Assembly: GCF_949628265.1 (NCBI RefSeq)
Contig: NC_088786.1
Location: 15,314,001 to 15,378,000, forward strand
Direction: 5' to 3'
DNA: 64,000 bases
Source of the DNA: Cloeon dipterum
Lineage: Eukaryota; Arthropoda; Insecta; Ephemeroptera; Baetidae
The translations under genes and the position numbers were made by a program. Under the pieces are notes generated by a model. The model was not told where the DNA came from. It was given only the letters and a program-made list of their open reading frames with translations, and searched no databases. Shown here in pieces: positions 1 through 64,000 of the stretch (positions are counted from its first letter, which is position 1; each line of letters begins with the position of its first letter).

Positions 1-1954
1 ATGATATGTGGAGTCGTTAATTGATCATCACTGGATCTCACTCTAACGAACATCACCTAACTAACATCACTTTCAGCAAGCTGTTGGCTTAGGAGAGTAT
101 ACAATTACAGACTACGAGGATGAGTTAATAATGTAACGCTTTTAGCGTCTCTCAAAACAACCTAAAGCAATCGAGGAATCCTTAAAATAAAGGCCACACT
201 CGAAGCGTGCAAGATTTCGGGACGTAAGCAAAACATTTCGAAAGATTTGTCTTATACAGTTTTATAATGAATCAAGCTAACGAAATGCTGCAGAATTCTT
301 GTTGCTATTAATCCAACCTTAGGAATGGACTTGAATTCTCTCAAAAGACCGCTTGCTCAAGTCATCAATGGGAATCATTTCAATGCATCAAATTATCTAA
401 TGTAAACCAAAATACCGATTGTTCATTCGGGATGTTACTCATTCATATTATTTATCCAAAATTGAAGAGTGTTCTTTAGAAAGGAGACAATCTTGAATCT
501 CACACCTTTTATTTTTAAGTATTTTTAATTACTTTTGGAGCAACTTAAGATGCCTATCCAGCTCACGTTCTTCGCGAGAAAGGTTCATAATCTTGAAAAA
601 TTTCCGCTCGCTTAATTAGAATTGGGCGAGGTGAAACTCCCTCCGGCCAAATAAACGTGGCTCGTTAGTACAGCAGAGAGGTTTTCGCAGGCCATGCGCG
701 ACTTTTGATAAGATATGACGGTCTTCGCAGCGCAGAGGCGGCCAAATTGCCAGAGTTGGCATTACAGTAGCAGTGGCACAATACGCGCATGAAGACGTAA
801 TTTGAAAAATGGTTGGGCCATTATTGTGGCGGGCACGCGGGTGAACCTAATTAAAGTGTGCCGCCGATTCCGAGGCCGGGCGAAAGTGCGAGGCGCAGAG
901 GTCATGGCCTACGCACCCCTTTGGAATTCGATTGCACGACGTCACCTAAAACTAATTATGCGGCTCGAGTCTCTCCTCGAAGCAGAACAATATAAAGCTG
1001 CAGACGGAATGCTGAGCAGCAATGCGAAGCTGAAAACTTCATTATCGGCAATCTGACGCGAGGAGAATGAAAAATTTTCGTTTGTTATGCGTGTTTGCGC
1101 AGATTATTTCAGGCCAGAGTGATAAAAAGTTATTACTTTTTTAGAGCGGAGAGAGAAAGGGTGAAATGCTGTTTTTACAGTTGCCGCGCCTCAGGGGAAT
1201 TTGCTGCCTTCACTTTGCAAATGTTTGCCTATTCAAGATTTGTACAGAGAGTGCGAAAAGTTATTAAATTTCTCAAGAAGAATATCTAAATTTCAAAAAT
1301 GCTCTGTGATGTAATTAATTGATTAAATTTATCTACGACACATGAAAAAGTCGACTCATTTTGTTACGTGTGTTTATGCAGTTCCTGCTTGTCATATTTT
1401 GCCTTTGTTCATTTTATTTTAATTTATGATATTCCCTGCCTGTAATTATTTTCATACATGAACAATAAACAGAAATTCTAAATATATTTTAAACTTTCTT
1501 CTTTCACAGAGCCAAAATTTTATTTATTTATAACTAGTATTTCAAATGGTTTGATGATATGCAAGATGTGAATGGACCAAAATGTCACCGAACTCAATTC
1601 TCAATTATTTCGCTGGGAACTATTATTAAATACTTCCGATTTCAACTCAATCCGGGAGCCTGAGGGAAAACACAGTCAAAATTAAGGATTAATTTACTGT
1701 ACAAAGAGAAAAAATATTTGTAACTGTTTAAAATTAAAAATTATATTTACCCTTATTTTAAAATGTTTTAAATCCAATATCCAAGATAATATCAGCATGC
1801 TGAGGCTGAGGCATTATGTGCTAGTCGATTTGTACACGTGTTGAAACACTCTGCCATGTTCTAAATTTGAATCTAACTGTGTGCATGACGTTCTAGTTCG
1901 TGGAACAATATCTTCACGCTAACGAAATGTAAACAATATTGTTTCAGGAGCGAC
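1..1954. other. No recognisable gene; GPCR upstream/5'UTR intron sequence
   Basis: This AT-rich stretch has no open frame that resembles a known family, and short open frames near 800-1290 look like chance. A good acceptor (pyrimidines followed by GTTTCAG) ends at 1947, eight bases before the GPCR start codon at 1955. The GPCR transcript therefore probably begins with a non-coding exon further left, inside this stretch or outside the window, and much of this sequence would be a 5'UTR intron. No promoter could be assigned. Confidence 0.5.
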
Positions 1955-4900
1955 ATGAGCGGCTCCGAGGCTGGTGTAACGAACCTTTCCAGCGCCGCGG
2001 GCCCACTTGGTAAGAGAGCGCGAGAGTATAATAATTCGTTTTGCCGTGTTGTGCGCGCCAATAACACCGTCTGCGTTCGGCACTCTGGAAAACGGTGGGG
2101 TTTTCCTGCCATGCACGACGCCCTTGAGTGCCAACAACGAGGCGCACTGCGGACTGGGGCACGCGACCTTGCTCGGGCCGGCTCAAAACTTTTTAAAGGG
2201 GATGGAGAGCTTCTCTCACGCGTGATCTCGACACCTCTTTTCGCACGAATCCACTCAAGCCTGCAAGATCCGAGAAAGTGCAGTTTGAAGTTTTACTCGC
2301 GTGTGCTGTTCAGTATTCGGGGTATTTGGGCAATATGCTAAAAATGCACATCTCAACAGATTTTAAAGCTCGTGATAAGTCGTTGAAGGCAGACGCAGTT
2401 AAAATTAAATGCAGCTTCCTCGGCGTACAGCGCGTTGTTTTTTTTACCATATTGTTATTGTTGCCCTAATTCAGCTAGAATGCAGTGAAATACATATTGT
2501 CCAAAAAAATTTAATTACTCAACGCTGAGGTTTAGTTAAATTAAAAAGGATTGGATCGCCTTGACCGGTCCCCCTTTCCCGGTTCGTAATACAAATTGCT
2601 GTGTGATCCACAATTTCCGGCACACATGTCATGTGCCATCTTTGATGAAATTTCCCGCCCTGACACTATAATTTCATAATGGGTGGCCAGTCAGTCTCGA
2701 ATGCCACCGGTCTTTCTCACGCTCACCCAGCGTCTTTCATGGGGTGTTGGGTTTGTTGTTATTTTTGTTTCCCCCGGGTGGCTGTCAGGCTGTCGCTTGG
2801 ATTGGAATTCTTGGACGATTATTTTCTAGTAAGCAGTGAAACATGTATCAAATCCATCAAAATTAAACACCGAGGAAGCTGCATTTAATTTCAACATTTC
2901 AACTCGAACAGCCTTTGATAAATTTAAATGATTAAAAATTGCATGGCGTGTCTTTCAATTGGATTTTGTAAATTTAATCTTCAACCCTCGACTAGATTAG
3001 CTTTTTAAAATATGTAAATTATTCCTGTGAGCGAGATTTGTTTGTTGCTATTCCATTTCTGGACTAATTTAGCATGCAGCAGCTCCTTTTTTAGTGAGAT
3101 ATTTTCCTCCATTGGCGTGAAATTTTATTTTCCCTTTGGCCACAAAGACAAACAAAATAGCTGTCCCCAGTAATCAACACTACTTGTTTTCAAGTCAGTG
3201 GAGAGTGGAGAGCAAGTCCCAACCCAGACTTCACTCAAATATGCCTCATACAAAGAAATATCCAAGTTGCTTTTAAAATCCACCGATGGGGGTGTGAGCG
3301 CTCACTCAGCCGGGGATTTTTCTGCCCTGCTCATTTTATCTCGTGCCAGAGGGTGGTGATGAGTTAACTCGTAGCCTGGTTGACACGATTGGTACGCTAA
3401 GAATTAGTCGATACAATTCAAAATCATTAAGATAGAATGTTTTTGTTAACTTTAAATTCCTTTAAAATGAAATTTTGAAATTCCAATTCTTCAACATTGC
3501 GACTTCTAACTTTGACCACAACATTCAGTGTTGCTGAAAAAACTTCATAAGTCCATTTTAAATATGAAAATATTAAACCGTGGATTATTTTCACTGGTCT
3601 GCTGGGTCTAATGAAAACATGCAATTCGCTCATATCAATTGGTTCGTTGAATTGCAGATCGAGCCGCCATCAGCAATGGAGAGATTATGATGGCAATCAT
3701 CCGCGCGGCTGTAATTTCGTTCCTTGCTGTGCTCGGCTCAGCAATCAACCTGCTGGCATTGCTCATCTTCCTGAGGCGACCAGCGCTCAGATCACCATCC
3801 AACAGGTATTACTATTTAAATATTTATACACTATTCTGCTATTCATTTTCATTTATTTCCAACGGCCAAATTCGAATATATCCGCAATACATTTAGAACA
3901 ATAAAAAACCTGTGATAAATTATCTTTGTCGACGAAGCCAATGTGTACAACGACTGAGAAGGACCAATTTTTTTCGTGTCTACGGCATGGAAGAATACAT
4001 ATAATGAACAATATGATCAGCAAACTATGAGATTTTTCATAAATGATTTGAATCAACATAAGATATATGTTGTTTTAAGATAAGTGCTTGGAAATTACTC
4101 AACTTTTAGCGGAACCACACTTCAAAAATATTTGGTTGGAAATTTCCTCAGTGTTATAACTACCCTAATTTGATATTAATCTCGCAAGTAATCCAATTAA
4201 TACGCATTGCCGTAGTCACCGTTTTCACTAGCAGTTGCTCCTGTGTATCCAACAGCAGCTACTGTCGGTGGATTTGTCTCAGGATCTGCAGGTTCCACTG
4301 TTTCGCCTATCTGTTCGTCAGTTGCTCCTCCACCTTCTCCCGTGTCAATGTTCTCAGAAGCAGCTTCATCATTAGCAGCCGCAATTGTGGTTGCAACCTA
4401 ACAAGCAAAGTTGTTTATTTTACATTTTATTATTTACAAGGAGTAATCTTGTCACCGATGCAGCAGTCGTTTGTTGCGTGGTTTTTCTACTATTATTCCT
4501 GGAGAGCGGCTTATTTGGACCGCGGCACGAATTTGTGCCACAGCATTTAATGATGTACTGCCGCCTTTTTTTCATCGCTGAGCCTTTTTGCGTACCACCC
4601 GAGACTACTGCTAAAATGATTATGTATTATATTAATTTGTTACTCCCTGTGTTCGGATCAATGTTACAAGCACCTTTTTTCGTCCCATTTTGCACTTTGT
4701 TGCCGCTTTTTTGAGGGTGGGTCGTCCTTTGTTGCGTACTTTTGCCGTAGCCGACGCAACAGTAGATTGCCTACTCAGCAGAGATTCATGCGAGATAATT
4801 GTGTTCGATCGATCAAAGCCTTCCGAGCTTACCACCACTAATATGCAAACCGAAAAGCACGAGGTGAACCGCATATCTAGACGACGGCGAGTCTTCGCAT

Positions 4901-7900
4901 CTTTTTAACAGTGCTACACAAATGCTGCTCCAATGAGCGAGGAATGTTTGATTTGCACTGGACCAGAATTACAGAGGAATAGAAAGATGGCTGGTTTGTC
5001 CGCAGTGACGGAATTTCAACCGAATGCGCAGTATTATTTTATATTTTTTTCAGCACGTCCTCTACAGGCGCTTCCGCTGCATCAATATTTTGAAAACTAG
5101 AATTTTCATATTTTATTCTAAAATGCTGTGCAGGCAAATTTTATTTAATTAAGTGATGAAAATCAGGAGGCCACTGTTGGAAAGAATATTATTTGTTCTA
5201 GAACGTGACTTAAAACTAACTCAATATTGATTAGCGTGCAGATCAGTTATATATATTATGTATAAAAACACATACTTCGTCACTTTGATGCGCATGATAT
5301 TTCAAAACGCACACTTTGCATTAGTTTTTGCTTAACTAATGATCACAAGGTATGCATTGCTGGAATTAATCGCATCCCATTCAATGAGAGGTAATCTGGA
5401 TATCTCGAATGTCAATTTTGTTTCTATGCTTTGTCAGCTCAAGTGCGCATCCATACACAATCAACTCGAAACTGAGTATAAAAGATGCCGTACTTGCAGG
5501 ATTATATTTAACTCCCTCTGCAATTAGTTTGATGGCATGTTTAACTCTTTTATCTCGGTTTTGTTTTAATTGCCTCCTTTTTCATTTGTTTTTAATCCCA
5601 CGTGTAGCATGCTATCCTGACTATCAGCCTTTTTCCTCTTTGATGTCAATTCGTTACGACTGTATAGCAATCAAAAATAGAATGTCTGCTGCGTCATAAA
5701 GGTAAATTTTGGGAATTAACGTCAAAATGTAACTATAAAAAACTCTAAATGTTCTCGTGTTTCTAGTCATAAACTTTTTAAACATTAAAATTACATCGCG
5801 CAACAAGTTTTGATCGAATCAGTATGAATGAAAAAGATTGGAATTTTTTAAGAATTATCCAGTAGCATTTGGTCAACAGAATAGATTAATTTTTTTCCGT
5901 TAATTACTAAAAGAAGGTCAAAACCGTATAATTGGCGATAAAAAATAAAATCGAAATATGTGCTTTGCAAGAGCTTTTCATGAAAAATATTCCTCGATGC
6001 TCAACAGAGATATTTAAGATAATTATATGCACTATGCACTCATGTACTTAGGGGGGGGGGGACAAAATACTGTTTTTTATCTACGCACAATTTTTATCAT
6101 AAAAAACTTTTTGAGACTGAGATCAATGAAAACAAGAGTCTTCGATTTTTATTCTATTTTGTTCTATTTTCCACGTATGCTTATGTCTAACAAATTAGAT
6201 CAGCATATTTCCAAGCTTCGATTTTCTCTGCGCAGATTTGTGGTGAGTCTGGTCGTGGGCAACCTGCTGACGGCGGCCGTGTTGGTGCCGTCGACGTTGC
6301 TGGCGCGGCACCGAGAGCCCTGGCTGCGGCGTTCGCTCGCCGCGTCCGCTGTGTTCGCCGTGGCCGGCAGCGTGCTGTCGGTTGTGTGCATCGCCCTCGA
6401 TCGCCACTCAGCCGTCCTCTCGCCCCTGCACTACTCTTCGCCGGGCACTAAACAGCGCGCCCGCGTCCTCCTCGGCGTCGCCTGGGGCCTCGCGCTGCTT
6501 CAGGCGGCCCTGCCCCTCACCATCGGTGCCGAACCTCCTTCCCTGATATTTCCACAGGTAAAATTAAAAGATGAACTAAATAATTTTTAAAAAAATATTT
6601 TTCTATTGAAAATACAAATTCTTATTTTTATGAGTGGAAAATAAAGGCATCTTCCTCGGTGTATATATTTAGCTGTTTTCGTTATATTTCCATAGAAATG
6701 AAATCTTCTGCTCTAATATCTAGTTTCGGCTGCTATTTGCAGCCCTAAATTCACGAGCTGCGGGTGAGCGTTGAAGTGATCTGTTCACAATTTCTGTAGA
6801 ATATACACTTAGGAAGCTACCAACAAATATGATGTGAATCTGCCTCTGGCATCTATCAGCAAATTAATAAATAAAGTTCGATATGCTGCAAATTAAATTC
6901 CTGTTTAAATATAATCTTCACTCTTATAAAAGTTTCTACAGATATGTGATGGTACACAAATATGCATTCAATAAGATTAAAGCGGCTTATAAGAGCCCCG
7001 ATGTTAAGGAAAATTACTATTGTGCCACTCTCTGATCTAATTATTCTATTCAGCTGTACTTAAGTGATAAAAAATTACAACTGTTAAGTGAAAACTGCCT
7101 TGAGCCAGATATGTTGCCTGGTCAACTGCAAGTAAAATTAATATCAGATTATTTTAAAATTAAAGCGACATTTTCCCAGATCATGAAGCGTGTATAATAA
7201 AGCAACATAAATTAGAGCCGCCATTTTTTAATTCATGTAGGATATATAATACTCTCGATTTTGTTGAATGTTCCTTCAAAAAAGGCGGACGATAGCAAAA
7301 ATTCCAACGGCACTCAAAATACATTTATTTTCAGGTAAAAGTGAGAGTAAATAATATAGGTACTAATATTCTCTTGAATATTACAATTCATTTCATATTT
7401 AAAAATAAAGCATATTTAAATTAAAACTGAAACTGCTGGTATGCCCTCAAGTTATCATAAAAACAAAAATTAGTGAAACAGTAATTAAGACAGATTGGAT
7501 CTGTGGTAGTTCTTTTACAGAAATTTTACCGTGACAAAAATTAACAATCAATAGAAACACTCCTCTCTTCTTTGAAACTGGATGTTTTCTCTAAATAATG
7601 TTTATTTTAATTTTTCCTTTAAGGTAATATGTATCGTTCTCTAAAACTGAATATAAATGTCAAAAAAATGAAGGCAAAAATAAATATGTTCCTTATCTGC
7701 CTTTCAGAGCCACACACCATTTCGGATAGCATACGCGAGCACGATGGCGGGCCTAGGTCTGGTCGTGCCCCTCTTGGTGCTGTGCGTCATCTACACGCGG
7801 ATGTTCGGTGCCGCGCAACGCAACAGCGAACGTACGCGGCGCCACAGCGTGACCGATGTGGTGGCGCTGACGCGGCAGGGCTCGGTGTTCTCGCGCGAGG

Positions 7901-10900
7901 AGGGTCGTGCTGTCAAAACAGCCGCCATCGTGGTCACTTCGTTCTTGTTTTGCTGGACGCCGTACTTTGCGGGACTACTCGCCGGGCCCTGGGCCCCGGC
8001 ACCCCTCGCCCTCGTCGCGCTCAGCGCTGCCCTCTCCAACGGGGTCGTCACGCCATTTGTCTATGTTTTCAGGTATAATATATGCAAATTTATTTATTTT
8101 ATTTTACCCCTTTTCAATGAAAAACTAAGAAGGTGTTGGGGAGGTTTGGCCTCATTAATATCACTTCAGTTAATTCATATAATTATTAAGAAAAATACGA
8201 GAAATGCATAAAATATGTGAGCTCAATGTCCAATAGCTAAGGAAGTTAGCTCTTATTTCAGAGTAAACCGAGGTTTTTTTCGAACATCGATTTCCACTCT
8301 TTTAAAAGATCTGTATAAATCTAAACAAATAACATTAAATTTAATTCAGATTGATAATCACAATCAAACCTGACTAATGGAATTTTAGGTTATTTTTTCG
8401 TTTTGCGCTAAAATTTAAAATATTTTTACCGTGCGATATGGTTTTAGTGTTGAATTATTTGCTTTTGTACGTTGACTACAAATCTGTATTTACCCTATGC
8501 ATGGCCAAACAACGGAGCATTGTTGGTGTTATTGCTAATTCTTTAACTAAAAAAATACACAAATTTTCATTTCAAGGAATTGAGAATGATTCGGGAAATG
8601 TGGATTATAGCATATAACCCACTTTAAATAAGAATGATTCACACCCGTATTTTGCAATTATTAAATTTTCATTCAATAAACTGTCAGCATTTTCCCCTTA
8701 TAACTCTGTTATACTATGCGTATAAATGACTGTGGTAAGCGGAAAGCACCATTAAGCTCTGCGGCTTTGTGCAATTTTGCAGAAGCGAAGCAGCAAGACG
8801 AGAGGCGCTTTCCATTTTATGTTGGTGGAAGCCTCGCGTGCCGCCAGACAAATCGTTCTCCTCGGCGAAACCGGCGACCACTATGAGGATTCGTCCGCCT
8901 CCACTTGGCTACTTTGACACCTCCACAGAGCAAGAGTCCATGTCGGTGCACAGCTACAACACAGATTGCATCACAAACGACGCCATCAAGAGTCCGCTAC
9001 ACAAAGAGGTAGGCTTGCCAAAGGTACGTGTGAAATCTTTCATCATAATACATAGTCTGCTAGAGTACATAAAACGATTTTAATTCCAAACTTCTGCAAT
9101 GCCACTTCAATAATTTTAACTGACGAAAATGACAAAATGATGATATATTTTTTAATTCCTCAAGTTTTGAGCGTTGCAGAGCCCTGGACTCGTGTCATTT
9201 ACGGAAGGCTGAACAGATATAGCTTTTTGGAGAGCGAATGTACAAAAACTTAAAAATTTTCAATATATAAACAACTCGCATAGGACCGGAATTCCATTAA
9301 ACCGAAAATCGCTTCCACATAGTATTCCAGCATTAGCTATGTGCCAGCAGAATTTCTAAGGATAGTTAAATTTAACTTCTACTTCAATGGAGTACCAATG
9401 GAATCACCAGCCCGTTGGCTCGCATTGTTAAGGCATTCTCACGAGTGTCAAAGCAATAGGAGGTATTTGAGCAGTTCGGAGATCTAATACTGGCCACCCA
9501 ATGTCAGAGATGGCAAAAAGTGGTTAGTTTAGTGACTCGAATTGCTCAAATTGCTCAACGGGCTGGGAGGCGCACCGGCGCCGACTCGCTACTTGCTGGT
9601 TTGCACTTTTCCAGCATGCGTGATTTGGCTTCACGGGACAAATGTCTAGCGTTTCAATGCAGTCCTCGGTGCGGAGGCAAGTGGCCCTTGAGTGGGCTGG
9701 GTCCCTGTGCGGCCTGGTGCGCCCATGTTATCCGTTCGCGGTGTTATTGGGACCCGGGTTTCAGCATTCGTGCTAGTGCAGTGCGCGCCCTTCCCGGTCC
9801 TAGGACAGGGATAAAAAGAGAAAAAAAATGCAAAATTTAAATTATTCTTGATGTTTGATATTCATCTCAAAAGTAATTAAGTGTGTGCTAAATGATTTAG
9901 GAAATATTTACGCGCTATTTGTAAAAATTCCCATGCCTGGTATTTAATCATCTCCTCAATAAACACTATCATAAAATAATAGCTATTTGATAATTCGTAC
10001 AAACGAGATACTGTCGTGGGGAGTGGGTGGAAAAATCTTGACTTGGTAAAATCGTGACAAAGGTTTGTCGGTCTTAGAAAAGACTACTTCCATTCAGCTA
10101 TGTGCAGACTTCACAAAAAATTTCCGCCCACTGCAAAAAGGAGCAATTTTTCCACTCTGCTATATGATATAGGCTTATGAGCCTTGTACTAAAACTGTAT
10201 TATAATTTGAGCAATGCCTCTGCACTCTCTAAAAACCATGAACGGAAATTTCAATCAAAATCCCTAAATGTGGCTGTGGCAGAGCAGTATCGCGAATGTA
10301 ACTACTCTCATTCTAATTGCGATCATCATAAATATGGATCCAAACATTTGGTGTGGGATGCTATTCTGCGACAGACACGAATTCATTGGCACCGCTCCAT
10401 GCCGCACTCCAATAATAAGCAAAAAGCACGCGAGTCGCCGCATATCTAGTGACCAGATAGAAAAGATTGACGATTAACAACCACAGTGAGCACCGTTTTT
10501 AGCATGGATTAGCACATGCAGTGCTTATACACGTATGTGTATAATTTCAAAGGCAATGCAGGCGGCGGGTGCAAATCCCCACACAATAATAATTGCTTAC
10601 ATCCGACATCACCCGTGTACTCAAACACGAACCGGAGATGGTAAATTTTCATGGCTGACAGAGCGAACGCGGATTACTGCGTTTCAGTGCATCCCTAATT
10701 GGCGTTAAATGGCAAAATCAGCCATGCACGAACTTTTGTTTTAAATTACACGCATGTTCGCCGCTTCTTTTGTGGGTTAAGAGGGTTAGCCGCGGGCGGC
10801 TTGCCTAACTTAGGGAAACGAGATGAAGCGCTTTTCTCTTTTTGCGTTCGCACACCTCTCGACAGACTATGGAGCGGACGGGCGGATGACTGAGCACCGC

Positions 10901-12796
10901 AACTAACTTTTTCGTTTAACTTTTCGGCTAAATTTAGCGAGCTAAAATGCTAAGAGTGCAGCCGAGGTCGCTGGAAGGGTAGTTCCGACATTAGCTTGGC
11001 ATTCAACGCGAGTGAGCTGCGCTCAATCAGTCTACTTATAGCAAGTAAAGACTTAGATCGTGCCTGAGCTTTTTCTCAACTCACGGTTTGTGTTCGATAT
11101 CACACACTCGGATCCGTTCAACGCCTAGGGTCGGGAAATCTCGATTCGTTTAAAATTTTATGATGTGCAAAGAGCTCCTGACTAGAGTGCATAAAGCTTT
11201 TGGAGTCAATTTCTAACAAAGAGAATGAAACCACAGCTTTCTCGGTGCGGAACACGTGAGCTTTGGATAGGCAACATGCTTGGCAGAGCTGCTCGGCAGG
11301 TTGCATAGTTCGAATTCTGCAAGTTTTGCTTTTATACCTTGCTGCACTGAAAAGTTGGATGAAAACAGGATTTGTAGGTTTTAAGACAATTCCGCAGTTT
11401 AGAAAAATCAAATAATTTCCTGTTCAAAATTAGTCTTTTGTTAACCTCACTGAAAACATATGTACATTTTTATGCCACATGGAACTTCTAGGATCGTAAG
11501 ATCTAGGAGGGAGCTGAGACATTAACGCTTAAAAATAGACATGCTTGCTTCCATTTCCTTGAACTGCACAAACAAGGCAATAAGTGCCTCAATTTGATTT
11601 GCTGCAGAAGTGCTAAATGTGCATGATTTTGAGATTGAGCCCTACCCAAAATGATTTAAAACTTTAAAACGGTCTGTATTAATATATACCATAAAAATCC
11701 GTCTTTCAATCGCCGAATAAATCACAACTCATCTGCGCGATTTTCATGGTAATATTCTCATACACATTTCGTACTAATGAGAGCTACTCAGAAACTAGAA
11801 TTAATCGAATAAATAACATTTTTTGCCCAATGAATCAATAATGAAAGGAAATCTTCCTAGTAGCAGGAAATTCCTATTATTGGCAAATTATCTGCCTGCG
11901 ATTTTAAAGTCTTCAGCTACATTTGAACGAAAAATATTTATTTGCAAATTTTTCTTCGTTCCTTACTGACTCTGAATAGCACAAAAATATGTGCTTTTTT
12001 GCGAAAATGAGCTTCTCTTTGGTGACCAGAACCTTAAGGGGTAACACCAACTAAGCAACGTAGATTACACTACCCCAAATACATCGTTATCAAATGAAAA
12101 TAAAATTTACCGGGAGATGTACCCTTCTGAAAAAATTACATGTCTCGAAAAATTCTAAATAGCGAAAATATTGGTATAATTGATCGAATTATATATTTGA
12201 GCCATAATTTTACACATATAGCGTGAACAATACTTGGGTAAAATTGATAAATAAATATTTTGGTATAAAGACACAGTCAGTAATCGTCTACTGTAATGCA
12301 ATTCTTGATTCTTCAGTAAAGATGACTTAACCGTCAAAACAGATTTCGTATACTGTGTCTAATTGAGTAAGATTCGTGTTCATTTCTTTTTAAATTTGTC
12401 CTTTTCTCAACGATGCTCTCGTAAATTTTGTTTCAGCCTGCCAGCTTGGAGCTGCGAACAGCGTGCCCTCCCAGTGTGGGAAACGGGCGTCGGCGGGAGA
12501 ACGTGACGCTGCGGCTGATGCCGCGCGTCAACGGCGGCCGTCGCTGTCAGAGTTGCGTACGGCAGAACTCGGACTCGTCGTGCGGCAGCGGGCAGGCGTT
12601 GCTGGCGCGCGACTCGAGCGTCGACTCGGCCAACAACACGCCGCAGCGCCGCAAGAGGCCAGCGTCGTCAGTGGAGACGTCGCTCTCGTCGTCGGGCATG
12701 GGCCGTTCGCTGGATTCGTCCGAGCAGGAGGACGGAGATGTCAGGCCCAGCAGGCCCAAGCTGCAGCGACTGCCCGCCGTCGAGGACGAGGACTGA
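1955..12796 (+). CDS. Orphan class A (rhodopsin-like) G-protein coupled receptor, six coding exons
   Basis: Coding exons 1955-2009, 3658-3805, 6236-6557, 7708-8072, 8783-9023 and 12437-12796 join in phase to 496 aa. The start MSGSEAGVTNLSS gives an extracellular N-terminus with an N-glycosylation site. TM1 has N1.50 (N49); TM2 is residues 69-86; TM3 ends in D123-R124-H125; TM5 has P196 and Y204; TM6 has the CWTP motif (257-260); TM7 ends TPFVY (290-294). Residues 297-496 form a long Ser/Arg/acidic tail, presumably cytoplasmic. Odd points: N77 replaces D2.50, H replaces Y of DRY, T290 replaces N of NPxxY, and no Cys is seen at the top of TM3 or in loop 2. Exon 5 could alternatively end at 9008, also in frame. 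The ligand is unknown; some Drosophila orphan receptors (CG12290-like) are a guess only. A second copy of the last exon lies at 19859-20218. Confidence 0.88.
2404..2890. mobile_element. Non-autonomous inverted-repeat element in GPCR intron 1
   Basis: Two inverted arms of about 22-24 bp bound roughly 490 bp. The left arm at 2404-2425 reads ATTAAATGCAGCTTCCTCGG and the right arm at 2867-2890 is its reverse complement with few changes. There is no transposase. Related arms bound shorter elements at 6644-6824 and 47997-48132, so this is a dispersed family, probably MITE-like. The exact ends and target-site duplication are uncertain. Confidence 0.5.
4197..4874 (-). CDS. Small secreted Cys/Gly-rich protein, lectin-less relative of the mucin-lectins, nested in GPCR intron
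   Basis: Four exons on the minus strand (4874-4833, 4770-4644, 4610-4456, 4397-4197) join in phase to 174 aa. Exon 1 encodes a signal-peptide-like MRFTSCFSVCILVV. Exon 2 holds a CC pair and basic sequence. Exon 3 carries QYIIKCCGTNSC, matching QRIIKCCGRNSC in both lectin genes of this window. Exon 4 is Glu/Thr/Gly-rich and ends VGYTGATASENGDYGNAY then stop, matching VGYTGVTAGENGDYGDAG in the first lectin. Intron phases (0, 1, 0) are the same in all three genes, which strongly supports the model. It stops where the lectins continue into their Ser/Gly repeats and CTLD, so it is either a short family member or a truncated one. It sits antisense inside the GPCR intron 3806-6235. Function unknown; a mucus or cuticle-associated role is only a guess. 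Confidence 0.65.
6644..6824. mobile_element. Short inverted-repeat element in GPCR intron
   Basis: The left arm (6644-6670, GGCATCTTCCTCGGTGTATA) and the right arm (6796-6824, reverse complement GGTAGCTTCCTAAGTGTATA) match each other imperfectly. They also match the arms of the elements at 2404-2890 and 47997-48132. The interior is about 125 bp and non-coding. The arms are diverged, which suggests an old copy. Confidence 0.4.
9585..9829 (+). repeat. SINE-like dispersed repeat, near-complete copy
   Basis: A GC-rich block of about 245 bp ends in GGACAGGGATAAAAAG and an A-rich tail, typical of a retroposed short element. The same block occurs inverted at 56796-57048 with high identity, as a 3' fragment at 19605-19690, and as diverged copies at 30600-30729, 33240-33540 and 63560-63915. 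No clear tRNA-type A and B boxes were recognised, so its origin is open. It lies in the last intron of the GPCR gene. Confidence 0.7.
10264..10443 (-). pseudogene. Possible remnant of a mucin-lectin-family signal-peptide exon
   Basis: A 59-codon open frame on the minus strand begins MRRLACFLLIIG, which looks like a signal peptide. Around the ATG the DNA resembles the first exon of the nested gene at 4874: both read GATATGCGG at the start and share a CTCGYGTGCTTTT block. No following exons of the family could be found downstream on the same strand. It may be a decayed family member in the GPCR intron, or chance. Low confidence. Confidence 0.25.
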
Positions 12797-15682
12797 AAGT
12801 GCGAATTCCAAGCACCATTGCCGCTGCGAAGCACTCGTTCCTTTTCATCCTAGTCGACGAGGACGTTCACTTCGTCGATCGATATGTTTCATTGTATACA
12901 GCGGAAAGATATGTTTTTGCCGTAACTCTTACGTTTTCACGATGGTCTTGCTGTGCAAACTTTTGTGAACCGGGAGCAAGTGTTTTGTATGCATGATAAT
13001 TATATCCAATGAAAGGATTTTGAATTGATTTACCGGAAACTTTTACTTCTAGGAGCAAGATATTTATATTTTTGTGACATTTTCCTGACAAACGCGATCA
13101 GATTTCCTTGTATTCGCCGTGGAGAAAAAAATTCAATTCACATTAATAAGAAATGACCAAAAGCTTTAGGCGCCGCGCAACTAATTGTGATTCAGCCGAT
13201 CAATTAAGTGTGTAATCACAAAATTAAAACTGTGCATTCTGCAAAAGGCAAGAACGATCAAACTCTACAGTTACGACTATTAAATTATAACAATTATTAA
13301 ACACTTAACATGCTAACTGTTATTATAGCCAGTATATGTGCGTGTTATCAACTCATGAAATTTAAATGTTGCTCGATCTGAGAGAGTTTAAATGGCACGT
13401 CCAAAATCAGTTACAAAAGAGGAATATTCAAATGAAGAAATTTAAAATAAATTTTAATCTCCCAGAAAAGAGCGAGGATCGTCTTATTTCTATATCCTAC
13501 TACTTTCCTCTACCACAGATAGCGTTTGCTTTCGCCCACTTTCACCGCGATCGACGCCATCATTGCTATCGAAAGCAGCAGCCTATTATCGGAGTTTTCC
13601 GTTCGACTAGCTCTAATAAATCTAAGGATAGGCTTCTCTGTCATCGTCCTTCGCGTTACCCACATGGATAGCAATTAAAACATAATTAAGAGCATACTCG
13701 ACCGACTTCTAACCTCGTAGAGCTTCGAAGAATGCGACACCACCTGATTTTATCAGTACTTAAAATTACGCAAGACGCAAGATTGCTTTTCTATCGATCA
13801 GTCCAAGAGATCTTTCATCGTTTTTTTTAAATTTAAATATGGCAAGATGCTTTTCAAAAGCTACGAGGCTATCTAAATCATTTTAATAAGCTACACATTT
13901 CAACCAATATAGAGTTTATTTCGGTCTCACGAATGTTAAATGTGACCCCATAATATCACCAATTTTAATTAGCGTAAGATTTTTTGAAATCAGGGGGTTG
14001 TAACTGAACTTCCATCTTCGGTGACTACGTATATATGTTTGTTGGGTAAAGGTATACTGCACGTGATACATTATAAGGGCAGTTTCATGTTGGTAGAGTG
14101 AACACTTGCAAAGCAGAAGGAAAATTTGCAAGCATCAAAATTTGCACATCTTACCTATGATATTTTCAAGGGTATTTAAAAATTACATGCCCTTATGTGT
14201 ATTGCAGTTTTCAATATTAATAACAATTCGGTTTTATATGTTGATATCTAGAATTGCCTCTGAATAGCTATAGATGCTATTCAACTTTGTTTATTGTTAT
14301 GGCCCAGCAGGGCAACTTTGCCCCTTACTTACCCATGTACAAAACCAATATACTACAAATTATAACAAAACATTATAAAGAGAAGTTTTACTCAGTATAG
14401 TGAAAACACATCAGAAACGTCATGAAAACCCAGTTGAGATGGACCAGCATGCTCTTTCTTCGATCTTCTCGTTACAGCTTTCCATTGAATTGAATTTAAA
14501 CGCTATAACCGTATCTAAAATCTAAAGGCACGTTAAAAGGACGTGGAAATTATTCATATTTAAGAATGTATTAGAGCTATGAAGATCTGCATAAAAATTG
14601 CTTTTTGTTTTCATTTTACGCATGGTTTGATTTAGAAAAGCTGATCTATATTCAACTCGTTCCAAGTCTCGTCTCCCATCTCTAGTTGAAACGAAGGAAC
14701 TGACGCAACGTGCACAATATAAATTAATTGCTGTAACCTATCACGAGCGTATCGCCAATATTTTAATCTGCACCTTCATTTGCATCATTTTATAGATCAA
14801 GTGTGCAGCACACGTTAAAATCAACATACTGCAGGATAAGAACACAATAACATATCTATCCATTTTAGTTTGAGTCGTTCCATTTCAAGCAAAGTTTGAC
14901 ACTTTTTAAGGTTTATTTTGCTGATTAACAAACTGAGCTGAACAGACAAACATATTAATAAATCTGTTGCAACACGCCAATAATGCTCTTTTAGCCCTCA
15001 TACTGACCCATTAACAGCATAATTTTCCATGTCGAGTGTACCGCTTGTATCAGAGAGGCATTGCACAAATTTGCCAAGAGGGTGCCATCTGCAAAAGTAG
15101 TGGAGCTTTGATGCTGTAGACCATATGTGTACCATTTCACGACCCTTTTTAATATGATGTTAAATATTAAATATGCTACTCGCTTTTTGTGTCTGATTAA
15201 AACTAATTAAAAGTATTCTTACTTTGTCCTAAAATTTTCGCAGTCAATTTACCAGTGCAGACAACATGGTAAAATATCAACGTGAACATATAATTCTGGA
15301 TGTCAATGGCTTGACCCATTTTTATCTTTTTTATGAAAACTGCCCATGTCCAGTCTCGAAATGCGTAATTTTAAGAATAAAATAGCCTTTAAATAAGCGC
15401 CTTTTTTCTCTAAGTTTCAAAGTTCAGTTAATCCTAAATCATATTGTTTGAACGCAGAAATCGAAAGTTACTAAATTGTTATACTGCAAGATATATTAGA
15501 CAAATTAATTAATTAGCTACATTTTAAAAGATTGCATTTTAAAATTAATTTTAATTTTACCAATAGTAACTATAACTTACACTAATATAATCATTATCAC
15601 ATTTTAAAGAGATAATTCCTATTAATTCAAAACATTTCTTGTTTTGTTGCAAATGAAGTTCCGATATTTATTTTTTGGTGCG

Positions 15683-17993
15683 TTAAGAAGTTTGCTCGCA
15701 CAAATAATTCGTAGATTCATAGCATTCCCAATCATTAAATCCATTGGGTCCTGGGAGGCCAAGCACACCAATTCCAACAGTCATTACCATGCAATGTTGG
15801 TCGGGCAAGTAGTTTGGCTGAAGTAATATCCATCGATATGCAGATACATCAAGAGTATTTCCTGTACACCACGCAAATTTTTTATGGCAAAACCTGTCAC
15901 TTGCTCCAAGCCAGTAATTTGTTTCTTTGAGTTTCATCACATCTAGATTGAACAAATCAACAACAATAATAATTAATCTTGTTCAAATAGGAAATATGTT
16001 TACCATCATTATATTTGGTGATGCAGTCCTGCTCCGATCTGGTTTCAAAAGAGCTCAGTACCATGCCCAAGGCACAGCATGCTTGGAAAGCCATCGTGTG
16101 GTTTAGCTATCATTTGTAATAAATAAAATTTTTGCAACCAAATATCTACTGGCTGTACTTACTTTTTCAGTGCTAAAGAAGTAATTTTTCCCACAAGCTG
16201 ATTTTAATGCTCCCTTTCCACTGGGGACTGTAATAAATTTATATAGTTAATTAAAACATTATTTCCATAATTTTTGAAAAAAGCTAGCCTTTCAGAGTGA
16301 CTCCATCAGGAAAATAGTTCGGCTAGACAGAAAAGATTTATGAGTGTTTTTGTAACTTAATTCTTAAAAAAATGAATCACGTTTTTGTTGCACGGCAAAA
16401 CGCATCCATCATCCATGCAAGGATTCGATTTAGGCACAACGGTAGCACCTGTTATTTTTTCATTTGGATTAGTGTGCATGCAAAAATAATTTTTGGATAG
16501 CGCTTACTGTTTGGTGGAGGAGATGTCCATCCATCATTATCAGCAGCAGTGGGATCGCTGAGATTTCCAGCCCCGGGAGGGCTTAAGTTACTTGTAGTTG
16601 TTGAGCCACCTCCATCACCTTTAGTTGTTGTAACATCACCAGTACTTTGTGCTGTCGAGCCTCCACCACTATCCTGAGTATTCGAACCCCCGCCGATACC
16701 CTGAGTAGTCGAACCTCTTCCACCACCTTGAGTAGTCGTAGTTCCTCCACCATCCTGAGTAGTCGAACCTCCGCCGCTACCCTGAGTAGTCGATCCTCTT
16801 CCACCACCTTGAGTAGTCGTAGTTCCTCCACCATCTTGAGTAGTCGAAACACCACCTTCAGCAGCAAATCCTCCACCACCGTGCTGTGTAGTTGAAACGC
16901 CAGCACTTCCCTGTGTTGCTGAACCTCCGCTGCTTCCCTGAGTTGTCGAGATTCCAGCATTGCCTTGAGTGGTCAAATCCCCATTACTCTGGGAAGCTGC
17001 AGCACTACTTGAATCAGATGCGCTTCCTGCGCCACTTGCAGCCCCACTACTGCCTGTTGTTGCACCTCCACCTGGCCCTGAATTCGCAATTGTGTCTCCA
17101 GGGGCACCAGCCGAACCGTCTGAGGGTGCAGAAGAGCCGGCACCTGGATCGCTTCCAGGTGCAGAACCGCCACCGTCAGCCGGGTCAGATCCTGCATCTC
17201 CGTAGTCCCCGTTTTCTCCCGCAGTTACTCCTGTATAACCCACCCCCGCGGCGGTGGTTGTCATCCCTGAACCAGCACCTCCTGCGGCACCGCCGCCTCC
17301 AGAATTGTTGATTTCACCTATCGAGCCAGTTCCATAGTCGGCTGACCCTCCACCAGATGAGTCTGACGGGGCACCAGATTCAGAATTTCCTGCTCCGCTG
17401 CCTGAATCAATCACATTGCTGCCGCTGTTTGAAATTGTGGTTGTCAGTTCCGAAGAACCTCTTTGGATTATTCCACTTCCAGCCCCTGTAGGCTTTGTTA
17501 GAAAAATTATATTCCAATTAGGCGCAGTAAAAAATCTTTGTCTATAATACAGTAATCAAATTCTTGGCCGACGAGTTTCGGGTGTAATTTCCGCTTTTAG
17601 TTGGTGAGCAAGAATTCCTGCCACAGCACTTGATAATTCTCTGTCGCACGGCACGGTGCAATCCATAAATCTCTGAGCACGAGTCGGAAATCAATCAAAT
17701 ATATGTTAAATACGCTTAACTTACTAGATTTGTGAAGCTTAATGGTAATCACTTTTTGCTGACCAATGAATGATTCGCAAACAATAATCTGGAAATGTTT
17801 TTACGTCAATTTTGTGTCAATTTTTGATTGATTTAAAAATGAAGAAACTTTCATGTTTTTGAGTTCACCAATAAAAAGGAAAGCAAAGAAATAAACTCTT
17901 TGTGTAAACAGGCACAGAGCTAGGAGTTGAAAACGACAAATTAATTATAATTACCAACAAGCTGGAAGTGAGAAGAATTGAAAACCAATTCAT
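15683..17993 (-). CDS. Secreted mucin-like C-type lectin (unit 1 copy), nine exons
   Basis: Exons 17993-17955, 17788-17725, 17672-17551, 17492-16508, 16448-16381, 16322-16289, 16227-16163, 16106-16004 and 15942-15683 join in phase to 579 aa. The order is a signal peptide (MNWFSILLTSSLL), a short Cys motif (QRIIKCCGRNSC, about residues 49-60), a Ser/Gly/Thr-rich mucin-like region (about 76-403) with degenerate GGGSTTQ repeats likely to be O-glycosylated, and a Cys-rich linker plus C-type lectin domain (about 404-579). Lectin hallmarks are FQACCALGM, NYWLGASD, WCTG, QPN in place of EPN/QPD, NDWEC and NYLCE. Calcium and sugar binding are uncertain because of the altered QPN motif. The intron after the sixth exon appears to use a GC donor. 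Probably secreted; barrier or immune roles are inference. A paralogue lies at 22812-25067. Confidence 0.85.
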
Positions 17994-18730
17994 TGATATT
18001 GGCGATAGCATGACTGTGGAAGCCTGGTCTACGCGCACTAATATCCAACAGTGGGGCCAATTTGTTGCTGGAAGAGAATAAAGCGGACGCAGTTGGGAAA
18101 CAATTAAATCAACTGTGTCGTCAGCACAGCTCCCTTCCATTTGCTATTTTCTATATGCGTATAGCGCTTTTGACGTCCACTATTGCTATTATCCTGCATT
18201 TCATGTGTACCTTGTTTAGTGATAAAAAATATTGATAAAACCAGAGTTATTAGCCATCAAATTTTCATTTTACCCTTTTTTATTAATAACACTTATAACG
18301 TAGTATTAGTTAGTTGGCTGAAGACTGGGTTTGTCAGACTTAAAAGAGACATATTATTCGTTCGTTAAGAATAACATTACATGTATTGAGATTAGCTGTT
18401 ATCAATAAATGGTGCTCAAGTTACAAAGCATTTTTATTCCATTCAAGGAATGAGAAAAAAACATGTTGAATTGAAATTTGCACGAATACCCAATATAAAC
18501 TATTCTTGATATGAATTCAAATTTTTTAAAATTGCTGCGGTTCTCTGTAGAATGCCATCTACGGAGAGGGTAGCGCACCCACCGGGGCGAGGGTTGCAGC
18601 GGATGGAACGCGCAGGTGCCGGGGTGGCGGCGAGACCAAATTCTCATCGCTTGTGTGTCGCAAAACCCAGCGGACGGGCGGCAGAGCAGACAGACGGGCG
18701 GAGCGAAACGATGCAGCTAGCTGCCCACCG

Positions 18731-19030
18731 ATGAAGAGGGTGATCAGCTTCGTCAAGGGGGGTGGAAAGGGCCGCGGGGGTGCCTCCGACGTGGTGCCCG
18801 TCCGCAACCTGAGCTTCGAGGGCGGCCTGGACGACCCACCGGGCTATGAGGTGGACACCAAGACGCTGTCCAAGCTGCATAGGGCTGCCTGGCTGGGCCA
18901 GCTGGACAAGCTCAAGGGGCGCGCCGAGCAGCTGGACGCACCGGACAAGGGCGGCCGGTCCGCCCTGCACCTGGCGGCCGCGCAGGGACACGCCGATGTC
19001 GTCTGGTTCCTCATCAGCAATCGAGCGAAG
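18731..19030 (+). pseudogene. Spare copy of ANKRD26-like first coding exon (unit 1)
   Basis: This 300 bp open segment encodes the same 100 residues as the first coding exon of the ankyrin gene at 26417-26716, starting MKRVISFVKGGGKG and ending FLISNRAK at a GT donor. The upstream GC-rich leader is also duplicated but differs by indels. The next exon lies at 27563, beyond the whole second unit. It could be a non-functional leftover of the duplication, or an alternative first exon that splices over 8.5 kb. The perfectly kept frame and donor fit either a recent duplication or continued use. Confidence 0.75.
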
Positions 19031-19604
19031 GTGCGGTTTTTTATTATCTTCTTTTTTCCTGCCAAAAAGCAGGCGTTGTTCCGTCCATCGATTTTTCGGG
19101 GGTGGAGATGTGAGCCTGCATGTTTTGGTGTAGATGTTTTTGTTGACGGCTTTTCTGCTCGGCTTACAAAGAATGCTTCGCATTTATTGCGATTGAATAT
19201 ATCTTTAAGTGACTAAGTTTGAAAATTTAGGGAAATAATTACAATTATTGGAGTTCAATTAGTGATCATAATTTTTCTCAGCAAAAATTTTCATTTCAAA
19301 GCGCAGGAAGAATAGATTTATTGGACCTTAAAAGCAGTGCAGATATCGAGCGGCGCAGAGAATCATTATTGCACAAAGCGGAAGTTTAGGCGAATCAGTT
19401 TATTCTCTCATGGCCTATTTCACAAAAATGGCGTTGTTCCATCACACACAGGACTGCGTTGTGACGTTTTGACTCTGCAACAACATTAAAATTTATTGAA
19501 CTGAAAATTTTGTGCACTGGAAATTTTGATGCTATACCCTGTATTTTTGAAAACCCCTTTACCCAACATATATTATTGAATTATTATATTATTAAAATGA
19601 AATG

Positions 19605-19690
19605 CGGGTTTCAGCATTCGTGCTAGTGCAGTGCGCGCCCTTCCCGGTCCTCCGGTCCTCGGACAGGGATAAAAAGAGCAAAAAAAAAAT
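19605..19690 (+). repeat. SINE-like 3' fragment at the duplication junction
   Basis: The last 86 bp of the SINE-like element (GGGTTTCAGCATTCGTGCTA onwards to GGATAAAAAG and an A-run) lie in the roughly 250 bp between the two duplication units. It is truncated at its 5' end. Its position suggests the element, or a break at it, took part in forming the junction, although later insertion is equally possible. Confidence 0.65.
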
Positions 19691-19858
19691 AATAAAGTAA
19701 TAAAAATTATGTAGAAATTAATACAAACAATAAATATGGGTTTCCATATTTTATTAAAAACAGACACTGCTACTGTAGAGCCAAATTTTATTTAATTAAG
19801 TGATGAAATTATTTTTTCATTTTTCCATTTCTCAATGCTATTGTCAATCTTGTTTCAG

Positions 19859-20218
19859 CCTGCGAGCTTGGAGCTGCGAACAGCGTGCCCTCCCAGTGTG
19901 GGAAACGGGCGTCGGAGGGAGAACGTGACGCTGCGGCTGATGCCGCGCGTCAACGGCGGCCGTCGCTGCCAGAGTTGCGTGCGGCAGAACTCGGACTCGT
20001 CGTGCGGCAGCGGGCAGGCGCTGCTGGCGCACGACTCGATCGTCGACTCGGCCAACAACACGCCGCAGCACCGCAAGAGGCCTGCGTCGTCAGTGGAGAC
20101 GTCGCTCTCGTCGTCGGGCATGGGCCGTTCGCTGGATTCGTCCGAGCAGGAGGACGGGGATGTCAGGCCCAGCAGGCCCAAGCTGCAGCGACTGCCTGCC
20201 GTCGAGGACGAGGACTGA
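19859..20218 (+). pseudogene. Spare copy of GPCR terminal exon (unit 2)
   Basis: An intact 119-codon open segment with a TTTCAG acceptor and TGA stop matches the GPCR last exon at 12437-12796. Only three residue changes were found (R to H, S to I, R to H). The 3'UTR that follows is also duplicated. As GPCR exon 5 donates in phase 0 and this exon begins in phase 0, it could serve as an alternative terminal exon skipping the first one, but it has no upstream exons of its own. A leftover of the duplication is the simplest reading. Confidence 0.75.
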
Positions 20219-22811
20219 AAGTGCGAATTCCAAGCACCATTGCCGCTGCGAAGCACTCGTTCCTTTTCATCCTAGTCGACGAGGACGTTCACTTCGTCGA
20301 TCGATATGTTTCATTGTATACAGCGGAAAGATACGTTTTTGCCGTAACTCTTACGTTTTCACGATGGTCTTGCTGTGCAAACTTTTGTGAACCGGGAGCA
20401 AGTGTTTTGTATGCATGATAATTATATCCAATGAACGAATTTTGATTTAATTTACCGGAAACTTTTACTTCTAGGAGCAAGACGTTGATATTTTTGTGAC
20501 ATTTTATGACAAACGCGATCAGATTTCCTTGTATTCGCCGTGGAGCAAAAAATTCAATTCACATTAATAAGAAATGACCAAAAGCTTTAGGCGCCGCGCA
20601 ACTAATTGTGATTCAGCCGATCAATTAAGTGTGTAATCACAAAATTAAAACTGTGCATTCTGCAAAAGGCAAGAACGATCAAACTCTACAGTTACGACTA
20701 TTAAATTATAACAATTATTAAACACTTAACATGCTAACTGTTATTATAGCCAGTATATGTGCGTGTTATCAACTCATGAAATTTAAATGTTGCTCGATCT
20801 GAGAGAGTTTAAATGGCACGTCCAAAATCAGTTACAAAAAAGGAATATTCAAATGAAGAAATTTAAAATAAATTTTAATCTCCCAGAAAAGAGCGAGGGT
20901 CGTCTTATTTCTATATCCTACTACTTTCCGCTGCCACAGATAGCGTTTGCTTTCGCCCACTTTCACCGCGATCGACGCCATCATTGCTATCGAAAGCAGC
21001 AGCCTATTATCGGAGTTTTCCGTTCGACTAGCTCTAATAAATGTAACGATAGGCTTCTCTGTCATCGTCCTTCGCGTTACCCACAGGGATAGCAATTAAA
21101 ACATAATTAAGAGCATACTCGACCGACTTCTAACCTCGTCGAGCTTTGAAGAATGCGAAACCGCCTGGTTTTATCAGTACTTGAAACTACGCAAGATGCA
21201 AGATTGCTTTTCTATCGATCAGTTCAAGAGATCTTTCATCGCTATTTACAAATTTAAAATATGGCAAGGTGCTTTTCAAAAGCTATGAGGATACCTAAAT
21301 CATTTTAATAAGCCACATTATATTCCAACCAATAAAAAATTATAACTATAAACATTATAAAGAGAAGTTTACTCAGTATAGTGGAAACACATCAGAAACA
21401 TCATGACAAAACGCAGTTGAGACGTGCCAGCATGCTCACTAGTCGATCTTCTCGTTACAGCTTTCCATTGAATTGAATTTAAACGCTATAACCGTATCTA
21501 AAATCTAAAGGCACGTTAAAAGGACGTGGAAATTATTCCTATTTAAGAATGTATTGGAGCTATGAAGTCCTGCATAAAAATTGCGTTTTGTTTTCATTTT
21601 ATGCATGATTTGATTTATAAAAGCTGATCTATTTTCAACTCGTTCACAGCCACATCTCACGTCTCCCATTTCTAGTTGAAACAACGGAACTGACGCAACG
21701 TGCAATATATAAAGTATTTCTTTGCTGTCACCTATCACGAGCGCATCGCCTCCATTTTAGTCTGCACCTTCATTTGAATCATTTTTAGTTCAAGTGTGCA
21801 GCACACGTTAAAAATCAACAAACTGCAGGATTAGAACACAATAAAATATCTATCCATTTTTTGAGTCGTTTCATTTCAAGCAAAGTTTGACACTTTTTAA
21901 GGTTCATTTTGCTGATTAACAAACTGAGCTGAACAGGCTGCAATTAACAAACATATTAATATATCTGTTGCAACACGCCAATAATGCTCTTTTAGCCCTC
22001 ATACTGGCACATTAACAGCATAATGTTCCATGTCGAGTGTACCGCTTGTATCAGAGAGGCATTGCACAAATTTGCCAAGAGGGTGCCATCTGCAAAAGTA
22101 GTGGAGCTTTGATGCTGTAGACCATATGTGTACCATTTCACGACCCTTTTTAATATGATGTTAAATATTAAATATGCTACTCGCTTTTTGTGTCTGATTA
22201 AAACTAATTAAAAGTATTCTTAATTTGTCCTAAAATTTTCGCAGTCAATTTACCAGTGCAGACAACATGGTAAAATATCAACGTGAACATATAATTCTGG
22301 ATGTCAATGGCTTGACCCATTTTTATCTTTTTTATGAAAACTGCCCATGTCCAGTCTCGTAATGCGTAATTTGAAGAATAAAATAGCCTTTAAATAAGCG
22401 CTTTTTCTCTAAGTTTCAAAGTTCAGTTAATCCTAAATCAGATTGTTCGAACGCAGAAATCGAAAGTTACTAAATTGTTAAACTGCAAGATATATTAGAC
22501 AAATTAATTAATTAGCAACATTTTAAAAGATTGCATTGCATTTTAAAATTAATTTTAATTTTACCAATAGTAACTATAACTTACACTAATATGTATAATC
22601 ATTATCACATTTTTAAGAGATAATTCCTATTAATTCAGATTCGAATAATTCATCAATTTTAAAAAGGTAATACTTTACATCATTTTACAGATAATAAAAT
22701 CAAATTACTATATAAATGCTAAAACTAATATAATTCGATTGGTAAAGAAAATATGGGAAAACATTTCTACTTTTGTTGCAAATGGAGTTCCGATATTTAT
22801 TTTTCGGTACG

Positions 22812-25067
22812 TTAAGGAGTTTGCTCACACAAATAATTCAGAGATTCATAGCATTCCCAATCATTCAATCCACTGATTCCAGGGAAGCCAAAAAAACCAA
22901 TTCCAATAGTCATTTCCATGCAATATTGGTCGCGAGAGTAGTTTGGCTGACTAAGTATCCATCGATATGCGGATACATCAATTGTATTTCCAGTACACCA
23001 CTCAAATTTTTTTTGGCATAACCTGTCACTTGCTCCAAGCCAGTAATTTGTTGATAGGAGTCGCATCACATCTACATTGAACAAATCAACGACAATCACG
23101 CACTTAATCTTGTTCAAATAGGAAAAATGGTTTTACCATCATTATATTTGATGAGACAGTCCTGCTCCGATCTGGTTTCAAAAGAGCTCAGTACCATGCC
23201 CAAGGCACAGCAGGCTTGGAAAGCCATCGTGTGGTTTAGCTTATTTCAATTGCAATAAATTATTTTTGCAACCAAATATATCTACTGGCTATAATTACTT
23301 TTTCAGTGCTAAAGAAATATTTTTTCCCACAAGCTGATTTTAATATCCCCTTTCCAGTGGGGACTGCAATAAATTTATATAATTAATTCAAACATTATTT
23401 CCATAATCTTTAAAAAAAGCTAGCCTTTCAGAGTGACTCCATCAGGAAAATAGTCCGGCTAGACCGAAAAGATTTATTAGTGTTTTTGTAACTTAATTCT
23501 TTAAAAAATTAATCACGTTTTTGTTGCACGGCAAAACGCATCCATCCATGCAAGGATTCGATTTAGGCACAACGGTAGCACCTGTTATTTTTACATTTGA
23601 TTAGTATATGCTTGCAAAAATATTTTTTGGATAGCGCTTACTGTTTGGTGGAGGAGATGTCCATCCACCATTATCAGCAGCAGTGGGATCGCTGAGATTT
23701 CCAGCCCCGGAAGGGCTTAAGTTACTTGTAGTTGTTGAGCCACCTCCATCACCTTTAGTTGTTGTAACATCACCAGTACTTTGTGCTGTCGAGCCTCCAC
23801 CACTATCCTGAGTATTCGAACCCCCGCCGATACCCTGAGTAGTCGAACCTCTTCCACCACCTTGAGTAGTCGTAGTTCCTCCACCATCCTGAGTAGTCGA
23901 AACACCAACTTCAGCAGCAAATCCTCCACCAACGTGCTGTGTAGTTGAAACGCCAGCACTTCCCTGTGTTGCTGAACCTCCGCTGCTTCCCTGAGTTGTC
24001 GAGATTCCAGCATTGCCTTGAGTGGTCAAATCCCCATTACTCTGGGAAGCTGCAGCACTACTTGAATCAGATGCGCTTCCTGCGCCACTTGCAGCCCCAC
24101 TACTGCCTGTTGTTGCACCTCCACCTGGCCCTGAATTCGCAATTGTGTCTCCAGGGGCACCAGCCGAACCGTCTGAGGGTGCAGAAGAGCCGGCACCTGG
24201 ATCGCTTCCAGGTGCAGAACCGCCACCGTCAGCCGGGTCAGATCCTGCATCTCCGTAGTCTCCTGTATAACCCACCCCCGCGGCGGTGGTTGTCATCCCT
24301 GAACCAGCACCTCCTGCGGCACCGCCGCCTCCAGAATTGTTGATTTCACCTATCGAGCCAGTTCCATAGTCGGCTGACCCTCCACCAGATGAGTCTGACG
24401 GGGCACCAGATTCAGAATTTCCTGCTCCGCTGCCTGAATCAATCACATTGCTGCCGCTGTTTGAAATTGTGGTTGCCAGTTCCGAAGTACCTCTTTGGAT
24501 TATTCCACTTCCAGCCCCTGTAGGCTTTGTTAGAAAAATTATATTCCAATTAGGCGCAGTAAAAAATCTTTGTCTATAATACAGTAATCAAATACTTGGC
24601 CGACGAGTTTCGGGTGTAATTTCCGCTTTTAGTTGGTGAGCAAGAATTCCTGCCACAGCACTTGATAATTCTCTGTCGCACGGCACGGTGCAATCCATAA
24701 ATCTCTGAGCACGAGTCGGAAATCAATCAAATATATGTTAAATACGCTTAACTTACTAGATTTATGAAGCTTAATGGTAATCACTTTTTGCTGACCAATG
24801 AATGATTCGCAAACAATAATCTGGAAATGTTTTTGCCTCAATTTTGGGTCAAAATTATCTTCATTCTAACCTACATTATTTATGATAAGCCTAAATATAC
24901 ATTTATGAATTGAAAAAAACTGTTTTATGTTTTTGCGTTCACCCATAGAAAGGAAAGTAAGGAAATAAAATCTTCGTGTAAACATGCACAGAGCTAGGAG
25001 TTGAAAATATTAAATTGCTTATAATTACCAATAAGCTAAAAGCGAGGAGAATTGAAAACCAATGCAT
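22812..25067 (-). CDS. Secreted mucin-like C-type lectin (unit 2 copy), nine exons
   Basis: Exons 25067-25029, 24820-24757, 24704-24583, 24524-23642, 23581-23517, 23458-23425, 23363-23299, 23239-23137 and 23071-22812 join in phase to 544 aa. The layout equals the unit 1 paralogue: signal peptide MHWFSILLAFSLL, Cys motif, Ser/Gly/Thr-rich region (about 76-369), Cys-rich linker and C-type lectin domain (about 370-544) with FQACCALGM, NYWLGASD, WCTG, QPN, NDWEC and NYLCE. The mucin-like region is 34 codons shorter: one block of 27 residues of GGGSTTQ-type repeat and one of 7 residues near VGYTG are missing. The lectin domain differs at scattered positions. All splice sites, including the GC donor after exon 6, are kept, so both copies look functional. 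Confidence 0.85.
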
Positions 25068-26416
25068 TGATATTGGCGATGGCTGCTCTACACGTACTGA
25101 TGCCCAGCCGCAGCACCAATCAGTTACTGAAAGATTCTAAAGCGGACGCAGCTGGAAAATAATTTAATCAACTATGTGCCGTCAGCACATCTCCCTTCCA
25201 TTCGCTTTTTCTGTGCGTATATAAAGGCTTTAACTTCAAACTATTGCGTCAGCTGCAATCATCCTGCGTTTCAGGTACACATTGTTTCCTATAAGAAAAA
25301 TAAATGTCACAGAAAGAAACCAATCAGAGTTATTATTCATCAAATATGGTACATCAACCTTTTTTTAATAAAATATATGTTAATTTGTTCTATTGACACA
25401 GTCAAAAAATTGTTTGATCGAATTACCCATTCCTCCAGTTGCCTCATATGGCATTGAAGCTGTTTGGAAATACTTAAAAGATTTAAACAACCTATACCTG
25501 CCAAGACAAGATTCTTAAAGAAAGCTTTATGTGTTGATGAACGAATGAAGTCAAGTCTTTGAGTTAGTCGAAACTGAATATTTTAGAAATAATTTTAAGA
25601 AAAAATTATCCCTTCCAGTTACGCCTGTGTATGCTAAATTTTTGGAAAACATGTGTAAAAAAAGTTAAAAAAATATGCACGACAATTTTTACAGCTCTCC
25701 AGCTATTACAAATAAGAACTGGTGGCTTCCTCGTTGTATTAATGACCGGTATAATTTTACGAGATACTCCTTCCCTATGGTTATCATTTCCTTATATGTA
25801 AAGACAAACGTTTCAATCTAGATATTTCTGCTAATTGTAAATGCCAATGTTGTGATGAAGTATGCATATATATGTATCATTTGCTCATTTGCTCAAATGT
25901 AAAAATAGCACTATCATGCTTTTCCAAGTGGCTAAATATAAGAAAGTAATTCCTAACAATTCTGTGATATGATTTATTTCATGTGTCGTACACCGTTGGT
26001 GTCTAATAAATATTTAATTCGTTCCTTGAGAATAACATTAGATTTATTGTGATAAAGCTGTTATCACTAATGGGTGCTAAAGTTGTAAAGTATTCTTATT
26101 CCATTCCAGCAATCGGGAAAACGTGTTCAATTCAATTGTTGAATTGATATCTGCACGAATACTGTTATAAAACGTTCATGATTAGAACTCAATTCGCATA
26201 AAATTGCCGCGGGCGCAAAGGGATGCCATCTACGGAGAGGGTAGCGCACCCACCGGGGCGAGGGTTGCGTGCGCGGGGGCGCAGCCGGGTGGAACGCGCA
26301 GGTGCCGGGGTGGCGGCGAGACCAAATTCTCATCGCTTGTGTGTCGCACAACCCAGCGGACGGGCGGCAGAGCAGACAGACGGGCGGAGCGAAACGATGC
26401 AGCTGTCGGCTCACCG

Positions 26417-29400
26417 ATGAAGAGGGTGATCAGCTTCGTCAAGGGGGGTGGAAAGGGCCGCGGGGGTGCCTCCGACGTGGTGCCCGTCCGCAACCTGAGC
26501 TTCGAGGGCGGCCTGGACGACCCACCGGGCTATGAGGTGGACACCAAGACGCTGTCCAAGCTGCATAGGGCTGCCTGGCTGGGCCAGCTGGACAAGCTCA
26601 AGGGGCGCGCCGAGCAGCTGGACGCACCGGACAAGGGCGGCCGGTCCGCCCTGCACCTGGCGGCCGCGCAGGGACACGCCGATGTCGTCTGGTTCCTCAT
26701 CAGCAATCGAGCGAAGGTGCGGTTTTTTATTATCTTCTTTTTTCCTGCCAAAAAGCAGGCGTTGTTCCGTCCATCGATTTTTCGGGGGTAGAGATGTGAG
26801 ACTGCATGTTTTGGTGTAGATGTTTTTGTTGACGGCTTTTCTGCTCGGCTTACAAAGAATGCTTCACATTTATTGCGATTTAATATATCTTTAAGTGATT
26901 AAGTTAGAAAATTAAGGAAAATAATTAAAATTAATGGAGTCCAATTAGTGATCACAATTTTTCTCAGTAAAAATTTTCATTCCAAAGCGCAGGAAGAATA
27001 GATTCACTGGGCCGTAAATGCAGTGTAGAAATCGAGCGGTGCAGAGAATCACAATTGTAAACAGCGGAAGTTTAAGCACGTCGGTGGATTCTCTCATGGC
27101 ATATTTCACGCAAATGACGTCGTTTCATCACACACAGGACTGCGTTGTGACGTTTTTGACTCCGCAGCACCACTAAAATTTTTACCGAACTGAAAATTTA
27201 TTCCACTAAAAATTTAGATTCTTGCTTGAATTTTTGAAAAACAAAAAATCCCCTTATCACAATTGTCTAAAATTAAAAAATATGATATTTTCTATTGAAG
27301 TGCTAATACCGAGAGAAATTATTCTATAAAAATGAACAATATTGAATAACAAACATTGGATTGCAAATAGTTGTAAAAATGTATTATGTTTAGAGAAAAA
27401 CTAAATGATGATTAGGTGTTCACCCTTTCGAGAGACGAACCAAAGAATTTGCCATGTATAGAACGCTAAAATATTGCGGGTTGAAAAATATCGTAACTTA
27501 ATAAAATACAATATTCAAACCTTAAAAATTGATGAATATTTAGTAATATAATTTCCTTTCAGATAAATTTACGTGACAATGAGGGGCGCACAGCCCTACT
27601 GAAAGCTGTTGAATGTCGGCGCCGCGAGTGCGCACAGCTGCTACTGGAACGAGGCGCCGACGTCAACATTCCGGACAACTACGGCACCACGTGTCTGCAC
27701 CTGGCCACCTCGCACGGCGACCTGGACCTGGCGTCGGCCCTGCTGCGCAAGAGCGCCTCCTTGGAGGTGCCAAACCGGGCCGGGGAGGCAGCGATGCACA
27801 TGGCTGTGCGCGGCAACCACCGTGACATGGCTGACCTTTTGCTGAGGCACGGTGGCGACGCCAACGTGCGTGACACCGAGGAACGCACGCCGCTGATGCT
27901 TGCCGCGAAAATCGGCAACTCAGCCATAGTGGTGCTGCTGGCCGAGTATGGTGCCGACATCGGCGCCACTGACGTCAACGGCTGGACAGCCGAGGACTAC
28001 TCGGTGATGGCCGGACACGTGGGGGTCACAACCGAGCTGCAGCGCCGCGCCGAGTCGACGCCCGCCAGACCCTTTCAAGAGAGGCCCGTTGACGTCGTTG
28101 GCGAGAATACGAGCAAGTTTCTGCAGGAGCTCGAGAGCATGCAGCATTACGATTGGTGAGTCTTTCTTCCATTCAGAAATTTGTAACATGAGCAGTGTGA
28201 CTTAAAAATCACATATTTTTGACACGGGAATATATATTTTCCAATTAGTCTAAAAAGTTAAAAATGTTCTGAGCTAAGATTATTATATCGATATTCTAGC
28301 TTGATGAAAGACAAAGATGATCCTTTCTGTTTCTTGCTCTGAAACAATATTAGAAGCCCTGTTTATCGCTTAACATTTCCATTTGACGAGAGCTGAATAA
28401 GTAGCGTCAAGACGTTATATCCGACAGCAAAATTTGTCTAGCTTGCGCTGGAGCAAATCGATAGTTAATTTGCATCCTCATTAATAAGTAGCTGTGCTTT
28501 CACGACCCATATCCGCGGCGGCACGTGTGTTACACAGGACATTTTCCGCCCGGGCTCGAGATTAATATTAATGAAAAACACCCAGCAGACACGGCCCGCA
28601 AGCTATTGAAAAATCTCAAATATGTGCTCGGCGAGCGTCTGCTCATCCCTCTTTTCAATGCTGGCGCAAATGAATGAAAACCTTGAATTAATATTTTCCC
28701 ACGGAGCACGGTTTTAAATATGAGAGACAACCTTGAGGATGCAATTATGCGCGAGAGTAAACAAACCCGAAGCGAGTGTCGTTTATTCTGGCGCTTCCCT
28801 TCGTCATCTGACCCCGTTGCAAAAAAGAAAATCAAACTTCTTCTGGTTTGTTTGCAGTGTGCCTTTTGAGCCGGAAGACGAGCAGCAAGACGCTCCACTC
28901 CAGCCCGAAAACGAATCCCCAGCTCACAACATCCCAGGCATGCCTCCGTCTTTGAAGCCGCCGCGGAGCTGGGAGCTCATCCAAGCCGGCCTGACAGGTC
29001 CGGTCACCAGTCTGAGGCCGCAGTCGCTGAGCCTTGCCAACTCTCCTTGGGACACCCCGGTGGGCACCCCGGGTGATGCTCCAAACGGATTCCTGTCGCT
29101 AACGCGGCCCAAGTGTGACAAGAAGAAGCCGAGACCAACCAGTCTCCCCGTCACCCTAGTGGAGGCACTCGAGAAGGCGCTCCCGGTGAAGAAAGAGGAG
29201 GAAAAGCAGCCCGAGGAGAAGGAGGCGGAGAGCAGCGACTGGGACAGCGAGGACGAGTTCGAGGAGGATGATGGCAAGGGCACGGACGACGGCGCCACCC
29301 TGGGCAGGGAGGGCACCATGCAGGGCACGGAGGAGATGTGGCAGGCCAACGGCACCGTCGAGAAGAGCAGCGACGAGGACGAGGACGACGAGGAGGACGA

Positions 29401-31690
29401 AGACGAAGATGACGTGGCGAGCAACAACCAGGTGCAGGATGAGGAGGAAAAGGTGCCGTTGGTGGAGACAGAGCAGCGAGAGGAAAAGTCTGAAGGGCCG
29501 TCTGAGGCGGAGGAGGGCGAGGAGGTGCAGAGGCAGGCCAAGAAGAAGGAGGGCAGAGCCATCCTGCCCGAGTTCCCCACGCCCATGAAGGTTCCCAACG
29601 TGCAGTTTAGCGCCAGGGAAATCAGCTTGGACGAGCCGGCGCCGGCGGTGCCTCCGCGCAAGAAGAAGAAGCAACGCAAGCACCGCGGCGCCAGCGATGA
29701 TGACGATGGCGGCGGCGACGACGGCTTCACCAAGAGCGCGTACGCGCCACTCAAGCGTCGTCTGCGGGCCGTGGTGGCGGACAGGGCGCGCGTCGAGCAG
29801 GTGGCAGCCGCCCTCGAGGAGCAGAACCGGCGACTGCAGTACGAGCTGGCCGACGCCTTGCACGCCGCCCGCACGCAGCGCGACGTGTCCGCCGAGCTGT
29901 CCAGACAGATGGCCAAGGCCCAGAAGGGTCACGCGCTTGCACTCGAAGAGAAACTCGAGCTGCAAATCAGGCTGCGACAGGCGGACGCCGAGCTCGAGTA
30001 CGTCAGGCAGATGGAGCAGCCGCCCAAGGAGCTGACCCGCGAGCTGACGGCCGAGAAGGAGCGGGCCAGGCGCGGAGTGCTCACCATCAGGAAGCTGCGG
30101 GCCGAGGTCGGCGCCCTCAGGGCCAGGGTGCTCGCGGCCGAGCGACGCAACGCCAACAAAGAGCCCGACTCCGGGCTGCGCAAGAAGCTCGAGGAGCTCA
30201 TCGTCAAGGTGGAAGACGAGAGGGCCCAGCGGATGGCACTCGAGGCAACCATCAGGGAGTTGAAGGAGGGTGGCGTCGTCCTCACCGAGCTCGAGAAGGC
30301 AAGGAGGGCGTTTGAGGAGGAAAGGGCGAAACGACAAGCCATCGAGCGAGACTCGGTTACAAAGGCAGAGCTGGATAAGGTAATTTTACAATTTTTATAA
30401 ATGGAAAGTATTTTAGCTGATATTATAGCACCCAACTCGTTCGTATTTTTGGGGAATCCCTAGAGGTGCCATGACAATGAGTAATATTTGAGTATTTGCG
30501 GGATCTGTTCCTGGTTGCCCATTGTCAGCGATGTTAAAAATGTGCGCTGTAAGGGGAACTAGCTGGTTTCCGCAACTTTCCAACGGCTTCAGGGACATGT
30601 GTTTTGCGTTTCAATTTTAAAAAAGACCTCGGTTCAGTGAGGCGAAAAGATGGCCACATTGGGCCCAAGCCCCTCTGCGGCCACTCCAGCACCCATGTTA
30701 TCCCTTTGGCAGTGTTTTTGGGACCCGGTGAGCCAATAACCCACGGGAAGTGCTTAGCAGAGGTTCAAGAAATTGGAAATTTTCTAGGTTTTTTTACTTC
30801 ATTTTTTTGTAATATTTTTTGCCGTCATAAATATATTGAAAACGGGGTATAGAGATGAAATATGGCAGCAAATTTTTTGAGTTTCTCTGGAATTTGATAT
30901 GGACTCTAAATTAGCAGGATGCACTTGATGACTATTCGAGTGAATTTGAATAATTAACGTTCAATGTTGGCAGGTACGTCGAAGTTACGAGGTCGCACTA
31001 GCTCGAGCAAAACAGGAAGCTGAGCTGTCCGCTCGGGAGCAGCTTTCAACGAAATTGCGCCGCGTCAACGCGTTCCTGGAGGAGCAGCTGCAGCAGCAGT
31101 CACGTCTGGAAAAGCTTCGCTGTAACAATGAGTCGCAGCTAAGGGACGATTTCCAGCAGACCCGGGGCAAGCTGCTGAACGAGCTGGCCAAAATCCAAGC
31201 CACCCTCAAGTCGCGCGCGGAAAGTCAGTTGGAAAACGAGATGGACAACAAAAAACGAACGCCCAGCCCCGTCTCCTCTAACGAAGAAAGCCCTAGAGAG
31301 ACGACAAACTACACCAAAGGGTGGGTTCATGACAATACCGTAAATCCACCACGTGTTTTGCTAAACAAACACGACGTGGCTCCTTTCAGATATGTGCCAA
31401 CTTTGCCTCTGAGGCCGGCAGCGCAAGTTTTGTCTCTGCTCGTGCCGCCATTGGCCTCGCAAAACCCGCATTTAGGGCTGAACGTGCTGAGGAAAGAGCT
31501 GGAGATAAGCATACGTCAAGCCGCAGGTGCGCGCCGAGAAAACTTTCAGCCTTTATGGTTGAGCATTAATGCAGAGCACCCAAGCTAATGCGTATTTACT
31601 GTGTGCGTTTCAGAGGAGGCAGACCGCGCGAATCCAATCATGAGTGAGGCGGAAGAAATGTCTCAGCTGAAGCAAAAATACTTGCTTTGA
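26417..31690 (+). CDS. ANKRD26-like ankyrin repeat and coiled-coil protein, six coding exons
   Basis: Coding exons 26417-26716, 27563-28155, 28858-30379, 30974-31320, 31390-31526 and 31614-31690 join in phase to 991 aa. The N-terminus (MKRVISFVK...GYEVDTKTLSKLHRAAWLG) and about five ankyrin repeats (residues about 50-270, with ALHLAAAQGHADVV, TALLKAVECRRRECAQLLLE and TPLMLAAKIGNSAIV) match the ANKRD26/POTE group. Then come a Pro-rich segment, an acidic Glu/Asp tract (about 420-490), a basic KKKKQRKHR patch, and a long Arg/Glu/Leu coiled coil (about 590-890). In vertebrates ANKRD26 acts at centriolar distal appendages; a centrosomal or membrane-linked scaffold role here is inference. The in-frame upstream extension from 26204 was not used, because the family begins at MK. 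The 69 bp fourth intron is divisible by three and has no stop. The first exon is duplicated at 18731. Confidence 0.83.
30600..30729 (+). repeat. Diverged SINE-like copy in ANKRD26-like intron
   Basis: The segment from TTTTGCGTTTCAATT to GTTTTTGGGACCCGGTG follows the middle of the 9585-9829 element with many substitutions, including the shared CACCCATGTTATCC core. It lies wholly within the intron 30380-30973 and does not touch the splice sites. Confidence 0.6.
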
Positions 31691-31934
31691 ATGAAGCTCA
31701 CACTACTTTTAATGGTTTCGGATCAATTTCTTGCATTTTAATATTCGCAGCTGCGTATGAAATTCTTCCTTGTTGCGCAAATGTTAACTATTCTAGTCCG
31801 TTTTAGATGATTATACCCATGTAACTATATGTACTCGCTGAGATTTTAATCATTCCCATTTTGAATATTGTTGACGCCAACTTCCATTATAAATTGCCAA
31901 AATGAGAGATGTAAAAGAAATATGACTGTGTATT

Positions 31935-31940
31935 AATAAA
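31935..31940 (+). terminator. Poly(A) signal of the ANKRD26-like gene
   Basis: AATAAA about 245 bp after the TGA stop. It is the clearest signal before the convergent TRAPPC10 3' end. Confidence 0.55.
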
Positions 31941-31982
31941 AGTATTCTGTATGATTATCACATAGTTTGTGCCTTTTATATA

Positions 31983-31988
31983 TTTATT
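31983..31988 (-). terminator. Poly(A) signal of TRAPPC10
   Basis: AATAAA on the minus strand, about 86 bp beyond the TRAPPC10 stop codon and about 43 bp from the facing signal of the ankyrin gene. The two 3' ends therefore nearly meet or overlap. Confidence 0.5.
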
Positions 31989-32073
31989 TAACATTGAATA
32001 ATAAAGTAATTTTAACATGATAAGAGTGGAATCAACGATTTGCTCATCAATTTTTTGTCTTTAAATAGGGAAT

Positions 32074-35000
32074 TTAACTGGACTGGATAGCTGGCAAAAC
32101 GTGAACTTGGAGGGACTTGCTCTTGTTGTACACTTGCCCAGGCCCAAAAGGTTCCAGTTTGGGATGTGTAGATCCAGCATTTGCTAAAACAAGCACAGCA
32201 TTTTCTTAAAGAAATTGCTAAAAAGTAATTGATTAAATAGCGAAATTGCGAAAACGTTAATGCTATCTTTGAGCACTAATTTATTTAATTAAGTTTAAAG
32301 ATAAAGAAGCAATACATATAAAAAATACTTAAAAAAATTTAATTCAGATAGTCAATTATTATTCCGTTGATCAGTATTCAGGAGAATTACTTGCAGGCGA
32401 CATTGGAGTACTTTGTGTTTGAAATTTATAAGAGAAAATTTAATTATACATTTAAACTAATTTAATTCGTTTGAACCGATTCAATCTGGATTTTGATATT
32501 ATAATCAACATCCTTCTTACCTGGGATATACTTTGAAAGTCTCACTTGGGGATGAGGGAGAAAGCCAGATGTCAACGGCATCACCTCAAGCACCAGGTTA
32601 TGGCTGGGCTGATCCAGGTTGAGAACGCCCGCCGTTCGGCCACACACTGCCCACATGCTCTGGTCTGCCAACAGTTCGTACATTAGCGAGTGGCCGATGG
32701 CTTCGGACGCCTCCACAGTCAGGTGTAAGTGGCACATGGCGTTAGCGCGGCAAACCTCCGCCCCCGAGGCAGCCGCGACCTTGGAATTAACAAAGATCAT
32801 GGTGGCGCACTCGGCCAGCTCAAACTCGCAGTTATAGGCGCCGTTGACTTCATCCTTGGTCAGATTCACGTTGAACTTTGCACGAATAGGGCCGTCAATC
32901 TCAAGCTGCCAGATATAACTAAGAGGTCGGTCCGGGTCGAGGGTGAGCGGTTTGGGGCTGATGGGCAGTGGCGTGCAAGTGCCGAGAGAAAGCTCCAGGA
33001 TGGGATCTGACAGCATCAGCCGCTGCCGGCACGTGGACGACACGACCACCTGCAGGAATTTTGTCTTCATGGCCGTGTGTAGTTTGACTGAGGCGGCCAC
33101 TGGTACGGTGAAATTCACGGAAACTGGGTATGCTTGTTCCCACAAGCTTGAGGTTAGGGTGAGCTGAAACAGCAAAAATTTACAATGTCTTTTACACCTC
33201 TATTGAGATGGGCAACCCCCGATAGTGAACAACTCGCAAGAACTCCGCATCACAATAATATCCCAACAGAATAACATGGGCGAACGGGCAACATTGGAGG
33301 AAGCCTAGTCTAGAGAAGTAACGTCTCTTGTTACTGCCCCCATACCCGGGTCTTTTATTGAAACGCTAGACATTCGTCTCGGGAAATTAATTCACGAACG
33401 CAGGAAATGTGCAAAGCTAGTGCAACCCTCCCAAAGAGAGTAAAATGTAAGCGCATAATATTAAACTGCACTCGACCCCCCCCCCCCACAAAAATATCGC
33501 TTCGATTCTCACAATGCAAGTGCACGCAAAGCATGTGCTCAACAATGCGGAAGTGACAGGCAAAAAATAAAATAATTGAATTTCAATTGCAGTTCAGAAA
33601 AATCATAGTATATAGATTGCAATTTATTTTTTGAGCTGCCTGCACCTGCAACTCTTGAGTTAATTTGTTGAAGAGAGCGAAAAAGCATTAACTAAATAAT
33701 GCCACCATGAGCAGATTTTAATTTAAAAACACGCATATTGCAATATAATTTAAATTCAGGGTAGACGTTCAGGAAATTTTTCAAAAATTACCCCATATTC
33801 AATGTCAGTTGACTTGGCTGAGGGTGGCGTAGCGATGGCCTCTAAAGTTACGACAGTATCCTGTCCTTGTTCAGTTTTTGGCAGCTCTATCACAATCTGC
33901 CTTCCTCCGTCCCCTAGGCTCAGTCCTCTTGGGGCTTTGATGGTGACTTCAGTACCCTAGATGCAGATTGAATTATCAAATTTAACATGCACTAGCAACA
34001 TTTGACCCAAAATCACCTCCTCAATCCCATCTGTCCCAGCAGTAAAGCGGAGTTGGAACTTTTGGGGCATCCTAGCCAAAAGCTGTCCACTCTCAACTGA
34101 TATCGTAGCCTCCCCTTTCTTCACTTCGATTATCCCCAGTCTGGCTTCAGCACTGACAAAATCCATCTTGTCGTTCATTATTAAGGACAGTTGACTCAAA
34201 TGTCCTGTGTGCAAATCTCCCTGCAAATATTGAATAAATAACAAAATTACTCTCTTGCATGTATAATGCGTACTTGTGCATTTAAAATGAATTCATTTAG
34301 TCCAGGTTGAATTTTAATTGGCTCCGATGACAAACAGGCAGAGAAATTTCCTCTCAGTCTGCGTCCCCTTGGGTTGCTTTCTTTTCTAGACACTTGTGGC
34401 AGGGATGTTTGAACAGACAGTGACGGATTCACTAACACAGCCTCAGGGAGGCGCGAGTTTATTTTCACATTGGCTTGCTGCCTGTGTCCACTGATTGGTG
34501 TGACAGAAACCAGATCAAAAACCTCTTCCAGAGGCATAACGCAGCCTGAAAAAGTGTATTTTTTAGTTTTGATTAATGTAATGCAAGGGCAATCAAACAG
34601 AGTATATCATATTGTGTATGTTTATCAATTTATGGTACGCCTAGTTTTGACTGAAACTGGAATGCCCAATAAGAAAAATGGAATACCTGAAAGTATAGTT
34701 ACATGAAATAAGAAGTGACCGAAAACAAACGTGATAGTCCGAAAATGATGTGCCCAATAATTAACATGAGAATCATGAAACACCAATTCATTAAAAATAC
34801 AATATTATGTTCCTAGGTTTGACTAAAGATTTTCTAAATTTCAATAAAAGTAAATATAATAATTTACTTAAAATACCCAGATATTTTTCTTACTTATTAG
34901 TGAGATTCATAATGAAATAAACAATTTATGCACTCATTAGTTTAAGAACAGCAGCAAAGACTTGTAAGAATTGATTGTATAGGATTAGTGTCGCACGCAT

Positions 35001-37632
35001 ATATGCGTTTAATAATAAATTCATTCATTCAATTTATGCACTCACCATCATCATCTAGAGTTTTGAGAATTTGCAGCAGCTGGTGCCAGTGCTGTTTGCG
35101 AACCTCTAACTCTAGAGTTAGGCTGGCCGCAAGCCGTGCTCTGGCCATGGCCAGTTTTTCCCCAGTCAAGCACTCGGCCAGTTGGCTCAGGATGTGGATC
35201 TCCAGCGTTGGCCAGCCCTCCACAGCAGTCAAGGCGTCTGACAGATAGGCCGCGGCCAGGTGTGGATCCCCTCTGAGCTGGTGGAAGTTGGCCAGCTGGT
35301 GACCGAGCTGCCTGGCGGAGCGGCTGCGGCCGAGGTGCTTGAACGTGCCCAGCGCCAACTCGGCCAGTTCCAGGTAGAGGTTTTGAAAAGCTGCTGGTGA
35401 ACCAAGGGCTTCTTTCAACTGCTCGCCACCGAAAGGCGGTTCCGGCCCCAAACCGGCCCCAAGCCACAGCGCAGCGTCAATCTGGGCGCTGGAAGGGCCC
35501 TGTCCGCCTGGCATCAGGCCAAGCAGCTCGCCAAGTTGAAACAGTTTTTGGCACGCATAGTCACAGAGGGTGGCTGCTGGCAGCGAGTGCACTTGGTCGG
35601 GATACTTTCGGCAGACGTGCAGCACCTGAAGAGACACCTGCACAGCCCAGCAGGAGGCCGCGCCTTCCGGAAAATCGACTTCAAGGATGCGAAGTTCGTT
35701 GGAGCAGATTTGCAGCAGCGGCAGACACCTTTCTGCAATCTGTGAGGAAATTCTTTTTTGACTCTTAAAAATAAAAAATGTTAGTAAAAAAGGCTACATA
35801 ATAGATAACAAATAGCGCATAGTATATGGACATCACGTACAAAAAAAATCAACAGTTAAAATTGATTCAAAGTTGTTCCAATTTCTAATATCAAACTCCT
35901 ACTTTAAAGCAAGAAAACAATATCCAACCCTAAGAGAAATTTTACCAAAATGCTTTAATAGTTTCACCAGACTCAACAACTGTATTAGTGCTTTCTAAGG
36001 TATTTATTTGTTTAATTATATTTACCTGTTGAGGTTGATTCATTTTAAGCAGGAGATTCAGTTGTCTAGTAAACAGATAGACTCGAAGCTGCAGCAATGA
36101 CGCGTCGCTGTTGACAATCGCAAATCTGGCGTTGGAATCAATCCCTAGTCCTCGCCACTCCTTCAAAGGTGCGCTGAACGAAGTAAGCCATGGTGGAGGC
36201 TCTGATAGAAAATTTAAGTGCTGTTGCTTCCCATTTCTCAGCACAAAATTGACTTTACCAATGAGACTAGCATTCCTGACAAACTGTGTGAAAAGGGCAT
36301 CAAGCTCATCATATTGAACTAGAGCCTCATCTTCAGCACCCTTCAGGGTTCCAAGAAGCGCAGCCAGCTGTTCCTGCAACGCAAGATACTCTCCAAAACT
36401 CCAGCCCTGCTCGTTCCGCCTCTCACGCTCTTTGCGAACCTCTTGGCCGAGGCGCTGTTCTTCGTTGCTGATGGCTGTCAGAAGCATTTGCCGTACTCTC
36501 CGAAGCAAAGCTGGGTCTCGACTTGAAATACACCTGAAACAAAGGCATCAAATACTTATTTTAACTTTTATATTTTTGGCCTATTTTTCGAAAAAGATAA
36601 TTTTAATTTAAGGTCATTCAGGCTTTCAATTTGAGGGACTTTGGCGCGTTATGGAAATTAAAATAAAATTGTAAATATAAAATTTTGTATTTAAATTTCA
36701 TATTTTGGCCGCAAAATATTAGAAAATTTTATTTTACCCATAAATTTTCAACATCTTAAATATTATTACTCGTCAAGTCAATAATTCAGAAATTTAGTTT
36801 TTTTAGTAAAATTGGACTTAAAACATGAAAACTTTGTACAATACAGTCCCACGTTATTCATTTTATTGTGGTTAATGCGTACTGGAATTGTGCAGATTGA
36901 AATGCTTTTAAAGATCAGCCTGAAAAAATTTTACTGCGCTTATTAATTTGCAGCTGCTAAAATGATGATGAGATGGGGAGGTTTTGCATACATGTAGCAA
37001 TGAAAGAGAGCGAACAGAAATTTAATTTTTTTGCTCTGATGTTGTAGTTGCACTAAATCATATTGTATGATTCATTCAACATCTCACAAGGGTTATAATT
37101 AGTGTATTATTTTTCAATGGGAATCCATGCAAATATAGGTCAGCCACCAACCAACCAAATATAAATAAGTAATTTTAGTTCCAATAGTTTCCCCATTTTA
37201 CCTTTCAGACTGTTTAAGTTCTGTGCGCGCCTTGTCAGCCACCTTTGGCGCAGCCAGGACGACGAGCCATTCGACTCCAGCCGCGATCGACCTGATCCAC
37301 CTCTCCACTCTGTCCTTCTCGCTTGAACGCCAAGTGTCTACGTCCGTGCAGGCGCTCCAGAAGGTGTGGATCATAGGTCGATTGGAAGGCGCCTCTGCGG
37401 CGGCGAAAAGAGCCGCCTCCACGCGGACATGCTTTGGTCCGCGGCCCAGCGGTCGGCGCCACTCGAAAGAGTCCGCCCCCACGGCCTCCAGAAGGCTCTT
37501 GGCATTCGCATTCCAGCCCTCGCCAGTGTCTGCAGGGAAAATCACATTAATTTTGTTGGACCAATTTAAACTAGAGGGCAATTTTTTATTTTTCTCACAA
37601 GTTATGACAGCCTTGGATTCTTCGTAGTTCAT
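32074..37632 (-). CDS. TRAPPC10: Trafficking protein particle complex subunit 10 (TRAPPC10), eight exons
   Basis: Exons 37632-37202, 36533-36026, 35739-35046, 34545-34274, 34220-34017, 33956-33792, 33163-32521 and 32183-32074 join in phase to 1008 aa. TRAPPC10 is a subunit of the TRAPP II tethering and GTPase-activating complex that acts at the Golgi. Recognised stretches are FEWRRPLGRGPKHVRVE near the start, EQGWSFGEYLALQEQLAAL, EDEALVQYDELDALF, and near the end YELLADQSMWAVCGRTAGV and HNLVLEVMPLTSGFLPHPQV. The short last exon (PKLEPFGPGQVYNKSKSLQV) matches the family's C-terminus; reading through the exon 7 donor would give an alternative stop at 32462. It is somewhat shorter than the roughly 1260 aa human protein. 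The gene is convergent with the ankyrin gene and lies 3' of a FAXDC2-like gene on the same strand. Confidence 0.93.
33240..33540 (-). repeat. Diverged SINE-like copy in TRAPPC10 intron 6
   Basis: Read on the minus strand it shares the GACGAATGTCTAGCGTTTCA and CCCATGTTAT blocks with 9585-9829. It also extends further, with GGGAGGGTTGC and a GTGCACTTGCATTGTGAGAA end that recur at 63780-63915. A run of 12 C lies at 33476-33487. It suggests a longer parent element than the 245 bp copies show. Confidence 0.55.
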
Positions 37633-38161
37633 TTTTGGTAAGCGTCCTGCATTTCAGCTTGACGGTGTCACTGATAAATTGGCGAATCAATCAAACGTTT
37701 CAGGAATTGGAGATAGAAGATTAGTAGTAGTATTAGCTTTATTCCAGTGTTTTTGTTTACTTGGCAGTGGCAGCCAGCAGGTAATTTCAGCTGTCAAAGG
37801 TAGAGAGTGGCCTCTGACGGTTGTTTTTAAAAATACTAATTTGAACATAATGTGGCGGCTTCACCACATGCAAAGCACTGCACGGTCCCATGAAAAATGC
37901 ACATCATGCTCCGGTTGGTAATTATATTTCAATGTTTTAGTTATAAAATAGTATAATATTACTAGAACCTGTCAAAACAATGCTTAGAAAATAATTTAAA
38001 CTGAACATCGTTCTATTCTCATAATTTGGATTGAATAAATTAGAAAGGAAATTAGAGCACTAATTCTTGTTTTAATGGCTTTTATTTAAAATATTACAAA
38101 ATAATAGGAAATACATAAGCTCAGGTATATGCATGCATTTTATTGATTTTTTGTCGTTTCT

Positions 38162-40735
38162 TTATTCGACAATAATTTGTGACCCTTTTACTGGCACGAT
38201 TTGGGTCGCCGGTTTTAATCCATTAATCACAAAATGTCTCTTAAACTGCACACTTTTTCTCCACTTGGCGTCCGTTCCGTGCAGGTAATCCAAAAAGCCA
38301 ATTGAGCCATAGTTCTGGTTGAACTTCAAATGGTGATAATCGTGGAACTCGGGAGATTGGAACCACGGCCAGTGGTACCCTGAGTGGCCATTCAGGGTCT
38401 GGAAGGTGACGTAGGAGAACCAAAACCAGGCCGTTAGAGGGTGGGAGCCCACGATGGCCGGGCCCACAAGTACGGGGCCCACGTTAGCGAGAACGTGCTC
38501 CACGGGGTGGCAGTCGATGGCAATCACTGCAATCGGTGCTGTCCATTGATGATGACGCTTGTGGATCATTTTGTACAGCAAACCGTGGTGAAGAAGCCTA
38601 CCGACGAGAAATTTAATTAATGCCTCGTCATCTTGTATAAAAAAATCAATACATATTTTCGAAGTAATTTAATTTTAAAACTTAAGCTGGAGGTAGCTTG
38701 ACTTTAAGACCATTTCAATGAAAACTTGTAAAATATGAAATATGCCCGGCTCCTTTTATTCTCTTCACACTGATCTTATTATTGAAGGGGGTTCTTACTG
38801 TTAGATAAGTGATTTCTTATAAGTTAAAATTAAATTTCACACTGCAGATGATATTTTTCAAATTATTAGATAAGGTCTTTTTAATAATTTTTAATGTTGT
38901 TAAAATAAGGACAACTTTTAATTTGGACAAATCAAAGCAAATTTTTTCTTAGACAGGCTATTTGAAATTTTGTTTAAATATTAAAGATCAAATTTAGAGC
39001 AAGACATTATTAATTCCTTATCTAGGGGTTGTTTTCGTCAGTTTAATAAAAAAAATACCTGTGGCTATAGTAAAATGCAAATTCGTGGCAGAGTACGAGC
39101 AAAGGAAACTCAATGAGCACTTGAGAAAAGGGCGGCACCCTTTTCAGTTGGTCAAATGTCAAGAGATTGCCCGTATAATCAGCCAGGTAGAAAGCGGCAA
39201 CAGCGGCTGGGAAGGAAACGACAGTCTGGTTGATCAGCACCTGCAGGATTGTGTTTGCTAGTCTTTTGCGGTTCAGGGGCTGGTTTGTTCCTGGCTGAAC
39301 GTTGTAACTTGAGAGCCACCCTGTCAGGTCAAGCAGGATGTAAAAGCTGCCCCACAGCCAATAGACGACCAGCGACACTAAAATTGTGCCTATGCACGGA
39401 TTGATTTATATAGCTGATATCAGTTAATTACATATATGATTTTTTATAACAACCTGTGACTAGAAAGATCATCTGGTCCTGAGGAGTTGAGTATTTTTCC
39501 AATGAGTATTGCCACAGGTTCTCCATTAGGTCTTTCGGAATTTGCAAAACTGAGTATAAGAACCTAAATATGAGAGAAACAAATTATCAGACCAAGAGAA
39601 TAAATTAATCAAACAACACGGAAATGCCCAATCTAATATTCATCAATCATTTTTATTTATAAATAAAAGCATTTTCTTGTATAGCAAGAATTGGAAATCT
39701 GCCAAGGAGAAATTCTTGTCTTATGTAATAAGTGACACACTTCTCTACATTATTGAAATTCAAAGTTGATGAACTGCAAAAATGTGTATTTAGATGCCGG
39801 CGATCCTGCGTTGCGCAACATGGAAAACTTGTAGTTGCTCTGTTAGTTAGTAGTGCGCGCGGTTGATCCAAATTAAAGCAGATCGATCTCGGCGGCGGAT
39901 TAATAGAGGCGCACACTCACCAGCGGAGAGAGTTGCTAATCGCCAGCAAGTGCAGTTCGATAGACAGAAGAGACACCAGCAGTTCAGACAAGGCCACCTG
40001 CCACTGCACTCCTGTCGCTCTCTGACCTGATATGCAATGATGCCCGAGTTATGTTAAAGACGCCCAAATTAACTGTTTATATTCACGGAGAGTATTATAA
40101 AGAATTCGGGTGGAAGATGAAAGTGTGACTTAATACTTAGAAATGATTGTACTTAAATATAGTGCTTGTTATGACAATTTTCTAGGATATGAGCAATTAA
40201 AAAAATAATTATGCACATCGCTTGATAGAATTAACATTTTCAGTAGCAAAAATATTGGGATGTTTTTATATGAAGCAAATTAAAAACAATTAACATTTAA
40301 GCACGGATGGAAGGCATTTTTGGCAGATATTGTACTTATAACTGAAAGTGATATTTAATTGTTGATTTTTTAGACTATATACATTCATTCGTATTAAAAT
40401 TAAAAAAGAAAATCTAAATTAATGAAAATCTCGGCATGGAATTTACTTATAAATAATATAGTTCGTTTTTAATAGTAACAAACTCAAGGAACGCAAGAGA
40501 AAAAAATTTGCGTAAAATAAAAGTTATTTTAGTACGTTAGATGAAAGCAGAAGTTAAATTAAACTCCATCCCAACCGCCATTGAATAACTTGAATATGTA
40601 TATAACCTAAAATTTTTTGTTATTGGGAGCAAATTAACTCATTTTACTGATATTAAAATCGTAACTTAAAATGTGGGAGGCAAAGATTTTTCTAAGAAAG
40701 CTTCTAAAAAGCCGCTTACCTTTCTCACTCGTCAT
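38162..40735 (-). CDS. FAXDC2-like fatty acid hydroxylase, paralogue 1, five exons
   Basis: Exons 40735-40720 (MTSEK), 40026-39921, 39563-39454, 39389-39059 and 38597-38162 join in phase to 332 aa, almost exactly the human FAXDC2 length. It belongs to the membrane di-iron sterol desaturase/fatty acid hydroxylase superfamily. The His motifs are all present: SHRLLHH (about 186-192), HKRHH (200-204), and GYHWPWFQSPEFHDYHH (261-277). Several hydrophobic segments precede them, as expected for an ER membrane enzyme. The substrate is not known from the sequence. The intron between exons 4 and 5 splits the Arg codon in the first His box and is at the same place in paralogue 2 (46047-51347). Candidate AATAAA poly(A) signals follow the stop at 38139-38144. 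Confidence 0.92.
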
Positions 40736-42501
40736 CTTGCAACTACTCACTATACCGTCGACAAGAACGATTAGTGTGTTCTCCACTAGCAAGTGTTTAA
40801 CTGAAAGGAATTACTTCACAGTCTTCCCTCCGATTATACAAGAAAGAGTGGTGCGTGCTATGTTGTGACGCGAAACCGAAAGTGTGGTTCTGCTTCCCAG
40901 AGCAAAATTCGGTCCCCGCTTCTGCACAGAGGCCGGCAATATTCAAAGGCCGCCTTTTCTCACTGAACCGTGCACCCCAGCTGCGGGAGGTGGCTAAAAT
41001 GTGTGAGAAAAATTTCTCTCGGAGAAATTGTCGCGCGAAACATGGTCAACCGCAGGATAAAAATCGCAATTTTACTCTAAAGCCGAAATTGCAGCTCTTT
41101 GAGGAAAGTTGACAAAGCTGCGTGAATCACCTTGACCGCACACGGCGCACACTCGTTGTTTTTGCAGTGCGGTTTAGGAGTGCGCGCAAAATTACTCTTC
41201 CACATCGTTTCCTGCTCTCTAAATCATAAAAAGTCGTAACACAGAGTGACATAATAATATCGGTGAGAGGAGCTCCAGCGATCTCGGAGTAATACATAGT
41301 ATATGCAAATACACTTCAATCCAGTTTTATTAATAACACTGCATGCCACTGCCTGCGGGTGTGACTCTTTTTCAATTACGTTGCTCTAGATTATTCATAA
41401 AATCATAGTACATAGTGCATACACTTTTTGCAAAAAATGCAACTTATTTTTTCAGTATATATTATATGTATATAATATAATAAATAAACACATAATATAT
41501 TATATGTATGTATATAATAATTATTTTCTTTAAATTTTATAATGTTCCGTTTTCAGCTTGTTATAAGAAGTCGTGTCCAGGGAAAATGGTGTGAAAGAAT
41601 AATATATTATGTTTTTATGCACAACGCTTGGGTGCGTTAATTTTTTGTAGTTTTAAAATAATTGTTCTCTTAAAAACATGATCGTCTTGTCAGTGCTTGC
41701 TCGAGTTGCTTGGTTCCATTTATTTTCGACGATCCTTGAAGGAAATTTAACGATATTTTCAAATAAATTAGAAGCTCTGGGTTATCAGTTTTTTAAACTG
41801 AATTATTTTTGCCTTAATGAAATTTCTAATAGCAAAATATTGTTCATCAGGCGTAAAATAAAACAGGAACATAGACGTAGTTTGCACTAGCAATTGCTCG
41901 GCACCGGAAAAGAAAAGAAAAGTGTAGATCTTTAACAATCAGAGCAGTGCTACAAGAAGCGCATTCACTGTTTTCGTAATAATTAATTACAACTTAGCAC
42001 CGTCGCTTCTACAGAAAGAATTTAACGCGTGAGGGGATTTTAATTATTTCAATCGCTCATATCTCGAAAGGAGAAAGGAAATCTGCATTATCTCATAAGA
42101 GTGTTTACGCTTGTGAGCAACAATTTATTTGGCGTCATTCCGCTTAAGAAAATGAGTCAGTTTCTCTGGTTATTAGCGCCTGAGCAATGCGCCAGTTAGG
42201 TTACATGCCATAGCCGGGAGCCGTCATCTGCGAGGGGCACAGAGAGTGCGGCGGGCCGTCGCCTCTGACCGGTTTGTTGATAAACATACCGCGAGCTCCC
42301 ACTTTTTCCTCAAGCATTTAGCCCATCTGCATTTCTACCTTGAGTATAAGTCTCACGTCATTTTTCTAGCGCTTTCGAAGGAAGTTTGTAACAGGTTATT
42401 TTGGACGCAACAGCTCCAGTTAAAATAAAGTCTAAGATATTCAGATGAATATACATTTTTTATTTTTCCAATAGAGTAATGGCTCACATATTATAGCAAA
42501 A

Positions 42502-44240
42502 CTACTTTCTTAAGGTTTTCTGTATCCAATCGAGGAAGAAAGTGACCCTGGCAAAGCCACTGTAGCCATCTATGCAAGTGGGGACGTTTGCAAACGAAGC
42601 CACCCCAATCAAGGTGTATTTTTTGTCAGAGCCCATCACAACGAGTGGACCGCCATCATCACCCTATAATGTTCCATATATAAATGAACCTGCATGATGC
42701 ATAATTATGTAAGTAATTTTGCTATTGCAACAAACGATAGAATTATATTAAATAAGGACCATCATCAAAAAATATAAAAAATATTTACTTCGCAAGTCCC
42801 AGTCAGAGAGGATGTAGATGTACAGATTGAGCCATTATACACATAGTTCAATCCAAGGCTACTGAATTTCGCTTGGCAATCCGCGTTGGCGATCACCGGA
42901 TTGATGGCCCAGTTTAAAACATCGCTGAAATCACCATCTGTAGCGAGTGGTTGGAATAAGTTAAATTGTGCTAATAATTTAATCGTTAATTTCAGCAAAT
43001 GGTCCGCCATTCCTACAAAAGCCTAATATCTAAAAAAATATATTTTTATTAGCTAATTATCACCATTTCTATTTACAAATGGTAAGTATTTTTAATCTAC
43101 TGAAAAGAGATGAAAATTGACACGTTTGGTGCTGTTTTAGTGACAGCGGATATATTCATCCCTACCTTCCTCGAATTGTCCCCAGCCACTCATTATAGCT
43201 TTTTCTCCAACGTAAGTTTTCCTCTTGGCCGATACGCTAGGCAGTTTGATCACAGCAATTGTTGCTGCAAATTAGTGAATGAATATCATTTAAAAATTTA
43301 CATTTCAATCGCTGTACACACCGTTCTTTACAGGCCTCGTAGGAAAAGTGATTCCGATAGGCAACTTAATCATGGCAATATCATTTCTAAGGGAAGTCTC
43401 AGTTGAACTGAAATTTGGATGCCTAAATATATTGGCCGGTGGAATACTGAACACCATAGTCCCTTCGTCAAATTCCTCTCTTTTGGTGGCACCAAGGCGG
43501 ATTGAGAAGTTTCCAGGCCTGAAGAACATTCAAGAAATGTGATAGTCTAATATGCTGACAGAGAGATATTCTAATTTCTACGACTTAATACTTTTATGAT
43601 TTTTCCTACAAAATCTTACAGTTTATGTAAAATAAAAATATTACCCAATGCAATGCCCAGCTGTCAAAATCCATCGAGGTGAGATCAGCGAACCACTACA
43701 CGTAAAGGTGCCGTTGACAAATACAGACACATGCCAAGGAAATTGAGTGTCATTCGCAATTGTTCCATTTATTATCTTGGCAGTGGGCAGATCTGCTCCA
43801 TTAACACTTGCAAGCTGCAATTCGAATATTGAATACAAAATGATTCCCGGCTTGCATTTCAAATTGTTTATTGATATATATGTTCAATAATTTAACGTAA
43901 TATGACACATTGTGTGTTTTCCTATTTCAAATAATCCCATTTCAGTTATTATTGATTTCCATTGGCTCACATTGGTCGCAAGCTAGCGACCTTTCCCAAA
44001 AGTATGAGGTACGAGTCTCTCCTCTTTTTTGTCAGTTCCAACGTTCTTTTCGATACAAACGGCCATTTTCTTTTTCCATAAAAATAATCTCAATTTTTCA
44101 GTTTCTTAATAACGCATATTTTCATCCCAATATTAATTTGAATGCTGATGTAAGAATATGATAAATCCTTAACAAAATAATCGAAATTTTAAGATACTTA
44201 CTTGGAGCAGTGGAAGAAAAAGTACTAGCAAGTGGTTCAT
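42502..44240 (-). CDS. Secreted S1 serine protease homologue with catalytic Ser replaced by Asp, six exons
   Basis: Exons 44240-44202, 43814-43645, 43518-43322, 43264-43166, 42937-42789 and 42663-42502 join in phase to 271 aa. MNHLLVLFLPLLQ is a signal peptide. A short propeptide ends at AK before IINGT (residues 27-31), in place of the usual R-IVGG. The fold is clear: CSGSLISPRWILTAGHC with His67, NDIAMIKLP with Asp116, and SGWGQ. The serine motif, however, reads GDDGGP (219-224), so Asp221 stands at the Ser195 position. With no nucleophile it should be proteolytically inactive, as in the serine protease homologues known in insect immunity, where Gly is the usual substitute. It lies between the two FAXDC2-like genes on the same strand. 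Confidence 0.9.
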
Positions 44241-46046
44241 TGCAATGGCAAAACACTACAAATTGTTTTCTTCATTTTTTGCTACCCCTTATATAGCATT
44301 ATTTCGCATGTATCGTTTTAATGTTGATAGTGCGATGGAAGAATGAACAATACAACGATGCGTTGGCTTAATGCCATATATTATTGTCCATGTGACAACT
44401 TTTGTGCATGCACCCTGATAGCAGAACACTGATTTACAAGAACAAGAACAAGGAAAATTGGCATACTCACAAAGTATGATGAATTTTGCATGAAAATGAG
44501 CAACAGGAATATGACTTTATCAGTTGTCACGGAATTCAAATTTAGTCGACATTTTTAGATAGCACAAAAAAGATAAAACGATTGCTTCTCTGCCGAGGAT
44601 AATTATTTAGGTCACTAACCTTTCAGGTGAAAAGAGAAAATATCATAAGGAAAATTTTACTTTGCTGATAATATGTATGCAAAGTTGCCCTACTGGCCCA
44701 TAACAATAAACAAAGATGAACCTAAACAACTTCAGGAAAACACTTGTTTAATATCAATATTCGATGAATGATAACACATTTTTGCAAACCAAATCGGACT
44801 TGATTAGTGATCTTGAAAAATTACTAGACTTGATGAAATGAACAGTGGTGGGCAGAACAATTAGAAATGCTGATGGTGAGAGCACAGACCAATTCCTTGA
44901 ACACTTTCTATGATCTCAATTTGAACTAATATTCTTATTCTTCATTATTCTGAACCACACAACAGAGTCCCAGTCTGTTGCAGGATATATGTATATGTAA
45001 TTTTATAGTAAGTGAAAAATTACTCCTATCTTTTGACAGTAGAATGGGATAAATATGTAGAGTGGTTATAGGGATAATGGTACGTTTTAATCAAGAGTGT
45101 CAGCGAATTTTTCGCAAGTGAAATAACAAATGTATCATTTTTTCATAAGTGAGATTTTTTAACCATCTGATGGCTTACTTAGGATTAAAAAAACAGGTTG
45201 AAATGCATTTTAGATAAATCAGATAAATCATGGAACCAAATTAGTTTTAAGGTCATATATTAATTTACATTTCCAAACGTGACTGTCATTGGGAAAAGTA
45301 AACGCCATTAATATTTTAAAAAGAATTTGATTTGGATTGGTTCAAATTAGCACACTCTTTTTGTATAAGTAGTAAATTTATTGAAATACGCGTATTTCAT
45401 AAATCTATAGTTACAATAAAATGTTTCCTAAAAGCTATAATTATGTACATTATTGTTTTGATTCAACCTGATTTGATTTTGAGTACATATTTACTAAGTG
45501 CTCTAGCAAAATGCGTTCCGATATACAAATATATGTTTAGGGGTTGAATTATTTTTTTAATCGACTAGTGAAAAAAACATTGATGTCTTGGCGAGTAATA
45601 AAATTCTTTGAAGTCAAATTTCGGTTCATGCGTAAATGTTGCATAAAATCACACAAAAGATTTTAAAATAAAATCAATGCTCCATTTTCTTTTCCATTAA
45701 TAGTATCCGTATCAATTTTGTATGATTTGAGCAATATGGAAGACAAATTTGATAAATATCACAGTTTGATTAACCCAAAAAAATAAGTATGCTTGTGCAT
45801 CAATCGATAACTTTTATGGGAAAGCTTATATCATCACAGTAAACTTAGTACCATAAAATAAAAATAGAAATTAGTATATTTTAGTGGTAGTGTCGCTCGA
45901 CTTCATCTCCTGTAATTACGTAACGCGCTATTTTGCGTATTTCAAACCAATTAACAAGCTCTGAGTGGAGTTACAAGGTAACAATTCTAATGATACGACA
46001 GCATTTTTCAACGCCCAACTGTCTGTGCCTTGGAAAAGGTCGCCAA
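44241..46046. other. Intergenic, nothing recognised
   Basis: AT-rich sequence between the start of the protease homologue and the 3' end of FAXDC2-like paralogue 2. Only short chance open frames were seen (for example 45332-45547). No repeat of the families noted elsewhere was recognised. Confidence 0.6.
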
Positions 46047-49000
46047 TCACTCGCCCTTTCCGTCAGGGATCATATTTCGCACTGGCATCAAGCTGTAGAG
46101 CGAGATGTGCCGCTGCTTGGACTTGGTCTGGCGCCACTGGGCGTCGGTGCCGTGCACGTGATCCAGTAGGCCCATGGCGCCGAAGTTCTGGTTGAACTTG
46201 AAGTGGTGATAGTCGTGGAACTCGGGTGATTGGATGAACGGCAAGTGGTAGCCCGAGTGCGTGTTGATCGTGTGGAAAATCGCGTAGGCAAACCAGAACC
46301 ACGCGGACACGGGATGCGAGCTCAGCAGCGACGGGCCAATGATCACGGGCACCATATTGGACAGAACGTGCTCCAGAGGGTGGGCATACACGGCCATGAT
46401 GCCGATCGGTGCTGTCCATTCGTGGTGCTTCTTGTGGATGTACTTGTAGATCGCCTTATGGTGCAGCAACCTGCGAAGCAAGCCTGCTATGAGTACAGCA
46501 TAATGGCACGCTTTCACTTCCAATGAAGCCCACTTTTGCCGTGTGGCCAACCGACCATTCAGGAGAAAAGGTTGAAAGTTAAATTTTGGAAAATAGTCTG
46601 ACGTTGATAATAAATATCAAATCATGATACATCGAGATATAAAAAAATTACCCACTGATATTTGTGGGGAAAATGTTTAGATATGGTATTCTGCGATTGT
46701 AATTTTCAAAATATCGTTGAACTAGAAACCAGCGAATATTGTTAGCTCGGTTGACGTGAGGTAAAAAGTTTGGAAAATGTATTAGAGATAGAAAGGATCT
46801 CTTAATTATTTCATTTGTCCATACGAATAGTAAAGCTCTTTAGGATGAGTCTCATTAAAATATTTGATCCGCTAAATGTTATAAAAAACGCGAAAAATTG
46901 ACGAAATTCCCGCAAAAAACAATTTTTTACAAGTCAGTGGGTTTCCCCGAAAAAAGCAGGCTTTTGCGAGCCTCTTTTCTATATGCTCATTCATGTATGC
47001 TATAAATTTTCAAATATTGCTTTTAGTATGAATTTAAACAAGAAAAACAAGTATATTATAATTTTAACCATACCTTTCCCTTTTTTAATGTAAGGAAATT
47101 AACCCTCATGGAAGGCATTTTCTGCAATGGAAATCGTGGCTTGTCAAGAAAAGTGAAATTCAACATCTCCCCTCTTTCAAGGATCAGTCCAAGTTTGATT
47201 TCCATTACAGGAAACATTTCCCATTCTTTTTAAGATATACATATATATCTTCGTTGTATTATTTATCATTTTGTGTAATAGAAAATGAGAATAGATGGTC
47301 ATCAACTTCAGATTTTGTGATTTTCATACGAAATGAGGGATATCCAAATGATCGTTGGATATTAAAGAAATTAATTTTGCGTAAGTGACAATTTTTGGAG
47401 CACGCTTCATTAACGCAGGAGAGAAGTGATTAATGAATGAGTGGTGTGTGACTTTGATAATGAGGAAAACAAGTATTTTTAGTTTCTTTAGTAGGAAGCA
47501 ATGCGCACGATGAATTTTAAAACAAACCTGTGGCTATAATAAAATCCAACTTCTTGACAAAAAATGTGGAATGGCAATTCCAGCAAGACTCTATAAAAGG
47601 ATGGAAGGACTCTCAATTGTTCGGGTGTCAGGAGCTTGCCGCTGTTTTGAGTCAGGTAGAAGCCAGCGTAGGCCACCGGGATTCCCACTACAAACTGGTT
47701 AAACAGTACATGGAGCACAGCCTGCAATAAGAAAAATTGGCGGTAATTTTGTGAAATATGATCATTAACTTCATAAATGACGGCTGCTTTATTGCCTGTA
47801 TCAAGACCACACGGAAATCTTATAGTGCAATTATCTGTTTTTTCTCTTTTTTCCTTTGGCTAAAAGCAACAACTCCTTTTATGTAAATATCTGGTTGAAT
47901 AAAAGGTATAAAAAGTTTAACAGGAATGACAAAATTGGGTATGCCGAAGGCCGATATATTTAAAATATAAATTAAGATTTTTTAGTGAAATTAACTTATT
48001 GCAGCTTCCTTGGTGTCTAGCGAGCTGTTGTATTTTCCGCATTTCTACAGAATATCAGACTTCTACAGAAGTTTCCTACTCAGTTAGAATACGGAAAAAA
48101 CATTTCGCTAAATACCAAGGAAGCTGCAACTAATTGTAAAGTTATATGTGCCAAAAAAATAATGCTCCATCAAGAAATTTGAAAAAAAAAACTCCAACGT
48201 TTGGATATTAAGGTTGCAAAAAAATTACTCCTGAGGCCAAAATAATTATGCGGCACTAAAAATAGACAACTAATATAGGACTGTGCTGATGTTTATGAGA
48301 CCGAAAAATAATTGAATATAAACTGGCGCGAATATTTTAGATGGACAAGCATTATATCTATTTACTCGTTTTGTCTGCCATGCTTACTTTTCTGTTTGCA
48401 GCAAATGCTGTTAAGAGAAGATTATGAATATCATATTGAAATTTTCATCCAGAACAAACTTGAGCGTTATTTCATGTAAAAAATATTGTTTTCATAGTGT
48501 TGTGAGTCTGATAAATAAAAATAGTATTTTGTTATTTATTGTAATTAAAATTTTGTCCTATGATTTGATCTCCATGAATTATTGAATTATTTGATGATAT
48601 TAGCAAGTACCTTTGAGAATTTCTCTGAGTTCGGGGGCTGGTTGGTGTCTGGCTGCACTTTGTACTTAGAGAATAAGCCTGACCAGTCGAGGATGCAGTA
48701 GAATCCGCCCCAAATCCAGTAGACGCACAGCGTTACAGCCATGCCTCCATAAATGAAGTAGAATTTCGGATCTATATTGCTGTCCACTATTTGCTGCCAT
48801 TTGAGCTGCCAGAAATCGGAATCAAGACCGAAAACTGTTTGCAGCAACCATGCCAGGGAATTTCGAGCAATCAAAAAGGAAATCAGGATTGCGGCCGTTT
48901 CGTGAAGGTACTCGCTCAAGACCTCTATGAAGAGGCGGCCGCCAGGCCGTGTGTGACCCGGTAACATCAGGTTTGGCCGCGTTTCTTTTTTCAGATCTGG

Positions 49001-51347
49001 AAAATAATAGTTTGAATAGATTTATTTGTTTCACCAGTCAGTTTGATGAATCCGTCTATATTAGTTAGATGACAATATTTTTTTTTTAGTAAATGTACAA
49101 TCTTCCTCAACGTGTGATCTTAATAATTGTAATTTTTCTTCCAATGCTTTATTTTTAAAAAATCCCTCTTACGTTTATTTTGTCCCTGAAAAAAATTGAC
49201 CACGTTCAATAAAATATATACGCGACGAAAAACTCGTCCCATCGACGCCACCATAGCAAGCAGCTCTCGCTTGATTAGCAATCTAAATTATTGGAATTAC
49301 CTATAAAACCCCGCTGTGATTTAATGTAAATGAAGCTGAAAAATGGCGTCAAGGTCGTTCAGCTCTCCAAAGATTTGTGTATGTATACACCCGTGGCGCA
49401 TTTATGCTTTTTTAGTGATAACAAGCTCTGTTATCGTGTTTTTCTTTGATGTACAATGATGGACTTTAGAAACGAACGCATCATTGATAATCTTCACGCG
49501 CACCACAGAACAAGTGCCTATATTGGCCTCAAAGTGTTATCTATAGGTTGGCCGCTTGTGAAGTGACGAACGATGCTTCAGCAGAACTTATAGAGAGGAA
49601 GGATGATTTTTTCACCGGACTTGATTGAGTGACGTTAAATTATAGGTTCATTATTTCACTTATTGTTGAGCTTGCCTTAAGGGAGTGGCTTCGAAGGTGT
49701 CAGAGGGCACAATAAATTATGCATGTGCGTTTATATGGTTTCACTTGTTTAGTGTCTGCGACGCGAAGAAAAACCGGTTTAATGCTGCTTAAGATCACAA
49801 ATAAAATCATTTCCTAATCTCTTATAAACAAAAAGGAAGCGTTTAAATAAATTACCCAAGATCTAACTATTAATTATTATGAAAATATGGAAAATATTCA
49901 AAATTGAAACTCAAGAGATAACCTTGCTCTGTTTCACTTTTCAAAATACGGTGTGTCCCACAAAATGTAAATTTTAGGTTATGTTTAGGATCCCCAATTA
50001 ATCACTCTAATTTGAAAATATTCGTTCTTCGATTCACATTTTGAGATAAATTTTGCTCTCCTAATCCTCTATTCTCTTAAACACCCTTTAAATTTTTGTG
50101 CAAATTATACATCCGGCTATACACTGGATTATATTTTTCAATCTCCATTTTCAAATTATTGATTTTCGTAACGGACCAAATTGGTATGAATATTGTCACT
50201 TAATTCCTCATTTGTTTCAAAGAAAAAATAACAAAAAAACAATCGCTTCCGCAAAATCGGCTCGATTGCGATTTTAAGTGCGGTCTTGTTGCAATCTAGA
50301 TTCGAACACCAAATTTATTGCGATTTCAATGTCAATTGAGCGGTTTACTTGCATAAAACTTCATTGAGCAAAACTGATGTGATGCGTGACAGTGGAAAGA
50401 GAGCGGTGACTAATATGCTAACAGAGAATTGCTCCTAGCGTGTTTGTAATTGTGGATGATGAGGATAACGGCTATCATGAAATCTAATGGTAAAATGCTC
50501 AAGCTATTTACACTCCAGAGAACAAGGTCACGTGGAAAATCAAACTTTAATTATAAAAGCGTTGAATAAACAACATGTTAGGAAATTTTCAAAACAAAAT
50601 GCTGCTTTCAATTTGCTTAGTAACCATATTTTTTCAAGAAATTCTCATCCTACCTAGTATTGAAGTGTCTTGGATTTTAAATTATTGACAAAGGATTTTT
50701 GCTAACGGGCAGTTTATGTGCTAATATATAAGCACATATTGGCATTTCTCTTTGACAGAGTCAAATAATGCTGTTATTCACGTTTATTCCTTCTCAAAGA
50801 GCAAAATGCACTGCTTTATTTGGGCGTTTGCTTGATTACTTTTCTAACCAAAGATCCTTCCACCAAATAAAATGCCAGGATAAGCAATAGCAGAAATTAA
50901 ATTCTTTACTTTTCTTGTAATTATCATTAGTGAAAATTTTGTAAACAATTTTGTTTCTTATTTATTATAATTTCAAAAGTTAAATTTGCTTCTTTGATAT
51001 CGGTTTTTTTTATTTGGCCGGCAAAAAAGAAAAAACTCAATTATATGCTAGACAAAATAATACAGGAATTTACTTTATTGTTATTAAATTAGAAATCCCA
51101 ATGATTGATTCCCATTTTATAATTTGTTTCAAAATATCACAATAATGCATGTGCCTAAATATCTATTTAAAAAAGAAAATTGGTGTGTATTCTCATTTTG
51201 AAGAACAGTCCGCTTTCTAAAAATGACATAAGTCCTATTCAAAGAACAATCAATATCGTACAGTCCAAAATGAGAAAAAACAATCATTACTAAAATTATA
51301 CCGGCGTGCTAACCTGTGGAGGAGCTCTTCTCTTCGGTTCGCTGCAT
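46047..51347 (-). CDS. FAXDC2-like fatty acid hydroxylase, paralogue 2, four exons
   Basis: Exons 51347-51314 (MQRTEEKSSST), 48996-48611, 47721-47528 and 46470-46047 join in phase to 345 aa. The three His boxes are intact: SHRLLHH across the last exon junction, HKKHHEW, and GYHLPFIQSPEFHDYHH, followed by LLDHVHGTDAQW. The last segment is closer to vertebrate FAXDC2 than that of paralogue 1 at several positions (HKKHHEWTAPIG, YAHPLEHVLSNM). The second exon here corresponds to parts of three exons in paralogue 1, and this gene has an intron after NSEKFSK that paralogue 1 lacks, so introns have been gained or lost since duplication. The first exon is assigned by phase and a GTTAGC donor and is less certain than the rest; a start within the second exon would lack support. 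Confidence 0.9.
47997..48132. mobile_element. Foldback/MITE-like element in FAXDC2-like intron
   Basis: About 136 bp are nearly a perfect hairpin. The left arm begins TTATTGCAGCTTCCTTGGTG at 47997 and the right arm is its reverse complement ending at 48132, with pairing over about 50 bp each side (CAGCTTCCTTGG, TAGCGA, TTTTCCG all mirrored). The arms match those at 2404-2890 and 6644-6824. It lies in the intron 47722-48610. A transcribed hairpin could fold, so a small-RNA source cannot be excluded, but the dispersed arms favour a transposon remnant. Confidence 0.6.
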
Positions 51348-54300
51348 GTTGTTTTGAACGCCGTTCCGTCGACTAACTGTTTTGATCGCCTTATTCTCTT
51401 CTCTCCTCTCTTAACCCTTTCTCCGTCGGTCTCTCTCAGTCCAGCAAATCCTCAACAGAAATACTGTAGCTCTGTCAGTGATGAGAGCTCCCCACCATAA
51501 AATAAAGCACGCGCTGCGCACATTATAGCAAAAGCGCGAACTGCAGCTCGGAATAGCGCAGCAACTCGTACTACTGTCCTTCTTGATGCTCTTGAAAATT
51601 TACTCTATTATTGAAACACGTGCTCGCACGATAATAAAAAGGACAACTTAGATTACGAACTGGCTACGTGCACCAAGGATCGCACTTTTCAGACCGTTAT
51701 ATATAGATGCAAAGGTTGAAATGTTTATCTTCCATTTTGGTGCAACACACAATGAAAAAAGTACAGTCTAATTATATCGCCAGTTTTGTCAGAGCTGCGG
51801 TAGGACAATTCAGCCGCAACCACATTGAATCGAGATCTTTTGATCAGATTCCTATATAATCAAGGGACATACAATCAATCGAGTAGAAAGTTAATGTTAA
51901 AACGACTGTAGAATAATGTAAAATATTTTCTTCCACAACAATGAAAGAAAAATATTGTGTCGGATCCCTGAGCTAAAAATAATAATTTGAATAAAAAAAT
52001 ATCTAAAAGATAAAATTTAAGAGACTTGGAAATTCACTTCATATACGATGCACTTTGATGTTGGATGACTTTTAAAAAATGCAACCTGAGCTGAACTCGC
52101 TATTAATTTTTTTTCTCTTTTGGTTTAGTTTGGATTAGTATCTGATTTAGCTTTTCTTTTTTCCCTGTGCACGCTGTACACAATAATAATTTTCAACTCA
52201 ACTTCATGCTGCGTATCACGTGGTGGTGTTATAGATAACCTAGAAAAATCTTTGTGAACTTAGTTGATTCAAATTTAAAGATTGAAAATTAATATTAGGA
52301 TACTAATTTTTTACTTGTTAACAATCTAAGGAATAAGTATAGCATAATATTATTTTAGAGGCACATCATTGGAAGACAGCGATAGCTTTTCATGGAATGT
52401 TTTCTGTAAATCAGAAAGGTAGATCCTTCTAGGAGCCATGAATTGAGCACCTATCATAGCATATTGGAAATCAGCTCAACAAAGGAATTAGCCTAGTCTC
52501 GTGAATGAACACCATTGCCACCGCAAAGCCTTTTTGCAGTTAAATTTTGAAACAAAACCTAAAGCTTTCCCCCACTTTATAAAATTTGTGCTTGTATTTT
52601 AATTAAATAGAGCTTAAGCTGGAAACCAAACTGACGTGAATTGAATCTAATTTTTAGCAAAAAGTAATAGAATTTGACAGTTGAGCAAAGCAGCCAAGAA
52701 GACGTCAAAAAAATGTCACGACCAGTAACCGATTGGATTGCAAAATAAAAAGAACAATATAATAGCTCCTGAGGCTCATCTCCTCTCAATTGTTCATCTC
52801 TGCTCTGTTATTAAGGTTTGATTAGGTGCCAGTAATTCCTTGGCCCAGGGCTCACGCAGAAATGCATTTCTAAATTATTCTAGAAACTACATATCCACTT
52901 TATAAAATGCATGCGAAAAAAAGTGAAATCTTGTTTCAAAATAATAATGGTCGTTATGGTTCTGCAGGGCAAATTTTTCTGATGAAGATAAAATATATTA
53001 ATTTTTGGTTGGCATGCTGATCGGTTTTTGCGACTAGGAAGTCTTTTAACACTTACATATCTTGCAAGTTGTTATTATGCGAGACTTACCTTCGAATGGG
53101 TCTGCTTGTCAGATTAGGAGATTCGAGTTCACAGAAAACATTTCTTAAGATGGCAGTCAAGACCTTGGAATTTTTCGTAGAAAGAGGAGAAGTGCTGTTT
53201 TGTGTTTCTTTAAAGAATACAAGCTTGTTGTACAGAGAGTAATGATGTGTTAATAATCACGCTGCAGCGCAGCTTCTCCAGAAAATTTTGTTTTTCATAA
53301 AATGCGACGGATAAGAGAATGAAGGTTGTAATGTCTCTTTTTAGCAAGATGATTCATATGGTGATTAATAAAATACTTGTAGGAATTAAAAGGTGATGAG
53401 TACTATTGCGATTGCTAGAATACCTGTGAAATTAATAATTCCAAACTAGCTATTCCTCTGGTGTTCTTGACTAATCGAGACGAATACAGATTAATAATTG
53501 AAGAATTAATCATTATTTGTCGGTATTAGTGAAGAACAACAGAGGAATAGCGAGTTTGAAATTATTTTTAGACACTTTCAAATAAGAAAATTCAATTAGC
53601 AATCTGATTTTTTTAAAATTATCTTTGATCGAAACAAAATACTCTTACTTTTATTCAGAAAAGGATTTAATAGTCATGATCGAGGGAAAATTACTTAAAT
53701 TAATGTGTACCCATCATAAAATAACGTTATTAATGGTTTTTTAAATATCAATAAAAATCGTTTGTCATATATGAAAACTGATCGTAAATTAGCCTTGTGG
53801 AAAATACTTCGACTTACACATCTCTTCTTCGTGCATTTTAGTTGCTTCATAATACATAATAAAAACGATCAATTATATTTTTTCACGACGACCGGTGACT
53901 TGTCTTTACCAATCCTTGAAAGCTCTCAATTGCTAACAATATCGTTATGGGATAATTTAAATCCAAACATTAAGGTCCAACAGCACAAGAAAGGATCAAT
54001 ATTTATTTCTCTTGTGAACGTTCGATATCCGTTTGAACGCCACAAAGACGTAATCATTCATCTCAAACTAAAAAAGATCTGGTCCGAGCACAGCAATGCA
54101 TATTTACGCGAGCTGAAAAATAATATCCAACACGCTCTCACTGCGTGCATACATTGCTCAAGCTTTTGGCCAAATTACACCTGCTAAATGATTTAAATCT
54201 AATGCAAGCTTAATCTTACAATTTGTCATAAATATATTATTATGTGAAAAGTCAATTAATAATTTTCCAATTCAAACATTAGTTAAATGAGTCTGTGATA

Positions 54301-56795
54301 TGAAACTGTTGAAAAATTCCCAGATTGCAACATGAAAGTATACCTCTTGCGTTTGTAAATCAAACACAGTGAAAAGACAGGTTAAAGGATCGCGCTTGAA
54401 ATTTCGTCATCTCCAAAAGCCTATAATATAGTAAAAGTAATATAAAAAAGACAGTTTAGTGTGACAAGTGGGTCGCGCGGTCTGCGGCAGTCAGGGGCTT
54501 TTCTATTTGCTCTTCCTTCGCGGCTCCAATTTGTTTGTAATGCTCTTGGGTTGCGTATATTCACGCGGATAGATGAACTTTCTGAACAATCACGAAATTC
54601 GATAAAAAAATCTCTTGTGACCCGATTGAGATGATTGGTGCAGGAAGAGATGAAAGTGAAGCTGGCGCGCCGACAGTTGTATAATAATACTTTTCCATGG
54701 ATTTCGGCACCTCCCGAATATTTGACCACAGACGAACACGATGTGGTTTCAAAAATTGCTACGTGCTTTTTTCATACTTGCCAGATTTAAATTTATCAAT
54801 GCAGGAGAAATGAAAGTGCAGCTGGCCCACAAACGGTTGCACAAGATTTTTACAGAATTTTATGCCTACAACCACTGGAGAAAATGTGATCAAAAAAATT
54901 ATAAATAACATGTTATTAATTCATTAGGGATTTGGAATGCACGTACAGAAAAAAATGAAATCTTATGAAATAGATGCCGCACATGTATTGACCTTAATGA
55001 GCTCTTCGCATGCATTTCTATATATAGAAAAGTCGTGGCTTTCCTCCAGGCATCTAAAACTCCTCCCTCCGACCAAGACAATAAAATTATTTAAAGGGAC
55101 AGGGATTGTTTGTTAGGGTAAATTAATCATGCTCCACCCGAGCATTAATTCTATGAGTTTGAAACAGTTATTTTTTAATATCCAATATAAAATCATTTTT
55201 AATGCTCAAATTTAGATCATGTGATCCATGACAAACACAAACTTTTGCATCTTTTTTAAATCTCTATTCACACTTTCCGTGGGCTATGAGCTCACTGGGT
55301 CCCAAAATTTTTGTTTGTTAAAACCGAAAGCCGAGTAATATTGATTACACATTACATTTTTTTTGTTCTTATGGTCTTGAAAAATACCCACCACTAGGAT
55401 TCTAATGGTGTATAAACAAATACACACACAAATCAGAAAGATAATTAAATTATGTTCAACAATTTTTTCAGTGCTGCAGACATTGATATAATTTGACGAG
55501 GAGATTTCTAAATTTATACACATAACAACCTGTGCAAAAACTGTCCTATATACTTCAGTGGCTTTTTACAACAATTCATGATGTTGGCATGTTTGGCGGG
55601 ATCGGGGTCCACCGAATGACGCTGCAGGACTCTTTTGTAATTAGTGCGGCAGTGCTGAGGAAAGCTTTGAAGTTAAGTGCTATAACAATTATGAATCAAT
55701 TTGAACCCGACTTTATGTTTGTACGGAATCACCAGTATGCTTTTATGAGAGCGAGATCAAAAAGATTTTTACTTGCTCTGTATTTATTACCTATCTATCG
55801 CTGATTTGTATTCTGTTTAAACTTCTACTTTTTGCAGGAAACAGAGAGTTTTTAACGTTTTTAAGTTTAACTGCAGCTAATCTTTGGTTATACCTCAATA
55901 TAAATTCTATTAACTATCCAAATTGCTTACAATTGTTTAAATTAAAATAATAGCAATTAAAATTAGCATTATTAGTAGCTGAATGCAGTCTGGTTAATGG
56001 TTAGCAATAGTTCAATGACATTTATCCTGATGTGGTTGAATAATCGTTTAGGGATCGTATTAGGGAATCATACATATGCCATTATTGCCCACATTTTTAT
56101 AGCTTAATTAATTTACACGCACAATAATCACTGACTTCAAAGCATTGACATCTCTCATTACAATATATGCAAAATTGGTTGTGAAAACTGTGAAATGCAA
56201 AGCTACATAATACATAGTATTAGACATGTTGCCTCGCTTCAAAGAGTGGATGTGTCCAACAGTAAAAAAATGCTTTAAAGTGTAATTTTTATTGGGTTAA
56301 CTACAAAACAGATACAATTAAGGGTTTAATGCCTTTAACTTGGATAGTTATTTATCTCTGCTTACATAGTTATTTGCGAAAGGCTAGGGAAGGCTAGATG
56401 CCATGCTCGGACCGCTTTTCATAATATATTATATGTTGAAATTATGTATATTACTTTCGCCTTTGTGCGAAACAGGTCTTTTGGCATTTTAAATGCTACG
56501 CAAAATAAGTATTGTTCTTTGAGCATGGCCAGCATTGCTACTTTTTTACAACCCATCGCAGTCGCACTCACATCGCAGACATCACGCTTTCAATTATTGC
56601 TCTGAATTTCATCATATAGTGGTATTTTTGGTGACCTCAAACAAACAATATGGGTGAAAAAACGTGAGCTGTCATAAACTTGTCTGAATTTTTATATAAA
56701 ATCGTATTAAGGATTGAAAATGACTAAAATAAGAATTTTGCAACGATGAATATTAGAGAAAAAAAACTGTCTATTTAATAACGCGATAATTTTGG
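51348..56795. other. Intergenic, no supported gene
   Basis: AT-rich stretch upstream of FAXDC2-like paralogue 2. The first few hundred bases (51400-51560) are pyrimidine- and GC-richer and probably include that gene's promoter. Open frames at 53762-54187 (141 codons), 54421-54729 and 55532-55804 show no family resemblance and no splice context, and are left uncalled. Confidence 0.55.
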
Positions 56796-57048
56796 TTTTT
56801 TTTTTTTTTGGTCTTTTTATCCCTGTCCTCTCGGACCGGGAAGGGCGCGCACTGCACTAGCACGAATGCTGAAACCCGGGTCCCAATGACACCGCGAGCG
56901 GATAACATGGGCGCACCAAGCCGCACAGGGACCCAGCCCACTGAAGGGCCACTTGCCTCCGCACGAGGACTTTTTTTGAAACGCTAGACATTCGTCCAGT
57001 GAAGCCAAATCACGCATGCTGGAAAGGTGCAAACCAGCAAGTAGCGAG
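56796..57048 (-). repeat. SINE-like dispersed repeat, near-complete inverted copy
   Basis: Reverse complement of the 9585-9829 element with only a few changes, ending in a poly(A) tail (poly(T) at 56796-56809 on the plus strand). The intact tail and low divergence suggest a fairly recent insertion. Confidence 0.7.
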
Positions 57049-58857
57049 GTTGGAGATATTCATTTATCTCAAATGATTGTCGGTGCAACTACGCGCCTCT
57101 CCCGCCCAACAATTATCAAAACACGACGTGTGCAGTGCTAGTTATGAGGCCACTGTGGCCGAACAATAGCCGACAGCTTTTTTCATCTAATTGCATTTAT
57201 CAGGTGAATTGTTTTCAGTTACGTTGCACCAACCTAAAATTTGTGAATTTGAGCGTCCAACTATACATGCACTGTGCAGCATCTGCCCTTCAATCTGACG
57301 AGATCAATCTTGGTCGAATTTACACATTTAAAAACAATGTGTTGCAACTGCGATCAACTGTGATAAATGAGGGGCAGCGACACACTTTCAAAATACACAT
57401 AATGGCATAATAGATTTGCCTTTCGTTCTGGCACCTCTGACCGCGTGTGATTTTTCACCATTTCTTCATAATATGATTCAATTATAGATACCTAAAAATA
57501 AATTTGAGTCAAAATCACTTTTTTAATTACTTATGCTGGCAATTAAATATCTAAATATACATGTGGCACCTCCGTGATATTTCATAATGGTCAAATTCTT
57601 CCAATGAGAAAACTTATAAGATGGATATAGAGCAGCAAAAATAAAATGGAGTCTCAATCACGCAGCTATAATAATATATCATCTTGGTTAAACCTCCAAT
57701 ATAGAACCGGTTACATCTAGAGTCTCCTCTCGCACACATGCTAATTAGAATGGGTGGATAAATTGAGTTAAAATGCATGCAGAACATTCGTTTTTGTGTT
57801 GAGCGATTCAGAAAAAAATATAAATTTATTCACCTGGATTAGATTTTCTATGGAGTGAGCCAAAATAGTAAATTCATTCACAAATCTTAAGCGTTCGGAT
57901 AATACTCATTACACTCAACCGTTCTAGAAATCTAAATCCAGTTAAAATACATTCATTTTACGTAATATTTATCAATTAAGGGTCTTGTGAAAATGTTTAA
58001 AAATGATTGAGAATCAGGGATAGTGATAGAAAGTAAAAATTATAGGTGGCTTTGAAAACAGCAACGATTTTTTCATTACATACAGACGTGACAAAAATTA
58101 AGTTCAAGCTGTTAATATATTTTTCTTTTGAATTAAATATGAGTCGAATGAGTGAGCAAAGGCAATGAGATTATTTTGTACGCAACACTGAAAATTGGAC
58201 AAATTACAACGGAAACCATTTTTCACTTGAAAATTCTAGTGATGTTCATTTAAATTATTTAAAAAATTAATTTTGTCGATTGTTTATCTCTTTGACGACC
58301 ATTTTTTCCAATCTATGCCCCCAATAGTTTTGTTAGTTTGACCGTCAACCCAGAACACAATATTAAATTAAGCTAGTAGAAGTTTACGCAACTAAAAAAT
58401 TTAATCAAATCAAGAATTCAATTTTCAAATTTATTTATACATGTTTGCAGTTTGGATGATATTGCCGAATTGTCAAAAGTGAACAATAATCGCGTGCAAA
58501 ATTTGTTGCTTATTTATTTAACCGTATCAAACCCAGTGTGAATACGTAATATCTCCTTAAACGAACCGCGGAAATAATTTAAAGAAATAGGAAAACATAG
58601 CTGCCCTGACTATTTACCACAAGAGAGATTTGTCCATGCTTGCATAGAGTTTGCCAAAAACTCTTCGAGTGTCGCAACGATCACGCACCAAATTAAGATA
58701 CAGTGTGGCAATTCGGACAACACCGATCATATTGCGACAATGGCCCCTCAAATGATGCAGCTTCAATAATGTAGAAAGGGTAATATTTGCCAACGGGGGT
58801 TTCTGGAGCGGGGGCCGCATAAATGGGCGCCATGGCGGGGCCGCGCGAACAAACGAG
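57049..58857. other. Intergenic and HGSNAT upstream region
   Basis: No recognisable gene. A 91-codon open frame at 57135-57410 shows no family resemblance. The last 250 bases become GC-richer towards the HGSNAT start and probably hold its promoter and 5'UTR; no TATA element stands out. Confidence 0.5.
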
Positions 58858-61800
58858 ATGCTGCTGCAGTCGTGGATGGAGGGTCGCGTCGAGACGCCGG
58901 TGCGGGGGCTACGGCTGCACGACCTAGGTTTAGACCAGGCCTACCTGAACGTCACCAATCTCCTCGACCGAGAGGCGTTCCTATACTCCGTCAAAGATGC
59001 ATGCTATAAGGTTTGTTTGCAGATTTCACATTTTGGAAGGCGTTTCTTCCTGTTTTTTTTTTTTTTAATTTTTTTTATTATACTTATAGAAGCAAACCAT
59101 TACGGGTCATAATTTTATTAACTTTACTAAATGTTTAAAAGGAAATCATCATTAAGAATAAAGGCAATTTGCAGTTTGGAAATTGTAAGCCAATTTATTT
59201 TAGATAAAATAAAAATAGCATATGTACTGAAGATGGGAAACATTATGTTTATTAATTATTGTCTCTTAATAAATACTTTTTGTGCTCTGATGGCCACTAT
59301 TGCACTCAATTAAAGGTATTTGTGCGTTAAGATTTCGCACCCTTCTCTTCTTTTTCTTGAATTCACCAATTTCACACTCTATCCACTTGGTCCCTGTGTG
59401 AAAACACAAAAATATCTTGTTTTCAAAGATAATTGATTTCCGCTCATAATTTTCAAAACATCCAGGAAATTGCAATGCTAGAAAATCGGTTACAATAACT
59501 AACCATCAAATCAAATAAAAATATTTTAAAGTAATAGTTCACAAAAAAAAATCAACTTTATGATAATGTTGATAAGTAGAAAACTTAAGTTTTGAATCAA
59601 CATCCTGTGAATGCGTATTCAAACATTTTTATTTTAAAATCAGTTAAATAATCATTACGAAGTTCGTCACTATACACACATAAAAAAAATTAAAGTGCAC
59701 TGCCAATAGCCGCTTTGAGCTTGCTTAAATAGGTTACGTGCACTGTCGGACCATCTAACGCTTAGGCAGTTTGCGTTTATTTTAAAGCGCACAAAGATTA
59801 TTTGATGGTGAATATTGCAAATATCGTCCATAAGCAAAGCCATACTTACTACTTCATATATTAATTATGAGACTCTATTGACATGAAGTCTGCCTTTTTA
59901 GTCATTGAAGTTTGTGCTTTTGACTTTAAACAATGTATCATTTGTGCTTGGATAATGGTAAGCTAAAATGGGTCCTCAGGGTGTTTTCCTATGTTGAGCA
60001 ACTTTCACTTCAAATGTCTAATTTTGTCCCTAAATAACGACACTGGAATTTTAACTAGTTTGTGCAAGCGTAGTACTATTAAATTTTATGTCACTAAGAG
60101 CGCATAATAGAGATTTCTCTTCTATGAGCTAGGAGTATATTAAGCCGGAGAAACTTATACACCCACTCCTTAAATGTTTGAAACCAAATTTCAGTGTCCT
60201 TACTCATTCATGAGTGCCTTGCCCGCTGGAGACTCGAAAATATTCAAAGTGAACTCGGCGTACTCGATAAGACCGCGCATCTACGGCGACTACCTGGGAG
60301 AGTACGTTTCCACGAGCAACCATAGCTCGCTCGAGTGCAGCGTGGACAGCGCCTGGCACTTTGGCGAATTCGGCATCTACGACCTCCTCGTGCAGCCGGG
60401 TGGGAAATGCACCACAAGCACATATTACGAGCCAGTCAACATCTACCACTGTGAGTGATGCATATATTTAATTAAAACCAATTAGAGAAAGTTATTCTGC
60501 TGTGCTGAAAACACTTCTCCAAAGCATAAATATACAATGTATATATTTACTGTGGCAAAATTACTTAAAATGCTTCAAATCTTTAGCTCCCCTTACCACC
60601 CGCAGGGAAACGGCATTCTCAAGCCAATTTCAGTACATCGAGTAGTAATTGATTTGTCGGCCGAGGCGCCTGGTCATGGCGCCTCTCCAGGTCAAAGAGT
60701 GTCACGATAACATTTAAGTTGTTGCATTTTATTTCCAAAATATAGAAAATTGAGCAAAGGATTGTAAAAAAGTTAATCAAATTGTTACTTGGCGCGTATT
60801 AATTAAATTAGCCGTGCTCTGCGCTGCAGGCTAATTTGACGTCTTTAATAAATAATTACTTACGAACACCTTTTTATAACCTTTTAAGAGAACGATAATG
60901 ATGCCCGCGGAACTTACAAAAGTTGCGTGTCGCTTGACGCTCTCTACTTTATTCTTTTACAGCTGCGGTCTCAGTGACAGTGATAGTCCTTTTCTTACTG
61001 TGCCTCGGCCAGTTTATAAAGGGAGTAGCGAAGTCTTGGGGCAAACAGGAGCAAGTCTTTGTCGATAACAACAATCAAAATGATTCAAAGGGTAAAATTG
61101 AAGAGATACTCAGGACGAAAAAGCCACGGCTACGAGCACTGGACGCATTCCGCGGGTTAGTAATTGCGAATATCTACTCGCTGATATTTTACAGTCTATT
61201 CTAATCTTTAGGCTGATAGTCATCCCCTTGATATTCTACACGCACCAAGGTGGAGGCTACCAAGTTCTGGAGCATGCTAGCTGGGAAGGATTGCCCATCG
61301 CTGACTGGCCCTTTCCTTGGTTCATCTGGATTATGGGTGTCTGCATGCCAATGGGGATAAACAGCAACTTGGAAAGACAGCTCAGTCGTCGCACAATCCT
61401 TTTCCACGTCGCGAAGGTTGATATTTTAGCACGTTTACAATTTATCACGCGTATAGTATAGTAAAATTGAACGAGGCTTATTTATCCTCTTTTGAATTTA
61501 AAGAATTATTTTGTTCGCCCACTTTGTATCGTTGGATATTTTGGCGCACAATTTTACTAGCCTTTTTTCGAGCTAAATAAGCTATATATAATATTTAATT
61601 TGTAACTAAATAAGGATCCAGCTAATGAGAGTAAGATTGGGAAAATCATAGCAAAAACATGAACAAATTTTACCTTGGGAATGAAATCTAATTCATTTTA
61701 TCAACAAAAAACGATATGAAACTAGTACTGGATCTAATCCAAATTAATGCCCGTAAAATAAATTTCATATCAAAAATAAATTTAATCATTGCAGCGATCC

Positions 61801-62905
61801 GTATTACTTTTCGCTCTTGGCATCTCCACGAATTGCATTAACTACGGCTTGGCTTATGAGAAATTCCGCTTCTTCAACGCCCTTCAACGTTTTGGCATTA
61901 TGTGCCTGATCAACGCTAGCCTGTGTGCTATCCTATGGCCTCGAGATATCTCCAAGATCAAAGGCAGGTTCGCCGACCTGCAGATCATGTGGTCACAATG
62001 GGCAATTCACATTGTATTGCACGTGATCTCTATATGCCTCGTCTTCTTCCTGCCGGTCCCCGGATGTCCGACGTGAGTTTCACTTTTAAATGTAAATGTC
62101 CGAAATAATCATCGCCATTTTCCCAAAGGGGCTATTTGGGACCTGGCGGTTTGAGCGAAGATAGGAAATACGAAAACTGCACTGGCGGCACGTTTGGATA
62201 CATTAACAAATTGCTTATGAATGAGGCCAACATGGAGCAAAATCCGACAGCTAAAGCAGTTTATGAGGTCAATGCATTTGATCCCGAAGGATATTTCAGT
62301 AGGTTAATTTGCAGATTTAATAAATTAATATTTGAGAGTTCAAAATTTCACGCTATCAACATGTATAAATCGTTGCAGGTAATTTGCCTTCCCTACTAAC
62401 TGTCATTTTGGGCATCCAAGCTGGCGCAATTTTGGTCATATACAATGAATCCCGCGAAAGAATATATCGTTGGACCGTTTGGGGTGTCGGCTGCATCCTT
62501 CTTGCTCTGATCTTGGAACTGACCGGCACATTCCCAATAAACAAGCAGCTATGGTAATCATTCATAGTCTCTTTTCTGAAGAGCGAAATATCGAAAATCT
62601 TTCTTTTCAGGAGCACTTCATTCGCATTAATCACGGCAGGATTCGCTTTTTTGTTCTTGGCCGCATTTTACTGGCTAATCGATGTCAAGAAGTGTTGGAA
62701 TGGTTTCCCTTTTGTCGAGCCTGGCGTCAACTGTCTGTTTATCTACATCGGCAGCAAACTGACCAACCACCTTTGGCCGTTCCACTGGAGGATTGGCCCC
62801 ATGGACACCCACTTTATCCTGCTTGCAGACACCATATGGGCTTGCTGGTTGTGGCTACTGATTGCTAAATGGCTGTTCAAGCGCAACATAATTATCACTG
62901 TTTAG
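58858..62905 (+). CDS. HGSNAT: Heparan-alpha-glucosaminide N-acetyltransferase (HGSNAT), eight exons
   Basis: Exons 58858-59010, 60195-60450, 60963-61155, 61212-61416, 61795-62072, 62129-62298, 62379-62553 and 62611-62905 join in phase to 574 aa. HGSNAT is a lysosomal multi-pass membrane enzyme that uses cytosolic acetyl-CoA to acetylate terminal glucosamine of heparan sulfate in the lumen, a step in its breakdown. The luminal domain (residues about 1-138) includes LDQAYLNVTNLL and an NHSS glycosylation site. A first TM segment (SAVSVTVIVLFLLCLGQF) and the LRALDAFRG motif follow. The catalytic His lies in LEHASWEG (His222, codon 61273-61275), and CPTGYLGPGG, NCTGG and DPEGYF are conserved. 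No obvious signal peptide follows the chosen ATG; two ATGs just upstream (58823, 58832) are out of frame, so the true N-terminus may differ. Confidence 0.95.
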
Positions 62906-63061
62906 GCGTTTAATTGTTAAAGTTGTTTTAATACTTTTTTATTTCTATGTGTAGTCCAGTCATGTCAGATCAAAAAATTATAGCTGCTTTTAACACTTTT
63001 ATCATTTGGAGTTACTATAGGTCATATCACTTTGTATCTCTATGTGTTTTTAAGTTTAAAG

Positions 63062-63084
63062 ATATATATATATATATATATATA
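63062..63084. repeat. (TA)n microsatellite
   Basis: About 11 TA units in the sequence just after HGSNAT, probably within its 3'UTR or flank. Confidence 0.9.
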
Positions 63085-63439
63085 CAATAATGTTTCTTGT
63101 AAGCTGTTCATAAATTCCAGTTATTGTTAAAAGTCAGCAGAGCATTATTTTTGAGTTTGATATTTGTACGTCGTGCTTTTAAATATATTAAACAAATAGT
63201 TAATGTTGCTGTTTAAATTTTCATAACTGTCAATTACGTCAATTCAAAGTGAATCAATTATATTATGTAGCCTGAGCCTGCTTTCTACTACCAAGTATAA
63301 TAGGCATTAAATTTTGCACCGAGATTAAGCAAAAAAGTGGATTGAGCCACCTTGCGAAATTATGAACAGTAAAAAATAATAGATTTTGGGTTTTTGAATT
63401 TACTTCCAGGTCTCTGTATCAGGATGCACCCCGAAAAGT

Positions 63440-63460
63440 GAGAGAGAGAGAGAGAGAGAT
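63440..63460. repeat. (GA)n microsatellite
   Basis: About 10 GA units in the intergenic DNA right of HGSNAT. Confidence 0.9.
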
Positions 63461-63559
63461 CGTTTCTAAAAAAATACATTATGAATCAGGGCAGAAGGCA
63501 CACATTACACATCTTGCTGTCACCGCAGATTATGCTTTTTATTTCCATTTATTATGAAA

Positions 63560-63915
63560 TAATGTGCGCACGGTCCTCATAGGAGGACTGGCCCACGTTA
63601 CTACCCCTGACCGAGTCTTATTATTAAAACGATATAGACATGCGTTCCATGAAATCCATTCACACAAGCTACAAAAAGGTGCATTGGATGTATGTAATTC
63701 GGTACAATTATTGTGATGAGTTATGTGCATGCAAAAAGTCAAATAAAGATATTATATTATTATTACAAAGTCTGCAAGCTTTCGCAACCCTCCCAAATCC
63801 AAATGACCTCATCATTGCAATGCTAGAGTCAAATTTAGGCGTAAATCAGCCCGCACTCGACTCCCAAGCCCCAAACATCGCTCCGATTATCAAAATGCAA
63901 GTGCACAAGCCAACA
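63560..63915 (-). repeat. Diverged, interrupted SINE-like copy
   Basis: On the minus strand it shares GGGAGGGTTGC, ATGTCTA and the GTGCACTTGCATTTTGA end with the copy at 33240-33540. About 100 bp of AT-rich sequence interrupts it near 63670-63778. Apart from this and two microsatellites, nothing is recognised between 62906 and the window end. Confidence 0.5.
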
Positions 63916-64000
63916 GATTGGTTATTTTTCAAATCATCCTGTCAGTCCTTATTAGCTATGAAGCAATTAATTTTGCAACATTTAAAAAATGAAAATAGAT

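Follow-up and report, generated by a model that had tools for sequence, protein, structure and literature searches.

A putative small secreted member of a mayfly C-type lectin family that lacks the lectin domain, nested antisense in a GPCR intron

The closest described relatives of the locus reported here are the insect C-type lectins (CTL-S, CTL-X; Pfam PF00059, Lectin_C), of which 35 are reported for Mythimna separata (PMC8235521) and 32 transcripts for Thitarodes (PMC7379682). A term search of the main text of the Cloeon dipterum genome paper (PMC7250882) returned no word beginning with "lectin", and among the papers listed in our literature search none dealt with a family of C-type lectins in mayflies, a weak negative, the motif itself not having been a search term. 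Genes lying within introns are nothing unusual, reportedly making up about 6% of Drosophila melanogaster genes (PMC3786989). Here we analyse a stretch of 64,000 nucleotides of the C. dipterum genome (the window; NC_088786.1, 15,314,001 to 15,378,000) that holds a mini-gene nested antisense in a host intron, with the front part of a lectin family and without its C-type-lectin domain (CTLD). The account that we favour, and regard as fairly probable, is that this is a coding gene for a small secreted protein of ~164 amino acids, a family member that lost its CTLD long ago, has been kept by selection and would serve as a disulfide-linked partner in lectin oligomers.

The preliminary description had drawn the mini-gene as four minus-strand exons inside a GPCR intron, and its exons, GT-AG introns, nesting and open frame (174 codons, 4874-4197, phases 0-1-0; Table 1) all hold. 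What appears doubtful is its 33-bp intron 2, whose donor (GGA/GTAACA) scores -2.7 on a scale of donor weights. On the same scale the best donor among the 16 donor/acceptor pairs that preserve the frame lies at 4673 (AAG/GTGCTT, 1.7), and with the unchanged acceptor it gives a 63-bp intron, close in size to introns 1 and 3 (62 and 58 bp), and a protein of 164 residues in the same frame; we prefer this version. GC content is 0.48-0.49 in each of the four exons and 0.33 over the remainder of the host intron. Because the plus-strand exons behind the mini-gene match 7tm_1, we place it antisense within an intron of a rhodopsin-family GPCR. That intron also contains a run of about ten G (about 6051-6061). 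Open frames on the plus strand across the same stretch were considered and taken as shadows, since the codon constraint described below sits in the minus frame.

Table 1. Positions in the window of the mini-gene, its host intron and the two neighbouring lectin genes.
Feature	Position	Strand	Basis or remark
Mini-gene exon 1: ATG and most of the hydrophobic signal-like segment (MRFTSCFSVCILVV)	4833..4874	-	phase 0, donor GTAAGC; hydropathy
Mini-gene exon 2: preferred 3' end 4674, earlier end 4644	4674..4770 (earlier model 4644..4770)	-	donor AAG/GTGCTT
Mini-gene exon 3: basic KKRR stretch, then IIKCCGTNSC, then Thr-rich	4456..4610	-	
IIKCCGTNSC motif in exon 3, three cysteines	4525..4554	-	
Mini-gene exon 4: acidic tail (VGYTGATASENGDYG), stop TAA	4197..4397	-	
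AAVGYTGATASENGDYGNA segment of exon 4, common to lectin A	4203..4259	-	codon comparison
Host intron of rhodopsin-family GPCR	about 3806..6235	+	splice sites read from sequence; following exons match 7tm_1
Lectin A exons 1-4	17993-17955, 17788-17725, 17672-17551, 17492-16508	-	modelled from sequence
Lectin A CTLD exons	open frames 16106-15960 and 15982-15686	-	profiles
Lectin B exons 1-4	25067-25029, 24820-24757, 24704-24583, 24524-23642	-	modelled from sequence
Lectin B CTLD exons	open frames 23245-23117 and 23132-22815	-	profiles

The mini-gene shares with its relatives a cysteine module, RRxxIIKCCGxx[S/K]C, which protein queries found at 83 places on C1-C5 of the 190-Mb genome. These comprise 81 pooled places together with C4:33705325 (L040) and C1:40437683 (L045), both with module and CTLD downstream; matches to exons 2 and 4 of the window genes, two loci with no module (L044, L046) and the weak matches C1:38454574, C5:9058521 and C2:25053694 were left out. 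Requiring a CTLD to share the strand of the module and to be no more than 6 kb from it, with no further module in between, and drawing on Lectin_C matches near modules, a protein query to E about 0.3 and our own profiles to E 0.05, we find a C-type lectin exon downstream at 73 of the 83 places. Among the pooled places the count is 71 of 81, or 68 at E 0.01 and 65 at E 0.001 (protein query and own profiles), so that strict thresholds leave 67 of 83 (65/81 plus two of two). All 14 loci fetched with 7 kb of downstream DNA have CTLD exons by profile, the first of them 0.5-1.7 kb behind the module; as these very loci supplied the profiles, independent confirmation comes from the lectin B query, with E below 0.05 in 13 of them, together with the protein-query match to the fourteenth, L058, at E 1.4e-10. 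In L047 the profile recovers the CCxxGM half of the domain only.

Letter-by-letter reading of the module covers 46 distinct sequences, the remaining places being search matches. In 36 of the sequences read the CCG and the third cysteine are invariant by construction, since they were chosen by a pattern that demands both; the other ten, with K or another letter in place of S, escape that pattern and yet all keep CCG, the third cysteine and RR (L008, L009, L011, L020, L024, L039, L040, L041, L043 and L045; for example CCGFKKC and CCGNTKC). K or R precedes II at position -4 in 82% and at position -3 in 91% of 34 sequences. The family exon thus reads [K/R]RRxxIIKCCGxx[S/K]C, and as a rule a low-complexity linker and then between one and several CTLDs come after it. 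In the mini-gene, too, a single exon carries [IV][IVL]KCCGxx[S/K]C after a basic run of residues; the downstream CTLD, usual but not universal in the family, is what it lacks. Going by these searches, the module marks a large family, apparently insect, and the tie to two lectins that had been drawn for the mini-gene holds as far as it goes, but the module extends well beyond these three genes.

Known domain collections have little to say about it. Pfam gives no match to the 174-aa mini-gene protein up to E 1, which places it outside the C-type lectins as defined by PF00059, whereas its module-bearing relatives carry Lectin_C and are presumably secreted; a module profile run against the PDB returned nothing convincing, its one match, at E 3.1, being taken as chance. 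Scoring 150 of 375 candidate places in the whole genome gave at least 152 Lectin_C matches, counted exon by exon and not as genes. This abundance, beyond the published insect sets, indicates a very large C-type lectin expansion in this genome; at C2:6339498-6380408, for instance, four Lectin_C places of equal score, spaced at about 13.5 kb and each interrupted by an identical set of three in-frame stops, form a tandem array.

The two lectins of the window, A and B, are the relatives to which the mini-gene had originally been compared. In both, exons of 39, 64 and 122 nt precede the repeat exon, with the same 0-1-0 phases as in the mini-gene. The asserted sharing of the motif is borne out: aligned over exon 3, the mini-gene (IIKCCGTNSC) and lectin A (IIKCCGRNSC) score 71, a value reached by none of 2000 shuffles (maximum 49). 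Over exon 4, VGYTGATASENGDYGNA of the mini-gene and VGYTGVTAGENGDYGDA of lectin A score 90, again above all 2000 shuffles (maximum 79), and on these alignments the similarity between mini-gene and lectin A is not chance. Other claimed likenesses stand in part. The signal exons (MRFTSCFSVCILVV, MNWFSILLTSSLL) have the same role and phase and similar lengths (13-14 codons), but their sequences are not alike; a short phase-0 signal-like exon with phase-1 entry to the module exon was seen in four genes only, namely the mini-gene, lectins A and B, and L042. The VGYTG...ENGDYG segment is complete only in lectin A; lectin B is missing seven of its residues. Beyond this tail peptide the genes part as had been described: the mini-gene ends there, whereas in the lectins long Ser/Gly/Thr repeats follow and then a CTLD, which in both is of the CCxxGM type common among the loci read and which in lectin B matches Lectin_C at E 3.8e-6 (Pfam).

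Lectin B is a tandem duplicate of lectin A, with a repeat unit of about 7.0-7.7 kb. The duplication as a whole (12413-26585) carries both lectins and neighbouring ORFs; five 300-nt blocks of it are 96-99% alike, and its CTLD block only 87%. Elsewhere in the window, on the minus strand at 38162-49021, lie ORFs that we take to be two adjacent membrane proteins of the fatty-acid hydroxylase type, from their His-box motifs.

No CTLD was found in 10.2 kb downstream of the mini-gene (window positions 1-4197 and 6 kb beyond, L061), the best value being E 0.34 with profiles that do detect lectins A and B; a hidden domain to the left of the window was thus sought and not found in those 6 kb. Nor did a DNA comparison and inspection of three frames by eye reveal any remnant of lectin repeats or CTLD behind the stop. 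With module and phases shared and no CTLD exon in that distance, the view of the mini-gene as a lectin-family member without the lectin domain is supported.

Codon comparison with the N-terminal exons of lectin A points to constraint on the protein. Across the 32 codons common to both genes, which form two short segments picked for being alike, pS is 0.68 and pN 0.116 (Fisher p 1.3e-7); the 57 bases of the tail segment contribute 9.5 silent and 4.5 replacement differences (pS 0.65, pN 0.11). In the shared segments silent sites thus approach saturation, yet about 88% of replacement sites show no change. We set this against simulated neutral copies, scored by their best local alignments over exon 3 and the 21-codon tail, which allows for part of the segment-choice bias only: at branch 0.3 a fraction of 0.0047 of the 3000 simulated copies attained both observed scores, and from branch 0.5 upwards not one of 3000 did, with at most 0.5% of runs keeping 141 codons free of stops. 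This pattern shows, as far as codons can, protein-level selection and does not look like neutral decay; it also supports the earlier surmise that the mini-gene could still make a small secreted protein.

These results bear directly on whether the mini-gene is a dead or dying truncated duplicate, in which lectin 5' exons, once copied to the GPCR intron, now decay without function. Several features would suit such an origin: the lack of a CTLD, the weak donors at introns 2 and 3 (the latter scoring -0.9), a DNA search of the whole genome that matched the mini-gene to itself alone, and the distance of at least 339 nt from the stop to any polyadenylation-like signal, unlike the lectin genes, in which AATAAA follows close behind. 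Set against the substitution pattern and the simulated decay, and with neither frame loss nor a neutral codon pattern to be found, we consider this origin unlikely. The truncated copy envisaged in the preliminary description survives in the sense of an old loss; a recent truncation was rejected because silent sites are near saturation, and no similarity to repeats or CTLD lies behind the stop.

An old loss has in turn to be weighed against the opposite polarity, also envisaged before, in which the family began without CTLDs and gained them later; the mini-gene and a cluster on C3 would then be survivors. The cluster (C3:18043533-18051512) holds four tandem module places with E no higher than 9e-8, plus a fifth with E 2.3, with modules 1.1-1.7 kb apart and little room for CTLDs between them. 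The one gene read there (L042, L064) resembles the mini-gene in its signal-like first exon (13 hydrophobic codons, donor GTGAGT, phase 0), its phase-1 acceptor before the module (VVKCCGSNSC) and the absence of a CTLD; it differs in a much longer Gly-rich acidic tail, a 254-codon open frame, its four or five tandem places and the VGYTG peptide, which was not found there. As no CTLD occurs in 6 kb behind the last gene of the cluster, a module without a CTLD does not seem unique to the window. The ten CTLD-less module places are the mini-gene, five in this cluster (C3:18043533-18050864, the E 2.3 match being the first), L012, and C1:40430591 (E 4.2), C1:42814296 and C3:8420567, three whose downstream DNA was not fetched and which may have the domain; the last five cluster places and L012 show no CTLD at every threshold tried. 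L012 (C3:21224486) has a KCCG exon, behind which come GDTTAAAE-type repeats and an end rich in Lys, with no CTLD in the 1.5 kb read, and is a possible third kind of CTLD-less member.

The seeming existence of a second CTLD-less group, the like exon structure of L042 and the constancy of the module beside varying linkers and CTLDs would all fit a short ancestor. We nonetheless judge it improbable and do not adopt it as our principal account, since most module places are accompanied by CTLDs, those of the window lectins being of the common type. The tail peptide weighs in the same direction: among the ORFs fetched none but lectin A has it complete, which speaks for shared descent of that gene and the mini-gene. 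It is on the tail that this descent rests, since exon 3 of the mini-gene scores 99 against L004 and 20 members (L004 and 19 others) outscore the window lectins at 71. A midpoint-rooted tree of exon 3, an exon too short to resolve the matter, sets the mini-gene beside L012 and L004 and not beside the lectins, with no CTLD-less members at the base. The most economical explanation is loss of the CTLD in the mini-gene line, a short ancestor being possible but less likely, and we infer from the sequence comparisons that the mini-gene is an old lectin-less family member, kept by selection, that arose when the CTLD end was lost.

That the mini-gene is instead the 5' half of a longer gene, with an alternative donor in exon 4 leading, over more than 10 kb, to a CTLD that lies within the GPCR gene or past it, we think quite improbable: except for L042, all members read with at least 6 kb downstream do run into CTLDs, and GT dinucleotides are present in the tail, but in the 14 long loci the first CTLD lies far closer to the module than the 10.2 kb found empty here, and the matches listed include no Lectin_C on C1 between 14.611 and 15.336 Mb, a list from which lectin A is also absent.

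If the mini-gene is indeed a selected member that has lost its CTLD, its protein offers some indication of how it may act. Hydropathy alone places a hydrophobic stretch within residues 2-23, a putative signal peptide that would export the protein, and in the 174-aa model a basic front (+16 over 89 residues) is followed by an acidic tail (-13 over 66), a charge distribution that would favour association. The module has three cysteines, an odd number if the 63-bp intron 2 is used and the signal removed, and these could link chains by disulfides, either with the same protein or with the same module of CTLD-bearing relatives. The mini-gene protein would then be a lectin-free partner or filler in oligomers of secreted mucin-like lectins, in surface or matrix material, and disulfide-linked association is the most likely, still putative, role. 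The protein may also be cleaved at the conserved dibasic RR that precedes IIKCC. We tentatively extend this to a broader proposal, doubtful as it is at present, in which RRxxIIKCCGxx[S/K]C is an undescribed secreted working core, freed or exposed by dibasic cleavage and joining chains by disulfides, to which CTLDs are optional and of which the mini-gene and the C3 cluster would be the minimal forms.

The occurrence of such a gene suggests that the shared front part of the lectin family may act by itself. A very large set of lectins in one genome shares a conserved cysteine motif that has no Pfam match in the proteins scanned, and members with the motif alone provide a clean handle on its role apart from sugar binding. 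By the same token, members without a CTLD can be used on a family tree to test how the lectin domain arose or was lost.
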